DNA of 64,000 nucleotides. Source: Eubacterium sp. GTDB lineage: Bacteria > Bacillota > Clostridia > Lachnospirales > Lachnospiraceae. Each line of letters begins with the position of its first letter. The first letter of the stretch is position 1. Both the position numbers and the translations under genes were made by a program. This document shows positions 1-64,000 of the stretch, in pieces. The notes under the pieces were generated by a model, which worked only from the letters and a program-made list of their open reading frames with translations, did no database searches and was not told the origin of the DNA. The stretch spans positions 1 through 64,000 of the forward strand of contig JAILRB010000064.1 in assembly GCA_024698585.1 (NCBI GenBank), given 5' to 3'.

Positions 1-72
1 CGAAGCAAAGAAGCAACGACCGAGCCGGCAGGCGAGAAATCGAACTAGTTCGAGCCCCGCGGGCTCGTTTGC

Positions 73-113
73 GCAATAAAAATGGGTACCCGTTAAGGTA
101 CCCGTTTTATTGC
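73..113. terminator. Terminator-like inverted repeat next to the tRNA
   Basis: GCAATAAAAaTGGGTACC-cgttaa-GGTACCCGTTTTATTGC; near-perfect 17-bp stem with A/T-rich ends. Confidence 0.7.
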
Positions 114-121
114 ACAAAAAG

Positions 122-193
122 AGCGCGAGACGGGGATCGAACCCGCGGCCCCCTCCTTGGCAAGGAGGTGCTCCACCACTGAGCCACTCGCGC
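122..193 (-). tRNA. tRNA-Gly(GCC)
   Basis: Reverse complement GCGCGAGTGGCTCAGTGGTGGAGCACCTCCTTGCCAAGGAGGGGGCCGCGGGTTCGATCCCCGTCTCGCGCT; acceptor GCGCGAG/CTCGCGC, anticodon loop TTGCCAA (GCC), T-loop GGTTCGATCC; no encoded CCA. Confidence 0.95.
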
Positions 194-326
194 ATTGTTT
201 GGTGTGTGTTTCACACGCAAGAAGTATAATACTATACTCAGGAATAAAAGTCAATCATTTTTTGAAAAAATATTAAAAATGTTTCCTTTTGTTGGTGGAG
301 CAGTTTTTTCGCTTTAAAAGTACTGC

Positions 327-473
327 TTATTTCTCAACATGATCCTTGGGATAGCCATTCCCCTGTAGGTCAGTGGTGGGAGAAGAAGTGGTTTTCTTTT
401 TTTGAGGCGGTGTGCCTTCCCAGATTCCTTTCGGAATAGTTTTCACGGACTTATTTTTTCTTATTTTCTTCAT
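327..473 (-). CDS. Small 48-aa hypothetical protein (MKKIRKNKSVKTIPKGIWEGTPPQKKKTTSSPTTDLQGNGYPKDHVEK)
   Basis: Internal ATG of the 62-aa minus-strand ORF has a good RBS (GGAGGtttttATG). Confidence 0.4.
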   Translation of the reverse strand: MKKIRKNKSVKTIPKGIWEGTPPQKKKTTSSPTTDLQGNGYPKDHVEK

Positions 474-604
474 AAAAACCTCCATTTTTAATAGTTTTTC
501 CCAAAACCGAGACAATATGCAGGAACAGGAGCATTTGCTAGTAGACAGATTGTTTTTCGTACCTTAAAATAAAAGGAAACAAGTGAAAAAAGAGGAGAAA
601 TACA

Positions 605-1348
605 ATGAAAATACAGCGAACACGAATGCTGACACAGTATTTCATAAAACTGACAGCACGGCTGTCGATTTTTATTGCTGTTTTAGTGACATATCTGATA
701 AATAAGCCATTTTTATATAGGGTCATGACAAAGAAGTTCACACAGCTTGGATTGACTCCCTTGCACTTGTTATGGGCAGTATTCATGGGATTAATGCTAA
801 TCCATTTATTTCCGGGAAAACGAATTCTTACAATGGCGCTGAGAAAACGAAAAGAAGAAAATTTCAAGGAAGCACCGAATTACTCTGAATTGGAATTGCT
901 ACATTTTGTACAACGACAAAATATCAGTGCATGGAGGGTTCTTTTGGTGTGGCTTTCCTTTAATTGTTTTTGGGGGCTTTTGTACCTGTTTCATATTGTG
1001 GACAATGCAGATTTGCTGATGCTTACAGTCTTTTATTTTTTGTGTGATTATATCTGCATTTTATTTTTCTGCCCGTTTCAAACGCTTATTATGAAGAATA
1101 AATGTTGTGTGAATTGCAGAATTTATGACTGGGGACATTTTATGATGTTTACGCCGATGCTGTTTATACGAAACTTTTACAGCTGGAGTTTGTTTTTCAC
1201 TTCAGTGGTCGTGTTGATTCATTGGGAAATCATCTATGCGAAGTATCCGGAGCGATTTTGGTTTGGATCCAATCAAAACCTGCAGTGTGCACATTGTAAG
1301 GATAAGACCTGTCAGGTGAAACAGACAATTAAGGAAAAAATATCATAG
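605..1348 (+). CDS. Hypothetical multi-pass membrane protein with C-terminal Cys-containing tail
   Basis: 247-aa ORF, RBS AGAGGAG, several hydrophobic segments; tail CAHCKDKTCQVKQ. Confidence 0.75.
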   Translation: MKIQRTRMLTQYFIKLTARLSIFIAVLVTYLINKPFLYRVMTKKFTQLGLTPLHLLWAVFMGLMLIHLFPGKRILTMALRKRKEENFKEAPNYSELELLHFVQRQNISAWRVLLVWLSFNCFWGLLYLFHIVDNADLLMLTVFYFLCDYICILFFCPFQTLIMKNKCCVNCRIYDWGHFMMFTPMLFIRNFYSWSLFFTSVVVLIHWEIIYAKYPERFWFGSNQNLQCAHCKDKTCQVKQTIKEKIS

Positions 1349-1364
1349 ATACTGGGAGAAGACG

Positions 1365-2042
1365 ATGAAAAAGAAAAAACGCAAGAGAATTCTTGTGATC
1401 ATAATATTATTGGTAATGGGTGCGGCACTTTTGATTGTGGATCAAAAATGGGGCGTGGCAAGATTATGGAACAGTTACTTTACCGGTGGGAAAAAAGTAG
1501 TTGTTCTGGATGCGGGGCATGGAGGAACAGATCCGGGGTGTGGTCTGGGAAGTCCGTATGAAAAAGAAATTACGTTTAATATTGTAAAGGAAGCGCAAAA
1601 GGAATTAGAAAAGCAGGGATATGTGGTCGTGTTGACAAGAGAGGATGATTCCCTGATTTCCTTGGGAGACAGAGTACTTTGCTCACGGGTTTACAATGGA
1701 GACCTATTTGTCAGTGTTCATTTAAACTGGGCAGAAAATACCGAGGCCTATGGAATCGAAACATATTGTAATCAGGAATTAAATGGGAACAGTGCAGTGC
1801 TTGCAAAAGCCCTGCAAAAAAATGTTCTTGACGTGACTGAGTCCAATGACCGGAAGATTCACGTAGATAGTGATTTTTATGTGGTCAGAAATTCCAAGGT
1901 GCCATCTTGTCTGGTGGAAGTGGGCTTCTTATCTTCGAAAAAGGAAGGAAAGAAACTTAAGAACGAGGAATATCAGAAAAGGATTTCTGAGGGAATTGTG
2001 GAAGGGATCAATCAATACCTTACAGAAAGCAGTGAAAAATAG
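1365..2042 (+). CDS. N-acetylmuramoyl-L-alanine amidase (Amidase_3 type)
   Basis: VVLDAGHGGTDPGC, VLTREDDS, SVHLNW and VEVGFLSS motifs; N-terminal TM anchor. Confidence 0.9.
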   Translation: MKKKKRKRILVIIILLVMGAALLIVDQKWGVARLWNSYFTGGKKVVVLDAGHGGTDPGCGLGSPYEKEITFNIVKEAQKELEKQGYVVVLTREDDSLISLGDRVLCSRVYNGDLFVSVHLNWAENTEAYGIETYCNQELNGNSAVLAKALQKNVLDVTESNDRKIHVDSDFYVVRNSKVPSCLVEVGFLSSKKEGKKLKNEEYQKRISEGIVEGINQYLTESSEK

Positions 2043-2054
2043 AATGGAGAAGAA

Positions 2055-3668
2055 ATGCAGGAACAAGCTATTTTAAAACGAAAAATTTATTTATATCTGA
2101 CGGAATTTTTTGCGGGAATGTCTGTCATGGCAGTGGAACTCGGTGCAAGCAGACTTCTGGCACCATATTTTAGTTCTTCCCAGATTGTCTGGACGATTAT
2201 CATTGGAACCATCATGATTGCCATGGCATTGGGAAATATTTACGGAGGCAAGTCTGCGGATCGGGATCCGAATCCGGATCGATTGTATGGACGAATTATC
2301 GTTGCAGCCATCTGGATTGCTTTGATTCCGGTGCTGGGGCGTTATTTGATTATTGGGATTTCTGCGTTGCTTGTTTTTACGGTCAATAATAATTTCCTGA
2401 TTATTGCTGCCTTTGCGGCATGTATGGTAATTTTTGTTTTCCCGTTGTTTTTACTGGGAACTGTTACGCCATCCTTGGTGAAGTATTCGGTGGATTCTTT
2501 GGATGATAATGGGAAGACGGTTGGGTATCTCAACGCGTCCAATACCATCGGAAGCATCATCGGAACTTTTGTTCCAACCTTTGTGACGATTCCGGCAGTA
2601 GGTACATCCATCACATTTTTGGCGTTCTCAGGGATTTTACTGATTTTATCGGCTATTTACTTCATCAGCGCAAAAACGCCGCTGAAGCGGGTGAAAAAAC
2701 TTCCTGTAGGGATGGCAATCTTTTTAGTTTGTTGCATTGTGGGAAGGGATAATAGTTTTGCATTTTGGCAGGATCAATTGGTTTATGAAGGGGAGTCGGT
2801 TTATAATTACCTTCAGGTGGCTGAGGATGAGGAAAAGGTAGTATTGTCTACCAATGTTTTGTTTGGGGTTCAGTCCGTGTATATGAAGGATGACAAGCTG
2901 ACAGGACTATATTATGATTACGCCATGGCGGCACCTTTTATGGCAGGGGTTCACGAAAAGAAAAAGATGAATGTTTTGATTCTTGGAATGGGAACGGGAA
3001 CTTTTGCAACCCAATGCTCCCGCTATTTTAAGGATATGCATTTAGAAGGGGTAGAGATTGATGAGAAAATTACAAAACTTTCAGAACAATATTTTAATCT
3101 TCCGGAAAATGTGGAAGTAACGACTTATGATGGCAGGGCGTATCTGGCAGCGGTGGACAAAAAGTACGATGTGATTATGGTGGATGCATATCAGGATATT
3201 ACCATTCCGTTTCAGATGTCCTCAATTGAATTTTTCACGTTAGTGAAGGAACATTTGACGGAGGATGGTGTTATGGTGGTCAATATGAATATGCGTGGAT
3301 CAAAAAGCGGAAGTATTAATGATTATATTTCAGATACCATTAGTCATGTATTTCGAGAGGTGTACACTGTGGATGTAAATGGGTCCACAAACCGGGAGTT
3401 GTTTGCATCAAACAAGGAAGAGATGCTGAAAACCTACGAGGAAAATTTGCAGCAGGAAAAGAATAAGGAACTGCAGGGAATGATGACCATGGTGCAGGAA
3501 AACCTGAAATCCTATCAGCCGGGAAAACGATTGCTTACGGATGATCAGGCACCGGTGGAATTATTGGGAATGCAGATGATTGATGAGATTATTCAGGAAG
3601 AGCTAAAGTACTATAAAGACATTTATGAAAGAGATGGAATACATGGATTAATGGAGCAGGTATTATGA
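2055..3668 (+). CDS. Membrane protein fused to a spermidine synthase-like domain
   Basis: N-terminal TM bundle, then ILGMGTGTFATQCSRYF...VEIDEKI...DAYQDITIPFQMSSIEFF methyltransferase/aminopropyltransferase-like fold. Confidence 0.8.
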   Translation: MQEQAILKRKIYLYLTEFFAGMSVMAVELGASRLLAPYFSSSQIVWTIIIGTIMIAMALGNIYGGKSADRDPNPDRLYGRIIVAAIWIALIPVLGRYLIIGISALLVFTVNNNFLIIAAFAACMVIFVFPLFLLGTVTPSLVKYSVDSLDDNGKTVGYLNASNTIGSIIGTFVPTFVTIPAVGTSITFLAFSGILLILSAIYFISAKTPLKRVKKLPVGMAIFLVCCIVGRDNSFAFWQDQLVYEGESVYNYLQVAEDEEKVVLSTNVLFGVQSVYMKDDKLTGLYYDYAMAAPFMAGVHEKKKMNVLILGMGTGTFATQCSRYFKDMHLEGVEIDEKITKLSEQYFNLPENVEVTTYDGRAYLAAVDKKYDVIMVDAYQDITIPFQMSSIEFFTLVKEHLTEDGVMVVNMNMRGSKSGSINDYISDTISHVFREVYTVDVNGSTNRELFASNKEEMLKTYEENLQQEKNKELQGMMTMVQENLKSYQPGKRLLTDDQAPVELLGMQMIDEIIQEELKYYKDIYERDGIHGLMEQVL

Positions 3669-4333
3669 AACATACAGCAAAACAGATGTCAGAATCAATA
3701 TTGCTAGGAATGGTATTGGCATTGTCCGGTGGGTTTATGGATGCATATTCTTACCTTTGCAGAGACCAGGTATTTGCCAATGCCCAGACAGGAAATATTT
3801 TATTGTTTGGGATTCATTTGATTAATCGGGAATTTATGGTGGCGCTTCACTACTTTAGCCCGGTGCTGGCCTTTACCATTGGAATCATTTTGGCAGATAT
3901 TGTGCGACATAAAACCACAGAGATACAACAGATTCATTGGCGGCAGATTGCCGTGTTAATGGAAGCGGTCATTCTGTTTGGAGTGGCAGCCATTCCGGCA
4001 GGTTTCAGTATGATTGCCAACACTTTGACGTCTTTCGCCTGTGGGATTCAGGTGGAAAGTTTTCGAAGCATTCATGGCAATGGAATTGCAACAACCATGT
4101 GCATTGGAAATTTGCGAAGCGGAACCCAGAATCTGAATGAATATATCCTGACAAGGGAAAAGCCTTATTTAAGAAAAGCAGGATTATATTTTGGAATTAT
4201 ATTGTTTTTTGTCATCGGAGCAATTATTGGAAGTTTGATGATTAAAGCATTTCGGGAACAGGCTATTTTGTTTTGCTCGGCATTGTTGATGATTTGCTTT
4301 TTTATGATGTTTATACGTTTAGAAGAAAGATAA
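3665..4333 (+). CDS. YoaK/DUF1275 family membrane protein
   Basis: LALSGGFMDAYSYLCRDQVFANAQTGNILLFG is typical of the family; ATGA overlap with upstream ORF. Confidence 0.85.
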   Translation: MKHTAKQMSESILLGMVLALSGGFMDAYSYLCRDQVFANAQTGNILLFGIHLINREFMVALHYFSPVLAFTIGIILADIVRHKTTEIQQIHWRQIAVLMEAVILFGVAAIPAGFSMIANTLTSFACGIQVESFRSIHGNGIATTMCIGNLRSGTQNLNEYILTREKPYLRKAGLYFGIILFFVIGAIIGSLMIKAFREQAILFCSALLMICFFMMFIRLEER

Positions 4334-4369
4334 GTAAGAAGGAATTCTTACAGTGAGGGAGGACAAGAG

Positions 4370-5476
4370 ATGTCTGTCGTAATTTTAGGAGTGTTAGCAG
4401 TGGTTTTAATGGGGCTGTTGCTATTCTTTTTATTGAAGTATTGCATTGGAAAACTGTATAAGTTTCAATTTGTGAAAAAACTAGTTGGGGACTCAAAGAA
4501 AAAAAAGGTGTCCATTACAATAATTCTTGTATTGCTCATTGTAGGATTGGGATACTGGGATTTTGTGAACACCCTGATTGTCATTCTTCATTTGGATATA
4601 TTCTTGGGACTGGGAGAACTCCTTGAGAAGGTTGTGAGAAAAATCAGTGGGAAGAAGGTTTCGTGTTATTGGCAAGGTGGACTTGCGATTCTAACGCTGA
4701 TTCTTTATTTGTCTGCGGGATATTACAATGCGTACCATGTTTCTGAAACGCGGTATCAACTAAAGACGTCAAAGGATTTGAAGGGGGAGAGTATAAGAGT
4801 TGTTCAGATTTCAGATTCTCATGTCGGGGCGACATTTGATGGAGCGGGGTTCGGAAAACATTTGAAAAATATTCAAAAAACAAATCCGGATTTAGTAGTC
4901 GTTACAGGGGATTTTGTAGATGATGATACCACAAAAGAAGATATGATTCTCAGTTGTCAGGAATTGGGAAAGTTGAAGTCTACCTATGGAACTTATGTGA
5001 TTTGGGGAAATCACGATAAAGGGTATTATAATTCCAGAGGGTACTCCCTGGAAGAAATCAAGACGGAATTAGAGAAAAACCAGATAACAGTATTGGAAGA
5101 TGAAACTGTGCTGATTGACGACAGATTTTACCTGATCGGTCGACTGGATCGTTCTTTCCAAGAGCGTAAAACGGCAGAAGAAATGGTGAAGGATCTGGAT
5201 CCTTCAAAGTATATGATTATGCTGGATCACCAGCCGAATGATTATGATGCAGAAGAAAAAACAGAAGTCGATTTGGTATTATCAGGACACTCTCATGGAG
5301 GGCAGATGATTCCGATTGGAATTACCGGAGAATTATCCGGAGCCAACGATAAGACTTACGGGATGGAAGTCAGAAATAAAACCACATTTATCGTGAATTC
5401 TGGAATTTCTGATTGGGCAATTAAGTTTAAGACAGGAACTATTTCCGAGTATGGGGTAATTGATATAAAAGAGTAG
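4370..5476 (+). CDS. Membrane-anchored metallophosphoesterase
   Basis: ISDSHVG, GDFVDD, WGNHDKGYY and GHSHGGQ motifs. Confidence 0.9.
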   Translation: MSVVILGVLAVVLMGLLLFFLLKYCIGKLYKFQFVKKLVGDSKKKKVSITIILVLLIVGLGYWDFVNTLIVILHLDIFLGLGELLEKVVRKISGKKVSCYWQGGLAILTLILYLSAGYYNAYHVSETRYQLKTSKDLKGESIRVVQISDSHVGATFDGAGFGKHLKNIQKTNPDLVVVTGDFVDDDTTKEDMILSCQELGKLKSTYGTYVIWGNHDKGYYNSRGYSLEEIKTELEKNQITVLEDETVLIDDRFYLIGRLDRSFQERKTAEEMVKDLDPSKYMIMLDHQPNDYDAEEKTEVDLVLSGHSHGGQMIPIGITGELSGANDKTYGMEVRNKTTFIVNSGISDWAIKFKTGTISEYGVIDIKE

Positions 5477-5560
5477 AAAAGAGTTCTTCCGCAATCGAAT
5501 TTATGATATAATAGAAGCAGATTAATTTCGGAAAAAACAAAATAGTGCGGAGGTGATTTT

Positions 5561-6154
5561 ATGTATCCGGTAATTGTAATTAGCAGAGAGTACGGAAGTG
5601 GCGGACGAGATGTTGGACAGAAGGTGGCAGAAATGCTGGATATCCCTTTTTACGACGGAACAATTATTCAGGCAGTAGCAGATGAAAGCGGATATACGCC
5701 GGAATATATTAAAGATAAGGCAGAGTATACCACAGGAGTCAATCAGTGGTTTACGGGCAGTTTTTTTTCTTCTAGCTATATTTCTAATCCACAGGATCAG
5801 ATTTTTGAATTGCAATCCAGAGTGGTTTTAGAATGTGCCAGAAAGGGACCGTGTGTAATCGTGGGACGATGCGCCGATTATATTCTGGAAAAAGCTGAGA
5901 TAGAAACCTTAAATGTATTTATTCACGCAGATATTCAAAGCAGAAAGGAACGGGTACTTTCCAGAAATGATGACGTTCCGGAACACGTAGAAAAATATTT
6001 GGAACGACGAGATAAAGGTCGAAAAGCATACTATCGATATTACACAGACCGAAAATGGGGAGATTACCATAATTATCATCTGAATCTGGACAGTGGTTAT
6101 CTTGGAATTGACTACTGCGCTCAAATTATTGTTGATACAGTAAAAATGAAATAA
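5561..6154 (+). CDS. Cytidylate kinase-like family protein
   Basis: VIVISREYGSGGRDVGQKVAEML...VIVGRCADYIL. Confidence 0.85.
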   Translation: MYPVIVISREYGSGGRDVGQKVAEMLDIPFYDGTIIQAVADESGYTPEYIKDKAEYTTGVNQWFTGSFFSSSYISNPQDQIFELQSRVVLECARKGPCVIVGRCADYILEKAEIETLNVFIHADIQSRKERVLSRNDDVPEHVEKYLERRDKGRKAYYRYYTDRKWGDYHNYHLNLDSGYLGIDYCAQIIVDTVKMK

Positions 6155-6221
6155 AGCATATAAAACTGCTATGTTGATACGAAAAGTGTTGATATGGCGG
6201 TTTTTTTGTTTGCAAAAATAT

Positions 6222-6245
6222 AATACCTACAGTATACTAGGAATT
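6222..6245. promoter_or_regulatory. Candidate Rrf2 operator in its own promoter region
   Basis: AATACCTA-N8-TAGGAATT imperfect palindrome; same arms at nifS and cysK upstream regions. Confidence 0.45.
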
Positions 6246-6274
6246 GAAAAAGAAATGAAGTGGAGAGATGTATT

Positions 6275-6685
6275 ATGATGATTTCAACAAAAGGTCGTTA
6301 TGCATTAAGAATCATGATTGACCTGGCACAGAATGGAGAAGGAAAATATATTTCCCTAAAGGATATTGCAAACCGCCAGCAGATTTCCATGAAGTATTTG
6401 GAAATGATTGTTTCGATTTTACATAAAGGTGGAATGGTAAGTAGTCTTCGTGGAAAATCCGGTGGGTATAAGCTTTCCAAAGAACCGGGAGAATACACAT
6501 TGGGTTCCATTTTAAAATTAACTGAAGGAAGTCTGGCACCGGTATACTGTTTGGAAAGTGGGGCAGAGACCTGTGACAGAGCAGAAGAATGTGTTACCTT
6601 GCCGTTGTGGAAAAATCTGGATCAGATGATTGATGAGTATTTGGAACAACATACATTAAAAGACCTGGTAGAAGGAAAGTTATAA
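6275..6685 (+). CDS. Rrf2 family transcriptional regulator (IscR/CymR-like)
   Basis: MMISTKGRYALRIMIDLA...LRGKSGGYKLSK winged helix; ATG start preceded by GGAGAG. Confidence 0.92.
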   Translation: MMISTKGRYALRIMIDLAQNGEGKYISLKDIANRQQISMKYLEMIVSILHKGGMVSSLRGKSGGYKLSKEPGEYTLGSILKLTEGSLAPVYCLESGAETCDRAEECVTLPLWKNLDQMIDEYLEQHTLKDLVEGKL

Positions 6686-6699
6686 AAGCGTTAAGCTTA

Positions 6700-6740
6700 A
6701 AAAAAGAATGGTGAGATTTTTCTCACCATCCTTTTTATTT
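6700..6740. terminator. Bidirectional terminator between convergent genes
   Basis: aaaaagaATGGTGAGAtttTTCTCACCATccttttt. Confidence 0.75.
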
Positions 6741-7526
6741 AAACATATGTCCACCGATTTTAAGTCGACATCCTGCTACGTATCTTGAGAAGAATAAGAA
6801 GTTCGCCATACTTGTTTCTGAACTTCCAAGTACTACGGAGTTTTCACCGTTTAATGTTTCTTTTGCTGCATTAATACAAGCCTGAGGAATATTTCCGTTA
6901 TCGTACTTGTTTAATGCTCTGCTTAAAAATCCTGTAGCGGCAGGAGTGAACTGACCACGCTGATAAATAACACCGGCTAAAGTGTTTGGGAAGGAACCGG
7001 ACTTAATTCGGTTCATAATTACAATCCCTACAGCTTTCTTTCCTGCATAAGATTCTGCACCAGCTTCACAGAAGATGATCGAAGACATCAGTCTGAGCTG
7101 AGTAGCATTATATCTGTTCTTAACCTTAACAGTAATCTTTGCGTACACATCACCGGTTTTCTTAGAAGTGACAGTAATTACTGTTTTACCTTTTTTTGTA
7201 GCTCTTACAATTCCTTTTTCATTTACTGTAGCAACAGCAGTCTTACTAGAAACAAAATCGTACTTTTTCATTTTCTTCTTAGATAATGATAAAACTTTTT
7301 TTAGTTTTAATGTCTTATTAACTTTTACTTTTTTTGTTACTTTTATAGTTTCTTTTTTAGCAACCTTTACAGTTTCCTGAACTGTAGTAGTTTCTTCTTC
7401 GATTGTAGCAGTAGTTACTTCCTGTGTTTCTTCTTCAGCAGCATTGACGGCTACCATACTTGAAGCACTAAGAACAAAAACTAATAAAAATAATGTTAAA
7501 ATATGACGTTTCAAAACAACCTCCAA
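6735..7526 (-). CDS. Secreted SleB-like cell wall hydrolase with N-terminal Big_2-like domain
   Basis: Signal peptide; lysine-rich Big_2-like segment; MSSIIFCEAGAESYAGKKAVGIVIMNRIKSGSFPNT...GVIYQRGQFTP. Confidence 0.88.
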   Translation of the reverse strand: MEVVLKRHILTLFLLVFVLSASSMVAVNAAEEETQEVTTATIEEETTTVQETVKVAKKETIKVTKKVKVNKTLKLKKVLSLSKKKMKKYDFVSSKTAVATVNEKGIVRATKKGKTVITVTSKKTGDVYAKITVKVKNRYNATQLRLMSSIIFCEAGAESYAGKKAVGIVIMNRIKSGSFPNTLAGVIYQRGQFTPAATGFLSRALNKYDNGNIPQACINAAKETLNGENSVVLGSSETSMANFLFFSRYVAGCRLKIGGHMFK

Positions 7527-7784
7527 TTTATTACATAATTGTTACAATGTTTGCACGCTAGATACATAATGCCAAAAATCATGTAATTTGTCAACCTTTT
7601 TTGTAACAAACAAAAGGTTTTTATGAAAAAAATAGTAGTTTCTTCTTATTATAGTGCGATGAATGATAAAAAAGGGTCGAAAATAAGAAATATCTTTGTA
7701 ACTTTTCATTCAGAGACAAAAAAATACGTTACATTTAAGAAAAAATTAAAATGGGTATTTACAAATATGAAAATACAGATTATA

Positions 7785-7807
7785 ATTCCTAGTAGTCAGA
7801 TAGGAAT
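7785..7807. promoter_or_regulatory. Candidate Rrf2 operator upstream of nifS
   Basis: Perfect 7-9-7 palindrome ATTCCTA-gtagtcaga-TAGGAAT. Confidence 0.55.
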
Positions 7808-7822
7808 AAGGAGGAGAACGAA

Positions 7823-9010
7823 ATGAAAATATATGCAGACTATGCTGCAACGACGCCAATGAGCGAGACAGCAATCAAGGCAATGATAAATATCATGCAG
7901 GAAGTTTATGGAAATCCATCCAGTCTTCACAGCATTGGTCAGAAGGCAGCAGAATATCTTTTACAGGCACGAATTGATGTGGCAGAAGCCATTGGTGCAG
8001 ACTTTAAGGAAATCTATTTTACATCCGGGGGGAGTGAAGCAGATAATCAGGCTTTAATCTCTGCAGCATACTTCGGAAGATTAAAAGGAAAGAATCATAT
8101 TATTTCCACACCAATTGAACATCATGCGATTCTTCATACATTAGATAAATTAAAAAAGGAAGGGTTTGATGTGACCTTAGTGGATGTGGAAAGTAATGGG
8201 ATTGTAGATGCCAAGAAAGTGGAAGCGGCAATCACAGATAAAACCGCATTGGTAACAGTGATGTTTGCAAACAATGAAATCGGAACCATTCAGCCAATCA
8301 AAGAAATTGCAGCAATTTGTAATGAAAGAGGAATTCCTTTCCATACAGATGCGGTTCAGGCGGTTGGTCATGTTCCGGTGAATGTAAAGGAATTAGGTGT
8401 GGACATGCTTTCCCTGTCCTCCCACAAATTTAAAGGACCGAAAGGGGTTGGAGTCTTATATGCGAATAAAAAGGTTCCGCTGACCAACGTCATTGAAGGT
8501 GGTGCACAGGAGCGCGGCAAACGTGCTGGAACAGAGAATCTGGCAGCAATTGTTGGTATGGCAGCGGCATTGAAAGAAGCTGTGGCTAATGTTGAAGAAA
8601 CTGCAAAAAAGACAGCACAGCGCAGAAGACAATTGATTGAAGGATTGTCACAGATTGAGCATTCTGCATTAAACGGAGATGCGGAACAAAGACTTCCTGG
8701 CAATGTGAATTTCTGTTTTGAAGGAATTGAAGGGGAATCTCTTCTATTATTATTAGATAGCAAAGGAATTGCAGCATCTTCCGGTTCTGCATGTACTTCC
8801 GGTTCCCTGGATCCAAGTCACGTGTTATTAGCAATCGGACGACCACACGAAGTGGCTCATGGTTCACTGAGATTGACATTTAATGAAGAAATCACGGAAG
8901 AAGAAGTAGAATACCTGATTCAGTCTACGAAGGATGTTGTGGAATACCTGCGAAGCATTTCGCCGGTATGGGATGAATTACAGAGAGGAGAATTAGAATA
9001 TGTTATATAG
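7823..9010 (+). CDS. nifS: Cysteine desulfurase
   Basis: MKIYADYAATTPMSETA, SSHKFKGPKGVGVLY, SSGSACTSGSLDPSHVLLAIG. Confidence 0.95.
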   Translation: MKIYADYAATTPMSETAIKAMINIMQEVYGNPSSLHSIGQKAAEYLLQARIDVAEAIGADFKEIYFTSGGSEADNQALISAAYFGRLKGKNHIISTPIEHHAILHTLDKLKKEGFDVTLVDVESNGIVDAKKVEAAITDKTALVTVMFANNEIGTIQPIKEIAAICNERGIPFHTDAVQAVGHVPVNVKELGVDMLSLSSHKFKGPKGVGVLYANKKVPLTNVIEGGAQERGKRAGTENLAAIVGMAAALKEAVANVEETAKKTAQRRRQLIEGLSQIEHSALNGDAEQRLPGNVNFCFEGIEGESLLLLLDSKGIAASSGSACTSGSLDPSHVLLAIGRPHEVAHGSLRLTFNEEITEEEVEYLIQSTKDVVEYLRSISPVWDELQRGELEYVI

Positions 9011-9380
9011 TGAAAAGGTAATGGATCATTTCATGAATCCAAGAAATGTCGGTGAAATTGAAGACGCGGATGGTATCGGAGAAGTAGGAAATGCCAAGTG
9101 TGGTGATATTATGAAGATTTATCTGAAGATTGATCAGAATATCATTACAGACGTGAAGTTTAAAACCTTCGGTTGTGGTTCTGCCATTGCCAGCAGTTCC
9201 ATGGCAACAGAATTGATTAAAGGAAAATCTGTGGATGAAGCGTTGGCCTTAACAAATAAGGCAGTAACAGAAGCACTGGACGGTCTGCCGACTCATAAGA
9301 TTCATTGTTCTGTTTTAGCAGAAGAAGCAATCAAATCCGCATTGGATGACTTCTATCAGAGATATCCGGACGGAAAATAA
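9000..9380 (+). CDS. nifU: Fe-S cluster assembly scaffold, NifU/IscU-like
   Basis: MLYSEKVMDHFMNPRNVGEIEDADGIGEVGNAKCGDIMKIYLKI...FKTFGCGSAIASSSMATE; overlaps nifS end. Confidence 0.95.
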   Translation: MLYSEKVMDHFMNPRNVGEIEDADGIGEVGNAKCGDIMKIYLKIDQNIITDVKFKTFGCGSAIASSSMATELIKGKSVDEALALTNKAVTEALDGLPTHKIHCSVLAEEAIKSALDDFYQRYPDGK

Positions 9381-9391
9381 TATATGAAAGT

Positions 9392-9437
9392 AAAAGACAC
9401 TCGGTGAAGCGATCATGCTACGCCGGGTGTCTTTTTT
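9392..9437 (+). terminator. Rho-independent terminator after nifU
   Basis: AAAGACACTCGGtgaagcgatcatgctacgCCGGGTGTCTTTTTTT. Confidence 0.85.
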
Positions 9438-9520
9438 TGAGAGGATTCCGTCGATGAGCCGGCATGATTTGTGCAACATACTGTATGAAGCAACCATATA
9501 TATTTCAAAAACACTCTTGT

Positions 9521-9850
9521 TAAGGTACACCTGGAAAGAGGAAAAAAAGTCAATGTACCTTACATATAGAAGAAAGAGAGTGGCTAGGGTACATCTAGTG
9601 GGGGGCAAAAAAGTGATGGTACCTTATAAATGGAAGAATGATTAGGGTTAGGGTACACTTCAAAAAAGTTGAAAGGGTTAGCTGTACCTTGCAACGGAGA
9701 AAAATGAAGGAAGTAAGGTACAGCCCCAAAAAAAAGACCATACGACCGTACCTTACAAGTTAAATAAATGAAAAAGATAGGGTATGGCAATCAAAAATTG
9801 TTCTAACAAGTGTACCTTATGATAAAGAAATATGAAAAAGTTAAGGTAAC
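9521..9850. repeat. Regularly spaced array of 11 alternating-orientation 9-bp motifs (TAAGGTACA / TGTACCTTA), about 64-bp period
   Basis: Forward motifs start at 9521, 9585, 9649, 9714, 9778, 9842 (spacing 64,64,65,64,64); inverted motifs at 9554, 9618, 9683, 9747, 9811. Intervening sequences are about 24 and 22 nt, A/purine-rich, not conserved. Confidence 0.85.
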
Positions 9851-9948
9851 TGAGGAACGATAAAACGAATTTTATTTTTTGGAAACCTTTACGAAACGCG
9901 AGGAAAGACCGAAAAACGATTCAAAGTGAACACTTCTCACAAAAAGAG

Positions 9949-9967
9949 TTAAACGTTTTACTATAAT
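9949..9967 (+). promoter_or_regulatory. Candidate promoter -10 (TATAAT, 9962-9967) with overlapping LacI-like palindrome TTAAACGTTTTA
   Basis: agTTAAACGTTTTACTATAATG upstream of the GH55 gene; -35 is weak. Confidence 0.45.
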
Positions 9968-9989
9968 GTGCCAAAAATCGCAAAAACGG

Positions 9990-10005
9990 ATAAAAACACT
10001 TTTAT
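9990..10005. promoter_or_regulatory. Shared 16-mer ATAAAAACACTTTTAT (copy 1)
   Basis: Exact match to 60979-60994 and, reverse complemented, 42659-42674. Confidence 0.65.
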
Positions 10006-10076
10006 CATATGGAAAAATAAAAGTCGAAAATTTATAATGTTAGAGGAGAGAAAACATATGAAGGAGTAGACGGAAC

Positions 10077-13000
10077 ATGAAAAGACAACACAGGTTTATG
10101 AAGAAAGTGGTCGCATGCATGCTGGCCATTTGTTTATGTATGCCGGCACAGTTTACCACAAAAACTTCTGCGGCAGACATTAACAACATTGGCGTGCCGA
10201 ATTACAGGGTTCAAAAAAATGCATCAAAGACAGATGCGTTTGTTTATGCCTATAATGTATTGGATTACGGCGCGGACAACACAGGAAACAATGACAATAC
10301 GCAAATCTTCCAGAAGCTGATTGATCACACTGCGAATCTGGGAGGTGGAATCATTTATGTACCATCAGGAAGATACAAGATTGCCGGTTCTTTGAGAATC
10401 AAGAAAGGTGTCACCTTGCGCGGAGACTGGACGAAGCCAAAAGCAGGACAGAGTCTTACCGGTGGAACCATTCTGATGGCTTATGTGGGACGAGGAAAAG
10501 GTGAAAGCAGCACACCGTTTATGGAGACGGAAGTAGAAGTCGGCGTGATGGATATGACAATCTGGTATCCGGAACAGGATCCGAACAATATCGTGGAATA
10601 CTCTCCGACGATTCGTTTAGGATGTAATGGATACTTTGGAAATGAATATGCCAATATTAAAAACGTGACCTTGGTGAATTCCTATATTGGAATCTGGTGG
10701 AATCAGAGCAATGGCGGAGCATCACCGGTTATCAATGGGGTGTATGGTACCCCGCTGAAAAAAGGAATTGAGATTGACTGTATCGCGGATGTAGGACGAA
10801 TCGATAACGTGACATTCTCACCGGATTTCTGGTCAGGCTCCGGACTTCCCAATGCACCGGAAAAAGGAAGTTCCTTTGAACGCTGGATCTATGACAATGG
10901 AATCGGAATTGTCATGCGTCGAAATGACTGGTCCTATGCCTGCTATATTAATATAGAAGGTTATCACGTGGGATATAACACCAAAGTCTCTTCAGAGGGC
11001 AATGGTGCAACACCAAACGGACATCATTATAAGTTCAAACTGAAAAACTGTAACATCGGAATTTTATTTGAGACGTCCAATTACGTGGGTATTTTGTTTC
11101 ATGATGTTACCGCTTACAATTGTGAAACGGGATTTCAGGTCAATGGTGGTACCACAGATACCATCCAGTTTGCAAAGAGTACATTCACTTGTAGTAAGTA
11201 TGCAATCAATGTGGACAAGGCTTCCACCACAAAGGTACTCTTGTACGATTCCACAGTGGAAAAGGGTGTGGTAAATATTGATGGTGGAACACTGATGTCA
11301 ACAGCGACTGCCTATAACAATAAGGCTCCACAGATTGTCATTGGAAGTCTGGGACGTGTTTCTCTGGCAGGAAATACCTTTAAGAACGAAAGAGAAATCC
11401 GAAACAATTCCATTTATCAGTCAGATTTGGAAAATGGTTCCGTGAATGTGAAGCCGGTTCCGGATTTTGATGATACAAAGTCTCAGTATCAGAGCCATAT
11501 GCCGAAAAAACTGGATTTATATGTGGTTACAAACAGCCCATACAATGCAGATAATAACCGAAATCATGGGGGAGGAAATGATTGTACCAATGCCATCCAG
11601 AGCGCATTAAATGACGCTTCCGCAGGTGGCGGGGGAATCGTATTCCTTCCGGCAGGACATTATAGAATTAATGGTTCTTTATTGATTCCAGGCAATGTTG
11701 AGTTACGTGGTGCCACGGACTTAAGTACCGTACCTCACGGATCCGGAGCAATTCTGGAAGCGTATGGCTTTAAGGGCAATGCGAATGGAACTCCACTGAT
11801 TCGCATTTCAGAAAGTGCCGGAGTGCGAGGAATCATTGTAAACTATCCGGAGCAGACCTACCAGCTGGATGGGAACGGAGAATTCCATCCGGTGGATTAC
11901 CCGGCAACCATGCAGGGAATGGGAAGTGACATTTACGTGATCAATACAGGAATCCGTGCGGCAACTTACGGCCTGGATTTAGATACTTATCGTTGTGACA
12001 ACCATTATGTGGAATTTTTGGCAGGACATGTAAATAAGGTTTGTGTCAAAGTGGGAAATGGTTCTTCCAACGGTACTATTAACAATTTAATGTTTAATAC
12101 AATCATTTATGGTTGTGGCCAGGAATATCCGAAGTTCGGAGGATTCCCGAACAGCCCGAACACTCCGGCAGGGGTAAGTAACGGACCGGTTTACGACCAG
12201 CAGTTACGGGAATTGGAATTCCTGATTGTGGGAGATACAACAAATCAGCATTTATATAACTGTTTCCCATACGGAGCTTATATTGGAACAAAACTGATTA
12301 GTGAAGGAAACGGTGGACCACAGAATCTTTCTTCCATGGGATTGGGAATTGACGGTTCCAGAAAATCATTGTATTTTGGTTCAGGTCTGACAGGTGAAAT
12401 GAATTTCGTGGACAATCAGATTGTGTCCTTAAACAATGATCAGCCGATTACCAGATATTTTGAGACGGAAGGAAATTCTAATTTTACCGCAAACTTTTAC
12501 AATACCGATTTATGGGGATATCCGGAAAAAGCAGTTGTGATGAATGCCGGAAGCGGTACATTAAATCTTTATACCGCTAATTTCCAGCAGCGTGGTTATA
12601 ATGGAGCCTTGACAGTTGGCGAGGGCAGTAAGGTGAATTTAATCACATCAAGCTTTAATACCAATAATGCAACCTTCTCATCCGGAAGCAGTCGGGTATC
12701 GGTAATTAATACGGTGGCAGATTACACCCAGAATGAAGCAAATGCTTTTGCTGAAAATAAGGCAAATTTCTCTACCGCAGTGGTTGTGGACGGAAACAGC
12801 CAGGCAATGGCGAAGATTAACCAAACCGGATGGGTGGCATCTTCTAATGTAAATAACTATATGGCTGCCCAGTCCTTGGATGGGGATTTAAACTCCCAGT
12901 GGAATTCCAGCTGGCAGGCTCCGGGACAGTGGTATCAGGTGGATATGGGAAATGTGCAGCAGTTTGACACCATTGTGACCACATTAGGAAATACTGCCGA

Positions 13001-14264
13001 TTCTCCGGGAGACTATAAAGTATTGCTTTCTAATGACGGAAGTAATTGGAGACAGGTGGCAGCAGGACAAAATCGGAATATTTATGAAGTGGGGCCACAG
13101 CAGGCCAGATATGTTCGAATCGAACAAAACAGCAGTGCAGGAAAATTCTGGGCAATCTATGAATTTTATGTTCTAAACAGTGAAAGTTATGATGTGGGGG
13201 ACGGGGAAATCATTGAGCCGGAACCAACTACAGAAGAACAGACTACCGAAGAAGTAATTACAGAAAAAGAAACGAATACAGAAGCAGAGACGACTACAGC
13301 TTCACAGCCGGGACAGGAAACAATTTATGGAGTGGAAAATGCTACGGTTACTGTGGCAGAGCTGTTTAACACTGCAGCAGCGTACCATGGAAAGAATGTT
13401 GGAAACCTTCATTTAGAAGGAGCATCCTTTACTATTTCTTCCGTGAACGGTGGAACAAAGGGAGGCATTGCGACCCTTCTGGTACATTATGCATCCAATG
13501 AGGATAATTCTCATCTGGGTCTGTCGGTAAACAATGGTGCGCAGACTACATTAAGCTTTTCATCCACTGGTGGATGGGAAGCGTATACAGGAACGATTTC
13601 CACAGAAATCAATCTGGCTCCGGGAAATGGAAATACCTTACAGTTTACAGGTGGTTCCGGTGGCGTTAATGTGGATTACATTGCCATTTGTCTGCAAAAT
13701 TCCGAAGAAGAGGAAACGACGAATCAGAATGGAACCATTAGCAATCAGTTAAAGATTGAAGGATATCAGATTAGCTACACATTGAAAGGACTTCGTGTTA
13801 TTTCATCTGTGGATGAGGAAATCGATGGAAAGAGAGTGGTAAAGGCAGGAAATATTTACGGCTTGTTTTCTCAGGGAGCTACCGCAGAGGATTTGGTTCT
13901 TGGAACATCACATCCATTTGTGGCTGACTTTGAGTACACCAGTGCTGGAATTCTTTCACCAATGCCGGGAATGGAAGAGGACACTACTTATCATTCCATG
14001 ACAATGATTAAAAACGGAACCAGTGTTAAGGCATACACCGCAGAATACGGTGTCAGAGCATATGCTATTTTAGAGGATGGTTCTGTTCGATATAGCAAAG
14101 TGAAGACTTATTCCATTTATAAAGTAGCTGAATATCTTTATGAAAAGAATCTTATGAGTAACAGTGCAGGTCATGAGTATTTGTATCGGGATATTTTATT
14201 GAAAGTGAACCCGAATTACAAGGAAATTGACTACGATTGGGGCAATGAGATTGTAAAATTTTGA
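10077..14264 (+). CDS. Secreted GH55-like beta-1,3-glucanase: two pectate-lyase-superfamily beta-helix domains, F5/8 type C domain, CBM6/35-like domain, unknown C-terminal domain
   Basis: Signal peptide; VLDYGADNTGNNDNTQIFQKLID...GGGIIYVPSGRYKIAGSL and a second NDCTNAIQSALNDASAGGGGIVFLPAGHYRINGSL; F5/8C AAQSLDGDLNSQWNSSW...ARYVRIEQ; TTEEQTTEE linker; CBM-like YGVENATVTV...GGVNVDYIAICLQ. Confidence 0.82.
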   Translation: MKRQHRFMKKVVACMLAICLCMPAQFTTKTSAADINNIGVPNYRVQKNASKTDAFVYAYNVLDYGADNTGNNDNTQIFQKLIDHTANLGGGIIYVPSGRYKIAGSLRIKKGVTLRGDWTKPKAGQSLTGGTILMAYVGRGKGESSTPFMETEVEVGVMDMTIWYPEQDPNNIVEYSPTIRLGCNGYFGNEYANIKNVTLVNSYIGIWWNQSNGGASPVINGVYGTPLKKGIEIDCIADVGRIDNVTFSPDFWSGSGLPNAPEKGSSFERWIYDNGIGIVMRRNDWSYACYINIEGYHVGYNTKVSSEGNGATPNGHHYKFKLKNCNIGILFETSNYVGILFHDVTAYNCETGFQVNGGTTDTIQFAKSTFTCSKYAINVDKASTTKVLLYDSTVEKGVVNIDGGTLMSTATAYNNKAPQIVIGSLGRVSLAGNTFKNEREIRNNSIYQSDLENGSVNVKPVPDFDDTKSQYQSHMPKKLDLYVVTNSPYNADNNRNHGGGNDCTNAIQSALNDASAGGGGIVFLPAGHYRINGSLLIPGNVELRGATDLSTVPHGSGAILEAYGFKGNANGTPLIRISESAGVRGIIVNYPEQTYQLDGNGEFHPVDYPATMQGMGSDIYVINTGIRAATYGLDLDTYRCDNHYVEFLAGHVNKVCVKVGNGSSNGTINNLMFNTIIYGCGQEYPKFGGFPNSPNTPAGVSNGPVYDQQLRELEFLIVGDTTNQHLYNCFPYGAYIGTKLISEGNGGPQNLSSMGLGIDGSRKSLYFGSGLTGEMNFVDNQIVSLNNDQPITRYFETEGNSNFTANFYNTDLWGYPEKAVVMNAGSGTLNLYTANFQQRGYNGALTVGEGSKVNLITSSFNTNNATFSSGSSRVSVINTVADYTQNEANAFAENKANFSTAVVVDGNSQAMAKINQTGWVASSNVNNYMAAQSLDGDLNSQWNSSWQAPGQWYQVDMGNVQQFDTIVTTLGNTADSPGDYKVLLSNDGSNWRQVAAGQNRNIYEVGPQQARYVRIEQNSSAGKFWAIYEFYVLNSESYDVGDGEIIEPEPTTEEQTTEEVITEKETNTEAETTTASQPGQETIYGVENATVTVAELFNTAAAYHGKNVGNLHLEGASFTISSVNGGTKGGIATLLVHYASNEDNSHLGLSVNNGAQTTLSFSSTGGWEAYTGTISTEINLAPGNGNTLQFTGGSGGVNVDYIAICLQNSEEEETTNQNGTISNQLKIEGYQISYTLKGLRVISSVDEEIDGKRVVKAGNIYGLFSQGATAEDLVLGTSHPFVADFEYTSAGILSPMPGMEEDTTYHSMTMIKNGTSVKAYTAEYGVRAYAILEDGSVRYSKVKTYSIYKVAEYLYEKNLMSNSAGHEYLYRDILLKVNPNYKEIDYDWGNEIVKF

Positions 14265-14293
14265 CAACTGAGTAGAAACTGTATAAATAATGA

Positions 14294-14335
14294 AAAAATA
14301 GTTTGTAATCTAAGGTTTACAAACTATTTTTGTGG
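14294..14335 (+). terminator. Terminator after GH55 gene
   Basis: AATAGTTTGTAAtctaaggTTTACAAACTATTTTT. Confidence 0.8.
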
Positions 14336-14427
14336 TGGAAAAAAAGTTTACATATGTACGATAAGTATGTTATCATAAAGGTATGATAAGTTATTAATCG
14401 TATATACTAAAGAAAGGAGAGGATATT

Positions 14428-15006
14428 ATGGCAAATTCAAATATTACAAAAAGAGCATTGGCTCAGAGTTTGAAAACCCTTGGAGCAAAGAAGTTATTTG
14501 ATAAAATTACTGTTGCTGATATTACCGATGATTGTGGTGTGAATCGTCAGACGTTTTATTATCATTTTAATGATAAGTATGAATTGCTTGCTTGGATTTA
14601 TACCCAGGAAATGTTTATTCCGTTGACGGAAGATCTTAACTTTGAAAACTGGCCGGATAAGACATTGGAATTACTGGAATATATGAAGTCTCAGAGAAAA
14701 TTTATCACAAATACCATTAAATCATCCAATAACTTTTTTGCAGATTATTTGGAAAAAGTGCTGGTAGAGTTGTTTGAAAAGGCAATTGATGAACTTGACA
14801 TTTATGATAGTGTCAATGAACATACCAGAGGGGTCTATGCCAGATTCTTTTCTTATGGCATTACAGGCGTTATTGTTGATTGGGCAAAGGAAGGGATGAA
14901 AGAAGACGAGAAAGAACTTTCCGAACGTATAGAGGCTATTGTTAATACATCGGAACGTATGGGACATGAGTTATATCTTCTTCATCACAAGAAAGACGGA
15001 AAATAG
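14428..15006 (+). CDS. TetR/AcrR family transcriptional regulator
   Basis: KITVADITDDCGVNRQTFYYHFNDKYELLAWIY helix-turn-helix. Confidence 0.92.
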   Translation: MANSNITKRALAQSLKTLGAKKLFDKITVADITDDCGVNRQTFYYHFNDKYELLAWIYTQEMFIPLTEDLNFENWPDKTLELLEYMKSQRKFITNTIKSSNNFFADYLEKVLVELFEKAIDELDIYDSVNEHTRGVYARFFSYGITGVIVDWAKEGMKEDEKELSERIEAIVNTSERMGHELYLLHHKKDGK

Positions 15007-15015
15007 AAAAGAATT

Positions 15016-15062
15016 AGTGTAGAAAGAGCTGCTTCGGTGAAATCACCGGAGCAGTTTTTTGT
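15016..15062 (+). terminator. Terminator after tetR gene
   Basis: AGCTGCTTCGGTGaaatCACCGGAGCAGTTTTTT. Confidence 0.75.
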
Positions 15063-15196
15063 TTACACGAGGAAAAAACACAAAAACGAACAAATGTCGT
15101 AAAAAAAGAATAGTGTGTAAAAATGTACAGGTATTTTTAAAAAGACTGGCGTATACTGTGGGTAGAATTCAGTAAGATGAATAGGAGGAATGCATT

Positions 15197-17836
15197 ATGA
15201 AAATTTATGTGACAAGAACAGTAAGTTTACTTTTGGTTGTAACTGTTACTGCCTGGGGACTTATGGGATGTACAGAAGAAATTGAGCAGATTCAAAAAGT
15301 GAAAGCTGAAAAAATAGAGAATCAGGAAAAAGATGCAAAAGCCCTGGAACAATTACTGACAGGGGAAATTGCTCCGGCTTCCAAGGGGAAGAAGCAGGAA
15401 ACAGTATACGTGGAGATGGGAGCAGATGGAACAGTGAATAAAACCATTGTCAGCGACCTGATTAAAACAGAAGGAGAAGGAAATATTGAGGATTATTCCG
15501 AACTGGAAGACATTGAAAATCTGAGTGGTAAGGAACAGTTTGTGAAGAAGGATGATGGAAAAATAGTTTGGGAAAACAAGGGGAAGGATATTTCTTATCA
15601 GGGAACCACAACCAAGTCCCTTCCGATATCCATAAAAGTTCAATACTATTTAGATGGGAAAGAAATGACGCCGGAGGAAATGGCAGGAAAAAGCGGAAAG
15701 GTGAGACTGGTATATACCTATGAAAATAATTCAGAGGATTTCGTCCCGTTTTTGACATTGACGGCAATGATTTTAGATAGTAATTTCTCAAATGTTTCCG
15801 TGGACCACGGAAAGGTGATCGCCCAGGAAGGAAAACAGATTGTCGTGGGATATGGTGTTCCCGGATTGAAAAAATATCTGGTGGATCATGTTGAGAATGG
15901 AAAGAAGTATCTGGAAAATATTGAGTTACCGGAACAGATTAACATTACTGCGGATGTGAAGGATTTCTCTATGGGAATGACATTGTCAGTGGCCACATCG
16001 GAACTTGCGGATTTAAATCTTGGAAAAACCTTGAATTTTTCTGATGTGACGGAGCAGATGGAAACCCTGCAGAATGGTGCAGATCAATTAGTTGATGGTG
16101 CAACGAAAGTCAATGATGGAACCGAAAAACTGAAAGACGGAAGTGAAAAATTGGCTTCCGGTTCCGTGTCCTTAAATAAAGGTTTGAAGAAGCTGGTGGT
16201 AGGTGCCGTGACCTTGAAGAAGGGAACAGAAGCATTAAAGAATGGCGCAGGAGTCCTGAAAAAGGGCGTCGGTTCCTTAAAGTCCGGAGCAAAGACCTTA
16301 AAGGATGGAACCGGAAAAGTAAGTAACGGTGCAAAACAATTGAAGAGCGGTTCTTCTGATTTATCTGAAGGTGCAGCGGCATTGAAAAAAGGTTCTGCTG
16401 ATTTGGCCGATGGTGCAGATAAAGTAAAGACAGGTTCGATAACTCTTCATGATGGAACGTCAGAATTGCTAAAGAACTATAATTTATTCCATCAGTCTGT
16501 AACCAGTGGCGCATCCCAGGTGAACCAGGGGTCCGAAAAACTGTATCAGGGATCCAAGGATTTGGAAAGTGGTGCGAAAAATGCCAGTGAAGGTGCCGAA
16601 AAATTAGCTGCCGGGTTAAAAAATGCGAAGGACGCATTTGAACAAACAGATGAGAGTGTAGGTTTGGAGAATGGTGCAAAGTCAGTTGCAACCGGACTGA
16701 CCAAGGCAAACGCCGGCGTGAAGAAACTGGTGAAAAAAATGAATGACATGCCAACGGGGATTGGAGGACAAATCGATGCCATTATTATTCAGGTCTCTAA
16801 TTCCACAGGTGGTGCAATTTCCAGCAAGGCAAGATTAAATGCCACAGTGGAAGGAATCAATCAGTCGGTAGCTGCAGGGACTCCGTTAGAAAATGTCTTA
16901 GAAGCCAATGGACTGAGCGTGGAATCTTATTATGGGCTGGTACAGGCGTATTACAGTGTGCAGACATTGGAGAGTGTTCAGAAAAGCATGAATCAGGAAT
17001 TGAGTGAGAGCAAAGATGAGATTGAGGCGCTGGTAGATGGATTGGATAACCTGGAAAGTGGTTCCAAAGACTTAAGCACCGGTGTAAGTTCTTTGAAAGA
17101 AGGCATTTCACAGTTATACAGTGGTGCAGTGGCTTTATCCGATGAGGAAAAAGGCCTTCCGGCATTGTATCAGGGAACGACAACCATGAAGAATGGACTA
17201 AAACAATTAAACGAAGGTGCAGCATCCCTGGATAACGGATTAAGTGAAAACAGTACCAAGATTCAGGGCGGTATTCAGAGTCTGGATGAGGGCACTGGAA
17301 AACTGGATTCCGGTGTCAAGGATTTGGCAGACGGAGCCGGTAAGGTGAAAAAAGGAAGTTCGGATCTGGCAACCGGTGCAGGAAAACTGAACAAAGGAGC
17401 CGGTGACTTATATGATGGAACAGTGCAGTTAAAGGATGGGGCTGGAAAACTATTTCAGGGAACCAAGAAACTGTCCGATGGTACTAATGCACTGAATCAG
17501 GGAAGTATCAAACTTTTCCAGGGAACGGAAAGTTTATATGATGGAACGGTACAGTTAAAAGATGGTAGTGAAAAATTAGCCGATGGGGCACAGACATTAG
17601 ATCGCGGTGTCGTGACTTTAATGGATGGAACGAAGAAATTAAAGAATGGAACTGTAAAACTGAATAATAAAGGAATCAAAAAGATTACAAAAATCTTTGA
17701 GGAAACAGCACCGGAAGCTGTGGAATTAATTGATGATATTTTAAATAAAGGAAAGAATTACCGTTCCTTCAGTGGAATTACGGAGCATATGAGTGGAAGT
17801 GTGAAATTTATATTTAAGACCGAAGAAATCGAGTAG
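15197..17836 (+). CDS. Exported/lipoprotein-like protein with many L-x-x-G-x-x-x-L-x-D-G repeats (YhgE/Pip-like coiled region)
   Basis: N-terminal LGM-type lipobox candidate (GLMGC); long runs such as LADGADKVKTGSITLHDGTSELL and LKDGAGKLFQGTKKLSDGTNALNQGS. Confidence 0.8.
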   Translation: MKIYVTRTVSLLLVVTVTAWGLMGCTEEIEQIQKVKAEKIENQEKDAKALEQLLTGEIAPASKGKKQETVYVEMGADGTVNKTIVSDLIKTEGEGNIEDYSELEDIENLSGKEQFVKKDDGKIVWENKGKDISYQGTTTKSLPISIKVQYYLDGKEMTPEEMAGKSGKVRLVYTYENNSEDFVPFLTLTAMILDSNFSNVSVDHGKVIAQEGKQIVVGYGVPGLKKYLVDHVENGKKYLENIELPEQINITADVKDFSMGMTLSVATSELADLNLGKTLNFSDVTEQMETLQNGADQLVDGATKVNDGTEKLKDGSEKLASGSVSLNKGLKKLVVGAVTLKKGTEALKNGAGVLKKGVGSLKSGAKTLKDGTGKVSNGAKQLKSGSSDLSEGAAALKKGSADLADGADKVKTGSITLHDGTSELLKNYNLFHQSVTSGASQVNQGSEKLYQGSKDLESGAKNASEGAEKLAAGLKNAKDAFEQTDESVGLENGAKSVATGLTKANAGVKKLVKKMNDMPTGIGGQIDAIIIQVSNSTGGAISSKARLNATVEGINQSVAAGTPLENVLEANGLSVESYYGLVQAYYSVQTLESVQKSMNQELSESKDEIEALVDGLDNLESGSKDLSTGVSSLKEGISQLYSGAVALSDEEKGLPALYQGTTTMKNGLKQLNEGAASLDNGLSENSTKIQGGIQSLDEGTGKLDSGVKDLADGAGKVKKGSSDLATGAGKLNKGAGDLYDGTVQLKDGAGKLFQGTKKLSDGTNALNQGSIKLFQGTESLYDGTVQLKDGSEKLADGAQTLDRGVVTLMDGTKKLKNGTVKLNNKGIKKITKIFEETAPEAVELIDDILNKGKNYRSFSGITEHMSGSVKFIFKTEEIE

Positions 17837-17853
17837 GAAAGGAAGGCATCCAT

Positions 17854-19917
17854 ATGAAACAATTTGGAAAATTGGTGGTAAAAGCCAGATATCTGATATT
17901 GCTCCTTGGAATTCTTCTGTTAATCCCTGCAGCAATCGGGTATTTCAATACAAGAGTAAATTATGATTTGTTATATTATCTGCCGGATGGAATCGACACC
18001 ATGGACGGACAGGAAATTTTGATGGATGATTTTGGCTCAGGAGCCTTTGGAATCATTTTGGTGGAAGACATGGATGATTATCATGTGTCAGAACTGAAGA
18101 AGAAAGTGGAAAATGTCAATCATGTAAAAGAAGTCCTGTGGTATGACAGCTTCGCAGATTTAAGCATTCCAAAGAGTATGCTTCCGAAGCGAATTTATGA
18201 GACTTTCAATAAAGGGGATTCTACCATTATGATGGTAATCTTTGATGATACCAGTTCCGGTGACGGAACTATGGGAGCTATTAAGGAAATTAGGAAGGTA
18301 ACCAAGCGTGAATGTCAGATTAGTGGGATTTCTGCCATTGTGGAAGATACCAAGGAATTGTCAGAGCATGAAACGCCAATTTATGTGGGAATCGCAGTGG
18401 TGATTTCAGTTATTATCTTGTCCTTACTTATGGATTCATGGATGATACCTGTTTTCTTCTTATCAAGTATCGGTATGGCGATTGTTTATAATTTAGGATC
18501 CAATGTGTTTATGGGACAGATTTCCTATGTTACGAAAGCGCTGGCAGCAGTGCTTCAGTTAGCGGTTACCATGGATTATTCCATTTTCCTTTGGCATAGT
18601 TATGAGGAAAATCTGGAGCAATGCGGTGGAAAGCATCAGGAGGCCATGGCCAATGCTATTGCTGAAACAATCACATCGGTTATCGGAAGTTCGGTTACGA
18701 CCATTGCAGGCTTTATTGCACTATGCTTTATGAGTTTTACCCTGGGACTGGACTTAGGAATTGTTATGGCAAAAGGAGTCGTGTTTGGCGTAATCAGCTG
18801 TGTAACCATTTTACCTGCAATGATTCTGGTATTTCATAAGGTGATTGAAAAGACCAGACATAAAACGTTGCTTCCGGATTTCAAGATTATCCCGGCATTC
18901 ATCACGAAGCACTACATGGTTTTCGTGGCGTTGTTCCTGATTCTTTTAGCACCGGCGGTTTATGGAAATAATCATACCAATGTTTATTATGATTTGTCCC
19001 TGAGTCTTCCGGAAGATTTGGAAAGTGTGAAGGCACAAAACATTATTTCAGAAGACTATGATTTAGGGTCTGCGAATATCATACTGATGAGTTCAGAGAT
19101 TCCGGCAAAGGAAATTTCTGCAATGATGAAGGAAGTGGAGCAGGTTCAAGGAGTACAAAATGCCCTGGGACTTGAGACTTTAGTGGATAGCTCGATTCCG
19201 GAAGATTTTATTCCGTCAGAGGTTTCCTCGAAACTGAAAAGCGACCGGTATGAAATGATGATTTTCATGTCCGAGTTTAAAACCGGATCTGATGAAGCCA
19301 ATGAACAATGTAATGAAGTAGAAAAAATCATTAAAAAGTATGATCCGAAAGGAATGCTGGTAGGCGAGGCTGCCTGTACCAGAGATTTGATTAACATTAC
19401 AGATTCGGATTTCAAAACGGTAAGTTTTGTTTCGATTTTCATGATCTTGATTATTATTGCATTAGTGTTCCGGTCCGTTTCTGTTCCGGTCATTCTGGTA
19501 TCGTTGATTGAGTTTGGTATTTTCGTGAATATGGGAATTCCGTATTATACCGGAACGACCTTGCCGTTTATCGCGTCCATTGTAATCGGAACCATACAGC
19601 TTGGAGCAACCGTGGATTATGCAATTCTTATGACCAATCGCTATAAGTATGAGCGTTGTCAGGGAAAGGAGAAAAAAGAAGCGGCAAGAGATGCCCTTGC
19701 GGTGGCAATGAAATCCGTGATTGTCAGTGCGCTGACGTTTTTCGGTGCGACCTTTGGCGTCGGTTTTTATTCCAGCATTGATATGATTAGTGCCCTGTGT
19801 CTGCTAATGGCACGAGGAGCCATTGTCAGCATGGTTTGCGTTATCTGTGTATTGCCGGCATTCTATATCGTTTTTGATAAATTGATTGTAAAAGGAAGTT
19901 GGAAGTTTATTAAATAG
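17854..19917 (+). CDS. MMPL/RND family transporter
   Basis: Two repeats of TM bundles with ATVDYAILMTNRY and AVTMDYSIFLWHSYEE motifs. Confidence 0.92.
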   Translation: MKQFGKLVVKARYLILLLGILLLIPAAIGYFNTRVNYDLLYYLPDGIDTMDGQEILMDDFGSGAFGIILVEDMDDYHVSELKKKVENVNHVKEVLWYDSFADLSIPKSMLPKRIYETFNKGDSTIMMVIFDDTSSGDGTMGAIKEIRKVTKRECQISGISAIVEDTKELSEHETPIYVGIAVVISVIILSLLMDSWMIPVFFLSSIGMAIVYNLGSNVFMGQISYVTKALAAVLQLAVTMDYSIFLWHSYEENLEQCGGKHQEAMANAIAETITSVIGSSVTTIAGFIALCFMSFTLGLDLGIVMAKGVVFGVISCVTILPAMILVFHKVIEKTRHKTLLPDFKIIPAFITKHYMVFVALFLILLAPAVYGNNHTNVYYDLSLSLPEDLESVKAQNIISEDYDLGSANIILMSSEIPAKEISAMMKEVEQVQGVQNALGLETLVDSSIPEDFIPSEVSSKLKSDRYEMMIFMSEFKTGSDEANEQCNEVEKIIKKYDPKGMLVGEAACTRDLINITDSDFKTVSFVSIFMILIIIALVFRSVSVPVILVSLIEFGIFVNMGIPYYTGTTLPFIASIVIGTIQLGATVDYAILMTNRYKYERCQGKEKKEAARDALAVAMKSVIVSALTFFGATFGVGFYSSIDMISALCLLMARGAIVSMVCVICVLPAFYIVFDKLIVKGSWKFIK

Positions 19918-19918
19918 A

Positions 19919-19969
19919 AGAAAAAGACACCGCCCGGAGAAAGTGGATTCCGGTGCGGTGTGTTTTTTT
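19919..19969 (+). terminator. Terminator after MMPL gene
   Basis: GACACCGCCCGGagaaagtggattCCGGTGCGGTGTGTTTTTTT. Confidence 0.8.
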
Positions 19970-20037
19970 GTGGTTTCAAACCATAAAATGTGGTAGAATA
20001 TTCTTATTGCGTTACGGATAAGATAGAAGGAGAAGAT

Positions 20038-21150
20038 ATGAGAACGAGAGTGAAACATATTTTGAACTTCCTGATTTGGATGGCATTGTTGATTACTGCA
20101 CCAGTGTTTACCGTTTCTGCTGAAGAGAAATCCATTGATATTGCTCAGGTGGCAGAAGTAAAGCTGGTGGAGGAAAACTGTGTCTATAATGGATTGGAAC
20201 AAATTCCGGAAGTCGAGGTTTATATTCCGGATGAAGAGGAAAGCCAAAGGGTTTTACTAAAGCAGGATGAAGATTATGTAATTTCTGCAGAAGATAATAA
20301 AGACGCAGGTACAGCTACGTATACCATTGAAGGAATTGAAAAATATCAAGGAACCATTGAAGGAACTTTCGAAATCGTTCCGGTGGATGTTTCCGAGGTG
20401 ACGATTAAAGATAATCTGAGAACAAGAGTTTTAGAGTACAATGGAAAAGAGAGGGTTCGTCCGGTATCTCTTTATGTCGGGGCGACGAAGTTAAACCCGG
20501 GAGATGATTACATTGTATGCTATGAGAATAACACCAATGTAGGAACAGCAACCATGATGATTTCTTCGGAAAACTTCAATGGTGTAATTGAGAAAAAATA
20601 TCAGATTGCAAAAAAGAACCTAAAAGATATTACCCTGGATATTACGGTGAAAAAAGATAACACCGTCATTGTCACCGGAGTGAATCCGGAAGCAGGACAA
20701 GGGGTCCGGGAAGGGACAGACTTTACCACTACCGTGAAAAAAGATAAGAGTGGCTACTTGATTATTACGATTCGTGCAAAAGAAATTAATTATACGGGAA
20801 CCGTGGTAAAAAAGGTGAAAGCGAATCCTGAACCTGTAACTGTGAATCCGCTGGAAAAGAAGATTAAGGCCAGTCGGGTAAAACGGGTCAAAGCAGTGAA
20901 ATCAAAGAAAAAAATCACACTAAAATGGAAGAAGATGAAAAGTGTTCAGGGCTATGTGATTCGTTACGGACTGAAGAGTAATATGAAACATGTTACGGTA
21001 AAGAAAGTTAAGAAAAATGTGAATCGATATACATTAAAAAAACTACAGCCGGCAGCATGCTATTATGTTCAGGTCAGAGGTTATAAAAAGATTGGAAAAA
21101 AATATTGCTACAGTAAGTGGAGTAGTAAGAAAAAAATAAAATTATCTTAG
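20038..21150 (+). CDS. Secreted protein with Ig-like/MBG-type repeats and C-terminal fibronectin III-like domain
   Basis: Signal peptide MRTRVKHILNFLIWMALLITAPVFTVSAEE; NCVYNGLEQIPEVEV, VLEYNGKERVRPV repeats; KKITLKWKKMKSVQGYVIRY FN3-like; start at RBS-linked ATG. Confidence 0.75.
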   Translation: MRTRVKHILNFLIWMALLITAPVFTVSAEEKSIDIAQVAEVKLVEENCVYNGLEQIPEVEVYIPDEEESQRVLLKQDEDYVISAEDNKDAGTATYTIEGIEKYQGTIEGTFEIVPVDVSEVTIKDNLRTRVLEYNGKERVRPVSLYVGATKLNPGDDYIVCYENNTNVGTATMMISSENFNGVIEKKYQIAKKNLKDITLDITVKKDNTVIVTGVNPEAGQGVREGTDFTTTVKKDKSGYLIITIRAKEINYTGTVVKKVKANPEPVTVNPLEKKIKASRVKRVKAVKSKKKITLKWKKMKSVQGYVIRYGLKSNMKHVTVKKVKKNVNRYTLKKLQPAACYYVQVRGYKKIGKKYCYSKWSSKKKIKLS

Positions 21151-21159
21151 GAGGATGAA

Positions 21160-21576
21160 ATGAGCGAATTGATTTTTAAGGGACTGAAAGTGGAAGAAAT
21201 TGATCTTTCCAACAAGTTGCAGGGAGAACAGAAACTAAACATTGAGCAGCGTTCTTCATTCAATGTAAAGTATACTCAGGATAATAAACATTGTATTGCA
21301 ACATTAACCATCGACATGATGCATAAGGAAAAACCGATGGACTTTAATTTCAAGATTGAAGTGAGTGGCTTTATGGATGTGGAAGGCACTATGGATAAGA
21401 AGGAAATCCATAAAAATGCTTACAATGAGTTGTATCCACATGTTAGAGCATTGGCAATGACAATCCTTGTGAACGCCGGATTGCCACCAATTACCATTCC
21501 AAAGGTGAAAATGGACGATAGCAACATCCGTGTTAGCAACGATAATGCCCAAAATCAGGGTGGATTGTACAGCTAA
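21160..21576 (+). CDS. SecB-like chaperone-fold protein
   Basis: EIHKNAYNELYPHVRALAMTILVNAGLPPITIPKVKM resembles the SecB C-terminal region; 138 aa. Confidence 0.55.
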   Translation: MSELIFKGLKVEEIDLSNKLQGEQKLNIEQRSSFNVKYTQDNKHCIATLTIDMMHKEKPMDFNFKIEVSGFMDVEGTMDKKEIHKNAYNELYPHVRALAMTILVNAGLPPITIPKVKMDDSNIRVSNDNAQNQGGLYS

Positions 21577-21589
21577 AATCTTAGAAAAA

Positions 21590-21650
21590 ACAGGACTTAT
21601 TCGTGCATAAAAATATTTTTATGCAGAAAAAGTCCTTTTTTTTATGTGAT
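21590..21650 (+). terminator. Terminator after secB-like gene
   Basis: AGGACTTattcGTGCATAAAAATATTTTTATGCagaaaAAGTCCTTTTTTTT. Confidence 0.8.
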
Positions 21651-21900
21651 CCAATAGAAAAAAGAGGGATTTTTGTGCAAAATGTACACAAATGTTAAAA
21701 AAATAAAAAGAAAAACAAAGATATGTATGCAAAATTCACAAAAAATAAGTTTTGATTTTAGCCCCGTTGCAAAAAATGTTTTTTATTTTTAAACTATCAG
21801 TGTATTAGATTTTTAGGTAACATAATAATCTAAACCCTTTCAATTTTTTTGGCATCTCACTCCCATGAGGTGCCATTCCTGTTTAGTAAACCAGTTCAGT

Positions 21901-21968
21901 CATAAATATACAGAAAAAGACGGAAGAGGCTACTTGTAGCATATTCCGTCTTTTTCTGTATATTTATG
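21901..21968. repeat. Long perfect inverted repeat (25-bp arms, 18-nt loop)
   Basis: CATAAATATACAGAAAAAGACGGAA / TTCCGTCTTTTTCTGTATATTTATG; loop contains GCTAC/GTAGC. Confidence 0.9.
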
Positions 21969-21969
21969 C

Positions 21970-22057
21970 GCGGAGCGCCCCTCTATGACTAAAACGCATC
22001 TGCAGTGCAGATGCAGAAGTGGCGAAGCCACGGTTTTAGGAATAGAGGAAGGACTGA
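21970..22057 (+). repeat. Structured repeat family, element A copy 1 (88 bp)
   Basis: gcggagcgccCCTCTATgaCTAAAACGCATCTGCagtGCAGATGCagaaGTGGCgaaGCCACgGTTTTAGgaATAGAGGaaggactga; identical to copy 2. Confidence 0.9.
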
Positions 22058-22067
22058 ACGAAGAAGA

Positions 22068-22155
22068 GCGGAGCGCCCCTCTATGACTAAAACGCATCTG
22101 CAGTGCAGATGCAGAAGTGGCGAAGCCACGGTTTTAGGAATAGAGGAAGGACTGA
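22068..22155 (+). repeat. Structured repeat family, element A copy 2 (88 bp, 98-bp period)
   Basis: Identical by reading to 21970-22057. Confidence 0.9.
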
Positions 22156-22332
22156 GATTTTTTGCATTTCCCTAGTTGACGTATAAAGGCAAAAAGTGTT
22201 ATTATAGAGTGAATTGAGTACAGACGGGGATTAGGTATGAAAACGATACAATAGTCCGCGATGAGAAAATATATAAGGGACATAAATTAGAGAAAAGTGA
22301 ACTGTGAGGAACAGTTTTTCAGGAGGTTTAAA

Positions 22333-22908
22333 ATGAAGAAATTAATTTTAGTTACATCTCCACCAGCATGTGGAAAAACATTTGTAACAAGAAAGTTAGC
22401 AAAGGCGATGCCAAATTGTGTATATTTGGATAAAGATACTTTAATCGTATTGTCAAAGCAGATTTTCAAGGTTGCAAATCAGGAATATAACAGAAGTTCA
22501 GATTTCTTTGAAGCTGAAATTCGTAATCCTGAATATGACTGTGTTATGGAACTTGCAATGGAAGCTTTAGAATATAATGATACTGTATTTATCAATGCAC
22601 CATATACCAGAGAAGTTAGAACTCCGGGACATATGGAAAAGATGAGACAGGATCTTTTGAAATCAAAGGGTGCAGAATTGGTTGTTGTTTGGGTTCAGTG
22701 TGACGTGGAAGTTTGCCGTCAGAGAATGATTGCCAGAAATTCAGATCGTGACACTTGGAAACTGGAACATTGGGATGAATACATTAAGAGTCAGAACTTT
22801 ACAGTTCCTGATGGAATTAAGAATTTATTCATCTTTGATAATTCCACAGATGATTCCTTTAAGAAATCCATTAAGGATGCTGTAGAATATTTCAAAAACT
22901 TAAAATAA
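22333..22908 (+). CDS. P-loop ATPase/kinase-like protein
   Basis: LVTSPPACGKTFVTRKLAKAMPNCVYLDKDTL Walker A; ATG preceded by AGGAGGTTTAAA. Confidence 0.78.
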   Translation: MKKLILVTSPPACGKTFVTRKLAKAMPNCVYLDKDTLIVLSKQIFKVANQEYNRSSDFFEAEIRNPEYDCVMELAMEALEYNDTVFINAPYTREVRTPGHMEKMRQDLLKSKGAELVVVWVQCDVEVCRQRMIARNSDRDTWKLEHWDEYIKSQNFTVPDGIKNLFIFDNSTDDSFKKSIKDAVEYFKNLK

Positions 22909-23035
22909 GAAATTTGGAACTGCCGCAGGGCAGTTCTTTTTGTGTAGGCAATGAAGTAAGCCTGGAAGATTTGCATTTTTTGCCTGCAAAAAGTATAATA
23001 TATAAGATTGTAACAATAGAAAAAGGAGATAAGAA

Positions 23036-24496
23036 ATGAAGATTAGAACAAGATTTGCGCCAAGTCCAACAGGACGTATGCATGTAGGAAATTTAAGAAC
23101 TGCGTTATACGAATTTTTAATTGCAAAACATGCAGGTGGAGATTTTATATTAAGAATAGAAGATACTGACCGCGAACGTTACGTGGAAGGAGCTGTAGAT
23201 ATCATTTATAAGACGATGCAGGAAACAGGGTTGGTACATGATGAAGGTCCGGATAAGGATAAAGGATTTGGTCCTTATGTTCAGAGTGAACGTCAGGCAT
23301 CCGGAATGTATCTGGAATATGCGAAACAGTTAATCGAAAAAGGAAATGCATATTATTGTTTCTGCGATAAGGAACGTCTGGAAACTTTAAAGACTGCAGT
23401 AGGAGAAGATGGAAAGGAAATTTCTATTTACGACAAGCATTGCTTAAGCCTTTCTCAGGAAGAAATTCAGGCAAACCTGGATGCAGGAAAACCTTACGTG
23501 ATTCGTGTGAATATGCCGACAGAAGGAACCACAACATTTGTGGATGAATTATATGGAGAAATTACAGTAGAAAACAAGGAATTGGATGATATGATTCTGA
23601 TTAAGTCAGATGGATATCCAACCTATAATTTCGCCAATGTCATTGACGACCATTTGCAGCAGATTACTCACGTTGTTCGTGGAAATGAATATATTTCTTC
23701 TTCCCCGAAATACCAGAGACTGTATGAAGCATTTGGGTGGGAAACACCAAAGTATGTTCATTTGGGATTAATCACAGATGAAAATCACAAGAAGTTATCT
23801 AAACGCTCCGGTCATGCTTCTTATGAAGATTTGATTGAACAGGGATTCCTGCCGGAAGCAGTTATCAATTACATCGCGTTATTAGGATGGAGTCCGGAAG
23901 ATAATCAGGAAATTTTCTCTTTGGATGAATTAATTGAAAAATTTGATTATCATAAGATTAATAAGAGTCCGTCTGTATTTGACATTCAGAAACTTCGTTG
24001 GATGAATGGAGAATATATTAAGGCAATGGATAATGAAGCCTTCTATGAAAAGGCAATGCCATACATCAAGGAAGTGATTACAAAGGATTTAGATCTGAAG
24101 AAGATTCTTGACATGGTTAAGACCAGAATTGAAGTATTCCCTGAAATTGGTGAAATGGTTGATTTCTTCCAGGAATTACCGGAATACAGTGAAGAAATGT
24201 ATACTCATAAGAAGATGAAAACGAATTCTGAAAACTCCTTAGAGGTCTTAAAGGAATTACTTCCTTCTCTGGAAGAAACTGAGGATTATTCTGTGGATGG
24301 ATTACACACATTGGTATTTGATTACATTGCAAAGAAGGAATGCAAGAACGGACAGGCACTTTGGCCACTTCGTACTGCAGTATCCGGAAAGCAGATGACA
24401 CCGGCCGGTGCGTTTGAAATCATGGAAGTTCTTGGAAAAGAAGAATCCTTAAAGAGAATAAAAAAAGGAATTGAAAAACTGGAACAGGTACAGTAA
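23036..24496 (+). CDS. gltX: Glutamate--tRNA ligase
   Basis: [42 protein letters not shown]...[15 protein letters not shown]. Confidence 0.97.
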
Positions 24497-25450
24497 ATGA
24501 AAAAAAACACTCGTAAAAGAATTTTTGAAGTCATTCAGATTGGTCAGGGAAACGATATCCTAAGCAGGACATTTGATTATTTCATTGTTCTGATGATTTT
24601 AGCAAATATCGCAGTATTGTTCCTGGAAACCTTTGATGAGATGAAACCGTATAAAGACATTCTTCAGGTTGTGGGATGGGTTACTGTGGGAATCTTTATT
24701 GTGGAGTTTGCTTTGCGCATTTATACCGCGGATTTCCTGTACCCGGATTCGCCAAATCATGTGGCAGTGGTGAAATTTATTTTCTCCTTTGATGGAATGA
24801 TTATGTTATTGACGATTCTTCCATTTTTCTATTTGTCAGGATTTGGAGTGCTTAGAATGTTACGTGTGGTACGAATTTTTCATTTATTCCGCATTAATAA
24901 TAGTTACGATTCGTTTCATGTCATTACTTCTGTATTGATTGAAAAGAAAAATCAGATTTTTTCATCGGTATTTATTATTATTGTCCTGATGCTTTCTTCC
25001 TCCTTGTGTATGTACAGTGTGGAACATCAGGCGCAACCGGAAAACTTCAGCAATGCATTGTCCGGAATCTGGTGGAGTATGTCTACCATATTCACTGTTG
25101 GCTATGGTGATATTTATCCGGTTACCATGTTGGGGCGTGTGATTGCAATCATCATTACTTTCCTTGGAGTCGGTGCTGTGGCAATTCCGACGGGTATTAT
25201 TTCTGCTGGATTTGTGGAACACTACACGAAGATGGCGAATGCTGAAACACAGGAATTAGGGAAAATGGTCAGACAAAGTGTCAGTGTGGATGAAGACAGC
25301 CCATTTTTAAATTCCACGGTGAAAGAAGTAGAAAAGAAATATGGAATCAATGTGGTGGTTATTGTCAGAGCGGCCAATGTGCTTTTGCCGGTGGATGAGC
25401 AGCTCATTAAAAAGGAAGACATTGTTGTGTTCGTTTCCGGAGGAAAGTAA
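24497..25450 (+). CDS. Voltage-gated-type potassium channel
   Basis: MLRVVRIFHLFR S4-like helix; IWWSMSTIFTVGYGDIYPVT selectivity filter. Confidence 0.92.
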   Translation: MKKNTRKRIFEVIQIGQGNDILSRTFDYFIVLMILANIAVLFLETFDEMKPYKDILQVVGWVTVGIFIVEFALRIYTADFLYPDSPNHVAVVKFIFSFDGMIMLLTILPFFYLSGFGVLRMLRVVRIFHLFRINNSYDSFHVITSVLIEKKNQIFSSVFIIIVLMLSSSLCMYSVEHQAQPENFSNALSGIWWSMSTIFTVGYGDIYPVTMLGRVIAIIITFLGVGAVAIPTGIISAGFVEHYTKMANAETQELGKMVRQSVSVDEDSPFLNSTVKEVEKKYGINVVVIVRAANVLLPVDEQLIKKEDIVVFVSGGK

Positions 25451-25523
25451 AATCTGTTCTTGAAAGAATGAAGAAAAAAAGATAAACTGTTTATGGAGAG
25501 AATCACAATCGGAAAGGTTGTGT

Positions 25524-27338
25524 ATGTATCATAAAGAACAACGCAGGGCTATTGAACATGTCAATGGCCCTGCTCTTATTTTAGCCGGACCGGGTTCCGG
25601 AAAAACCACGGTGATTGTGGAACGAATTCATCACCTGATTGAGCAGGAAAAGGTGCCGCCGGAAAAAATCCTGGTGGTAACCTTTACGAAAGCAGCAGCA
25701 CTGCATATGAAACAGAGGTTTCTAAAAAGAGAGGGACGAGTGCTTCCCGTAACTTTTGGAACATTTCACAGTGTTTTCTATGGGATTTTAAAAAAGACCT
25801 ATGGTTCACAAAAAATGATGATTATCAGTGAACAGGAAAAACTAAAATACATCAGGCAATGTGTAATCCGGTTGAAAATTGATTGTCATGAAGAGACGGA
25901 TTATGTGATGAATGTTGCCAATGAAATCGGAAGAATCAAAGGAAATCCGGTTGGGATTGACTCCTACGAATCCCTCTATTGTGATACCGAAGATTTCAGA
26001 AAGATTTATAGGGCATATGAATCAATGCTTCGGGCAGAGGGGCGAATGGACTTCGATGACATTCTTCTGCAGACGAAGGAATTGTTTCTCCGGCATCCGG
26101 AAGTTCTGGAAGAATGGAGAAGTCTGTATTCCCAGATATTAATTGATGAATTTCAGGATATTAACGGAATCCAATATGAAATTATGAAAATGCTGTCAGA
26201 ACCGGAAAACAATCTATTTGTGGTAGGGGATGATGACCAGTCCATCTATGGATTCCGCGGGGCAAAGCCGGAAATGATGTTTCAATTTGAAAAGGATTAT
26301 CCGGAACGAAAGAAAGTACTTCTGGAAATCAATTACCGATGTCATGGATCCCTGGTGGACTATTCGAAAAAACTGATCGAAAAAAATGCGGTGCGATTTC
26401 CGAAAAAATTGTGTGCTGCAAGAACCGAAGGCAAAGCAGTTACGTTTCGAAAGTTTCCGAGCCAGCTGGATGAAATGCAGTGGATTGTCAAGGAAATCAA
26501 ACGTCTGCAAGCGGAAGGAATCCCAGAGGAGGAGATTGCCATTCTGGTTCGAAATAATAATCAGATTCCAATGGTTCAAAAGGTATTGCAGAATGCAGGA
26601 ATTATGGGAAAAGGAAATGAGCAAACAGGGCTTCTTTATCGCGGAATGGTCGCTTTGGAATTGCAAAACTACATAAAAGCTGCATTGCTTGAAAAGGAAC
26701 GGGAACTGAATGAAAATGAGGCAGTCGTTGCCATCCTTAATAAGCCGGAGCGATTGATTTCCAGAGAGGTTCTTCTGAAAAAGGGGATGACCTGGGAGCA
26801 GTTACGAAAAGAATATGAACATCATCCGGAAGCAATCCGCCATATTGAGTCCCTGGAATTTCATCTGAAGATGATTCGGAAACTTCCTCCCTTTGCAGCA
26901 ATCAATTACATTCGAAAAGGTGTCGGTTATGAAGCGTATCTGAAACAGTATGCCGGAGAAAATCACTTTCCGGTAACGGAACTGATGGAACAACTGGAAG
27001 CAATCCAGAATCAGTCCTATGGAATGAAGACGCATGGGGAGTGGCTGCAGTTTCTTGAGGAACAACAAAAGACAGACCGGAAAGCCGGAACGGGAATCCG
27101 TTTATTGACTATGCATGGGGCAAAAGGGTTGGAGTTTTATGCAGTGTTTCTTCCGGATATGAATCAGGGAATCATTCCGTCGAAAAAAGTAATCCGGGAA
27201 AAGGAGTTTGAAGAAGAACGACGAGTTCTTTATGTGGCAATGACCAGGGCAAGGGAAGAATTACATCTTTCCGGTGTGATGGAGCAGCTGGGAACGCCTA
27301 TGGAATTGTCCATGTTTATGGATGAAATTTTGAACTGA
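25524..27338 (+). CDS. UvrD/PcrA-type ATP-dependent DNA helicase
   Basis: LILAGPGSGKTTVIVERI, DEFQDINGIQYEIM, VGDDDQSIYGFRGAKPE, TMHGAKGLEFYAVFLP, RRVLYVAMTRAREEL. Confidence 0.95.
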   Translation: MYHKEQRRAIEHVNGPALILAGPGSGKTTVIVERIHHLIEQEKVPPEKILVVTFTKAAALHMKQRFLKREGRVLPVTFGTFHSVFYGILKKTYGSQKMMIISEQEKLKYIRQCVIRLKIDCHEETDYVMNVANEIGRIKGNPVGIDSYESLYCDTEDFRKIYRAYESMLRAEGRMDFDDILLQTKELFLRHPEVLEEWRSLYSQILIDEFQDINGIQYEIMKMLSEPENNLFVVGDDDQSIYGFRGAKPEMMFQFEKDYPERKKVLLEINYRCHGSLVDYSKKLIEKNAVRFPKKLCAARTEGKAVTFRKFPSQLDEMQWIVKEIKRLQAEGIPEEEIAILVRNNNQIPMVQKVLQNAGIMGKGNEQTGLLYRGMVALELQNYIKAALLEKERELNENEAVVAILNKPERLISREVLLKKGMTWEQLRKEYEHHPEAIRHIESLEFHLKMIRKLPPFAAINYIRKGVGYEAYLKQYAGENHFPVTELMEQLEAIQNQSYGMKTHGEWLQFLEEQQKTDRKAGTGIRLLTMHGAKGLEFYAVFLPDMNQGIIPSKKVIREKEFEEERRVLYVAMTRAREELHLSGVMEQLGTPMELSMFMDEILN

Positions 27339-27436
27339 AGGGAACAACTGTTTGCCACAAATGTTTGAAATCGTTGCATTTTATATGTATTTTTGGTAAA
27401 GTAAAGGTAATTAAAGGAAAAGGTGGTATTTAGGAA

Positions 27437-27742
27437 ATGGAAAAAGAATATTTTGAAGAAGATGAAGATTTATTTGTAACAATTACATTAGAAGATGATT
27501 CAGAAATTGAATGTCAGGTATTGACTATTTTCGAAGTAGAAGAACAGGACTATATCGTACTGTTAAGTGTAGAAGATGAAGATGATGAATCCGGTGAAGG
27601 AGAAGTATTTATCTATCGTTATTCTGAGGATGAAGAAGGAAATCCTGGATTGGATAACATCGAAACAGAAGAAGAGTTTAACATGGTATCTGAAGTGTTC
27701 GAACAGATCATGGAAGATGAAGAAATGGAAGCAGAAGAATAA
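27437..27742 (+). CDS. DUF1292 family acidic protein
   Basis: TLEDDSEIECQVLTIFEVEEQDYIVLL...EVFIYRYSEDEEGNPGLDNIETEEEF. Confidence 0.9.
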   Translation: MEKEYFEEDEDLFVTITLEDDSEIECQVLTIFEVEEQDYIVLLSVEDEDDESGEGEVFIYRYSEDEEGNPGLDNIETEEEFNMVSEVFEQIMEDEEMEAEE

Positions 27743-27786
27743 TACGACGAAATAGTGAGACCGTGCAGAGGATAAGGGGTGATAAT

Positions 27787-28233
27787 ATGGCAGGCACATA
27801 CGATGAAGAAACAAAAAGACGTTTGGAAAACCGGAGACGGGAAGCAGAACGTAGAAGAACGGAACAGATTAAAAGAAGAAATAATTATCTGTTAGCGGTA
27901 TGTGGAATAATTGTTGTTCTTATCTTTGTCGTTGGTATTATAAAATCCTGCTCTTCCGGAGACAGTGATAAGAAGACCATAAGCACAACAACGAAGCCGC
28001 CGTATACAGCGGAAACTACTGTAGCACCGGAAGTGACTACAGCAGCAAAGGTAATGAAGAAAACTACAGATAGTGTAAACTTCAGAAAGAAAAAGAAAAT
28101 CGCTGATAAGTACATTATCGAGACATTGCCGAAGGGAACAGAAGTTGAAGTTGTTGATGATAGCGATGAAGAATGGTGCCAGATTATATATGATGGAAAA
28201 ACAGGATATGTAAGTAAAGAATATCTGAAATAA
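27787..28233 (+). CDS. SH3-domain membrane protein
   Basis: Single TM, T-rich linker, C-terminal SH3_3 (TTDSVNFRKKKKIADKYIIETLPKGTEVEVVDDSDEEWCQIIYDGKTGYVSKEYL). Confidence 0.85.
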   Translation: MAGTYDEETKRRLENRRREAERRRTEQIKRRNNYLLAVCGIIVVLIFVVGIIKSCSSGDSDKKTISTTTKPPYTAETTVAPEVTTAAKVMKKTTDSVNFRKKKKIADKYIIETLPKGTEVEVVDDSDEEWCQIIYDGKTGYVSKEYLK

Positions 28234-28292
28234 GAATTAGAAAAAAGTCAAGTGTGCAAATGCATACTTGGCTTTTCTATGAAGGAGAAACA

Positions 28293-29570
28293 GTGAAAGA
28301 AGCATTGGAATATTTAAAGAAAATCAGTACCCTCGGAAGTGTTCTGGGACTGGAGTCCATTAAGGAATTGCTGAATCGTTTGGGAAATCCGCAGCAGCAG
28401 TTGAAAGTCGTTCATATCGCAGGAACGAATGGAAAAGGCTCTACATTAACATTTCTGCAAAATATCTTACAGGAAGCAGGATATCAGGTGGGACGTTATA
28501 GTTCACCGGCTGTTTTCGAATTTCGGGAAATGTTCCAGATTGGAAATGAATATATTTCAGAGGAAACATTTTGTGAGTTATTGTTTCGGGTAAAAGATGC
28601 CTGTGATGAAATGGTAGCAGAGGGATTGAACCATCCTACGGAATTCGAAATTGAAACGGCGGTGGCTTTTTTGTTTTTTGCGGAACATCCATGTGATGTG
28701 GTTTTAATTGAATGTGGAATGGGCGGAGAGACAGATGCCACAAATGTTTTTTCTAAAGTTTTGTGCAGTATTCTGGCAACCATTAGTCTAGATCACATGA
28801 AGTTTTTAGGAGACACTGTGGAAGAAATCGCTTCTGTGAAAGCGGGAATTATTAAGGAAAACTGTCCGGTGGTTTCCTCCCGGCAGGAAGAGAAGGTTTC
28901 CCGGGTAATTAAACAAAAGGCAAAGGAAAAGAATGCTCTGTATCGATGCGCCGGAAAGGCCTGTCAAAAAGGAGAGAAGGCAGCATATGTTTCCACAACG
29001 GGAAAACAGTACTCCTTTAAAATGTCAATGCTTGGAAGCTATCAGCTTTTTAATGTGGCGACGGCAATCGAAGTGGCAGAAGTTTTGGGAAAACAGGGAT
29101 TTTCTCTTGAAAACGCCATTGAAAAGGGAATCGAGAATGCCAAGTGGCCGGGAAGAATGGAACAGATCTGTGAACAACCGGTTATCTATATGGACGGAGC
29201 ACATAATCCCGGGGCGGTAAAGGAACTGAAAGATAGTATTGAATTGTATTTTACAAATCAGAGGATAACCTTTATAATGGGAGTGTTGGCCGATAAGGAC
29301 TTTGAAAAAGAGGTTGAAATGATTGCCGACAAAGCTGTTTCGATTTATACAATCACGCCAGAAAATCCCAGAGCACTTTCTGCGGAAAAACTGGCACAAA
29401 CCGTTGGGAAATATCATGAAAATGTAGTGAGTACCAATTCCCTGGAAGAGGCGATTGCGTATGCGAAACAGGATGTACTGAATAAAAAATCAGATATGAT
29501 TCTTGCATTTGGTTCCCTGTCGTATTTAGGGAAACTTAAAAAACTTGTAAGGGAAGAATCAAACAGTTAA
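28293..29570 (+). CDS. folC: Bifunctional folylpolyglutamate/dihydrofolate synthase (likely GTG start)
   Basis: VVHIAGTNGKGSTLTFLQNIL, SSPAV, MDGAHNPGAVKEL. GTG at 28293 has RBS AAGGAG, and the upstream part of the ORF-track start overlaps a terminator-like hairpin. Confidence 0.93.
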   Translation: MKEALEYLKKISTLGSVLGLESIKELLNRLGNPQQQLKVVHIAGTNGKGSTLTFLQNILQEAGYQVGRYSSPAVFEFREMFQIGNEYISEETFCELLFRVKDACDEMVAEGLNHPTEFEIETAVAFLFFAEHPCDVVLIECGMGGETDATNVFSKVLCSILATISLDHMKFLGDTVEEIASVKAGIIKENCPVVSSRQEEKVSRVIKQKAKEKNALYRCAGKACQKGEKAAYVSTTGKQYSFKMSMLGSYQLFNVATAIEVAEVLGKQGFSLENAIEKGIENAKWPGRMEQICEQPVIYMDGAHNPGAVKELKDSIELYFTNQRITFIMGVLADKDFEKEVEMIADKAVSIYTITPENPRALSAEKLAQTVGKYHENVVSTNSLEEAIAYAKQDVLNKKSDMILAFGSLSYLGKLKKLVREESNS

Positions 29571-29590
29571 AGCCGAAAGGAGAGATTGAC

Positions 29591-30502
29591 ATGTTTGAAC
29601 AGACACAAAAGAATGGAAGTCCAGCCATTCAAATTGGAAACTTAGTAGTGGAGAAGGAACCGGTAATCATGGGAATTTTAAATGTTACGCCGGATTCTTT
29701 TTCTGATGGTGGAAACTTTAATGAGATGGATCGCGCATTAAAGCACACGGAACAGATGATTCAAGATGGTGCAGCAATCATTGACATTGGTGGGGAATCC
29801 ACCAGACCGGGCTATACGCTGGTAAGTAGCCAGGAAGAGATTGAGCGTACAGCACCTATCATTGAGGCGATTAAGAAACGCTTTGATGTTCCTGTATCCT
29901 TGGATACCTATAAAGCGGTAGTTGCCGAAGCAGGAATTTGTGCAGGAGCGGATCTGATTAATGATATCTGGGGCTTGAAACTTTCCCCGAAACTGATGAA
30001 GGAACATCCAGAGTTTGCGAAAGAAAATGCACCGGAAGAAGGCTTTCCGGAATATGCCAATGCGAAAATGGCAAAACTGGTTTGCGAAAAAGAAGTTCCG
30101 ATTTGTGTAATGCATAATCGTGATTGCACGGAATATCAGGATTATTTACCGGATGTGATTGCAGACTTAAAGCAATGTATTGAAATCGCGCATTTAGCAG
30201 GAATTAAGGATTCGAAAATCATCACGGATCCGGGAGTGGGATTTGGAAAGGATCTCCAGCAGAATCTGAAAATCATTCAGTGTGTGGATGAATTAAAGAA
30301 ACTGGGGTATCCGATTCTTCTTGGAACTTCCCGAAAGTCTGTGATTGGACTGGCTCTTGATGTGGCGAAGGATGAAAGAATGGCAGGCACGGTTGCCACC
30401 ACCGTCATGGGAGTGGAGCGTGGATGTAAAATATTCCGGGTACATGATGTGAAAGAAAATTATCAGGCCATGAGAATGGCTATGGAAATATTAAAAGCAT
30501 AG
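29591..30502 (+). CDS. folP: Dihydropteroate synthase
   Basis: IMGILNVTPDSFSDGGNFN, DIGGESTRPGY, TDPGVGFGKDL. Confidence 0.97.
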   Translation: MFEQTQKNGSPAIQIGNLVVEKEPVIMGILNVTPDSFSDGGNFNEMDRALKHTEQMIQDGAAIIDIGGESTRPGYTLVSSQEEIERTAPIIEAIKKRFDVPVSLDTYKAVVAEAGICAGADLINDIWGLKLSPKLMKEHPEFAKENAPEEGFPEYANAKMAKLVCEKEVPICVMHNRDCTEYQDYLPDVIADLKQCIEIAHLAGIKDSKIITDPGVGFGKDLQQNLKIIQCVDELKKLGYPILLGTSRKSVIGLALDVAKDERMAGTVATTVMGVERGCKIFRVHDVKENYQAMRMAMEILKA

Positions 30503-31384
30503 ATGAAAGAGGAAAAAATGGATTATATTCAGATAGAACAATTAGAAGTTTTTGCCTACCATGGATGTAATGAAGAAGAAAAAATCAATGGGCAGAAATT
30601 CTATGTGGATGCAAAATTATATGCAGATGTGAAAACGCCGGGGATGAGTGATGATCTGGAACAGACCATTAATTATGCAAAGGCTTGTAAATTCATCAAT
30701 CGATTCATGACAGAGAATCGCTTTGACTTGATTGAAGCCGTTGCAGAACAGACCAGTCGTGCGTTGTTACTGGAGTTCCCGAAGCTGAGAGCTGTGGAAC
30801 TTACGATCAATAAACCGAATGCACCGATTAAGTTACCCTTCGGTAATGTGGCGGTTTCCGTATACAGAAAGTGGAACAAGGCTTATTTAAGCATTGGCTC
30901 CAATATGGGAGAAAAAGAAGCATATCTGAATGCAGGAATTGAAGCACTGTACGATGATATGCAATGTCGTGTCACAGAGGTTTCTAATTTTATTGAAACA
31001 GAACCTTATGGTCCGGTGGAACAGGAGAATTTCCTGAACGGATGTATTGGAATTGAAACATTGTATTCCCCGCAGGAACTGTTGGAAAAACTGCATGAAA
31101 TTGAGGCAGAAGCAGGGCGAACCAGAGAGATTCATTGGGGCCCAAGAACCCTGGATATGGACATCATCTTCTTTAATGATGAGGTCGTTGAGCAGGCTGA
31201 TTTAATCATTCCTCACGTTGAAATGCATAAAAGACTTTTTGTTTTGGAACCGTTGAATCAGATTGCACCGTATGCGGTTCATCCGCTTTATAAAAAGCCG
31301 GTGTGCCAGCTGTTGGAAGAATTACAGGATAAAGAGGGAATCAAGGGCGTTTGTGAAGGGTGTCAGGGATGCCCGGCAAAATAA
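30503..31384 (+). CDS. Fused dihydroneopterin aldolase / HPPK
   Basis: FolB IEQLEVFAYHGCNEEEK then FolK KAYLSIGSNMGEKEAYL...RTREIHWGPRTLDMDIIFFNDEV...IPHVEMHKRLFVLEPL. Confidence 0.95.
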   Translation: MKEEKMDYIQIEQLEVFAYHGCNEEEKINGQKFYVDAKLYADVKTPGMSDDLEQTINYAKACKFINRFMTENRFDLIEAVAEQTSRALLLEFPKLRAVELTINKPNAPIKLPFGNVAVSVYRKWNKAYLSIGSNMGEKEAYLNAGIEALYDDMQCRVTEVSNFIETEPYGPVEQENFLNGCIGIETLYSPQELLEKLHEIEAEAGRTREIHWGPRTLDMDIIFFNDEVVEQADLIIPHVEMHKRLFVLEPLNQIAPYAVHPLYKKPVCQLLEELQDKEGIKGVCEGCQGCPAK

Positions 31385-31424
31385 ACCAGGCCATGAAAAA
31401 TATGTTATAGGAAAGAGAAAAAAC

Positions 31425-32552
31425 ATGAGAGATTTAGTTGAAAGTAGAAAAGAAATCGATGAAATTGATGAGCAGATTGTGAAACTGTTTCAGCGAAGAA
31501 TGGATGTGTGCAAGGATGTTGCCACCTATAAGCTTCAAAACGGAAAGCCGGTTTTAGACCGTCAAAGAGAATTGGATAAAATCGCTACATTGAAGACAAA
31601 GGCTGCAGATAATTTCTACGCCCATGGAGTGGAAGAATTATATGAGCAAATTATGGCAATGAGCAGAAAGATGCAGTATAAGCTTCTGAATGAAGAAGGA
31701 GTCAATAATGACATTGGATTCAATATCGTAGAAGCATTGCCAAAGAAGGATGTGACTGTGGTATATCAGGGAATTCCGGGAGCGTACAGTCAGCAGGCAG
31801 CTCACGAATATTTCGGTGAGGATGCAAATTTTTGTAATGTAACCACTTTCCGTGAAGCCATGAAGTATGTCCGTGACGGAAAGGCTGATTATGCAGTGCT
31901 TCCATTTGAAAATTCTTCAGCGGGAATCGTAACAGACGTGTATGATTTATCGGTGGAATTCCATAACTATATCGTGGATACATTTGACGTAAAAATCGAA
32001 CATTGCCTTTGTGGTCTTCCGGGAAGTAAGATTGAAGATATTCGCGATGTTTATTCCCATCCACAGGCGTTCATGCAGAGTAATGAATATATTGAAAAGC
32101 ATGGATGGGGAAAGGTGAATCTGGCCAATACCGCTATCAGTGCCCGTTACATTTCAGAACAGACCGATAAGAGCAGAGGATGTATTGCTAGCGAAAACGC
32201 TGCGAAGATTTACGGATTGGAAATCCTTCACAAGGGAATCAATTTTAATTCGACGAATACAACAAAGTTTATCATTATCAGTAAGGAACGAATGGCACGT
32301 AGAGATGCAAACCTGATTTGTATTAGTTTCGAGATGCCTCATAAGAGTGGTTCCTTATATCAGATGCTTTCCCATATTATCTACAATGATTTAAATATGA
32401 CAAGCATCCAGTCCAGACCGATTCCGGAACGAAAATGGGAATACCGTTTCTACGTGGAATTCGAAGGAAAGTCTAATCAGCCGGGTGTGGTAAATGCCTT
32501 GTCCGGAATTAATGCAGAAGCAATTAACATGAAGATTTTAGGAAACTATTAA
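31425..32552 (+). CDS. pheA: Bifunctional chorismate mutase / prephenate dehydratase
   Basis: N-terminal chorismate mutase (RKEIDEIDEQIVKLFQRRMDVCKDVATYK), PDT domain (YQGIPGAYSQQAAHEYF), ACT domain; start taken at the RBS-proximal ATG. Confidence 0.95.
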   Translation: MRDLVESRKEIDEIDEQIVKLFQRRMDVCKDVATYKLQNGKPVLDRQRELDKIATLKTKAADNFYAHGVEELYEQIMAMSRKMQYKLLNEEGVNNDIGFNIVEALPKKDVTVVYQGIPGAYSQQAAHEYFGEDANFCNVTTFREAMKYVRDGKADYAVLPFENSSAGIVTDVYDLSVEFHNYIVDTFDVKIEHCLCGLPGSKIEDIRDVYSHPQAFMQSNEYIEKHGWGKVNLANTAISARYISEQTDKSRGCIASENAAKIYGLEILHKGINFNSTNTTKFIIISKERMARRDANLICISFEMPHKSGSLYQMLSHIIYNDLNMTSIQSRPIPERKWEYRFYVEFEGKSNQPGVVNALSGINAEAINMKILGNY

Positions 32553-32553
32553 T

Positions 32554-32590
32554 AAAAAATGTGGTCCGTATCAAAGGACCACATTTTTTA
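32554..32590. terminator. Bidirectional terminator between convergent genes
   Basis: aaaaaatGTGGTCCgtatcaaaGGACCACatttttt. Confidence 0.85.
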
Positions 32591-33496
32591 TATCGGAAAT
32601 TCAATGCCGGCTTTGATTTCCAAAAATTTAATAATGTCTTTATAGACAATTTCGTTTTCTAATTCATTAAACAGTTCATGACGCATATCCGGGTAAAGCT
32701 TTGAGTACGTATTGGAAAATCCACAGTGTTTAAAGAACATAACCGATTTCTTGAATGTTTTCTCGTTTCCTTTACAAGGATCGTTAGAACCGGACATGAA
32801 CATTACCGGTAACGCTGCGTTTTTACTGCCCCATCCTTTTTTCGTATAAACTTGCTGCAGTAAGGTCATCAGGATGTAGTAGCCGTTCAGGGAAAAGGTG
32901 AATCCACACAATGGATCGGCGTTATAAGCATCAACCACATTTCGATCCCTGCTAAGCCAGCTGTTCCGGATACCTTCTTTATCAAAGGCTTTCTCAAAAG
33001 GACCGGTTACCAGTTTTGCCATTGTCTCGCTGTGATAGCGCCAACCTTTGAAAATAACCATGGCGTCAATCATCAGTTTTGCAATCCCTGCCAAAGGATT
33101 GTTGGAAGGGGAACCGCTGACGATTAAGGCGTCGATTTCCTTGGCATATTTTTTCGTGTAAGCCCGGACAATCAGAGAGCCCATACTGTGTCCTAATAAA
33201 ATCAGGGGAAGATTCGGATATTCTCTCTTTAAAAACATCGTATAATCATGAACATCTTCGATTAAATCCTTGTAGGTGGATTTATCTCCGAAATACCCTA
33301 AATCATCTTTTGTCATGACATTTTCTCCATGTCCACGAAGATCTGTAATGGCACAGATGAATCCATATTGATTAAATTTTTTCATGGTATCAAAATAACG
33401 GTTTCGATATTCTGCCATGCCATGAACAAACTGAATGATTCCAAGAGGTTTTACACCATCCGGTGGAAATGTAATCGTATTCGGTCTCATAAGCAC
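32588..33496 (-). CDS. Alpha/beta hydrolase (lysophospholipase/monoacylglycerol lipase-like)
   Basis: IIQFVHGMAEYRNRY, DLRGHGEN, LLGHSMGSLIVRAY. Confidence 0.92.
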   Translation of the reverse strand: MLMRPNTITFPPDGVKPLGIIQFVHGMAEYRNRYFDTMKKFNQYGFICAITDLRGHGENVMTKDDLGYFGDKSTYKDLIEDVHDYTMFLKREYPNLPLILLGHSMGSLIVRAYTKKYAKEIDALIVSGSPSNNPLAGIAKLMIDAMVIFKGWRYHSETMAKLVTGPFEKAFDKEGIRNSWLSRDRNVVDAYNADPLCGFTFSLNGYYILMTLLQQVYTKKGWGSKNAALPVMFMSGSNDPCKGNEKTFKKSVMFFKHCGFSNTYSKLYPDMRHELFNELENEIVYKDIIKFLEIKAGIEFPI

Positions 33497-33535
33497 TCCT
33501 TCAAAAAAATACTATCCATATTCTAGCATAAAAAA

Positions 33536-33574
33536 GCGATGAAAAGAATAGCTTCTCATCGCCTTTATCATAAA
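33536..33574. terminator. Terminator between two minus-strand genes
   Basis: GCGATGAaaagaatagcttcTCATCGC. Confidence 0.6.
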
Positions 33575-33576
33575 CT

Positions 33577-35211
33577 TTAGTTATCGTCATCCATTCCTTC
33601 AGTGGTGTAAACGGTTCTCTTACGTGCCATTTCATCATTTTCCAGATATTCGTCATAAGTAGTAACTTTATCGATTAACTTACCGTTAACGATTTCCATG
33701 ATTCTGTTGGCAGTAGTCTGAACAACCTGATGATCTCGAGAAGAGAAAATCAGAACGCCAGGGAACTTAATCAATCCGTTATTCAAAGCTGTGATACTTT
33801 CCATATCCAGGTGGTCTGTAGGTTCATCTACAACCAAAACATTGGCACCGGAAATCATTAACTTGGAAAGCATAACACGAACTTTTTCCCCACCGGAAAG
33901 AACGCGAACTTTCTTCATACCGTCATCACCGGCGAATAACATTCTTCCAAGGAATCCACGAACGTAAGTGGCATCCTTGATTTCTGAGTACTGGGTTAAC
34001 CAATCAACGATTACATCATCGCTATCAAAGTCTTTGGTGTTATCCTTAGGGAAATAACTCTGGGAAGTAGTGATACCCCATTTATAAGAACCTTCATCCG
34101 GTTCCATTTCTCCCATGAGGATTTTAAACAATGTAGTCTTAGCTAATCCGTTGGAACCAACGAAAGCAATCTTATCTTCGCGCCCAACAATAAAGGAAAT
34201 GTCGTCTAATACCTTAACTCCATCAATGGTCTTTGATAAATGCTCTACCGTCAGAACTTCATTACCGATTTCACGTTCCGGTCTGAAGTCTATGTATGGA
34301 TATTTTCTGCTGGATGGTTTGATTTCATCCAATTCAATTTTCTCCAAGGCACGTTTTCTGGAAGTCGCCTGCTTTGACTTAGAAGCGTTGGCACTGAATC
34401 GCTGAATGAAGTCCTGCAATTCCTTGATTTTTTCTTCCTTCTTACGATTTGCTTCTTTCATCTGCTTTACAATTAACTGACTGGATTCATACCAGAAATC
34501 GTAGTTTCCTGCGTAAAGCTGAATCTTTGCGTAGTCAATATCTGCAATCTGAGTACAAACCTTATTTAAGAAATATCTGTCGTGGGATACCACGATAACA
34601 GTGTTTTCGAAATTGATTAAGAATTCTTCTAACCATGCAATGGCATCCAAGTCTAAGTGGTTGGTCGGTTCGTCCAATAACAGAATGTCAGGATTTCCGA
34701 ACAATGCCTGTGCAAGAAGAACTTTGACCTTTAAGCTTCCGCTTAAATCCTTCATTAAGCTGTAGTGGAATTCTGTATCCACACCAAGACCATTTAAAAG
34801 AGTAGCAGCATCAGATTCTGCTTCCCAACCATTCATTTCAGCAAATTCACCTTCTAACTCAGAAGCACGAATTCCGTCTTCGTCGCTAAAATCTTCCTTC
34901 ATGTAAATGGCATCTTTTTCCTTCATGATTTCATACAGTCTCTGGTTACCCATAATGACGGTATCAAGAACTGTGAATTCGTCATATTGGAAGTGATCCT
35001 GCTTTAAGAAAGAAAGACGTTCTCCCGGTGTGATAATGACCTCACCACTGGTTGGTTCGATTTCTCCGGTGAGAATCTTTAAAAATGTAGATTTACCGGC
35101 ACCATTGGCACCAATCAGACCATAACAGTGACCCGGTACAAATTTTATGTTTACTTCTTCAAATAATGCTTTTTTTCCAAAACGTAGAGATACATTGCTT
35201 GTACTTATCAT
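33577..35211 (-). CDS. ABC-F family ATP-binding protein
   Basis: Two ATPase domains (GANGAGKSTFLKIL, GSNGLAKTTLFKIL), LSGG and LLDEPTNHLD signatures, no TM domain. Confidence 0.95.
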   Translation of the reverse strand: MISTSNVSLRFGKKALFEEVNIKFVPGHCYGLIGANGAGKSTFLKILTGEIEPTSGEVIITPGERLSFLKQDHFQYDEFTVLDTVIMGNQRLYEIMKEKDAIYMKEDFSDEDGIRASELEGEFAEMNGWEAESDAATLLNGLGVDTEFHYSLMKDLSGSLKVKVLLAQALFGNPDILLLDEPTNHLDLDAIAWLEEFLINFENTVIVVSHDRYFLNKVCTQIADIDYAKIQLYAGNYDFWYESSQLIVKQMKEANRKKEEKIKELQDFIQRFSANASKSKQATSRKRALEKIELDEIKPSSRKYPYIDFRPEREIGNEVLTVEHLSKTIDGVKVLDDISFIVGREDKIAFVGSNGLAKTTLFKILMGEMEPDEGSYKWGITTSQSYFPKDNTKDFDSDDVIVDWLTQYSEIKDATYVRGFLGRMLFAGDDGMKKVRVLSGGEKVRVMLSKLMISGANVLVVDEPTDHLDMESITALNNGLIKFPGVLIFSSRDHQVVQTTANRIMEIVNGKLIDKVTTYDEYLENDEMARKRTVYTTEGMDDDN

Positions 35212-35422
35212 TTTATTACCTCGCTTATATTTATTCTATCCTGGCAGAATGCTGATTCCCGCCGGATAGCCGCATTTTTTAGTATAACAGTTTTAGTGGA
35301 TTTAAGCAAATAGTATTACATGAAAAGACAACTGAACGATAGTATTACATCAAGAATAAATTGACGCATAATATTGTATATTGTATAATAAGTTCATACT
35401 AAGGAAAAGGAGGGGAAACTGG

Positions 35423-35767
35423 ATGATTAAACAGAGAAGCGTAGCCGTTTGTATCATTCTCTCAATTGTTACTTGCGGAATTTATGGCTTATATTGGCTT
35501 GTATGCTTAAATGATGACACAAATACTGTTGCAGGAACACCAGAAGATACATCTGGCGTGGTTGTATTAGTATTATCTATTGTAACATGTAGCATTTATC
35601 TGTTATATTGGCTTTACAAACAGGGTAATAAGATTGACCAGGTTAAGACATCAAAGGGAATTGCATCTAGTAACTCAGGAATTATTTATTTAGTTCTTGC
35701 AATCGTTGGTTTATCAATTGTTTCATATGCATTAATGCAGAATGAATTAAATCAGCTTGCAGCATAA
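35423..35767 (+). CDS. DUF4234 family small membrane protein
   Basis: RSVAVCIILSIVTCGIYGLYWLVCLNDDTN with the motif repeated (VVLVLSIVTCSIYLLYWLYK). Confidence 0.8.
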   Translation: MIKQRSVAVCIILSIVTCGIYGLYWLVCLNDDTNTVAGTPEDTSGVVVLVLSIVTCSIYLLYWLYKQGNKIDQVKTSKGIASSNSGIIYLVLAIVGLSIVSYALMQNELNQLAA

Positions 35768-35924
35768 TAATTCATAGTAGTCGAAAGACAAAGTTAAAGG
35801 AATACTCGAAAGGGTATTCCTTTAATTATGCCTATGTGCTATAATCTCTGTATCTATGCGATGATGAGAAAGTGCGGATAATTCACAGGAAAAGATGATT
35901 TATTGGCTGGAAGGAGAAGACAAC

Positions 35925-37754
35925 ATGGGAATAGATAAGATCAAAGTGGAAAGAGGAAATCCTTTGGTGCTTGGGGCATCTGTAATTGGACAGAGTGTAA
36001 ATTTTGCCATTACAGCGAAAGTCGGAAGCAACTGTGAGGTCGTTCTTTATGAAAAAGGAAAGAAGGAAGAAGCTTTCCGCATCCCATTTGAAACAGCACA
36101 GGTAATCGGAAATGTATTCGCCATGAGTGTTACAGGATTAGATTATCAGCAGTATGACTATAATTTTTCCATTAATGGAAAGATTGTAACAGACAGTTAT
36201 GCGAAGGCTGTAACAGGAAAAGAAAACTGGGGCGAAACACCGGAAGATATCAGAGGTGTCATCATTGATCACGATTTTGACTGGCAAGGGGACGGACCGT
36301 TAGGTTATCCTTTTGACGAAACTATTATGTATCGTCTTCATGTAAGAGGTTATACGAAACATTCCAGCTCGAAATCAAAACATAAAGGAACTTATTTAGG
36401 AATTGTGGATAAAATTCCTTATTTAAAATCTCTGGGAATTACTATGGTGGAATTGATGCCGGCATACGAATTCAATGAGGTGAAACCTTACCAGGAGCCA
36501 GCCACATCTATGAAAGGACAGTTCAGCATTGAACGTCCGGTACTTAATTACTGGGGATATACCGATGGATATGCTTTTTCTCCGAAAGCATCTTTTGCCT
36601 TTGCCACAGAGCAGGGCGGACAGGTAAACGAATTTAAATATATGGTTCGGGAACTCCATAAAAACGGCATTGAAGTTTCCATGGAATTCTTTTTCCCGGC
36701 AGGGACGAACCCAACTTATATATTAGATGCACTTCATTACTGGGTAATGGAATATCACATTGACGGAATCCATGTCAATTGTGAAGAAGCAGTCATGAAG
36801 ATGATTCAGACGGATAATCTTCTTTGTACCACAAAGATTTTTACATATAGTTTTGCGAATGGAACAGATTTCTACAGTGGTTATGAGGGAAATCGTAATC
36901 TTGCAAACTTTAATGATGATTTCATGGTAGCGACCAGAAAGTTCATTAAAGGGGATGAGGATATGTTAAGCAGCATTTCCTATAAGATTAAAGCGAACCC
37001 TCCGGGAGCTACCGTAGTCAATTATGTTGCAAATCATAACACCTTTACCTTATATGATATGGTTTCTTATGACCGGAAATATAATGAGGCAAATGGTGAA
37101 AATAATAACGATGGTGCAGTTTATAACTACAGTTGGAACTGCGGTGTGGAAGGTGACACCAGAAAGCGGACCATTATGGAACTGCGAAAGAAGCAGATTA
37201 AGAATGCCTTAAGCATGGTTCTCTTAAGCCAGGGTGTTCCGATGATTTATGCCGGGGATGAAATGTGTAATTCCCAGAAGGGAAATAATAATCCGTATTG
37301 TCTGGACAATGAAGTATCCTGGACGAACTGGAATACATCAGCTATTGCCAAGGAAACTTTGGAATTCACGAAGAAACTGATTCAGTTTCGAAAAAATCAT
37401 AAGGTATTACACCTGAGTCGGGAACCGAAGCAGATGGATTATAAATCGTATGGACTTCCGGATTTATCCTTCCATGGAACCAAGGCATGGTATGCGGACT
37501 TTAGTAATTTTAACCGTCATTTTTCTGCTATGTATTGTGGAAAATACGCGGAAGTGGAAGGTCAGGAGCAGGATATCATTGTTGCGTACAATATGTTCTG
37601 GAAACCGGTTAAAATCGGAATTCCGGCAGCGAGAGATAAGAAGACCTGGAAGATTGCGTTTGCAACAGAAAATCCGAAGAACATTATTGAAAAAGAAGTG
37701 GATAAATTATTTACGGTTGGAGCCAGATGTATTATGGTTCTGATTGCAGAATAA
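35925..37754 (+). CDS. GH13 glycogen debranching enzyme/pullulanase-like
   Basis: MYRLHVRGYTKHSS, KSLGITMVELMPAYEF, GVPMIYAGDEMCNSQKGNNNPYC; start at RBS-linked ATG. Confidence 0.88.
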   Translation: MGIDKIKVERGNPLVLGASVIGQSVNFAITAKVGSNCEVVLYEKGKKEEAFRIPFETAQVIGNVFAMSVTGLDYQQYDYNFSINGKIVTDSYAKAVTGKENWGETPEDIRGVIIDHDFDWQGDGPLGYPFDETIMYRLHVRGYTKHSSSKSKHKGTYLGIVDKIPYLKSLGITMVELMPAYEFNEVKPYQEPATSMKGQFSIERPVLNYWGYTDGYAFSPKASFAFATEQGGQVNEFKYMVRELHKNGIEVSMEFFFPAGTNPTYILDALHYWVMEYHIDGIHVNCEEAVMKMIQTDNLLCTTKIFTYSFANGTDFYSGYEGNRNLANFNDDFMVATRKFIKGDEDMLSSISYKIKANPPGATVVNYVANHNTFTLYDMVSYDRKYNEANGENNNDGAVYNYSWNCGVEGDTRKRTIMELRKKQIKNALSMVLLSQGVPMIYAGDEMCNSQKGNNNPYCLDNEVSWTNWNTSAIAKETLEFTKKLIQFRKNHKVLHLSREPKQMDYKSYGLPDLSFHGTKAWYADFSNFNRHFSAMYCGKYAEVEGQEQDIIVAYNMFWKPVKIGIPAARDKKTWKIAFATENPKNIIEKEVDKLFTVGARCIMVLIAE

Positions 37755-37798
37755 CGATAAAAAACAACTATCTTTTGCGGTAGTTGTTTTTTGCGTGA
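37755..37798 (+). terminator. Terminator after GH13 gene
   Basis: AAAAAACAACTAtcttttgcggTAGTTGTTTTTT. Confidence 0.85.
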
Positions 37799-37828
37799 AA
37801 AAACGAAAACAGGTAAAGGAGAATAAAG

Positions 37829-38710
37829 ATGGAATATGTGATTAAAAACAAGGAACTGACAGCCACCATTGATTCCTTTGGCGCACAACTGAAATCATTA
37901 AAGGACAATGAACGTGGAAAGGAATATTTGTGGAGTGCTGATCCAAAGTTTTGGGGAAAGACCTCGCCGGTATTATTTCCATTTATCGGGGTGCTTAAGA
38001 ATAACTCTTTTCGATATAAGGGAAAGGAATATGAAATGACCCGGCATGGTTTTGCCAGAGACATGGAGTTTGAACTGAGAAGGCAGGGAGAAGATTTTGT
38101 GATTCTTGACTTGAAGGCGACAGAAAAGACCTTGGAGTCTTATCCGTTTCTCTTTGATTTCGAATTAGAGCATCGTCTGGAAAACAAGAGTCTGAAGGTT
38201 CTTTGGCACATTAAGAATGAAGGAACAAAGACTATGTACTTTTCCGTGGGAGGACATCCGGCTTTTGCCTGTCCGCCGGGAGAAGAAGGAAAGAGAACGG
38301 ATTGTTTTGTGAAGTTCGAAGAAAAAGAAGATATTGTTGTGACGGAGATTGACATTGAAAAAGGATTGGTTACCGGGCAGAAGCACAAGATGTCTTTAGA
38401 ACAGGGAATCCTGCCAATTTCAGAAGATTTATTTGTTCATGACGCATTGGTGTTGGAAAATCATCAGTGTCACAGGGTGGAACTTTGTGATCAGAAGAAA
38501 CAGCCTTACATCAAGGTGGAGTTTGATGCACCGTTAGTAGGTGTTTGGTCCGTGGCAAATAGTGAGGCAGCTTATGTCTGTATTGAACCTTGGTATGGAC
38601 GATGTGATTCCGTGAATTTTGACGGTGAAATTAAGAATCGGGACTGGACCAATGAACTGGTATCGGGAGAAGTATTTGAAGAAGGGTATGTGATTTCCGT
38701 GCTGAAGTAG
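37829..38710 (+). CDS. Aldose 1-epimerase family protein
   Basis: GAQLKSLKDNERGKEYLWSADPKFWGKTSPVLFPFIG, GFARDMEF, VGGHPAFACP. Confidence 0.92.
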   Translation: MEYVIKNKELTATIDSFGAQLKSLKDNERGKEYLWSADPKFWGKTSPVLFPFIGVLKNNSFRYKGKEYEMTRHGFARDMEFELRRQGEDFVILDLKATEKTLESYPFLFDFELEHRLENKSLKVLWHIKNEGTKTMYFSVGGHPAFACPPGEEGKRTDCFVKFEEKEDIVVTEIDIEKGLVTGQKHKMSLEQGILPISEDLFVHDALVLENHQCHRVELCDQKKQPYIKVEFDAPLVGVWSVANSEAAYVCIEPWYGRCDSVNFDGEIKNRDWTNELVSGEVFEEGYVISVLK

Positions 38711-38824
38711 AATCATTACAGGAATTGTGGGAGGTTGCCGCTAGGCAGCCTTCTTTTTACATTTGAATGGTTTTCTGATACAATAGTGAGCGTGGCTGAA
38801 AAATAAAAAAGAACGTTACAGAAG

Positions 38825-39796
38825 ATGGGAGCAAAGATGTTGGGAAGCATATTAGAAACAAGAAAAATGATTCTGACCTTTTTGATTTGTTTTGTGATAA
38901 CCGCCTTAATGATTGGTGCAAACCAGTTGTTGATATCAAAAGGAAAAAAGGCAAAGAACTTAAAGAATTACAATGAACTGATTGTGAATGGAACGGAGAA
39001 AGAGGGAGAACTGGTTTCGGTGACTCTTTCGGAACCGCCGTATCTGGTTGCGACATATGAAGATCAGAGCATTAAAGATAAATATTATATACTGATAGAT
39101 CAGAAGGATATGATGTATGTTGCATTACTGAGTGATCAGACCTACAAAGAGGTGGAAAAGCAAAGGAAAGAAAAGTCCACATATACATTAACGGGACAGA
39201 TTTACAACACTCCGGAGGAATTAAAAGATATTATTATTGATATGTATCAAGAAGACGGGGAAGATCAGGTTAATACGGTTACCTTTGATAATTATTTTGG
39301 AACCACATATCTGGATACCAATAAACAAAAATACAGTACGATTACCTCCATTCTTTCTGTGGCCATTTTCATTTTGGGACTAATGACTGTGATTGCCGGA
39401 GGAATGCTTGTATTTTCTGTTGTTCGGACACGAATAACCTTAGGAAAGATTTCTTCGGACTCTTTAAATGCAGAGTTGGAAATGACGGATTTGTCAAAGT
39501 TCAAAAAGGCAAAAATATATATTACGCCGCACTATCTGTTGTCGGTGTATTTGGGACTTCGGGCTGTAAAACTGGAAGATATCTTATGGGTATATATTAG
39601 TCATAGCAATAATCAGATTAAAATGGCACGATTAACAATTCATTTAAAAGGTGGAAAACGAGTCGAGACCATGAAATGTAAAATATGGATGGAGGATATT
39701 TTGAGGGATGCAATCCAGGAACTTTTGAAGAAAAAGCCGGAACTCCTTGTGGGATATTCCTATGAAAATCTTACAGCATATAACGATATGAAATAA
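38825..39796 (+). CDS. Hypothetical two-TM membrane protein
   Basis: 323-aa ORF with N-terminal and central TM segments. Confidence 0.7.
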   Translation: MGAKMLGSILETRKMILTFLICFVITALMIGANQLLISKGKKAKNLKNYNELIVNGTEKEGELVSVTLSEPPYLVATYEDQSIKDKYYILIDQKDMMYVALLSDQTYKEVEKQRKEKSTYTLTGQIYNTPEELKDIIIDMYQEDGEDQVNTVTFDNYFGTTYLDTNKQKYSTITSILSVAIFILGLMTVIAGGMLVFSVVRTRITLGKISSDSLNAELEMTDLSKFKKAKIYITPHYLLSVYLGLRAVKLEDILWVYISHSNNQIKMARLTIHLKGGKRVETMKCKIWMEDILRDAIQELLKKKPELLVGYSYENLTAYNDMK

Positions 39797-39808
39797 ACGA
39801 AAGGGAAA

Positions 39809-40414
39809 GTGATTATGGGTAGCAAAAAGGTATTAAAGAAATTAAAGAAAAAAGGAATTGCATTATTGTTTTGTGGAATTTTATTGATTCTCTGTGGGGT
39901 ATTTTTATGTACTGTTTATACGGAAAAAAAAGATTCGACAATTATAATTTTCGCTGTTGGGATGTTTGCCTGTGGAGGAATTCTGTCATATTTCGGAATT
40001 GATTATCTAAAAGGAAAAGGTTCCCGATATGCTAAGAAAAACCCAAAAATATTTGAATTGGCAGATGACCTTGTAATTAATCCGGTATATCAGGATGATT
40101 TTGTTGTCATTTCCGGTAAGGCCATTGCACCGAAGAAGGACTTTTCAGCAGTGGCAGATTTAAATGATGTGCTGGCAATTTATGAGAGCATTCAGAGAAC
40201 TAATGGTATCGTGACAAGCCATACCGTAAAGCTGGAACTGATTAACGGAAGAGCGATGAACATTAGTGTTTATGCCAGAAAAAAAGCAACAAAGGATAAT
40301 ATTCTGCTGACAATCGCACATTATTGCCCGAATGCAGCAGTGGGATATTCCGGTGAAGTAATGGACTATGTTCGAGCAAAAAGACGTGCATATAAAGCAG
40401 CGTTAGGAAAATAG
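39809..40414 (+). CDS. Hypothetical membrane protein
   Basis: 201-aa ORF with two N-terminal TM segments; similar architecture to the upstream gene. Confidence 0.7.
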   Translation: MIMGSKKVLKKLKKKGIALLFCGILLILCGVFLCTVYTEKKDSTIIIFAVGMFACGGILSYFGIDYLKGKGSRYAKKNPKIFELADDLVINPVYQDDFVVISGKAIAPKKDFSAVADLNDVLAIYESIQRTNGIVTSHTVKLELINGRAMNISVYARKKATKDNILLTIAHYCPNAAVGYSGEVMDYVRAKRRAYKAALGK

Positions 40415-40438
40415 AAAAATGGACGGGAAAAGAAAAAT

Positions 40439-41413
40439 ATGGGTACAATGAAAAGAATTGCTGTGTTAACCAGCGGAGGAGATGCACCGGGAATGAATTC
40501 AGCCATCAGAGCGGTGGTTTATGGTGCAAATAAAGCAGAGATAGAGGTGATAGGAATTCTTCGTGGTTACGAGGGACTGATTGACTGGGAAACCAGAGCA
40601 GTGACTATTGATGATGTGAGAAATATCAATAATCGGGGAGGAACAATTCTATATTCCAGTCGAAGTGAACGATTTCTGAAGAAAGAGTGGAGAGAAAAAG
40701 CGGCAGAGAATCTGAGAAAAAATCAGATTGACGCATTGGTGGCAATCGGTGGTGACGGAACTATGCGTGGAGCCATTGACTTTCAGCAGGAAGGAATCAA
40801 TACCATATGCATTCCGGGAACCATTGACCGGGATGTGTCCTGTAGTGAGTATACCTTGGGATTTGATACGGCGGCAAATACAGCTACGGATGCCATTGAC
40901 AGGATTCGTGATTCCTCGGTGTCTCATGAGCGCTGCAGTGTGGTGGAAGTCATGGGAAGAAAAAGAGGTTATATCGCATTGTGGGCAGGAATGGCGGCGT
41001 CTGCAGATGCCATTGTCCTTCCGGAAAAGTGGGATGGAAACTTTGATCATATCATCGAAACCTTGAAACAGCGTCATGCTGCTGGGCACGATAGCTATCT
41101 GGTGGTAGTTGCGGAAGGCGTGACAGATGCACCGGAACTGGCAGAGTTGATTCGAAAGAAAACCGGAATTGAATCCAGGGTGTCTGTGCTTGGATATATC
41201 CAGCGCGGTGGAAGCCCTACAGCGAAGGATCGCATGTATGGGTCTCTGATGGGAGCTTATGCAGTAGAATTGTTGAATCAGGGAAAGAAGAATCAGGTTG
41301 TTGCAATTAAGAATGACTTATTGGTTAGCTATGATTTGAATGAGGCACTTCAGATTGCAAACAATGAGCTGGATTCCTTCCAGTATGAGTTGAGTTTGAG
41401 TTTGGCGGAGTAG
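40439..41413 (+). CDS. pfkA: 6-phosphofructokinase
   Basis: IAVLTSGGDAPGMNSAIRAVV, AIGGDGTMRGA, PGTIDRDVSCSEYTLGFDTA, GYIQRGGSPTAKDR. Confidence 0.96.
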   Translation: MGTMKRIAVLTSGGDAPGMNSAIRAVVYGANKAEIEVIGILRGYEGLIDWETRAVTIDDVRNINNRGGTILYSSRSERFLKKEWREKAAENLRKNQIDALVAIGGDGTMRGAIDFQQEGINTICIPGTIDRDVSCSEYTLGFDTAANTATDAIDRIRDSSVSHERCSVVEVMGRKRGYIALWAGMAASADAIVLPEKWDGNFDHIIETLKQRHAAGHDSYLVVVAEGVTDAPELAELIRKKTGIESRVSVLGYIQRGGSPTAKDRMYGSLMGAYAVELLNQGKKNQVVAIKNDLLVSYDLNEALQIANNELDSFQYELSLSLAE

Positions 41414-41417
41414 TATT

Positions 41418-42341
41418 ATGATGGCAACTGTTTTTTATTTCAACTGGGAACCGGAATTGATCCGATGGATGCAGCAGTTTATGGGGACAATCGGTGTGTG
41501 GATTGCCTCAGCGGTAACGACCTTTGGAGAGAAGACGATTCTGGTTGCAATTTTGGGATATCTGTATTGGTGTCGTGACAAAAGACTTGCGAAAATGTTA
41601 GGAGTCAATTTGGTCGTGGCAATGATTGCCAATCCTATGCTAAAGAACCTGGTCTTTCGGACCAGACCATATTTTAATCATGAGGGAATCCAGTGTCTAA
41701 AGCCGGTGGATTCTTCCGCGTCGGTTTATGATATTTCGGCACAGGGATATTCCTTCCCCAGTGGACATGCTACCAATGCAGCGACGGCCTTTGGAACCTT
41801 GTCCATAAGAAAGGAAAAATGGATTTTCTTCCTAATCGGTGTTGGAATTCCTTTGGCAGTTGGAGTTTCCCGAGTGGCATTAGGAGTTCATTATCCGACG
41901 GATGTTATTGTTGGATGGATTTTAGGATATGTCATTGCCTTCCTTGGAACATGGATTCAGAGCCGGGTGAAACGGGAAAAACTTTTTCGGTCCTGTCTTT
42001 TCCTGATTGTCTTAACAGGATGCTTTTATTGCAGGACCAACGAGTATTTCACTGCTTTAGGGGTGATGCTGGGATTCTTCCTGGCGATTCCTTTTGAGGA
42101 ACGATTCGTAAATTTTGAAGGAACCAAAAGCATTCCTTGGGGTGCTCTTCGAATTGCCGGCGGAATCGGGGTGTATCTGGTAGTGAATCAGGTTTTAAAA
42201 CTTCCGTTTTCTAAGGAGTTTATGGAATCCATAACCTGGCAGGCACAGTTGATTCGCGTGATGCGTTATGGTGTGATAATATTTTGTATGATTGCGGTGT
42301 ATCCGCTTTGTTTTAAAATGAGAAAGAGTAAAGGAGAATAA
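41418..42341 (+). CDS. PAP2 family phosphatase membrane protein
   Basis: KNLVFRTRPY, SFPSGHATNAAT, GVSRVALGVHYPTDVIVGW. Confidence 0.92.
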   Translation: MMATVFYFNWEPELIRWMQQFMGTIGVWIASAVTTFGEKTILVAILGYLYWCRDKRLAKMLGVNLVVAMIANPMLKNLVFRTRPYFNHEGIQCLKPVDSSASVYDISAQGYSFPSGHATNAATAFGTLSIRKEKWIFFLIGVGIPLAVGVSRVALGVHYPTDVIVGWILGYVIAFLGTWIQSRVKREKLFRSCLFLIVLTGCFYCRTNEYFTALGVMLGFFLAIPFEERFVNFEGTKSIPWGALRIAGGIGVYLVVNQVLKLPFSKEFMESITWQAQLIRVMRYGVIIFCMIAVYPLCFKMRKSKGE

Positions 42342-42342
42342 G

Positions 42343-42645
42343 ATGGTTAAACATGTAATTTTATGGCAGTTAAAGGATGAATTGTCAGGAGAAGAAAAAG
42401 AAACTGTAAAGGATGGAATTAAGGAAGGATTGGAAAGCCTTCAGGGAAAGATTCCGGGATTGATTGATATTAAGGTTAATAAAAAAGGATTGGAATCATC
42501 CAATGCAGATGTGATGTTGGATTCCACCTTTGAAGATGAAGCAGCATTAAAAGGCTATGCGGTTCATCCGGAACATGTGGCAGTGGCAGACGGAAAGGTT
42601 CGTCCATACACAAAAAACAGAGTATGTTTAGACTTTGAAGTGTAA
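42343..42645 (+). CDS. Dabb (stress-responsive alpha-beta barrel) family protein
   Basis: MVKHVILWQLKDELSGEEK...YAVHPEHVAVADGKVRPYTKNRVCLDFEV. Confidence 0.9.
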   Translation: MVKHVILWQLKDELSGEEKETVKDGIKEGLESLQGKIPGLIDIKVNKKGLESSNADVMLDSTFEDEAALKGYAVHPEHVAVADGKVRPYTKNRVCLDFEV

Positions 42646-42658
42646 CAGGACAAAATTA

Positions 42659-42674
42659 ATAAAAGTGTTTTTAT
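42659..42674. promoter_or_regulatory. Shared 16-mer (inverted copy, ATAAAAGTGTTTTTAT)
   Basis: Exact reverse complement of 9990-10005 and 60979-60994. Confidence 0.5.
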
Positions 42675-42683
42675 AAAACTGAG

Positions 42684-42727
42684 AAGGAAGAGGAGTTTTA
42701 CCAAACGGGTAGGACTCCTCTTTTTTG
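42684..42727 (+). terminator. Terminator
   Basis: GAAGAGGAGTtttaccaaacgggtaggACTCCTCTTTTTTG. Confidence 0.8.
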
Positions 42728-42952
42728 TGGAATGCGAAAAAATGTGTCGATTTTTTCGCGGTAGTAGGGGGTCATTTTTTATTTATTCTTTCAAAATTTA
42801 GAATGTATGCGCTAACAAAAACTGTTTTCAAAAAATTATGAACCATTATAAAAAATTTAACACTTTTTGATGTGGAGGATTCTTCTTATACTTGCTTTGC
42901 ACGTTAAAACGAGCGGAGAAAAATATCTAGAGGAGAGAAGAAGGAGAAAAAA

Positions 42953-44860
42953 ATGAGAAAGATTACGAAGAAAATTGTATCAGTCGTAACCAGTTGCGCT
43001 ATGGTTGTTGCTTTAGGAGCAGCATTTCCACAGTTTAGCGTAAAAAATGTAAGTGCAGCAAATGCATCTTCCACATTGATTTGGAGTGATGAATTCAATG
43101 GGAGTTCATTAGACACATCAAAGTGGAACTATGAAACAGGCACCGGTTCCGGTGGATGGGGAAACAATGAAAGACAGTACTACACAAACAGAACGGACAA
43201 TGTGTACGTATCTGGCGGTTCTTTACATATTAAGGCAAAAAGAGAAAATTACGGTGGAATGAACTACACATCCGGAAGAATTAAAACAGCCGGAAAGTTC
43301 TCATTTAAATATGGATATGTGGAAGCAAGATTAGCACTTCCAGCAAGCTCAGGAATCTGGCCTGCATTCTGGATGCTCGGTGAAAACATTGGCAGCGTTG
43401 GCTGGCCTGCATGTGGTGAAATCGATATCATGGAAGCAATCAATGCAGAATATAAGACATACGCTACATGTCATTGGAATGCAAACGGACATGCAGAATA
43501 TGGACGTTCTACAGGAAACTTCGATATTACTCAGTTCCATACATACGCATTATCATGGGATAAGGATTATATCAGAATGTATGTAGACGGTGGAGAAGTT
43601 TATGTGATGCAGATTACAAACGGCACCGGAGATACAGATGAATTCCATAAGCCATTCTTCCTGTTATTAAACGTAGCAGTTGGTGGTAACTGGCCGGGAT
43701 TCAACATTGACGACGGAGCACTTCCAAAGGAAATGAAGGTTGACTACATCCGTGTATATCAGGATGGTGGTACATCTCAGAACAACAATAACAATAATAA
43801 CAACAATAATAACAACAACAATAACAACTCAGGATCAAATACATCCACACCATCTTCAGGAATGGGAATGAACTATGCAAGTGGTTCTTCTGCAACAGCA
43901 TTTGTAAATGATTCTAAGTGGGCTGACATTCACTATACAGTTAATGGTGGAGCACAGCAGAATGTACGTATGACTCAGAGCGGAAGTAAGGCTACTTATA
44001 CAATTAATGGATTAAGCAGTGGAGCAACCGTAAAATACTGGTTCACATACAGTGATAATTCTGGATTTGTTCGTGATACACAGAGCTATACATACACACA
44101 CAACGCAGGAAGCTCAAGTAACTCCGGATCAAACAATTCAGGTTCAAATAACTCAGGATCAACAAACACAGCATCTGGTGATGTATATATTTATCAGGAT
44201 TCAAACTACGGTGGACGTTCCGCTTCTTTAGGCGTAGGAAATTACAACCTTGCATCTCTTCAGGCAAAGGGATTCAAGAACGATGATCTTTCATCTATCA
44301 AGGTTCCTTGGGGATATAAAGTAATCATGTACGCTGATGATAACTACAGCGGATCTACAAAGACATTGTATGCAGATTCTTCTTATGTAGGAAATGACTG
44401 GAATGACAAAGTATCTTCTATCAAGGTTCAGAGAGCACAGTACAAGATTAAAAACCGTCACAGCGGACTTGTTCTTGATGTTAGCGGTGGAAGCAAAGAC
44501 AATGGAGCAAATATTCAGCAGTGGTCTGACAACGGATCTAATGCTCAGAAATTTGAAGTACGTTTTAATGCATCTGATTCCACGTACGTTTTAGTAAATG
44601 TTGGAAGTGGAAAAGCAGTTGATATGGGCGGATGGTCTAAAGACAACGGCGGAAACGCTCTTCAGTGGGATAACAACAATACAGATAACCAGAGATGGTT
44701 CATTACTCCGGTTGATAACGGATATTCATTCTTAATTAACAAATACAGCAATAAGGGACTTGAAGTTGGTGGATGGTCTACATCAGCTGGTGGAAATGTT
44801 CAGCAGTGGGATTACAAGGCACAGGCAAATCAGCAGTGGCAGTTTATCAGAGTAAACTAA
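42953..44860 (+). CDS. Secreted GH16 beta-1,3-glucanase (laminarinase-like) - CBM56-like - beta/gamma-crystallin-like - CBM13 (ricin B)
   Basis: WSDEFNGSSLDTSKWNYETGTGSGGWGNNERQYYT, catalytic GEIDIMEAI (ExDxxE); poly-Asn linker; WADIHYTVNGGAQQNVRMTQ; GDVYIYQDSNYGGRSASLGVGNYN; QxW repeats in C-terminus. Confidence 0.93.
   Translation: MRKITKKIVSVVTSCAMVVALGAAFPQFSVKNVSAANASSTLIWSDEFNGSSLDTSKWNYETGTGSGGWGNNERQYYTNRTDNVYVSGGSLHIKAKRENYGGMNYTSGRIKTAGKFSFKYGYVEARLALPASSGIWPAFWMLGENIGSVGWPACGEIDIMEAINAEYKTYATCHWNANGHAEYGRSTGNFDITQFHTYALSWDKDYIRMYVDGGEVYVMQITNGTGDTDEFHKPFFLLLNVAVGGNWPGFNIDDGALPKEMKVDYIRVYQDGGTSQNNNNNNNNNNNNNNNNSGSNTSTPSSGMGMNYASGSSATAFVNDSKWADIHYTVNGGAQQNVRMTQSGSKATYTINGLSSGATVKYWFTYSDNSGFVRDTQSYTYTHNAGSSSNSGSNNSGSNNSGSTNTASGDVYIYQDSNYGGRSASLGVGNYNLASLQAKGFKNDDLSSIKVPWGYKVIMYADDNYSGSTKTLYADSSYVGNDWNDKVSSIKVQRAQYKIKNRHSGLVLDVSGGSKDNGANIQQWSDNGSNAQKFEVRFNASDSTYVLVNVGSGKAVDMGGWSKDNGGNALQWDNNNTDNQRWFITPVDNGYSFLINKYSNKGLEVGGWSTSAGGNVQQWDYKAQANQQWQFIRVN
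43777..43830 (+). repeat. Trinucleotide (AAC/AAT)n tract encoding poly-Asn linker
   Basis: caGAACAACAATAACAATAATAACAACAATAATAACAACAACAATAACAAC; 16 consecutive Asn codons. Confidence 0.9.
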
Positions 44861-44975
44861 AAAATTAAGGAAGTTTGGAAAGCATGGGGGAACCATTCCT
44901 CTGTGCTTTCTTGATGATAAGGGGAGCAAAGCGTAACTACAGGCAAAAAATTTAGACAGAATGGAGAGTAGTAAA

Positions 44976-47018
44976 ATGATCAGAAAAAAACTGATGGCCG
45001 TGTTACTATCGGTAGCAATGATTGCTACGATGGCACCGGCAACAAGCAAGACACAGGAAGTGAAAGCAGCTTCCGCAGGCACACGAGTAGTAGGATATTT
45101 TCCATCTTACAGAACTTACGCAATCAACTCGGTTGATTTTTCAGCAATGACTCATTGTATGTTAGCATTCATGACATACTCCAATGGTACATTGACTTCC
45201 GGATTTTCCGGCGGAGATGTACAGACCATTGTAAACAAGTGTCATGCCAGCGGAACCAAGGCAATGATTGCCATTGGCGGATGGAACGGATTTGATTCCA
45301 GCGATAATCCTTTTGGAACAGCACAGAAGAGAACCAACTTTGTAAATCAGGTAATGAACTATGTAAACACCTATAACTTAGATGGCGTTGACATTGATAT
45401 TGAATTGACCGATGCAAACATCTGGAACAACTACAATGCATTGGTTTCAGAACTTTCCGGTAGATTAAAATCTCAGGGAAAACTTCTTACCATGGCAGTT
45501 TCAACATGGTTTACAGGTTCTATCAGCAATTCAACTTACCAGTATTTTGACTTCTTAAACCTGATGTCTTATGACTACAATCAGAGTGGTACCGGAGAAG
45601 TAGCACCTTGGTCACAGATTTATGACATGGTTTCCTATTACGGAAGCAGAGGTGTAAGCAACGACAAGCTTGTCATCGGTGTTCCTTTCTATGGATACGG
45701 TGCAGGCGGCGCAGCAAAAACTTTTGCTGAAATGGTTGCAATGAATCCGGCTTATGCAGACATGGATTACGCAGCAGGTGTTTATTACAACGGAATGAGC
45801 ACCATCCGAAAGAAAGCAGAGTACAGCAAGTCTTATGGCGGAACTATGATTTGGGAAGTGGCTCAGGACTCTTTCGGAACCTATTCTTTATTGAATGTGA
45901 TTAAGCAGGTAATGCAGACCGGAAATAATAACTCCGGAAACAACAATTCAGGAAATAACAATTCCGGCAACAACAACTCCGGAAACAATAACTCCGGAAA
46001 TACATCCACACCATCCTCAGGAATGGGAATCAATTATGTGAATGCTTCTTCCGCAACAGCATATGTGAATGACTCAAAGTGGACAGATATTCACTACACA
46101 GTTAATGGTGGAGCACAGCAGAATGTACGTATGAATCAGGACGGAAACAAAGCAGTTTATACCATCAATGGATTAAGCAGTGGCGCAACCGTAAAATACT
46201 GGTTTACATATTGTAATACTTCCGGATATGTTCAGGACACGCAGAGTTACACCTATACACATACCGGTTCAGGAAACAGTAATAGCGGAAACAACAATGG
46301 AAGCAACACCGGTTCTAACACAAACACAGGCTCCGGTGATGTGTATATTTATCAGGATGCAAACTACGGCGGACGTTCCGCATCTTTAGGAGTAGGAAAC
46401 TACAATCTTGCGTCTCTTCAGGCAAAAGGCTTCAAGAATGACGACCTTTCATCCATCAAGGTTCCTTGGGGATATAAGGTAATCATGTATGCAGATGATA
46501 ACTTCAGTGGATCCACAAAGGTGGTAAATGGAGATACCGCTTATGTAGGAAATGATTGGAACGACAAGGTTTCATCCATCAAGGTTCAGAGAGCACAGTA
46601 TAAGATTGTCAACAGAAATAGTGGACTTTGTCTTGATGTTAGCGGTGGAAGTAAAGACAACGGCGCAAATATCCAGCAGTGGACAGACAACGGAACTGTA
46701 GCTCAGAAATGGGAAGTACGTTTCAATGCAGGAGATTCAACGTACGTTTTAGTAAACGTAGGTAGCGGTAAGGCAATGGATATGGATGCATGGTCTAAAG
46801 ATAATGGAGGCAATGCAATCCAGTGGGACAACAATAATACTGATAACCAGAGATGGTTTATTACTTCTGTTGATAACGGCTATACATTCTTGATTAACAA
46901 GAACAGTAATAAAGCGTTAGATGTAGAAGCTTGGTCAACTGCAGCAGGTGGCAATGTACATCAGTGGGATTACGGCGCACAGGCTAATCAGCAGTGGAAA
47001 TTTGTTCAGGTAAATTAG
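44976..47018 (+). CDS. Secreted GH18 chitinase-like - CBM56-like - beta/gamma-crystallin-like - CBM13
   Basis: VVGYFPSYRTYAINSVDFSAMTHCMLAF, catalytic DGVDIDIE; NNSG-repeat linker; C-terminal modules nearly identical to the preceding GH16; start at RBS-linked ATG. Confidence 0.93.
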   Translation: MIRKKLMAVLLSVAMIATMAPATSKTQEVKAASAGTRVVGYFPSYRTYAINSVDFSAMTHCMLAFMTYSNGTLTSGFSGGDVQTIVNKCHASGTKAMIAIGGWNGFDSSDNPFGTAQKRTNFVNQVMNYVNTYNLDGVDIDIELTDANIWNNYNALVSELSGRLKSQGKLLTMAVSTWFTGSISNSTYQYFDFLNLMSYDYNQSGTGEVAPWSQIYDMVSYYGSRGVSNDKLVIGVPFYGYGAGGAAKTFAEMVAMNPAYADMDYAAGVYYNGMSTIRKKAEYSKSYGGTMIWEVAQDSFGTYSLLNVIKQVMQTGNNNSGNNNSGNNNSGNNNSGNNNSGNTSTPSSGMGINYVNASSATAYVNDSKWTDIHYTVNGGAQQNVRMNQDGNKAVYTINGLSSGATVKYWFTYCNTSGYVQDTQSYTYTHTGSGNSNSGNNNGSNTGSNTNTGSGDVYIYQDANYGGRSASLGVGNYNLASLQAKGFKNDDLSSIKVPWGYKVIMYADDNFSGSTKVVNGDTAYVGNDWNDKVSSIKVQRAQYKIVNRNSGLCLDVSGGSKDNGANIQQWTDNGTVAQKWEVRFNAGDSTYVLVNVGSGKAMDMDAWSKDNGGNAIQWDNNNTDNQRWFITSVDNGYTFLINKNSNKALDVEAWSTAAGGNVHQWDYGAQANQQWKFVQVN

Positions 47019-47131
47019 TAGAAGAAAAACATAAGTTTCATAATAAAAAGAGAAGCAGGAGGTCAGATTACTGATCGTCCTGCTTCTTTTATTTCTACAG
47101 CAGATTTCTATTCCGGTATGGATTGAATTTC

Positions 47132-47611
47132 TTATTCCGGATATACCAATCGTTCTTCCGTGATATCTTGAAGAACTTCTTCGTAAAATTTCTTACTGAT
47201 GTATTTTGCCATGTTAAGATTCATATCAAGATAATTACCACAGTCCTTAGCACAGGCTCCCGGAACCTCGCCTTCAAAATCTTTCATGAAAGCATACATT
47301 TCCTGAACCAGTGGAAGAACATCCTTAGAAGAATAATCGCCGGCAAGCACCATATAAAAACCGGTGCGGCAGCCCATCGGACCAAAGTAAATTGTCTTAT
47401 CAGCGTAATCCTTATGATTTCTCAGAAAAGTTGCTGCAAGATGCTCGATGGTATGAATTTCCGCAGTGTTCATTACCGGTTCAAAGTTCGGACGTGTCAT
47501 ACGAATGTCAAATGTCGTAATCACATTTTCTCCTACCTGATCTTTTCTGGATACATAAAGCCCCGGCAAAAGCTTTAAGTGGTCTATTGTAAAACTTGTG
47601 ATCTTTTCCAT
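47132..47611 (-). CDS. luxS: S-ribosylhomocysteine lyase
   Basis: MNTAEIHTIEHLAATFLRNH, KTIYFGPMGCRTGFYMVLAG, ACAKDCGNYLDMNL; ORF-track N-terminal extension dropped. Confidence 0.95.
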   Translation of the reverse strand: MEKITSFTIDHLKLLPGLYVSRKDQVGENVITTFDIRMTRPNFEPVMNTAEIHTIEHLAATFLRNHKDYADKTIYFGPMGCRTGFYMVLAGDYSSKDVLPLVQEMYAFMKDFEGEVPGACAKDCGNYLDMNLNMAKYISKKFYEEVLQDITEERLVYPE

Positions 47612-47847
47612 TTTAATCTCCATTCTGCCGTAATGAAACGGCGTGTTTTTTTCAAAAGAGATGATAGCACAAATGGGGCGGATGCCGCAAGGGGGCGATA
47701 TGTGAAAAAACGGAATGCGGGGATGAGGGGAAGTGAAACAAGTCATTGTATTGCACTTATGGTTTTGGTAAACTACTTTCGTGAAGAAAGTGCACTATAG
47801 AAGCGCTTTTTTTATGGACGGTGCCTAAGGCAGGGGTGTGAAGAACA

Positions 47848-47946
47848 TGCATAGATTAGGCGAAAAGCGCTAAATTCTATGCAATAAAGCAGAGCCCTGG
47901 AGGAAAAAACTGCATAGATTAGACGAAAAACACGCAAATTTATGCA
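47848..47946. repeat. Two 36-bp hairpin repeats at 63-bp period upstream of rsmH
   Basis: TGCATAGATTAGGCGAAAAGCGCTAAATTCTATGCA (47848-47883) and TGCATAGATTAGACGAAAAACACGCAAATTTATGCA (47911-47946). Confidence 0.8.
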
Positions 47947-47969
47947 TTTATAAGGAAAAGGAAGAGAAA

Positions 47970-49031
47970 ATGGAAGAAAAAAAGCATAAACGACGCGTAC
48001 GTTATAGTGGAACCCATCCAAGAACTTACGCAGAAAAATATAAGGAACATAATCCGGAAAAGTATCAGGATACCATTGAGAAAGTGATTGCAAAAGGAAG
48101 CACTCCGGCGGGAATGCATCTTTCTATTATGGTGGATGAGATTCTGGAATTCTTAGATATCAAGCCGGGACAGGTAGGACTGGATGTTACCCTGGGATAT
48201 GGTGGACATACTACGGAAATGCTGAAAAAATTAGAGGGGAATGGTCATGTTTACGGACTGGATGTGGATCCGATTGAAATAAAGAAGACGGAAAAACGAT
48301 TGGCGGACAGAGGATTCGGACCGGAGGTGTTTACCCCAATCAATACCAATTTTCAGAACATTGACAAGGTGGCAGAACAGTATGGGCCATTTGATTTTAT
48401 TTTGGCGGATCTGGGAGTGTCGTCCATGCAGATTGATAATCCGGAAAGAGGATTTACTTATAAGTATGACGGACCACTGGATTTACGTTTGAATCCGGAG
48501 GCGGGGATTTCGGCTGCGCAGCGATTAAAGGAAGTAAGTGTGGATGAACTGGAAGGAATGCTGATTGAAAATTCTGATGAACCATATGCTTACGATATTG
48601 CAAAGGAACTGGTTTCACGAAATCGAGGTGGTAGAAAAATTGAGACCACGTTGGAACTGAAAAATGCCATTGAAGCCGCGCTGAGAAAGAATAAGGAATA
48701 TTCCAAAATGTCAAAGAAAGACCAGGAGGAAATGGCGAAGAAGAGCTGTGCCAGAGTGTTCCAGGCGCTACGAATTGACGTGAATAATGAGTTTGAAGTG
48801 CTTTATGATTTGTTGGAAAAATTGCCGGGAGCCTTGAAGCCAGGGGGAAGAGTTGCCGTGTTGACATTCCATTCAGGAGAAGACCGTTTGGTAAAGAAAT
48901 CCTTTAAGGCATTGAAACGAGAAGATGTTTACAGTGAGGTGGCAAGAGATGTTGTCAGACCATCGGCGAAGGAGTGCCATAGAAATCCGAGAGCAAAGTC
49001 CACGAAAATGCGATGGGCAGTGAAAAAATAG
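47970..49031 (+). CDS. rsmH: 16S rRNA (cytosine(1402)-N(4))-methyltransferase
   Basis: LDVTLGYGGHTTEMLKKL, DFILADLGVSSMQIDNPERGFTYKYDGPLDLR, VLTFHSGEDRLVK; N-terminus longer than usual (KPRTYAEKYKE-type extension). Confidence 0.95.
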   Translation: MEEKKHKRRVRYSGTHPRTYAEKYKEHNPEKYQDTIEKVIAKGSTPAGMHLSIMVDEILEFLDIKPGQVGLDVTLGYGGHTTEMLKKLEGNGHVYGLDVDPIEIKKTEKRLADRGFGPEVFTPINTNFQNIDKVAEQYGPFDFILADLGVSSMQIDNPERGFTYKYDGPLDLRLNPEAGISAAQRLKEVSVDELEGMLIENSDEPYAYDIAKELVSRNRGGRKIETTLELKNAIEAALRKNKEYSKMSKKDQEEMAKKSCARVFQALRIDVNNEFEVLYDLLEKLPGALKPGGRVAVLTFHSGEDRLVKKSFKALKREDVYSEVARDVVRPSAKECHRNPRAKSTKMRWAVKK

Positions 49032-49122
49032 CCTTTTCTTTAAGGGGATTTTCTGCTACAATCATAGAAGTGCTTCCCTGTATTTAAGGACAGGGATAAA
49101 GACAAAAAGACGGAGGAACAAT

Positions 49123-50127
49123 ATGTTAGGCGACAAAAAAGTTTTGTACAGCGCGATGCAGAGTACAGGAACATTAACATTAGGAAATTATTTGGGGGCT
49201 CTTGATAACTGGATTAAGTTGGCAGATGAATATGAATGTTTTTATGCCATTGCGGATTTACATTCATTGACTGTAAGACAGGATCCAAAGGATATCCGTA
49301 AGAGAGCAAAGGATTTGTATACATTGTATGTGGCAGCAGGACTGGATCCGGAAAAGAACTGTATTTATTACCAGTCTCATGTTTCTGCCCATGCAGAACT
49401 TTCATGGATTTTAAACTGTTTCACATACATGGGCGAGTTAAATCGTATGACTCAGTTTAAGGATAAGGCTGCAAAACATTCAGACAACATCAATGCAGGA
49501 TTGTTTACATACCCTGTTCTGATGGCAGCGGACATTTTGTTGTATCAGGCTGATGTGGTACCGGTTGGAGCTGACCAGAAGCAGCATCTGGAAATCACCA
49601 GAGATATTGCAAACCGTTTTAACGGAATTTATGGAGATGTATTTACTGTTCCGGAACCATATATCGGAAAGGCTACAGCAAAAATCATGAGCCTTCAGGA
49701 TCCGACAAAGAAGATGTCAAAGTCTGATGAAAATGTCAATGCCAGCATTTTACTGATGGATGATCCGGATACAATTATCAGAAAGTTCAAGAGAGCTGTG
49801 ACAGATTCCAATATGGAAATCAGATATTCTGATGATAAGCCGGGAATTCAGAACTTAATCAATATTTATTCTTGTATTACCGGAAAAACTGTGGAAGAAA
49901 CAGAAAGAGAATTCGACGGTAAGGGATACGGTGAATTTAAACTGGCAGTGGGAGAAGCTGTTGTAAGCAGACTGAAACCATTACAGGATAAGTTCTATGA
50001 ACTTCAGAAGGAAAAAGATTATATTAATCGTGTGATTAAGGAAAATGATGAAAAGGCTGCTTACTTTGCTAATAAGACCTTACGTAAGGTACAGAAAAAA
50101 GTAGGATTAATTGAACGAATCAGATAA
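49123..50127 (+). CDS. trpS: Tryptophan--tRNA ligase
   Basis: VLYSAMQSTGTLTLGNYLGAL, ILLYQADVVPVGADQKQHLEITRDIANRFN, KMSKSDEN. Confidence 0.96.
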   Translation: MLGDKKVLYSAMQSTGTLTLGNYLGALDNWIKLADEYECFYAIADLHSLTVRQDPKDIRKRAKDLYTLYVAAGLDPEKNCIYYQSHVSAHAELSWILNCFTYMGELNRMTQFKDKAAKHSDNINAGLFTYPVLMAADILLYQADVVPVGADQKQHLEITRDIANRFNGIYGDVFTVPEPYIGKATAKIMSLQDPTKKMSKSDENVNASILLMDDPDTIIRKFKRAVTDSNMEIRYSDDKPGIQNLINIYSCITGKTVEETEREFDGKGYGEFKLAVGEAVVSRLKPLQDKFYELQKEKDYINRVIKENDEKAAYFANKTLRKVQKKVGLIERIR

Positions 50128-50128
50128 C

Positions 50129-50160
50129 GACGAAAAGCACCTTAGGGTGCTTTTCGTACA
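50129..50160 (+). terminator. Terminator after trpS
   Basis: CGAAAAGCACCttaGGGTGCTTTTCG. Confidence 0.75.
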
Positions 50161-50172
50161 TTTAGAGGAATT

Positions 50173-50796
50173 ATGAAATTAGTGAATCGATTAAAGGGAA
50201 AAATAAAAAGACATAGAAATGCATATAGAAAACAGAAGCATCTCAAAAAAATGGGGAAGGCATATGGCGTTGATTTCGGTGGCTATCTGTCAAAAGAAAA
50301 ATTGGAATTAGAACCTTTTGAAGGCTGCGCTTATGAGGCGTCTTTTGATTTGCCTGTTATTGTTAAACGATTACAAATTACGCCTGATGATTGTTTCATC
50401 GACATTGGTTGTGGAAAAGGGTATGCAATGCATTATTTTGCAAGTCTTCCGTTTGGAAAGATTGCGGGAATTGAAATCAAAGAAGAGTTAGCAAAAATTG
50501 CAAGGGATAATCTTAAAACACTATATCCGGAGGATTCACGGTTTGAAGTGATTGTAGGAGATGTTTGCAAGTACACTGATTACGATGAATATAATTATTT
50601 TTATTTATATAATCCGCTGACAAGAGTTGGAATTTCAAAATTTGTAGCACATTTGAGGGAAAGTTTGGAACGGTCGCCAAGGAATGTTTGGGTGATTTAT
50701 CAGAACCCGAGATTTTGGGATGAGTTTACGAAAGAGGAATTGTTTAATGCAGTTATTTCAGCGGATCGAAGCCTTATTTTGAAACATCAGAAGTAA
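50173..50796 (+). CDS. Class I SAM-dependent methyltransferase
   Basis: DCFIDIGCGKGYAMHYFASLPFGKIAGIEIKEELAKIA. Confidence 0.88.
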   Translation: MKLVNRLKGKIKRHRNAYRKQKHLKKMGKAYGVDFGGYLSKEKLELEPFEGCAYEASFDLPVIVKRLQITPDDCFIDIGCGKGYAMHYFASLPFGKIAGIEIKEELAKIARDNLKTLYPEDSRFEVIVGDVCKYTDYDEYNYFYLYNPLTRVGISKFVAHLRESLERSPRNVWVIYQNPRFWDEFTKEELFNAVISADRSLILKHQK

Positions 50797-50889
50797 ATGG
50801 TAAAAAAGGCTTATTTTTATTCCCACTTTTAAGGCTTTTATGTTATACTCTATGGAAAAGAACAATGCCGAAGAAAGGAAGCAGTTCAG

Positions 50890-51804
50890 ATGATTAAAGA
50901 TATTCAGGAAGAAATTATTCAGTTAAAAAAAGAAAAAGATATATGTATTTTGGCTCATTGCTATGAAAATCCAGAAATTCTGGAAGTGGCAGATTTTACC
51001 GGAGATAGTTATGCATTGGCAGTAAAAGCTTCGCAGGTGGAAAACAAAATTGTCATTATGTGTGGAGTTCGTTTTATGGCGGAGACTGTAAAGATTCTTT
51101 CCCCGGATAAGAAGGTTATCCTATCTCATCCAGATGCAGGTTGTCCGATGGCTGAACAGTTGGATAAGGAAATGGTGGTTCAGGCGAAGGAAATGATGCC
51201 GGACTATACGGTAGTGGCATATGTGAATACCACAAGCGAATTGAAGACGGTTTGTGATGTTTGTGTGACATCATCTTCCGCTGTGACGATTTGTAAAAAA
51301 ATTGAAAATGACAAGATTTTATTTATTCCGGATCCACAGTTAGGAAAATGGGTTTCCGAGCAGATTCCGGACAAAGAATTTAAAATTTTAGGTGCAGGAT
51401 GTCCGACTCACTGTGCCATGACCATAAAGGATGTGGAAAAAGCAAAAAAAGACCATCCGAATGCATTGCTTTTGGTTCATCCGGAATGCAGACCGGAAGT
51501 AACAGCAGAAGCAGACTATGCTGGCTCTACCACAGGAATTATGAATTATGCAAAACAGAGTGATGCAAAGGAATTTATTATTGGAACAGAAAACAGTATT
51601 AAGACGCATTTACAGATGGAATGTCCGGATAAGCAGTTTTATGCTTTGTCAAAAGAATGTATTTGCCCGAATATGAAATTAACCACATTAGTTGACGTGT
51701 TGAATTGTTGTAAGGGTAATGGGGGAGAAGAGATTGAATTAGAGGAAGAAACCAGACTGGCAGCGAAGAAGTGTATTGATGAAATGATTCGCTTAGGTGA
51801 TTAA
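50890..51804 (+). CDS. nadA: Quinolinate synthase
   Basis: ILAHCYENPEILEVADFTGDSYALAVKA, CGVRFMAETVKILSPDKKV, VHPECRPEV, CPNMKLTTL. Confidence 0.95.
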   Translation: MIKDIQEEIIQLKKEKDICILAHCYENPEILEVADFTGDSYALAVKASQVENKIVIMCGVRFMAETVKILSPDKKVILSHPDAGCPMAEQLDKEMVVQAKEMMPDYTVVAYVNTTSELKTVCDVCVTSSSAVTICKKIENDKILFIPDPQLGKWVSEQIPDKEFKILGAGCPTHCAMTIKDVEKAKKDHPNALLLVHPECRPEVTAEADYAGSTTGIMNYAKQSDAKEFIIGTENSIKTHLQMECPDKQFYALSKECICPNMKLTTLVDVLNCCKGNGGEEIELEEETRLAAKKCIDEMIRLGD

Positions 51805-51807
51805 GTT

Positions 51808-51856
51808 AGAGTTTGAGAAACGAGAGAAACATAAGGTATGTGTTTCTCTCGTTCCT
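51808..51856 (+). terminator. Terminator after nadA
   Basis: GAAACGAGAGAAACATAaggTATGTGTTTCTCTCGTTCC. Confidence 0.7.
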
Positions 51857-51892
51857 ATTATGGGGGGGGAGAAAGAATATTAGGAGGAAGTT

Positions 51893-52975
51893 ATGAGTAA
51901 AGCGTTAATTGCAATGAGCGGTGGAGTAGACAGCAGTGTGGCTGCCGTGTTAATGAAAGAGCAAGGCTACGACCCAATCGGAGTTACCATGAAATTATAT
52001 GACAATGAAGATATTCAGATGGAACACGAGAAAACCTGTTGTTCCTTAAGTGACGTGGAAGATGCCAGAAGTGTGGCACTAAAAGTCGGTTTTCCATATT
52101 ATGTGTTTAACTTTAAAGCGGAGTTCAATGAAAAGGTTATTGCAAAATTCGTCGAAAGCTATATGAATGGTAGAACACCGAATCCTTGCATTGATTGTAA
52201 TCGTTACTTAAAATTTGCTGAATTATATCGCCGGGCAAAAGAGCTGGGCTGTGAATTCATTGTAACAGGGCACTATGCCAGAATTCGTTTTAATGAAGAA
52301 ACGCAGAAATACGAACTGATGAAAGGTGTCGATGATTCAAAGGATCAGAGTTATGTCTTGTATCATCTGACCCAGGAACAGTTAGCGCATACAAAATTCC
52401 CATTAGGGGAATATACGAAAGATGAAATCCGTGAGAAGGCAGAAAGTGTCGGATTGTTAAATGCGTACAAGCATGACAGTCAGGACATCTGTTTCATTCC
52501 GGACGGAAACCATAAGAAATTTATCGAAGGATACACCGGCGAGAAGGTTGGTTCCGGAGATTTTCTGGATATTAATGGAAAGGTTGTCGGAACACATCAG
52601 GGATATTACCGATATACCGTGGGACAGCGGAAAGGGGTTCAGGTAAAAAGGGAAGGAAAGAATTATGTATTGGAAATTAAGCCGGAATCCAATGAAGTGG
52701 TAATCGGAAGAAACAAGGATTTATTCCATCAGAATCTGATTGCCGGGGATTTCAACTGGATTTCCGGAAATGCACCAATGGAACCAATTCGTGTTCAGGG
52801 TAGAACCCGTTATCATCAGGCACTGGCTGATGCCACGGCAACGGTGATGGAAAATGGAGAGGTAAAAGTGGTGTTTGATGAGCCACAACGTGCCATTACC
52901 AAGGGGCAGTCAGTGGTGTTATATGATGGGGATGTCGTTTTGGGTGGCGGAACCATTTTGGAAATTAGAGAATAG
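51893..52975 (+). CDS. mnmA: tRNA 2-thiouridine(34) synthase
   Basis: ALIAMSGGVDSSVAAVLMKEQGYDPIGVTMKL, NPCIDCNRYLKF, TGHYARI, SQDICFI. Confidence 0.96.
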   Translation: MSKALIAMSGGVDSSVAAVLMKEQGYDPIGVTMKLYDNEDIQMEHEKTCCSLSDVEDARSVALKVGFPYYVFNFKAEFNEKVIAKFVESYMNGRTPNPCIDCNRYLKFAELYRRAKELGCEFIVTGHYARIRFNEETQKYELMKGVDDSKDQSYVLYHLTQEQLAHTKFPLGEYTKDEIREKAESVGLLNAYKHDSQDICFIPDGNHKKFIEGYTGEKVGSGDFLDINGKVVGTHQGYYRYTVGQRKGVQVKREGKNYVLEIKPESNEVVIGRNKDLFHQNLIAGDFNWISGNAPMEPIRVQGRTRYHQALADATATVMENGEVKVVFDEPQRAITKGQSVVLYDGDVVLGGGTILEIRE

Positions 52976-52990
52976 AGAAAGAACATGAGC

Positions 52991-53011
52991 GGCACTGTTT
53001 CGGACAGTGCC
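52991..53011 (+). terminator. Terminator hairpin after mnmA
   Basis: GGCACTGTttcggACAGTGCC. Confidence 0.6.
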
Positions 53012-53018
53012 GTTTGCA

Positions 53019-53120
53019 TTGAACTTTTTAGTTCAGCTTTCTTATACGAAACTAAAAAGTTCAGCCTACATAAACTGAACTAAAAGTTCAGCAACATCTG
53101 TACTGAACTAAAAGTTCAGC
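53019..53120. repeat. Cluster of four GAACT...AGTTCAGC palindromes
   Basis: GAACTTTTTAGTTCAGC, AACTAAAAAGTTCAGC, ACTGAACTAAAAGTTCAGC (twice), three followed by C/AAcAT. Confidence 0.8.
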
Positions 53121-53241
53121 CCACATAAATTCGTAAAACAGCGACTGCGTCGCTTTTCATCTGCGAAACGCCTTTTCCGCTGTTTCACAGCGTTCAAAGC
53201 TGCTTCGCAGATGCGTTTTACTCATTTATGTGGCGCTCCGC
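53116..53241 (-). repeat. Structured repeat family, element B
   Basis: Minus strand: gcggagcgccACATAAATgaGTAAAACGCATCTGCGAA...TTCGCAGATG...GTTTTACgaATTTATGTgggctgaa; same layout as 21970-22057. Confidence 0.75.
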
Positions 53242-53242
53242 A

Positions 53243-53306
53243 AATAAAAAAAGCATTCCACAAAAAAAGTCAGCTTGCAGCCTTTTTCGGGAATGCTTTT
53301 TTTATT
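53243..53306. terminator. Strong bidirectional terminator-like inverted repeat (17-bp perfect arms)
   Basis: AATAAAAAAAGCATTCC ... GGAATGCTTTTTTTATT. Confidence 0.8.
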
Positions 53307-53330
53307 GCTGAACTTTTTTGACAAAACCTA

Positions 53331-53359
53331 TTGACATTGTAGGAATTAAATGGTAATAT
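53331..53359 (+). promoter_or_regulatory. Sigma-A-type promoter upstream of leader ORF/cysK
   Basis: TTGACA-N17-TAATAT. Confidence 0.85.
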
Positions 53360-53388
53360 CCACATATCCTACAAAACAGATAGGAAAT
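53340..53388. promoter_or_regulatory. Candidate Rrf2/CymR-type operator overlapping cysK promoter
   Basis: TAGGAAT half-site between -35 and -10 plus ATATCCTA-N9-TAGGAAAT palindrome over the likely start site. Confidence 0.5.
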
Positions 53389-53409
53389 AAAACAAAGGAG
53401 ATTGATGTG

Positions 53410-53529
53410 ATGAGGACTAAAACGTACTACAATATGCATATGATGAAATTGTACTGTTGCAATTGTACAGAAAGTGATAAGATGGGTAGGGACGTACGAA
53501 TGTGTTGTCCAAATCATATGTTTATATAA
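53410..53529 (+). CDS. Cys/Met-rich 39-aa leader peptide upstream of cysK
   Basis: [49 protein letters not shown] 5 nt or more upstream of ATG; ends 14 nt before cysK ATG; below the ORF-track size cutoff. Confidence 0.75.
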
Positions 53530-53543
53530 AAGGAGATTTAGAA

Positions 53544-54476
53544 ATGGCAAATATAAAAAATAATGCATCAGAATTAGTTGGAGGTACACCATTAGTAAAG
53601 GTTGCTAATTATTCCGCAAAAGAAGGCGTGACAGACGCTGAAATATTAGTGAAGTTAGAATACTTTAACCCGGCAGGTTCTGTAAAAGATCGTATCGCTT
53701 TAGCAATGATTGAAGAAGCAGAAGCAAAGGGAGAATTAAAGGAAGGTGGAACAATCATTGAGCCGACTTCCGGAAATACAGGAATTGGTATTGCATCTGT
53801 TGCAGCAGCAAAGGGATATCGTGTAATCATTACACTCCCGGAAACCATGTCTGTGGAAAGAAGAAATATCATGAAGGCCTATGGTGCTGAATTAGTGCTT
53901 ACAGACGGAACCAAAGGAATGAAGGGTGCCATCGCAAAGGCAGAAGAAATTAAGGAACAGACACCTGGTGCCATTATTTTAGGCCAGTTTGTAAACCCGG
54001 CAAATCCAAAGGCACATAAAGCAACAACCGGACCGGAAATCTGGAAGGATACAGACGGAAAAGTAGACATTTTTGTAGCTGGTGTTGGTACCGGTGGAAC
54101 CATTACAGGGGTTGGTGAGTATCTGAAGGAACAGAATCCGAACGTACAGGTTGTGGCAGTTGAGCCGGAAACAAGCCCGGTACTTTCTGAAGGAAAGGCT
54201 GGAGCTCATAAAATTCAGGGGATTGGTGCAGGATTTATACCGGATGTATTAAATACAAAGGTATATGATGAAGTAATCCCTGTAGCCAATGAAGATGCAT
54301 TTGAAACAGGAAAGAAGATAGCAGCAGAAGAAGGCGTGTTAGTAGGAATCTCATCCGGTGCAGCATTATATGCAGCAACACAGCTTGCAAAGAGACCGGA
54401 AAATAAGGGAAAGACCATTGTGGCTTTACTCCCTGATTCAGGAGACAGATACTACTCCACAGCGCTGTTTAACTAA
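53544..54476 (+). CDS. cysK: Cysteine synthase
   Basis: [49 protein letters not shown]; start at RBS-linked ATG. Confidence 0.96.
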
Positions 54477-54499
54477 ACAAATATAAGGAGTAATTAAAA

Positions 54500-55786
54500 A
54501 TGAGTGAAAGAAATTATAAATTTGAAACATTACAGATTCATGTAGGACAGGAACAGCCGGATCCGGCAACAGATGCCAGAGCCGTTCCGATTTATCAGAC
54601 CACATCTTATGTATTTAGAGATTCTGCCCATGCGGCAGCAAGATTTGGTCTTGCAGATGCGGGCAATATTTACGGAAGATTGACGAACTCCACACAGGGC
54701 GTTTTTGAAGACAGAATTGCAAAGTTAGAAGGCGGTGTGGCAGGTCTTGCAGTAGCTTCCGGAGCAGCGGCAATCACATATACGATTGAGGCATTGGCAT
54801 CAGCAGGAGAACATATTGTGGCACAGAAGACCATTTATGGTGGTTCGGCAAATCTTTTGGCACATACACTTCCGACATACGGAATTGAGACAACATTCGT
54901 TGATGCACACAATTTAGAAGAAGTAGAAGGTGCTATTCAGGAAAATACAAAGGCAATCTATCTCGAAACATTAGGAAATCCAAACAGTGACATTCCAAAC
55001 ATTGATGCCATTGCAGAAATTGCACATAAGCATGGACTTCCTGTAGTCGTAGATAATACCTTTGGTACACCATATTTCTTCCGTCCATTAGAACATGGTG
55101 CAGATATTGTAGTTCACTCTGCAACCAAGTTTATTGGTGGACACGGAACATCTTTAGGTGGTGTCATTGTTGATGGTGGTAAATTTGATTGGGCAGCCAG
55201 CGGAAAGTACCCTGGTATTTCGGAACCAAACCCAAGTTATCATGGCGTTCGTTTCACAGATGCAGCAGGTCCTGCAGCATTCGTGACTTACATTAGAGCA
55301 ATTCTCTTACGTGATACCGGTGCAGCGATTTCACCATTCAATGCATTCCTGTTGTTACAGGGAACAGAAACACTTTCCCTAAGATTGGAAAGACATAACG
55401 AAAATGCAAAGAAGGTTGTGGAATATCTTTCTAAGCACCCATTAGTTGATAAGGTAAATCATCCATCCCTTCCGGAACATCCGGATCATGAATTATATGA
55501 AAAGTTCTTCCCGAATGGTGGTGCAAGCATTTTCACTTTTGAAATTAAGGGGGGCCAGGAAGAAGCACATAAGTTCATTGATAACCTACAGTTATTCTCA
55601 TTGCTTGCAAACGTGGCAGATGTAAAATCGTTGGTAATTCATCCTGCTACAACAACACATAGCCAGGCAACAGAAGAAGAATTGCTTGCGCAGAATATTA
55701 AGCCAAACACAATTCGTCTTTCTATTGGAACAGAAAATATTGACGACATTATCTTAGACTTAGACGAAGCATTTAAAGCATTATAA
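54500..55786 (+). CDS. metY: O-acetylhomoserine aminocarboxypropyltransferase/cysteine synthase family
   Basis: FETLQIHVGQEQPDPATDARAVPIYQTTSYVF, LASGAAAITYTI, VHSATKFIGGHGTSLGGVIVDGG. Confidence 0.94.
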   Translation: MSERNYKFETLQIHVGQEQPDPATDARAVPIYQTTSYVFRDSAHAAARFGLADAGNIYGRLTNSTQGVFEDRIAKLEGGVAGLAVASGAAAITYTIEALASAGEHIVAQKTIYGGSANLLAHTLPTYGIETTFVDAHNLEEVEGAIQENTKAIYLETLGNPNSDIPNIDAIAEIAHKHGLPVVVDNTFGTPYFFRPLEHGADIVVHSATKFIGGHGTSLGGVIVDGGKFDWAASGKYPGISEPNPSYHGVRFTDAAGPAAFVTYIRAILLRDTGAAISPFNAFLLLQGTETLSLRLERHNENAKKVVEYLSKHPLVDKVNHPSLPEHPDHELYEKFFPNGGASIFTFEIKGGQEEAHKFIDNLQLFSLLANVADVKSLVIHPATTTHSQATEEELLAQNIKPNTIRLSIGTENIDDIILDLDEAFKAL

Positions 55787-56014
55787 ATAGTAAAATATAA
55801 ATAAAAGCCATTATGTATCTGAAAACTCTCTTTTGCGTGATACAATTTGTTAAAAAATTGTTCACAAAAAAGGGGGTTTTTTGGTTGTAATTGCTAAAAA
55901 AATGGATACAAAATCGGTACATTGTACATAGGGATATTATGGCATTTATGTTATAATCAAATTTGTGGGTTTTACCGCAGGGAAATTGAAGGGAAAATTG
56001 AAAAGGAGATTATT

Positions 56015-59000
56015 ATGAGACGAGTGAAAAAAGGGTTAGCTGTTATGCTGACGCTTGTTTTAGTGACGGCTATGATGCCGTTTTCACAGGCGAATGTCAG
56101 TGCGGCGAAAAAAATGAAACTCTCAAAGAAGAAAATCACTTTAACCGTTGGGAGCAAGAAGAAAGTTAAAGTGAAAAATGCACCAAAGGGTGTTAAGGTC
56201 AAATGGAAATCTAAGAACAAGAAAATTGCCAAGGTTTCAAAGAAAGGTGTGATTACTGCAGTAAAAGCAGGTAAGACTACCGTAACGGCAAAAGTTGGAA
56301 CAAAGAAACTGAAATGCAAAATAGTTGTAAAAGCAAAAACAGTGGTTGTTCCACAGACTACAAAGAAACAGGCAACTCCTGTAGCAACACCAACCACAAA
56401 AGCTACAGAAGTAACACAAACACAGAATACAACAAGTGCACAGGCTACTACAGTAGCACAGTCAACAACTAAGGCTCAGAGTACCACAGCACAGCAGACT
56501 ACAACCGCACAGTCAACGACAAAAGCACAGAGTACCACAGCAGCACAGTCTACAACCCAGGCACAGGCCGGTGCGGAAGACATTTATGCCAATGCTGCAT
56601 TTTTAGGAGATGGTGCTCAGGGCGGTGCATTAACTGACGTTTATAAGGCAGTCGTTATTTCCGGAGAAGATGTTACACCGAATAACATTCAGAATTTCCA
56701 GGGGATTACAGCCATTCATGTAATTATGAGTGATGCCTTAATAGGAGATGTTCTTGTCAATGGAACTGCTAGTACCGGAAAAGTAGAGGGTGCAGGTTTA
56801 TTTATAAATATTGATGATTTAACAAAAACGGATAATGAAGTAATCGTGAAAAATCCTGACGGGACTCAGAAAGCCGTTATCCGAATTTATAATAAAAATG
56901 GGGATGGAAGTGGAACTGGTGAGAACCCGGTTACACAGAATCAGACCACAACAAACACACAGCCGACAACAAAGTCTACAGAAACTACGACTGCAGCTTC
57001 TACCAAATTAGGAAATGTGGAAGGATTATCCTATGCAGGAAACGAGAATCTGCCACATTATTTTGCTTGGGCAAAAGCAGCAGATGTTGATGGATATCAT
57101 GTATTTGTTGATGGAGAAAAGGTTACAGATGTAACAGAAGGATGCGTGAACTTAGATGCAGGATTATTTGCAAAGGGCGGAACTTTTGTAATCGGAATTC
57201 AGGCATACAAGGGAAATCTTGTTTCTGATATTGCAACCATTGAACATACTGTTGCAGCACAGGTGACAACCAAAGAAGTCACTACTGCGCAGACAACAAC
57301 AAAGGAACAGACAACAAAAGAAACAACTACAGCGCAGGCTACAACCAAAGAAGTCACTACCGCGCAGCAGACAACCAAGGAAGTGACCACAGCGCAGCAG
57401 ACAACTAAGGAAGTAACTACAGCACAGCAGACAACCAAGGAAGTGACAACTCAGGCCGGTGGTGAAGACATTTATGCGAACGCACAGTTCCTCGGAGACG
57501 GAGCACAGGACGGTGCATTGTCGAATACTTTTAAAGTCGTTGTAATCAAGGGAGAAGTTACACCAAATAATGTTCAGAATTTCCAGGGAATTGTTGCAAT
57601 TCATAATATCTTCGGAGATGCAGACATTAAGAATGTGACAGTAAACGGACAGCCTTCTACCGGAAAAGTTGAAGGCGCAGGCTTGTTCATTAACATTAAT
57701 GACTTAACAGAAAAAGATAATACCGTTATTGTATATAACAATGCAGGGGCAGAAAAAGCAGTTCTTCGTGTTTACAATGCAAATGGAACAGGAAGTGTTG
57801 CAGAACCAACTACTGCAAGTCAGCAGCAGACGACACAGTCACAGGTAACAACAAAGGAACAGACTACAAAGGAAACAACATCAGTACAGACTACAACAAA
57901 GGAACAGACGACTTCCGGAAATGAAACATTACCGGCAGTAGCAGGTTTAACCTATTCAGGAAATACAAGTCTTCCATACTACTTTGCTTGGGCAGCAAGC
58001 ACAGGTGTAGATGGATATCATGTATATGTCAATAGCACAAAAGCAATGGATGTATCAGGTTCGGCAGCGAATTTAGACGCTTCATTCTTCCCTACAAACG
58101 GAACTTACAAGATTGGCGTTCAGGCATTTAAGGGAATAGCAGTTTCTCCGATTACTACCATTGATTATGTTGTGACAAATGCTTCTGAAAATCCAACTCA
58201 GGGACAGCAGACTACAGCACAGACACAGGCACCAACTCAGGCACAGCCTACAACCCAGGCACAGCCTACAACTCAGGCACAGCCTACAACTCAGGCCGGA
58301 GGAACAGATATTTATGCTAATGCACCATTCCTTGGAGATGGAGCTCAGGGTGGAGCGTTATCAAACACTTATAAAGTAGTTGTTACACAGGGTGATGTTA
58401 CCCCGAACAACATTCAGAACTTCCAGGGAATTGTTGCAATTCACAATATCTTTGGAGACGCAGACATTAAGAACGTGACAGTAAACGGTCAGGCATCAAC
58501 AGGAAAAGTAGAAGGTGCCGGATTGTTCATTAATATCAACGATTTAACAGAAAAAGATAATACCGTTATCGTATATAACAATGCAGGTTCAGTGAAGGCA
58601 ATCCTTCGTGTATATAATGCGAATGGAAATGGCGGCGTAGAACCAACGCAGGCACCTACGCAGGCACCTACACAGGCACCAACACAGCAGCCGACTCAGC
58701 AGCCAACACAGCAGCCGACTCAGACAACTGTGAATTTCACAACAGATTCATCCATCAGAGAACCATTTGGAATTGATGTAACAAATCCGGAACCGGGAAT
58801 CATTCGTGTGGTTTGGGGTGCAGATGAACCAAACTGCTTCAATGTTTATGTTGATGGCGTACGTAAAAAGACAAAAGTTGCAGCATCAGTACAGAATATT
58901 CCGGTACAGACAGAAGGAAATCATGTGGTTTCTATTGCACATGTAAATCCAACAAACAGTACGGAATCAAATCGTAAGGATGTAACCATTTATGTTACTG

Positions 59001-60208
59001 GGACAGCACCGGAAGAAACAACAGAAATTGCAGAAGAAGATAAGCCGGTAATTGATGAAAGCATTCAGAAAGAGAATGGTAAAGTTGTTCTTCAGTTAAA
59101 CAATAAAACAGGTGGACAGTACAGAGATGATCAGATTTATTGGATTGTTGTAGGAAGAAATCCTCAGACTCATAAGATTGCATATGTTGATGCAAACGGA
59201 AATCTGATTGAAGCACATCTTTCTGACAATGACGGAAACATCGGAAACAGAAAGTACTCTCAGAAGATTGTACATACATTGGCTGATAACAAGGCGGTTC
59301 AGCTTCCAGCGATTGAATCAGGAAGAATGTACTTAAGCTATGGAGAACCGGTTTATATTACCTTCAACGGAGAAGAAGGTGCAATTGGATACGCAGGACC
59401 GGATACAAATAATACCGGGGATGCAAACTACCATACATTATTTGAATATATTGAATTTACAACAGAAGCGATTAATGGAGGAATCACTTTCCACGGAAAT
59501 ACAACCCGTGTAGACTTCTTCAGCTTCCCAATGATTACAAGATTAACAGACGAATATGGCGGATATGACAGATGTGTTGGTGATGTGGGAACCAGAGCAG
59601 AAATCTTTGAAGCATTTAGAAACGAAGTATCAGCTCCATTCCAGACATTGATTACCAACGAACGAATCATGTGTCCGGCAAAATTAACCTTCGGTGAAGG
59701 AAAGCAGTACGGAAACTACTATGATGATTACATCAACCGTTTCTGGAATTATTATGCAAGTCACGATTTAGTAATTGATTCCGAAGCAGGTCACTTTACC
59801 GGAAGAGTCTCCGAAAACAGAATCATCTTCAATGGAAAATATTACATTGATAAGCCGACTACACAGGATGTTCTGGAAGGAAGAGGCGCATTTAACAATT
59901 TAAGTCCTGAAACAAGAAGTTTTGCAATCGGTAGTGATGAAAGAATCGATCGTGAACGATGCGAATTAGCCATTGAGGCACAGCTTTGTGCAGCTTTCAC
60001 AAGAGGTATTGTAATGGATCCAAGTAAATGGTATAAGCCATCAACCTTCTATCCAAGCAATGAAATCTTTAACGAATATGCAGCATTCTTCCACAGACAT
60101 GCAGTAGCTAGCAGAGCTTATGGATTCTGCTATGACGACGTTGCAGATCAGAGTACTTTAGTAGAATGTGGAAACGCAGCTAGATGGACCATTGATTTGA
60201 AGTGGTAA
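56015..60208 (+). CDS. Secreted multi-module GH64-like beta-1,3-glucanase with Big_2-like N-terminus, three about 110-aa repeats and FN3-like modules
   Basis: Start at RBS AAAAGGAG-ATG; K-rich Big_2; three DIYANAxFLGDGAQ...LRVYN repeats; Thr-rich linkers; C-terminal ESGRMYLSYGEPVYITFN...GYAGPDTNNTGDANYHTLFEYIEFTTEAINGGITFHGNTTRVDFFSFPMITRL typical of GH64. Confidence 0.88.
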   Translation: MRRVKKGLAVMLTLVLVTAMMPFSQANVSAAKKMKLSKKKITLTVGSKKKVKVKNAPKGVKVKWKSKNKKIAKVSKKGVITAVKAGKTTVTAKVGTKKLKCKIVVKAKTVVVPQTTKKQATPVATPTTKATEVTQTQNTTSAQATTVAQSTTKAQSTTAQQTTTAQSTTKAQSTTAAQSTTQAQAGAEDIYANAAFLGDGAQGGALTDVYKAVVISGEDVTPNNIQNFQGITAIHVIMSDALIGDVLVNGTASTGKVEGAGLFINIDDLTKTDNEVIVKNPDGTQKAVIRIYNKNGDGSGTGENPVTQNQTTTNTQPTTKSTETTTAASTKLGNVEGLSYAGNENLPHYFAWAKAADVDGYHVFVDGEKVTDVTEGCVNLDAGLFAKGGTFVIGIQAYKGNLVSDIATIEHTVAAQVTTKEVTTAQTTTKEQTTKETTTAQATTKEVTTAQQTTKEVTTAQQTTKEVTTAQQTTKEVTTQAGGEDIYANAQFLGDGAQDGALSNTFKVVVIKGEVTPNNVQNFQGIVAIHNIFGDADIKNVTVNGQPSTGKVEGAGLFININDLTEKDNTVIVYNNAGAEKAVLRVYNANGTGSVAEPTTASQQQTTQSQVTTKEQTTKETTSVQTTTKEQTTSGNETLPAVAGLTYSGNTSLPYYFAWAASTGVDGYHVYVNSTKAMDVSGSAANLDASFFPTNGTYKIGVQAFKGIAVSPITTIDYVVTNASENPTQGQQTTAQTQAPTQAQPTTQAQPTTQAQPTTQAGGTDIYANAPFLGDGAQGGALSNTYKVVVTQGDVTPNNIQNFQGIVAIHNIFGDADIKNVTVNGQASTGKVEGAGLFININDLTEKDNTVIVYNNAGSVKAILRVYNANGNGGVEPTQAPTQAPTQAPTQQPTQQPTQQPTQTTVNFTTDSSIREPFGIDVTNPEPGIIRVVWGADEPNCFNVYVDGVRKKTKVAASVQNIPVQTEGNHVVSIAHVNPTNSTESNRKDVTIYVTGTAPEETTEIAEEDKPVIDESIQKENGKVVLQLNNKTGGQYRDDQIYWIVVGRNPQTHKIAYVDANGNLIEAHLSDNDGNIGNRKYSQKIVHTLADNKAVQLPAIESGRMYLSYGEPVYITFNGEEGAIGYAGPDTNNTGDANYHTLFEYIEFTTEAINGGITFHGNTTRVDFFSFPMITRLTDEYGGYDRCVGDVGTRAEIFEAFRNEVSAPFQTLITNERIMCPAKLTFGEGKQYGNYYDDYINRFWNYYASHDLVIDSEAGHFTGRVSENRIIFNGKYYIDKPTTQDVLEGRGAFNNLSPETRSFAIGSDERIDRERCELAIEAQLCAAFTRGIVMDPSKWYKPSTFYPSNEIFNEYAAFFHRHAVASRAYGFCYDDVADQSTLVECGNAARWTIDLKW

Positions 60209-60218
60209 TTGGATTTTT

Positions 60219-60245
60219 AGACGGCTCTTTGGAGCCGTCTTTTTC
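60219..60245 (+). terminator. Terminator after GH64 gene
   Basis: AGACGGCTCtttgGAGCCGTCTTTTT. Confidence 0.9.
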
Positions 60246-60337
60246 AGTTCATAGGAATAGTACCTTCCTGTTATTTTTTTGTATATTTTTCAAAAATCCG
60301 GTAATACTGTTTCTGTAGATAATTATAGGAGGTTGTT

Positions 60338-60523
60338 ATGACAGATTTAACAGAATTAGAATTGCAGAATATCAGACATTTGATTACCGGCTATGAAACC
60401 AGTCATGATAAGATGACAGAATATGCGGAAAAAGCATCAGATAAGAATTTGCAGCAGTTTTTCAATAAGTCTGCACAGTCAGCGTTGGATAACAAACAGG
60501 AACTGATGAGATTTTTAGGGTAG
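60338..60523 (+). CDS. Spore coat-like small protein (CotF-type)
   Basis: MTDLTELELQNIRHLITGYETSHDKMTEYAEKASDKNLQQFFNKSAQSALDNKQELMRFL; RBS AGGAGG. Confidence 0.7.
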   Translation: MTDLTELELQNIRHLITGYETSHDKMTEYAEKASDKNLQQFFNKSAQSALDNKQELMRFLG

Positions 60524-60538
60524 TAGAAGGAGAGTATT

Positions 60539-60790
60539 ATGCAGGAAAAATATATGGTAACTGATTCGTTGGAATCAATTAATGCAGAGTTAGGAAAATT
60601 CGGAGAGATGATTCCGCAGACAGATAATAAGCAGTTGAAACAGACGTTGAAGACATTTCGAAATAATTGTGAGATGTCACAGGAAGAACTCTATGAGATT
60701 GCAAGAATGAAAAATTATTATATTCCGGCAGAAAAAGCGACGGATCAGGAAGTGTCCAGAGTGAGAGCAATCTTTACTTCCGGGCTGTAA
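60539..60790 (+). CDS. Spore coat-like protein (CotF-type)
   Basis: MQEKYMVTDSLESINAELGKFGEMIPQTDNKQLKQTLKTFRNNCEMSQEELYEIARMKNYYIPAEKA. Confidence 0.75.
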   Translation: MQEKYMVTDSLESINAELGKFGEMIPQTDNKQLKQTLKTFRNNCEMSQEELYEIARMKNYYIPAEKATDQEVSRVRAIFTSGL

Positions 60791-60978
60791 GAATCAGGTA
60801 AGAAAGAGGACGTATCGAAAAAGGATTTTTATTCCAGAGTCATAGAAATTTTGGAAGAGAAAATTTCTTTTTCGAAAGGGTTCTCTTTTTTTATTTTGGG
60901 GGAAATGTCCCAAAAAATGGAACCAAAACACCAATATATTGTGTTAAAGTGTTGAAGTTTAAAAAATACAGAAAACAA

Positions 60979-60994
60979 ATAAAAACACTTTTAT
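60979..60994. promoter_or_regulatory. Shared 16-mer ATAAAAACACTTTTAT (copy upstream of GH81)
   Basis: Exact match to 9990-10005; AAAACGTTCC (61002-) and AAAACGTTTC (61116-) lie just downstream. Confidence 0.65.
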
Positions 60995-61320
60995 GTCAAT
61001 AAAAACGTTCCAAAGAAAATATGAATTCCCAAAACACAAAAAAATAAACTAAATTTGAGACGATGACCCCCTTGAAATGAAGTTTGATTGTACAAAATGC
61101 ACAAAATAAACATAAAAAACGTTTCAAAATTGTTCATATCTTGCAAAAAACATTTTTTGTCTCTAATCTTATTATGTTCTTGCATTTTGTCCGAGATGCA
61201 AAACGGTTCGGATAGTTCATTATAAAAAAGTCAAAATGCATGCAAAACGTGTTTTACGTTTTTTGACCAGATGATAATGAAGAAAGTAGAAAGCAGTTAT
61301 AAAAATGGAGGAGAAAGAAA

Positions 61321-64000
61321 ATGAGAAAAGGTAAGTTATTTACCAATGCAAAGAAAACGCTGAGCGCGTTTTTAGCAACTGCTATGGTTGTCGGTTTAAT
61401 GCCGGCACAGTCATTCCTTGTAAAAGCGGATGACACACCTTATGTGGTTTCGACTGGTAGAACGGTTTATGCCAGTTCCAGTGTTGGAAACAGTGATCCG
61501 GCATATGTAGCGGATGGAACACTGGGAACTCGTTGGGAAAGCGAGTGGGGGAATCAAGAGGAATGGATTTATGTGGACTTAGGAAAAGTAACACAGATTA
61601 CAGGGGTTAAACTTTACTGGGAAGGTGCATATGCGAAGAAGTATCGAATCCAGACATCCAATGATGAGGAAAACTGGACAACAGTAGATACGAATAATAA
61701 TTGTACCGGAGGAAATGAAGAACGGAACGTAACAACCAGTGCAAGATATGTCAGATTATATATGACAGAAAAGCAGTTACCAGCATATGGATATTCCCTT
61801 TATGAATTTGAAATATACGGATTAAATGGAATTACAAAGCCACCGGTTAATTATGGAACAAACATTGCTGAAGGAAAAAATGTTTCTGCATCTTCCTTAA
61901 GAGATATTTGGTGGATGTATGACAGCAATGGCGTGATTGACCAGTCAAGCGTTTTAGCGCAGAACGCAGTGGATGGAAATAAAAATACATACTGGACTTC
62001 CGGAGAAGCAGACAATCAGTGGTTGACTGTGGATTTGGGAAGAAACTATACCATTGGACGAGTTATCATTGATTGGGCGTCTGATGCAGGAAAGATGTAT
62101 GATATTCAGGTTTCTACAAACGGAAATGATTGGACAACATTGTATCGTGAAACAAAAGGATCAGGATTCCATGTTGCAAATGTTGAACTATATGCCAATG
62201 CCCGTTATGTAAGAATGTATGGATTTACAAGAGTTGAAAGTGGTAGCGGATTTAGCATATATGAAATGAAGGTTTACGAATATAAGAACGGTGACCCACA
62301 CGTTACCCATAATATTCCGGAACTTCCACAGTCTAGAGTCGTATCAGATGGTAAGGGAACCTATCTTGCAAACTCTATGTACAATGAAAAAGCAAAATTA
62401 CCAATTTATAAGACTGATGACATCAATACACCTGTTGCAAGTAATGACTGGTGGCAGTCTATGTTAATCAATAAATTTGGAAATACACTTTGCATGTTAC
62501 CATTTAAGGCAAGATATTCCACAAAGGGTCTTGGAATTTTAACAGCAACAGAAGGATGGCTTCCTGATATGGGACCAACGGATGTGAATGTATCTGTTAA
62601 TTCTGAAACAGAAAATGACTTTTACATTCAGCCGGAAAACTTTGATACAACAACCGCTTGTGATAAAGTATCCGGATATAGTGATTTTGCAGTATCAGCT
62701 CAGCTTTGTGATGATAATCACGTGGCAATGACAAGTACTTTTGTAAAAGGTTCGCCATACATCTTCACAGAATATGGTGATACACAGACAATCACTTTAG
62801 TTTCAGCAAATATTTCTTCTATCTTTGATGGCAATGGAAATGAAATCTTAACAACAAACTTATCTTCATTGACAGCAGATCACATCGGAATCGAAGTAAC
62901 TGACAATGATAATAAGGACAGAACAAAGACAGCTAAGAGCTATTACTGTTTAACAGTTCCTGCAAACACAGTATTCAAGAAAATCGGAAAGAACATCAGA
63001 ATTACTTTCCCTGGAAACAATGGATATATGTCTATTGGTACTATGAACAGCAAATCTCAGATTGATACATTCTTCCATCATGGATATGCATTTGTTACAA
63101 ACACAGCAGTAACTTATGATTACAATGATGGTAATGCAAAAATCACATCAAATTACACTGCTACAACAACATTAAAGAGAGCAGGATTTGATAACAACAC
63201 ATTCATGTGCATGTTACCTCATCAGTGGAAGAACTCTAATGATGATAACAATGCATTCACTACATACACATCTGTACGTGGTGACTTAAAGACAGTAAAT
63301 TCTAACTCCTTTGCAACAGTATCTGATTTTGCAGGACTTCTTCCAACCTTTGCACTTCCTAGAAATGCAGAATTCGATGGAGAAGCAGTTCTCGGATACT
63401 TATCACAGTTAGAAGATGCTACTAAGAACTTAAACCCAGCAGGCGATGCTTATTGGGAAGGAAAGAACCTTCATCCATTAGGAATGGGCGTACTGATGGC
63501 TGATCAGTTAGGAGAAACAGAATTAAGAGATGTATTCTTAAAGAGAATTAAGAAGATTCTTGTAAACTGGTTCACATATGATGGACAGAATGACATCAGC
63601 TATTTCATTTACAACCAGAACTGGGGAACATTGTTCTATGAACAGAGTGAATTCGGTGCGAATGCAGCAATCTGTGACCACCACTTCACATATGGTTACT
63701 TCATGTTTGCAGCAACTGTTCTGGCAACTTATGATGAACAGTTCTACAACGATTACAAGGGAATGATTGAACTGATGATTCGTGACTATGCGAACCCATC
63801 AGACAATGATAGTGAATATTGCAGATTCAGGGCTTATGATATGTACGAAGGACATTCATGGGCAGGTGGATATGCAGACAATGATTCCGGAAATAACCAG
63901 GAATCAGCCAGTGAATCCTTATTCAGCTGGGTAAGTATGTACCTTTGGGGCGTTCTTACAGAAAACGATACTTATCGTGATGCCGGAGTTTTTGGATTTA
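61321..64000 (+). CDS. Secreted GH81 endo-beta-1,3-glucanase with two N-terminal F5/8 type C domains (truncated by window end; not in ORF track)
   Basis: Signal peptide MRKGKLFTNAKKTLSAFLATAMVVGLMPAQSFLVKA; two DGxxxTxW F5/8C modules; SNDWWQSMLINKFGNTLCMLPFKARYSTKGLGI, DHHFTYGYFMFAATVLA, YEGHSWAGGYADNDSGNNQESASESLFSW. Confidence 0.93.
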   Translation, partial: MRKGKLFTNAKKTLSAFLATAMVVGLMPAQSFLVKADDTPYVVSTGRTVYASSSVGNSDPAYVADGTLGTRWESEWGNQEEWIYVDLGKVTQITGVKLYWEGAYAKKYRIQTSNDEENWTTVDTNNNCTGGNEERNVTTSARYVRLYMTEKQLPAYGYSLYEFEIYGLNGITKPPVNYGTNIAEGKNVSASSLRDIWWMYDSNGVIDQSSVLAQNAVDGNKNTYWTSGEADNQWLTVDLGRNYTIGRVIIDWASDAGKMYDIQVSTNGNDWTTLYRETKGSGFHVANVELYANARYVRMYGFTRVESGSGFSIYEMKVYEYKNGDPHVTHNIPELPQSRVVSDGKGTYLANSMYNEKAKLPIYKTDDINTPVASNDWWQSMLINKFGNTLCMLPFKARYSTKGLGILTATEGWLPDMGPTDVNVSVNSETENDFYIQPENFDTTTACDKVSGYSDFAVSAQLCDDNHVAMTSTFVKGSPYIFTEYGDTQTITLVSANISSIFDGNGNEILTTNLSSLTADHIGIEVTDNDNKDRTKTAKSYYCLTVPANTVFKKIGKNIRITFPGNNGYMSIGTMNSKSQIDTFFHHGYAFVTNTAVTYDYNDGNAKITSNYTATTTLKRAGFDNNTFMCMLPHQWKNSNDDNNAFTTYTSVRGDLKTVNSNSFATVSDFAGLLPTFALPRNAEFDGEAVLGYLSQLEDATKNLNPAGDAYWEGKNLHPLGMGVLMADQLGETELRDVFLKRIKKILVNWFTYDGQNDISYFIYNQNWGTLFYEQSEFGANAAICDHHFTYGYFMFAATVLATYDEQFYNDYKGMIELMIRDYANPSDNDSEYCRFRAYDMYEGHSWAGGYADNDSGNNQESASESLFSWVSMYLWGVLTENDTYRDAGVFGF

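Follow-up and report, generated by a model that had tools for sequence, protein, structure and literature searches.

The alternating GGTAC array at positions 9521-9850 of the 64-kb stretch of DNA analyzed here (hereafter, the window) belongs to a repeat family that is scattered through intergenic DNA, occurs only as arrays, and is specific to a small clade of rumen Lachnospiraceae. The family is undescribed: no paper on such arrays in rumen Lachnospiraceae was found, and the papers containing the 9-mer strings use them incidentally, judging from their titles. We lean towards interpreting the arrays as same-face phased sites for a putative dimeric protein, tandem-duplicated and copied between loci, which may serve a multi-site assembly and perhaps DNA topology.

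In the window, 11 half-sites strictly alternate in orientation, one about every 32 bp, each of them exactly where the first-pass annotation of this DNA had placed it. Its spacer lengths of about 24 and 22 nt are also correct (24 bp forward-to-inverted, 22 bp inverted-to-forward), except that one forward-to-inverted spacer is 25 bp long. The motif conservation that it described holds for the core and not for the entire 9-mer: the invariant portion is GGTAC, while the full 9-mer is exact in only 4/11 motifs, has one mismatch in 5/11 and is degenerate in 2/11 (at 9778 and 9842). The features of the array and its surroundings are listed below; outer palindromes are inverted-to-forward pairs.

9000..9380, + strand: nifU-like gene (PF01592), 5' of the array
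9392..9435, + strand: terminator-like hairpin and T run 3' of nifU, outside the array (-27.3 kcal/mol, z = -6.05)
9521..9850, no strand: alternating GGTAC array, 11 half-sites, or 5.5 units of 64-65 bp (motif positions)
9521..9529, + strand: half-site F1, TAAGGTACA, exact 9-mer
9554..9562, - strand: half-site R1, TAAGGTACA (minus-strand reading), exact 9-mer
9585..9593, + strand: half-site F2, TAGGGTACA, 1 mismatch
9618..9626, - strand: half-site R2, TAAGGTACC (minus-strand reading), 1 mismatch
9649..9657, + strand: half-site F3, TAGGGTACA, 1 mismatch
9683..9691, - strand: half-site R3, CAAGGTACA (minus-strand reading), 1 mismatch
9714..9722, + strand: half-site F4, TAAGGTACA, exact 9-mer
9747..9755, - strand: half-site R4, TAAGGTACG (minus-strand reading), 1 mismatch
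9778..9786, + strand: half-site F5, TAGGGTATG, degenerate
9811..9819, - strand: half-site R5, TAAGGTACA (minus-strand reading), exact 9-mer
9842..9850, + strand: half-site F6, TAAGGTAAC, terminal copy, degenerate
9555..9592, no strand: outer palindrome 1, GTACCHBR-N22-YVDGGTAC, proposed dimer site
9619..9656, no strand: outer palindrome 2
9684..9721, no strand: outer palindrome 3
9748..9785, no strand: outer palindrome 4, right core degenerate
9812..9849, no strand: outer palindrome 5, right core degenerate
10010..10038, + strand: promoter-like match TGGAAA-17-TATAAT before GH55, outside the array, not above chance
10077..14264, + strand: pectate-lyase-fold (PF12708) protein with F5/8 domains, called GH55 in the first-pass annotation

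The longest chain with the same spacing comprises 11 motifs, compared with 2 when the 64-kb window was shuffled 60 times with its dinucleotide composition preserved (2/60 shuffles reached 2). The array escapes detection by Tandem Repeats Finder, as its spacers do not align. The array starts about 85 bp past the terminator-like hairpin and lies about 160 bp upstream of the promoter-like match; of these two flanks, both named before, the hairpin is borne out by its folding, but the promoter is a chance-level match.

In the whole genome containing the window (G000), pairs GGTAC-N25..28-GTACC occur 56 times, compared with 9 in the reversed control, and the matches cluster as arrays. At least 16 arrays are present in 2.51 Mb, located in contigs 1, 5 (three arrays), 13, 20, 33, 41 (two), 47, 52, 53, 54 (two), 56, and 59. 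A spaced-motif search of related genomes, proposed in the first-pass annotation, reveals phased arrays in three congeneric sister species (G006, G007, and G009), 9-13 in each among the arrays fetched. The compared genomes are draft MAGs, and all array counts and lengths are minima, since many arrays sit at contig ends. No arrays are found in the remaining 19 congeners, and 347 other genomes of the family, searched with up to 3 mismatches, yield only single three-mismatch matches at the control rate. In a scan of one genome per species, covering 85,488 species, true arrays are confined to rumen MAGs of this clade. A match in a Tb.RUG.215 contig is the L049 locus of the same clade, and matches in SUG799, RGIG9281, Streptomyces, and Gemmatimonadetes were rejected as repeat-rich or coding-like chance matches. 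RbfA is 97-100% identical to that of G000 in carriers; in G005 and G011, which are the closest species without arrays, the values are 93% and 88%, respectively. A viral origin was also rejected, as no IMG/VR viral contig matches the four-site pattern.

The phase of the sites is nearly constant. Among consecutive perfect cores, counted by a search not confined to the expected spacing, 350/353 opposite-core neighbors are 31+/-1 bp (forward-to-inverted) or 33+/-1 bp (inverted-to-forward) apart, that is, 175/176 forward-to-inverted distances are 30-32 bp and 175/177 inverted-to-forward ones are 32-34 bp. Complete units are 64 or 65 bp long in 185/193 cases. The oriented site has the form W4-N4-W4-N-YAR-GGTAC-RSYT, with W in positions -16..-13 and -8..-5. 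In 478 oriented half-sites, A/T is found in position -15 in 99% and in position -14 in 97%, and these two positions form the exact dyad of the outer pair; the inner (forward-to-inverted) dyad of the same half-sites shows no signal, and so the outer palindrome, about 50 bp long, is taken as the likely dimer site. Since the center spacing of 32 bp corresponds to about three turns, all sites are predicted by geometry to face the same side of the helix. Simple intrinsic curvature does not explain the two A/T blocks, as they are 8 bp apart and not 10.5.

In homologous unit pairs, cores differ by 0.3% when both units come from one array, 0.4% when they come from different arrays of the same genome, and 0.7% when they come from different genomes, compared with 21%, 30%, and 25%, respectively, for spacers; the chain finding required at least 4/5 core matches, which biases this comparison, but the neutral estimate for the core is still about 10-15%. 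Similarly, six orthologous blocks of G000 and G009 have fewer changes in motifs (17/368) than in spacers (83/803, p = 0.001), with no such bias in the window orthologue alone (4/99 vs 6/229). This divergence pattern, together with the spacing held within +/-1 bp and the failure of Tandem Repeats Finder on the window array, makes an ordinary decaying minisatellite without selected content, an outcome considered in the first-pass annotation, very improbable, although array length varies by whole units, also between sister species, and terminal copies are more degenerate (perfect cores in 69/96 terminal vs 354/387 internal copies). Descent from a shared ancestral unit may account for part of the spacing, although at 21-30% divergence the spacers would be expected to show more and larger length changes.

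All 48 outer pairs of the G000 genome are inside arrays (control, 1), hence the motif does not occur randomly and unphased, and lone sites are not kept, which is evidence against a classical regulon. The earlier suggestion of a phased array bound by a dimeric or oligomeric protein is supported by the +/-1 bp spacing, kept cores, and diverged spacers across 48 arrays in four species. A predicted dimeric HTH-type protein would read the outer palindrome, contacting GGTAC in the major groove, while the A/T steps, located at the dyad and at a distance of 8 bp from the core, may be read as shape or via the minor groove. Adjacent dimers would interact, producing a nucleoprotein filament or wrapped structure that spans 4-26 half-sites. 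As lone sites are not kept, the useful, selected state is probably the multi-site complex and not a single site. Lrp-family sites are two to three turns apart, and Lrp-type oligomers can wrap DNA (PMC2995911); NrdR boxes are about three turns apart (PMC12051234). What the arrays share with Lrp and NrdR operators is the center-to-center distance of about three turns, which allows oligomers to occupy a single face (PMC2995911, PMC12051234), while the differences are that those operators comprise few sites at target promoters, and the runs of 4-26 half-sites described here are dispersed beside unrelated genes, their binder being putative.

A 264-aa PD-(D/E)XK-looking protein was considered as the candidate binder and rejected, as it is also found in array-free G020 and G016, and its other copies are not near arrays. 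Its gene (L042:7551-8342, G000 contig 13) is 30-121 bp from an array in all four carriers, with 3-5 copies per carrier genome compared with 0-1 in most congeners. Its identity between carriers is 60-67%, compared with mostly 95-99% for the next genes, and it has no Pfam family and no convincing PDB relative.

Neighboring motifs are complementary by design and the arrays lie downstream of genes, as might be expected if transcribed hairpins of adjacent motifs affected mRNA stability or processing. However, the apparent excess pairing outside the core in pooled data is gone once partners are shuffled within each array, with no excess of Watson-Crick pairs next to the core; the core itself is nearly invariant and thus provides no pairing evidence either way. 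As the arms do not covary, hairpins are unlikely. Rfam yields no match up to E = 5, and an RNA element has no need for a constant three-turn phase, so we regard this role as quite improbable. Of the structured or recombinogenic element suggested in the first-pass annotation, the structured part is therefore not supported, and the recombinogenic part is partly correct, given that arrays expand and contract.

In CRISPR arrays, the repeats are direct, at least about 21 bp long, and accompanied by cas genes. The short repeats and varying spacers of the GGTAC arrays resemble a CRISPR or TIGR-type guide array, but repeats of that kind are absent, orientation alternates, the conserved part is 5-12 bp, spacers mutate and yet retain the A/T pattern, and no effector or cas-like gene was noticed at the array flanks examined. 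The chance of a guide array is thus negligible, consistent with the original opinion that this is not a CRISPR.

The genes adjoining the arrays are unrelated: nifU/GH55, infB/rbfA, proS/HAD, the mraZ-dcw gap, pcrA-like, gltX, metH, ileS, and others (names read from sequences, with Pfam runs for some). Of 15 arrays scored in G000, 10 are in co-directional gaps, 5 in convergent, and 0 in divergent ones, compared with 10/37 divergent gaps in the background; as the background was sampled around arrays and genes were simple ORF calls, this result is indicative only. In co-directional arrays of all four species, the coding strand of spacers is purine-rich in 19/20 cases, which is probably ordinary strand (perhaps leading-strand) composition.

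The array is located 5' of GH55, with about 160 bp between it and the promoter-like match, and between G000 and G009 it has fewer changes than the remaining gap sequence (10/328 vs 28/365, p = 0.008), as would be the case for a local operator array regulating GH55. On the other hand, at least 16 arrays adjoin unrelated genes, including the infB-rbfA gap and convergent gene pairs. Moreover, the nifU-GH55 gap has an array in G000 and G009, while in G007 nifU and the GH55 orthologue are kept with a 264-bp gap without an array, and the promoter region is recognizable (76% over 210 bp). The link to GH55 implied in the first-pass annotation hence does not hold, and such an operator is highly unlikely; regulation of one promoter is not the role we propose.

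For many of the G000 arrays, one or more sister species contain an orthologue. An array is present in all four species at the L042 locus and, judged by common neighbors, at the contig-56 locus. The infB-rbfA gap is 432 bp with an array in G000, contains an array in G009 and a partial one in G007, and is an array-free 72 bp in G006, compared with 14-138 bp in 16 array-free congeners. Gain versus loss at single loci is a parsimony reading made without a full tree. Several of the positions lack an array in one sister species, so none of the arrays is essential by itself. At L048, the shorter forms in G007 and G009 appear to have arisen by deletion between motif copies. The arrays at L044 and L047 share 77% identity over 369 bp, in opposite orientation; units are common to arrays at different loci, and therefore sequence moves between loci. 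The family would spread by tandem duplication and by array DNA being copied to further intergenic sites. The dynamics of arrays seem to vary from locus to locus: the spacers of the window and L048 arrays are conserved like motifs, or more than flanks, and those of L044, L007, and L047 turn over fast.

The main rival of our interpretation, possible though on the unlikely side, is a selfish non-autonomous repeat, where a transposase or recombinase binds the sites as its end repeats and copies arrays from locus to locus, while the host gains nothing. The units common to different loci, gain or loss at single sites, restriction to a single clade, and permissive 3'-side insertion sites are consistent with it, and the bipartite half-site of about 24 bp (A/T block, A/T block, core) may recall a paired-HTH transposase end. 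However, no autonomous copy or linked transposase is found at any examined flank, there are no isolated operator pairs, and target-site duplications could not be discerned. In particular, a search for RAYT (Y1_Tnp, PF01797) in 23 congeners yields none in G007 and G009, two in G000, and one sub-threshold fragment in G006; as two carriers lack Y1_Tnp, a RAYT/REP origin was rejected. The two intact Y1-type transposase genes of G000 (contig 59:4652 and contig 13:26) are absent from most congeners. The selfish repeat and same-face phased sites imply identical protein binding with a different purpose, and a transposase-like binder and our interpretation may both be true.

Among known repeats, REP/BIME are intergenic, lineage-restricted, and present in many copies, with regularly spaced alternating units between co-directional or convergent genes (PMC2817692, PMC3733652). 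The GGTAC arrays share all these features, including 0/15 G000 arrays between divergent genes. Unlike REP/BIME, their unit is an asymmetric YAR-GGTAC-RSYT site and not a 20-40 bp stem-loop, arms do not covary, and there is no GTAG/CGTC tag; spacers vary freely with the phase fixed, and, while solitary copies and doublets exist in REP/BIME, 48/48 GGTAC outer pairs are in arrays. In STAR of Staphylococcus (PMC3532100), a short motif alternates with lineage- and locus-specific spacers, with stable positions and local expansion or contraction; the motif forms GC-rich 14-bp direct repeats T(G/A/T)TGTTG(G/T)GGCCC(C/A) with spacers of at least 40 bp. Stable loci, lineage-conserved spacers, and copy-number change are seen here as well, but the motif differs, alternation and the three-turn phase are not seen for STAR in the text consulted (PMC3532100), and that study reports no frequent transfer between loci, compared with units common to loci in our case. 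NIME are likewise mosaics found between genes, in which short inverted repeats accompany an inner sequence that varies, but their dRS3 repeat, the 20-bp palindrome ATTCCC-N8-GGGAAT, which flanks elements ranging in length from 50 to 150 bp (PMC9778887), is absent from GGTAC arrays. By analogy, the GGTAC arrays appear closest in their mode of action to BIME or STAR arrays on which a helical-phase constraint is imposed, though they lack features that define each of the two.

In lying at gene ends and alternating in orientation, the arrays are reminiscent of BIMEs, a subset of which bind gyrase (PMC2817692); a function in DNA topology is therefore the most natural suggestion, made with low confidence. 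At transcription-unit ends, the complex might constrain supercoiling or organize the chromosome, as proposed for BIMEs; this step is weaker than the others. A more far-reaching version, which we hold as doubtful, is a clade-specific chromosome-organizing system, where a putative dedicated protein polymerizes on or wraps DNA at at least 16 phased arrays per chromosome, forming multi-site anchoring or topology points at transcription-unit ends.

Most dispersed bacterial repeats conserve the whole repeat or hairpin. In GGTAC arrays, only the short motif and the exact three-turn phase are kept, and the intervening DNA turns over, which makes them an unusually clear natural record of selection for multi-site nucleoprotein assembly. 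They provide an entry point to a putative new DNA-binding protein, and bear on the role of dispersed repeats such as BIME and STAR, as the sister species give ready natural comparisons of filled and empty sites.

The window also contains other repeats. A 98-bp unit at 21970-22155 is present in 1.9 copies with 100% identity and has an internal palindrome CATCTGCAGTGCAGATG. Positions 15197-17836 encode an 879-aa secreted or membrane protein, composed largely of degenerate L-x-x-G-x-x-x-L-x-x-G-type repeats, and several tandem repeats of 3-51 bp at 43781-58716 probably encode Thr/Gln/Asn-rich linkers of secreted proteins.

Follow-up and report, generated by a model that had tools for sequence, protein, structure and literature searches.

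Control of beta-1,3-glucan degradation by a LacI-family protein has been described in Clostridium thermocellum, where the repressor GlyR3, encoded within the beta-1,3-glucanase operon celC-glyR3-licA, is released by laminaribiose (PMC5483248). A related case is Cphy2742 of Clostridium phytofermentans, a LacI/GalR regulator of pectin utilization that is associated with a cre-like palindrome before pectin genes (PMC5171806). The system analyzed here resembles GlyR3 in that a LacI-family regulator is encoded in a beta-1,3-glucanase locus and in the LacI-type operator control that we propose: the regulator gene has a GH161-type neighbor in 14/14 genomes and, in the genome from which our sequence derives (G000), is preceded by two GH16 genes. 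It differs in its site, the GlyR3 site TGAACGCGCGTACA being CcpA-like with a CG center, whereas here the arms are AT-only and the center is variable, and in its breadth, as few targets are reported for GlyR3 while here a single genome has about a dozen or more candidates, including chitinase, protease and uptake genes. With Cphy2742 it shares a LacI-type palindrome before polysaccharide-degrading genes in a plant-polysaccharide degrader of the Clostridiales, but there the palindrome is cre-like and the genes are those of pectin.

Two broader systems also bear comparison. CcpA and its cre sites, the global LacI-family regulon of Firmicutes, share the dyad geometry (WTGNAA-NCGN-TTNCAW as against ATAAAA-NYRN-TTTTAT) and likewise make up a multi-gene carbohydrate regulon; here, however, A stands for G at half-site position 3 and Asn for Arg at LacI position 22, and the regulon is one of secreted enzymes, found in only some members of a single genus. 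In Bacillus, DegU and ComA likewise bring numerous secreted degradative enzymes under common control, and ComA sites share the 6-4-6 layout, but these proteins are response regulators and recognize other sequences.

The repeated word and its genes in the window

We examined a window of 64,000 nucleotides, meaning the whole stretch of DNA that was analyzed. The 16-mer ATAAAAACACTTTTAT occurs in it exactly at 9990-10005 (+), 60979-60994 (+) and 42659-42674 (-), the very positions and strands reported in the initial annotation; in 60 dinucleotide shuffles of the window the expected number was 0. Arm-perfect copies of ATAAAA-N4-TTTTAT numbered five, against 0.07 expected from the same number of shuffles. 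In the draft of G000 (2.51 Mb, 65 contigs) we found four exact copies and three more at one mismatch, while the reversed word, used as a control, gave two matches at up to one mismatch. All four exact copies lie upstream of secreted-enzyme genes, namely GH55, GH16, GH81 and, about 175 nt from the copy at C10:11829, an S8 protease that carries a CBM6 domain. The link to beta-1,3-glucanase genes that had been claimed for the three window copies was borne out, with sites 71, 278 and 326 nt before the GH55, GH16 and GH81 starts.

The copy before GH55 (9990..10005, +), 71 nt from the start codon, is identical in three sister species (G006, G007 and G009), where it lies 68-71 nt from the start amid divergent flanks. 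A second arm-perfect site, ATAAAACGAATTTTAT (9860..9875, +), is found 130 bp upstream of the first; in G009 (L037) it reads ATAAAACGACTTTTAT at the same spacing as in the window, and in L038 and L039 it has one mismatch and lies 119-120 bp from the first. A putative -10 box, TATAAT (10033..10038, +), follows the first site by 27 nt and is kept in all three sister species. The gene itself (10077..14264, +) encodes a secreted GH55-type beta-1,3-glucanase with an F5/8 domain and is a putative target; its GH55 name is that of the initial annotation, the sole Pfam family matched being the pectate-lyase-like one, to which GH55 folds belong. A TetR gene that follows GH55 (14428-15006) and an Rrf2 gene (6260-6685) were considered as regulators and set aside, being without sites there and without a link to the regulon.

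The copy before GH16 (42659..42674, -) stands just past the stop codon of a Dabb-domain gene and ahead of that gene's terminator-like repeat, 278 nt from the GH16 start. Its distance of about 280 nt and its place before a terminator had raised a caveat, which is largely removed by exact copies in G006 (L051) and G009 (L053) at a similar 276-280 nt from the start. The predicted target (42953..44860, +) is, by Pfam, a secreted GH16 with CBM56 and ricin-type lectin domains. A secreted GH18 with CBM56 (44961..47018, +) begins 100 nt after it and may share its transcript.

The third copy (60979..60994, +) lies 326 nt before the GH81 start at 61321 and is exact in G006, G007 and G009, 309-327 nt from the start. 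Its putative target (61321..63999, +), a secreted GH81 with two F5/8 domains by Pfam, extends past the window. Directly upstream of GH81 is a gene for a secreted GH64 beta-1,3-glucanase of 1428 aa (55922..60208, +); a search of the window returned no matching operator upstream of it. This GH64 protein has threonine-rich linkers and an Ig-like start. Elsewhere in the window, a perfect palindrome, ATAAAAATATTTTTAT (21607-21622), sits within a terminator-like hairpin and is probably unrelated to the regulon.

The conserved unit and its putative targets across the genus

The whole-genome scan proposed in the initial annotation was run on G000 and 22 searchable relatives, which together form a genus set of 23 draft genomes, and failed to refute the proposal: the word was not at a background frequency unrelated to glycoside hydrolases. 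Exact 16-mers numbered 17, spread over 8/23 genomes, and exact reversed words numbered one; with up to one mismatch allowed, the genus set contained 68 sites, as against 26 for the reversed word and 12, none of them exact, for a dyad-preserving permutation of the same composition. The S8 protease copy is exact in G009 too. Across orthologs of GH55, GH81, GH16, the S8 protease, chitinase and the solute-binding protein, the site is kept while its flanks and center diverge. A sample of 119 other genera of the family showed no general excess of the motif, and a literature search did not find the motif. In another family, G029 carries two exact 16-mers as an inverted pair (C62:11906-11959), unrelated to secreted enzymes and possibly a terminator hairpin.

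The exact 16-mer itself was rejected as the recognition unit, as its four central bases vary among orthologous genes: secreted GH16 orthologs have ACTG, ATCG or CAT-type centers, and orthologs of the solute-binding protein encoded at the C13 locus have TCT, TAG or TAT. It is, as the initial annotation had described it, a dyad, even and 16 bp long, whose arms are kept among orthologs, with the 6-4-6 spacing fixed across the orthologous promoters of many genes. Because the arms are kept while the center changes in orthologous promoters, the conserved unit is, judged from sequence, ATAAAA-N4-TTTTAT. We gathered sites with the pattern ATAAAAANNNTTTTAT, in which the arms are selected and the center, except for one A, is not, so that the apparent invariance of the arms in the matrix reflects this selection. 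A pyrimidine-purine step occupies the center of 45/58 independent target sites and of 71/106 listed genus sites, versus 8/46 control-dyad sites; a central CG occurs in 4/58 target sites. LacI-family motifs are as a rule even palindromes of 16-22 bp, most of them with a central CG and a minority with other or degenerate centers (PMC4052901). The even 16-bp dyad of fixed spacing has the geometry of a LacI-family operator; of its center, the pyrimidine-purine preference speaks for such an operator and the scarcity of CG against it.

The position of the collected sites also favors an operator. Only 16 of 132 lie inside genes, compared with 16 of 28 for a control dyad (Fisher p ~1e-6), and 89 are upstream of genes that are signal-peptide-like by a simple hydrophobicity rule, compared with 6 for the control (p ~1e-5). 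Pfam assignments for 30 target proteins include GH16, GH81, GH18 (one with CBM5/12, one with GH5), GH5, a Glyco_hydro_cc catalytic core (GH128-like) and GH3; S8 subtilases with CBM6 or F5/8 domains, a solute-binding protein and CotH; and F5/8 and other carbohydrate-binding proteins, phosphoglucomutase (pgm) and glgC, the last two of which carry the operator in several species. Of the initial proposal, an operator for a common regulator of glucan utilization is supported, but the set reaches beyond glucan hydrolysis, with chitinases, S8 proteases, solute-binding proteins, GH3, pgm and glgC among its members. At the S8 protease of C10 (L062) the operator occupies a divergent spacer (6645-7018) that separates the protease from a conserved block of small-protein, response-regulator and kinase-like genes, an arrangement shared with G007 and G009; the site there is exact in two species and has a different center in G007. 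The OmpR-type response regulator beside the protease was among the regulators considered. We also looked for an autoregulated transcription factor among the direct targets and found none in about 130 sites.

A candidate LacI-family regulator

Regulator profiling over the 23 genomes covered the LacI family (PF00356, over cut-off). LacI-family genes were present in all 14 motif-bearing genomes, at 2-5 each, and in 0/9 of the others, and counts of motif versus reversed control were 186:83 in the LacI-positive genomes and 5:30 in the LacI-negative ones. The nine LacI-negative genomes are all small, at 1.1-1.7 Mb, and could form a single clade, in which case this co-occurrence would amount to one or a few evolutionary events, a pattern that other genes could match. 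In a tree of 45 LacI proteins only one ortholog group included all 14 motif-bearing genomes, the other groups being patchy.

By its membership of this group, the candidate regulator in G000 is a protein of 334 aa (C13:20236-21237), with a PF00356 LacI helix-turn-helix at residues 3-48 and a PF13377 periplasmic-binding-protein-like sensor at residues 166-328. Its score against the ccpA equivalog model TIGR01481 was 169.6 bits with a cut-off of 442, which by the NCBIfam cut-off excludes it as a CcpA ortholog. The recognition helix ISTVSN is nearly invariant in the group, TVSR being found in most paralogs; a second TVSN paralog occurs in G000, G006, G007 and G009. LacI residue 22 contacts the third base of the half-site. 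Here position 22 is Asn, not Arg, and the G of the CcpA site TGNAANCG is replaced by A in the operator, so that, given this contact, TVSN in place of TVSR fits A in place of G.

The candidate gene belongs to a block of 12 collinear genes that opens with ATAAAAATCTTTTTAT, a perfect site at C13:2954 lying 236 nt ahead of the first gene for a solute-binding protein. The block comprises solute-binding proteins, ABC permeases, two secreted GH16 genes and the LacI gene, followed by a 1059-aa protein whose best solved relatives are GH161 phosphorylases (PDB 9qqk); the LacI gene of G000 is thus flanked by the GH16 pair and by the GH161-type phosphorylase. In three sister species an arm-perfect site again precedes the first gene of the block. 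In G062, a member of another genus, a 57%-identical LacI has the same phosphorylase beside it and a perfect ATAAAAACGTTTTTAT 125 nt upstream; among the genus members no perfect site stands directly upstream of the LacI gene. G062 and G077 have the same recognition helix, yet the motif shows no genome-wide enrichment there. Among the ABC transporter genes of the C13 locus (L390, L328; G000:C13:2000-26000) there are also genes for a DUF5696 protein and for an NHL-repeat/Yip1 membrane protein.

The glgC promoter, in a gene that nearly all genus members have, served as a within-gene control. A perfect site covers the -35 region there, with TATAAT following exactly 17 nt later, in 7/12 readable LacI-positive genomes and in 0/8 LacI-negative genomes (p = 0.015), a position that suggests repression. 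At other promoters the distance from site to -10 box varies (17, 25-27 or 34-36 nt, or no -10 found), and the sites of GH81 and GH16 stand ~300 nt ahead of their start codons, so repression is put forward tentatively. Helical phasing was considered as proof of activation and found suggestive, but independent promoters were few and many promoters lacked a clear -10, and it was set aside.

The proposed regulon and alternative readings

Taken together, these observations lead us to consider it probable that the 16-mer is one version of an ATAAAA-N4-TTTTAT operator for a dimeric LacI/GalR regulator, most likely the protein encoded at C13:20236-21237, in a LacI-type regulon for the degradation of beta-1,3-glucan, probably that of fungal walls. 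What was observed are the sites with their conservation and target genes, their co-occurrence with one LacI ortholog and the place of its gene in the motif-headed locus; we infer the binding of the LacI protein to the sites, the repression and the effector, the last from gene context. Without substrate, the regulator would sit on its operators and repress secreted glucanase, chitinase and protease genes along with the uptake locus; upon entry of beta-1,3-gluco-oligosaccharides into the cell, it would be released and the gene set expressed. GH161 would convert the oligosaccharides to glucose-1-phosphate, which pgm and glgC would route to glycolysis or glycogen. Glucose-1-phosphate, the product of GH161, is the substrate of both phosphoglucomutase and GlgC, which may explain the presence of pgm and glgC in the regulon.

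An unlikely alternative is that the dyad is the operator of some other dimeric regulator with 6-4-6 sites, such as an exoenzyme activator of the NarL/ComA/DegU type, the LacI gene being a mere passenger of the glucan locus. The 6-4-6 layout of ComA sites would agree with this, as would a regulon that looks like a general exoenzyme set of the DegU kind and a site placed ahead of the -35 region at several promoters, that of GH55 included, as suits an activator. It does not predict, however, the central pyrimidine-purine preference, the way in which one LacI ortholog tracks the motif exactly, the site that heads the LacI block and the one beside the LacI gene in another genus, or the overlap with the -35 region at glgC. 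We find it improbable, too, that the sites belong to a mixed network in which more than one LacI paralog, for instance a local glucan regulator and a global CcpA-like one, binds similar sequences: the 2-5 LacI paralogs of each motif-bearing genome, a further LacI group with TVSN and the AAACGTTT palindromes near several sites would accord with such a network, but only a single group is common to the 14 motif-bearing genomes, the others being missing from several. Scarcely credible, and largely refuted already, is a dyad without a protein partner that arises from promoter or terminator composition or acts as a curvature element, for although the word is AT-rich and intergenic and the arm-perfect copy at 21607 is part of a terminator-like hairpin, composition-matched dyads and shuffles fail to give its counts, positions or targets, the 119 other genera sampled show no general excess, and the site persists while its flanks diverge.

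Returning to the LacI-type operator, we put forward tentatively a further possibility, that one LacI-type regulator, with a recognition helix respecified by Asn 22 and an AT-only operator of flexible center, runs an entire fungus-lysing program of glucanases, chitinases, subtilases, uptake and GH161. Its set would comprise GH55, GH81, GH16 and a GH128-like catalytic-core protein as glucanases, GH18 with CBM5/12 as chitinases, and cell-wall-directed subtilases, with uptake of oligosaccharides; glucanase, chitinase and protease would together make a mixture for opening the fungal wall, an ecological reading drawn from gene content. If true, these rumen Lachnospiraceae would feed on anaerobic fungi or yeast in a regulated way, and expression of the regulon could mark bacterial attack on rumen fungi. 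The analysis takes a three-copy word to a putative regulon, for which it names a candidate regulator and gives a 16-bp operator model and a target list, in uncultured or little-studied rumen bacteria. It also offers what may be a clean case of respecification in the LacI family, in which an operator restricted to some members of a single genus goes with one conserved substitution in the recognition helix.

Two further elements were noticed near the operators. The AAACGTTT palindromes, another LacI-like element, occur near many of them (window 9951-9958 and ~61118; L070, L090 and L086) and possibly belong to a second regulator. Between a nifU-like gene and GH55, [AG]GGTAC (9523, 9587, 9651 and 9716) and GTACC[CT] (9555, 9619, 9684, 9748 and 9812) form a ladder (9523-9818) that alternates between strands every 32-33 bp, or about three helical turns. 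The ladder drew no call from a tandem-repeat finder and no match in Rfam; it is absent from G006 and G007 and present in the sister species G009 (L037).
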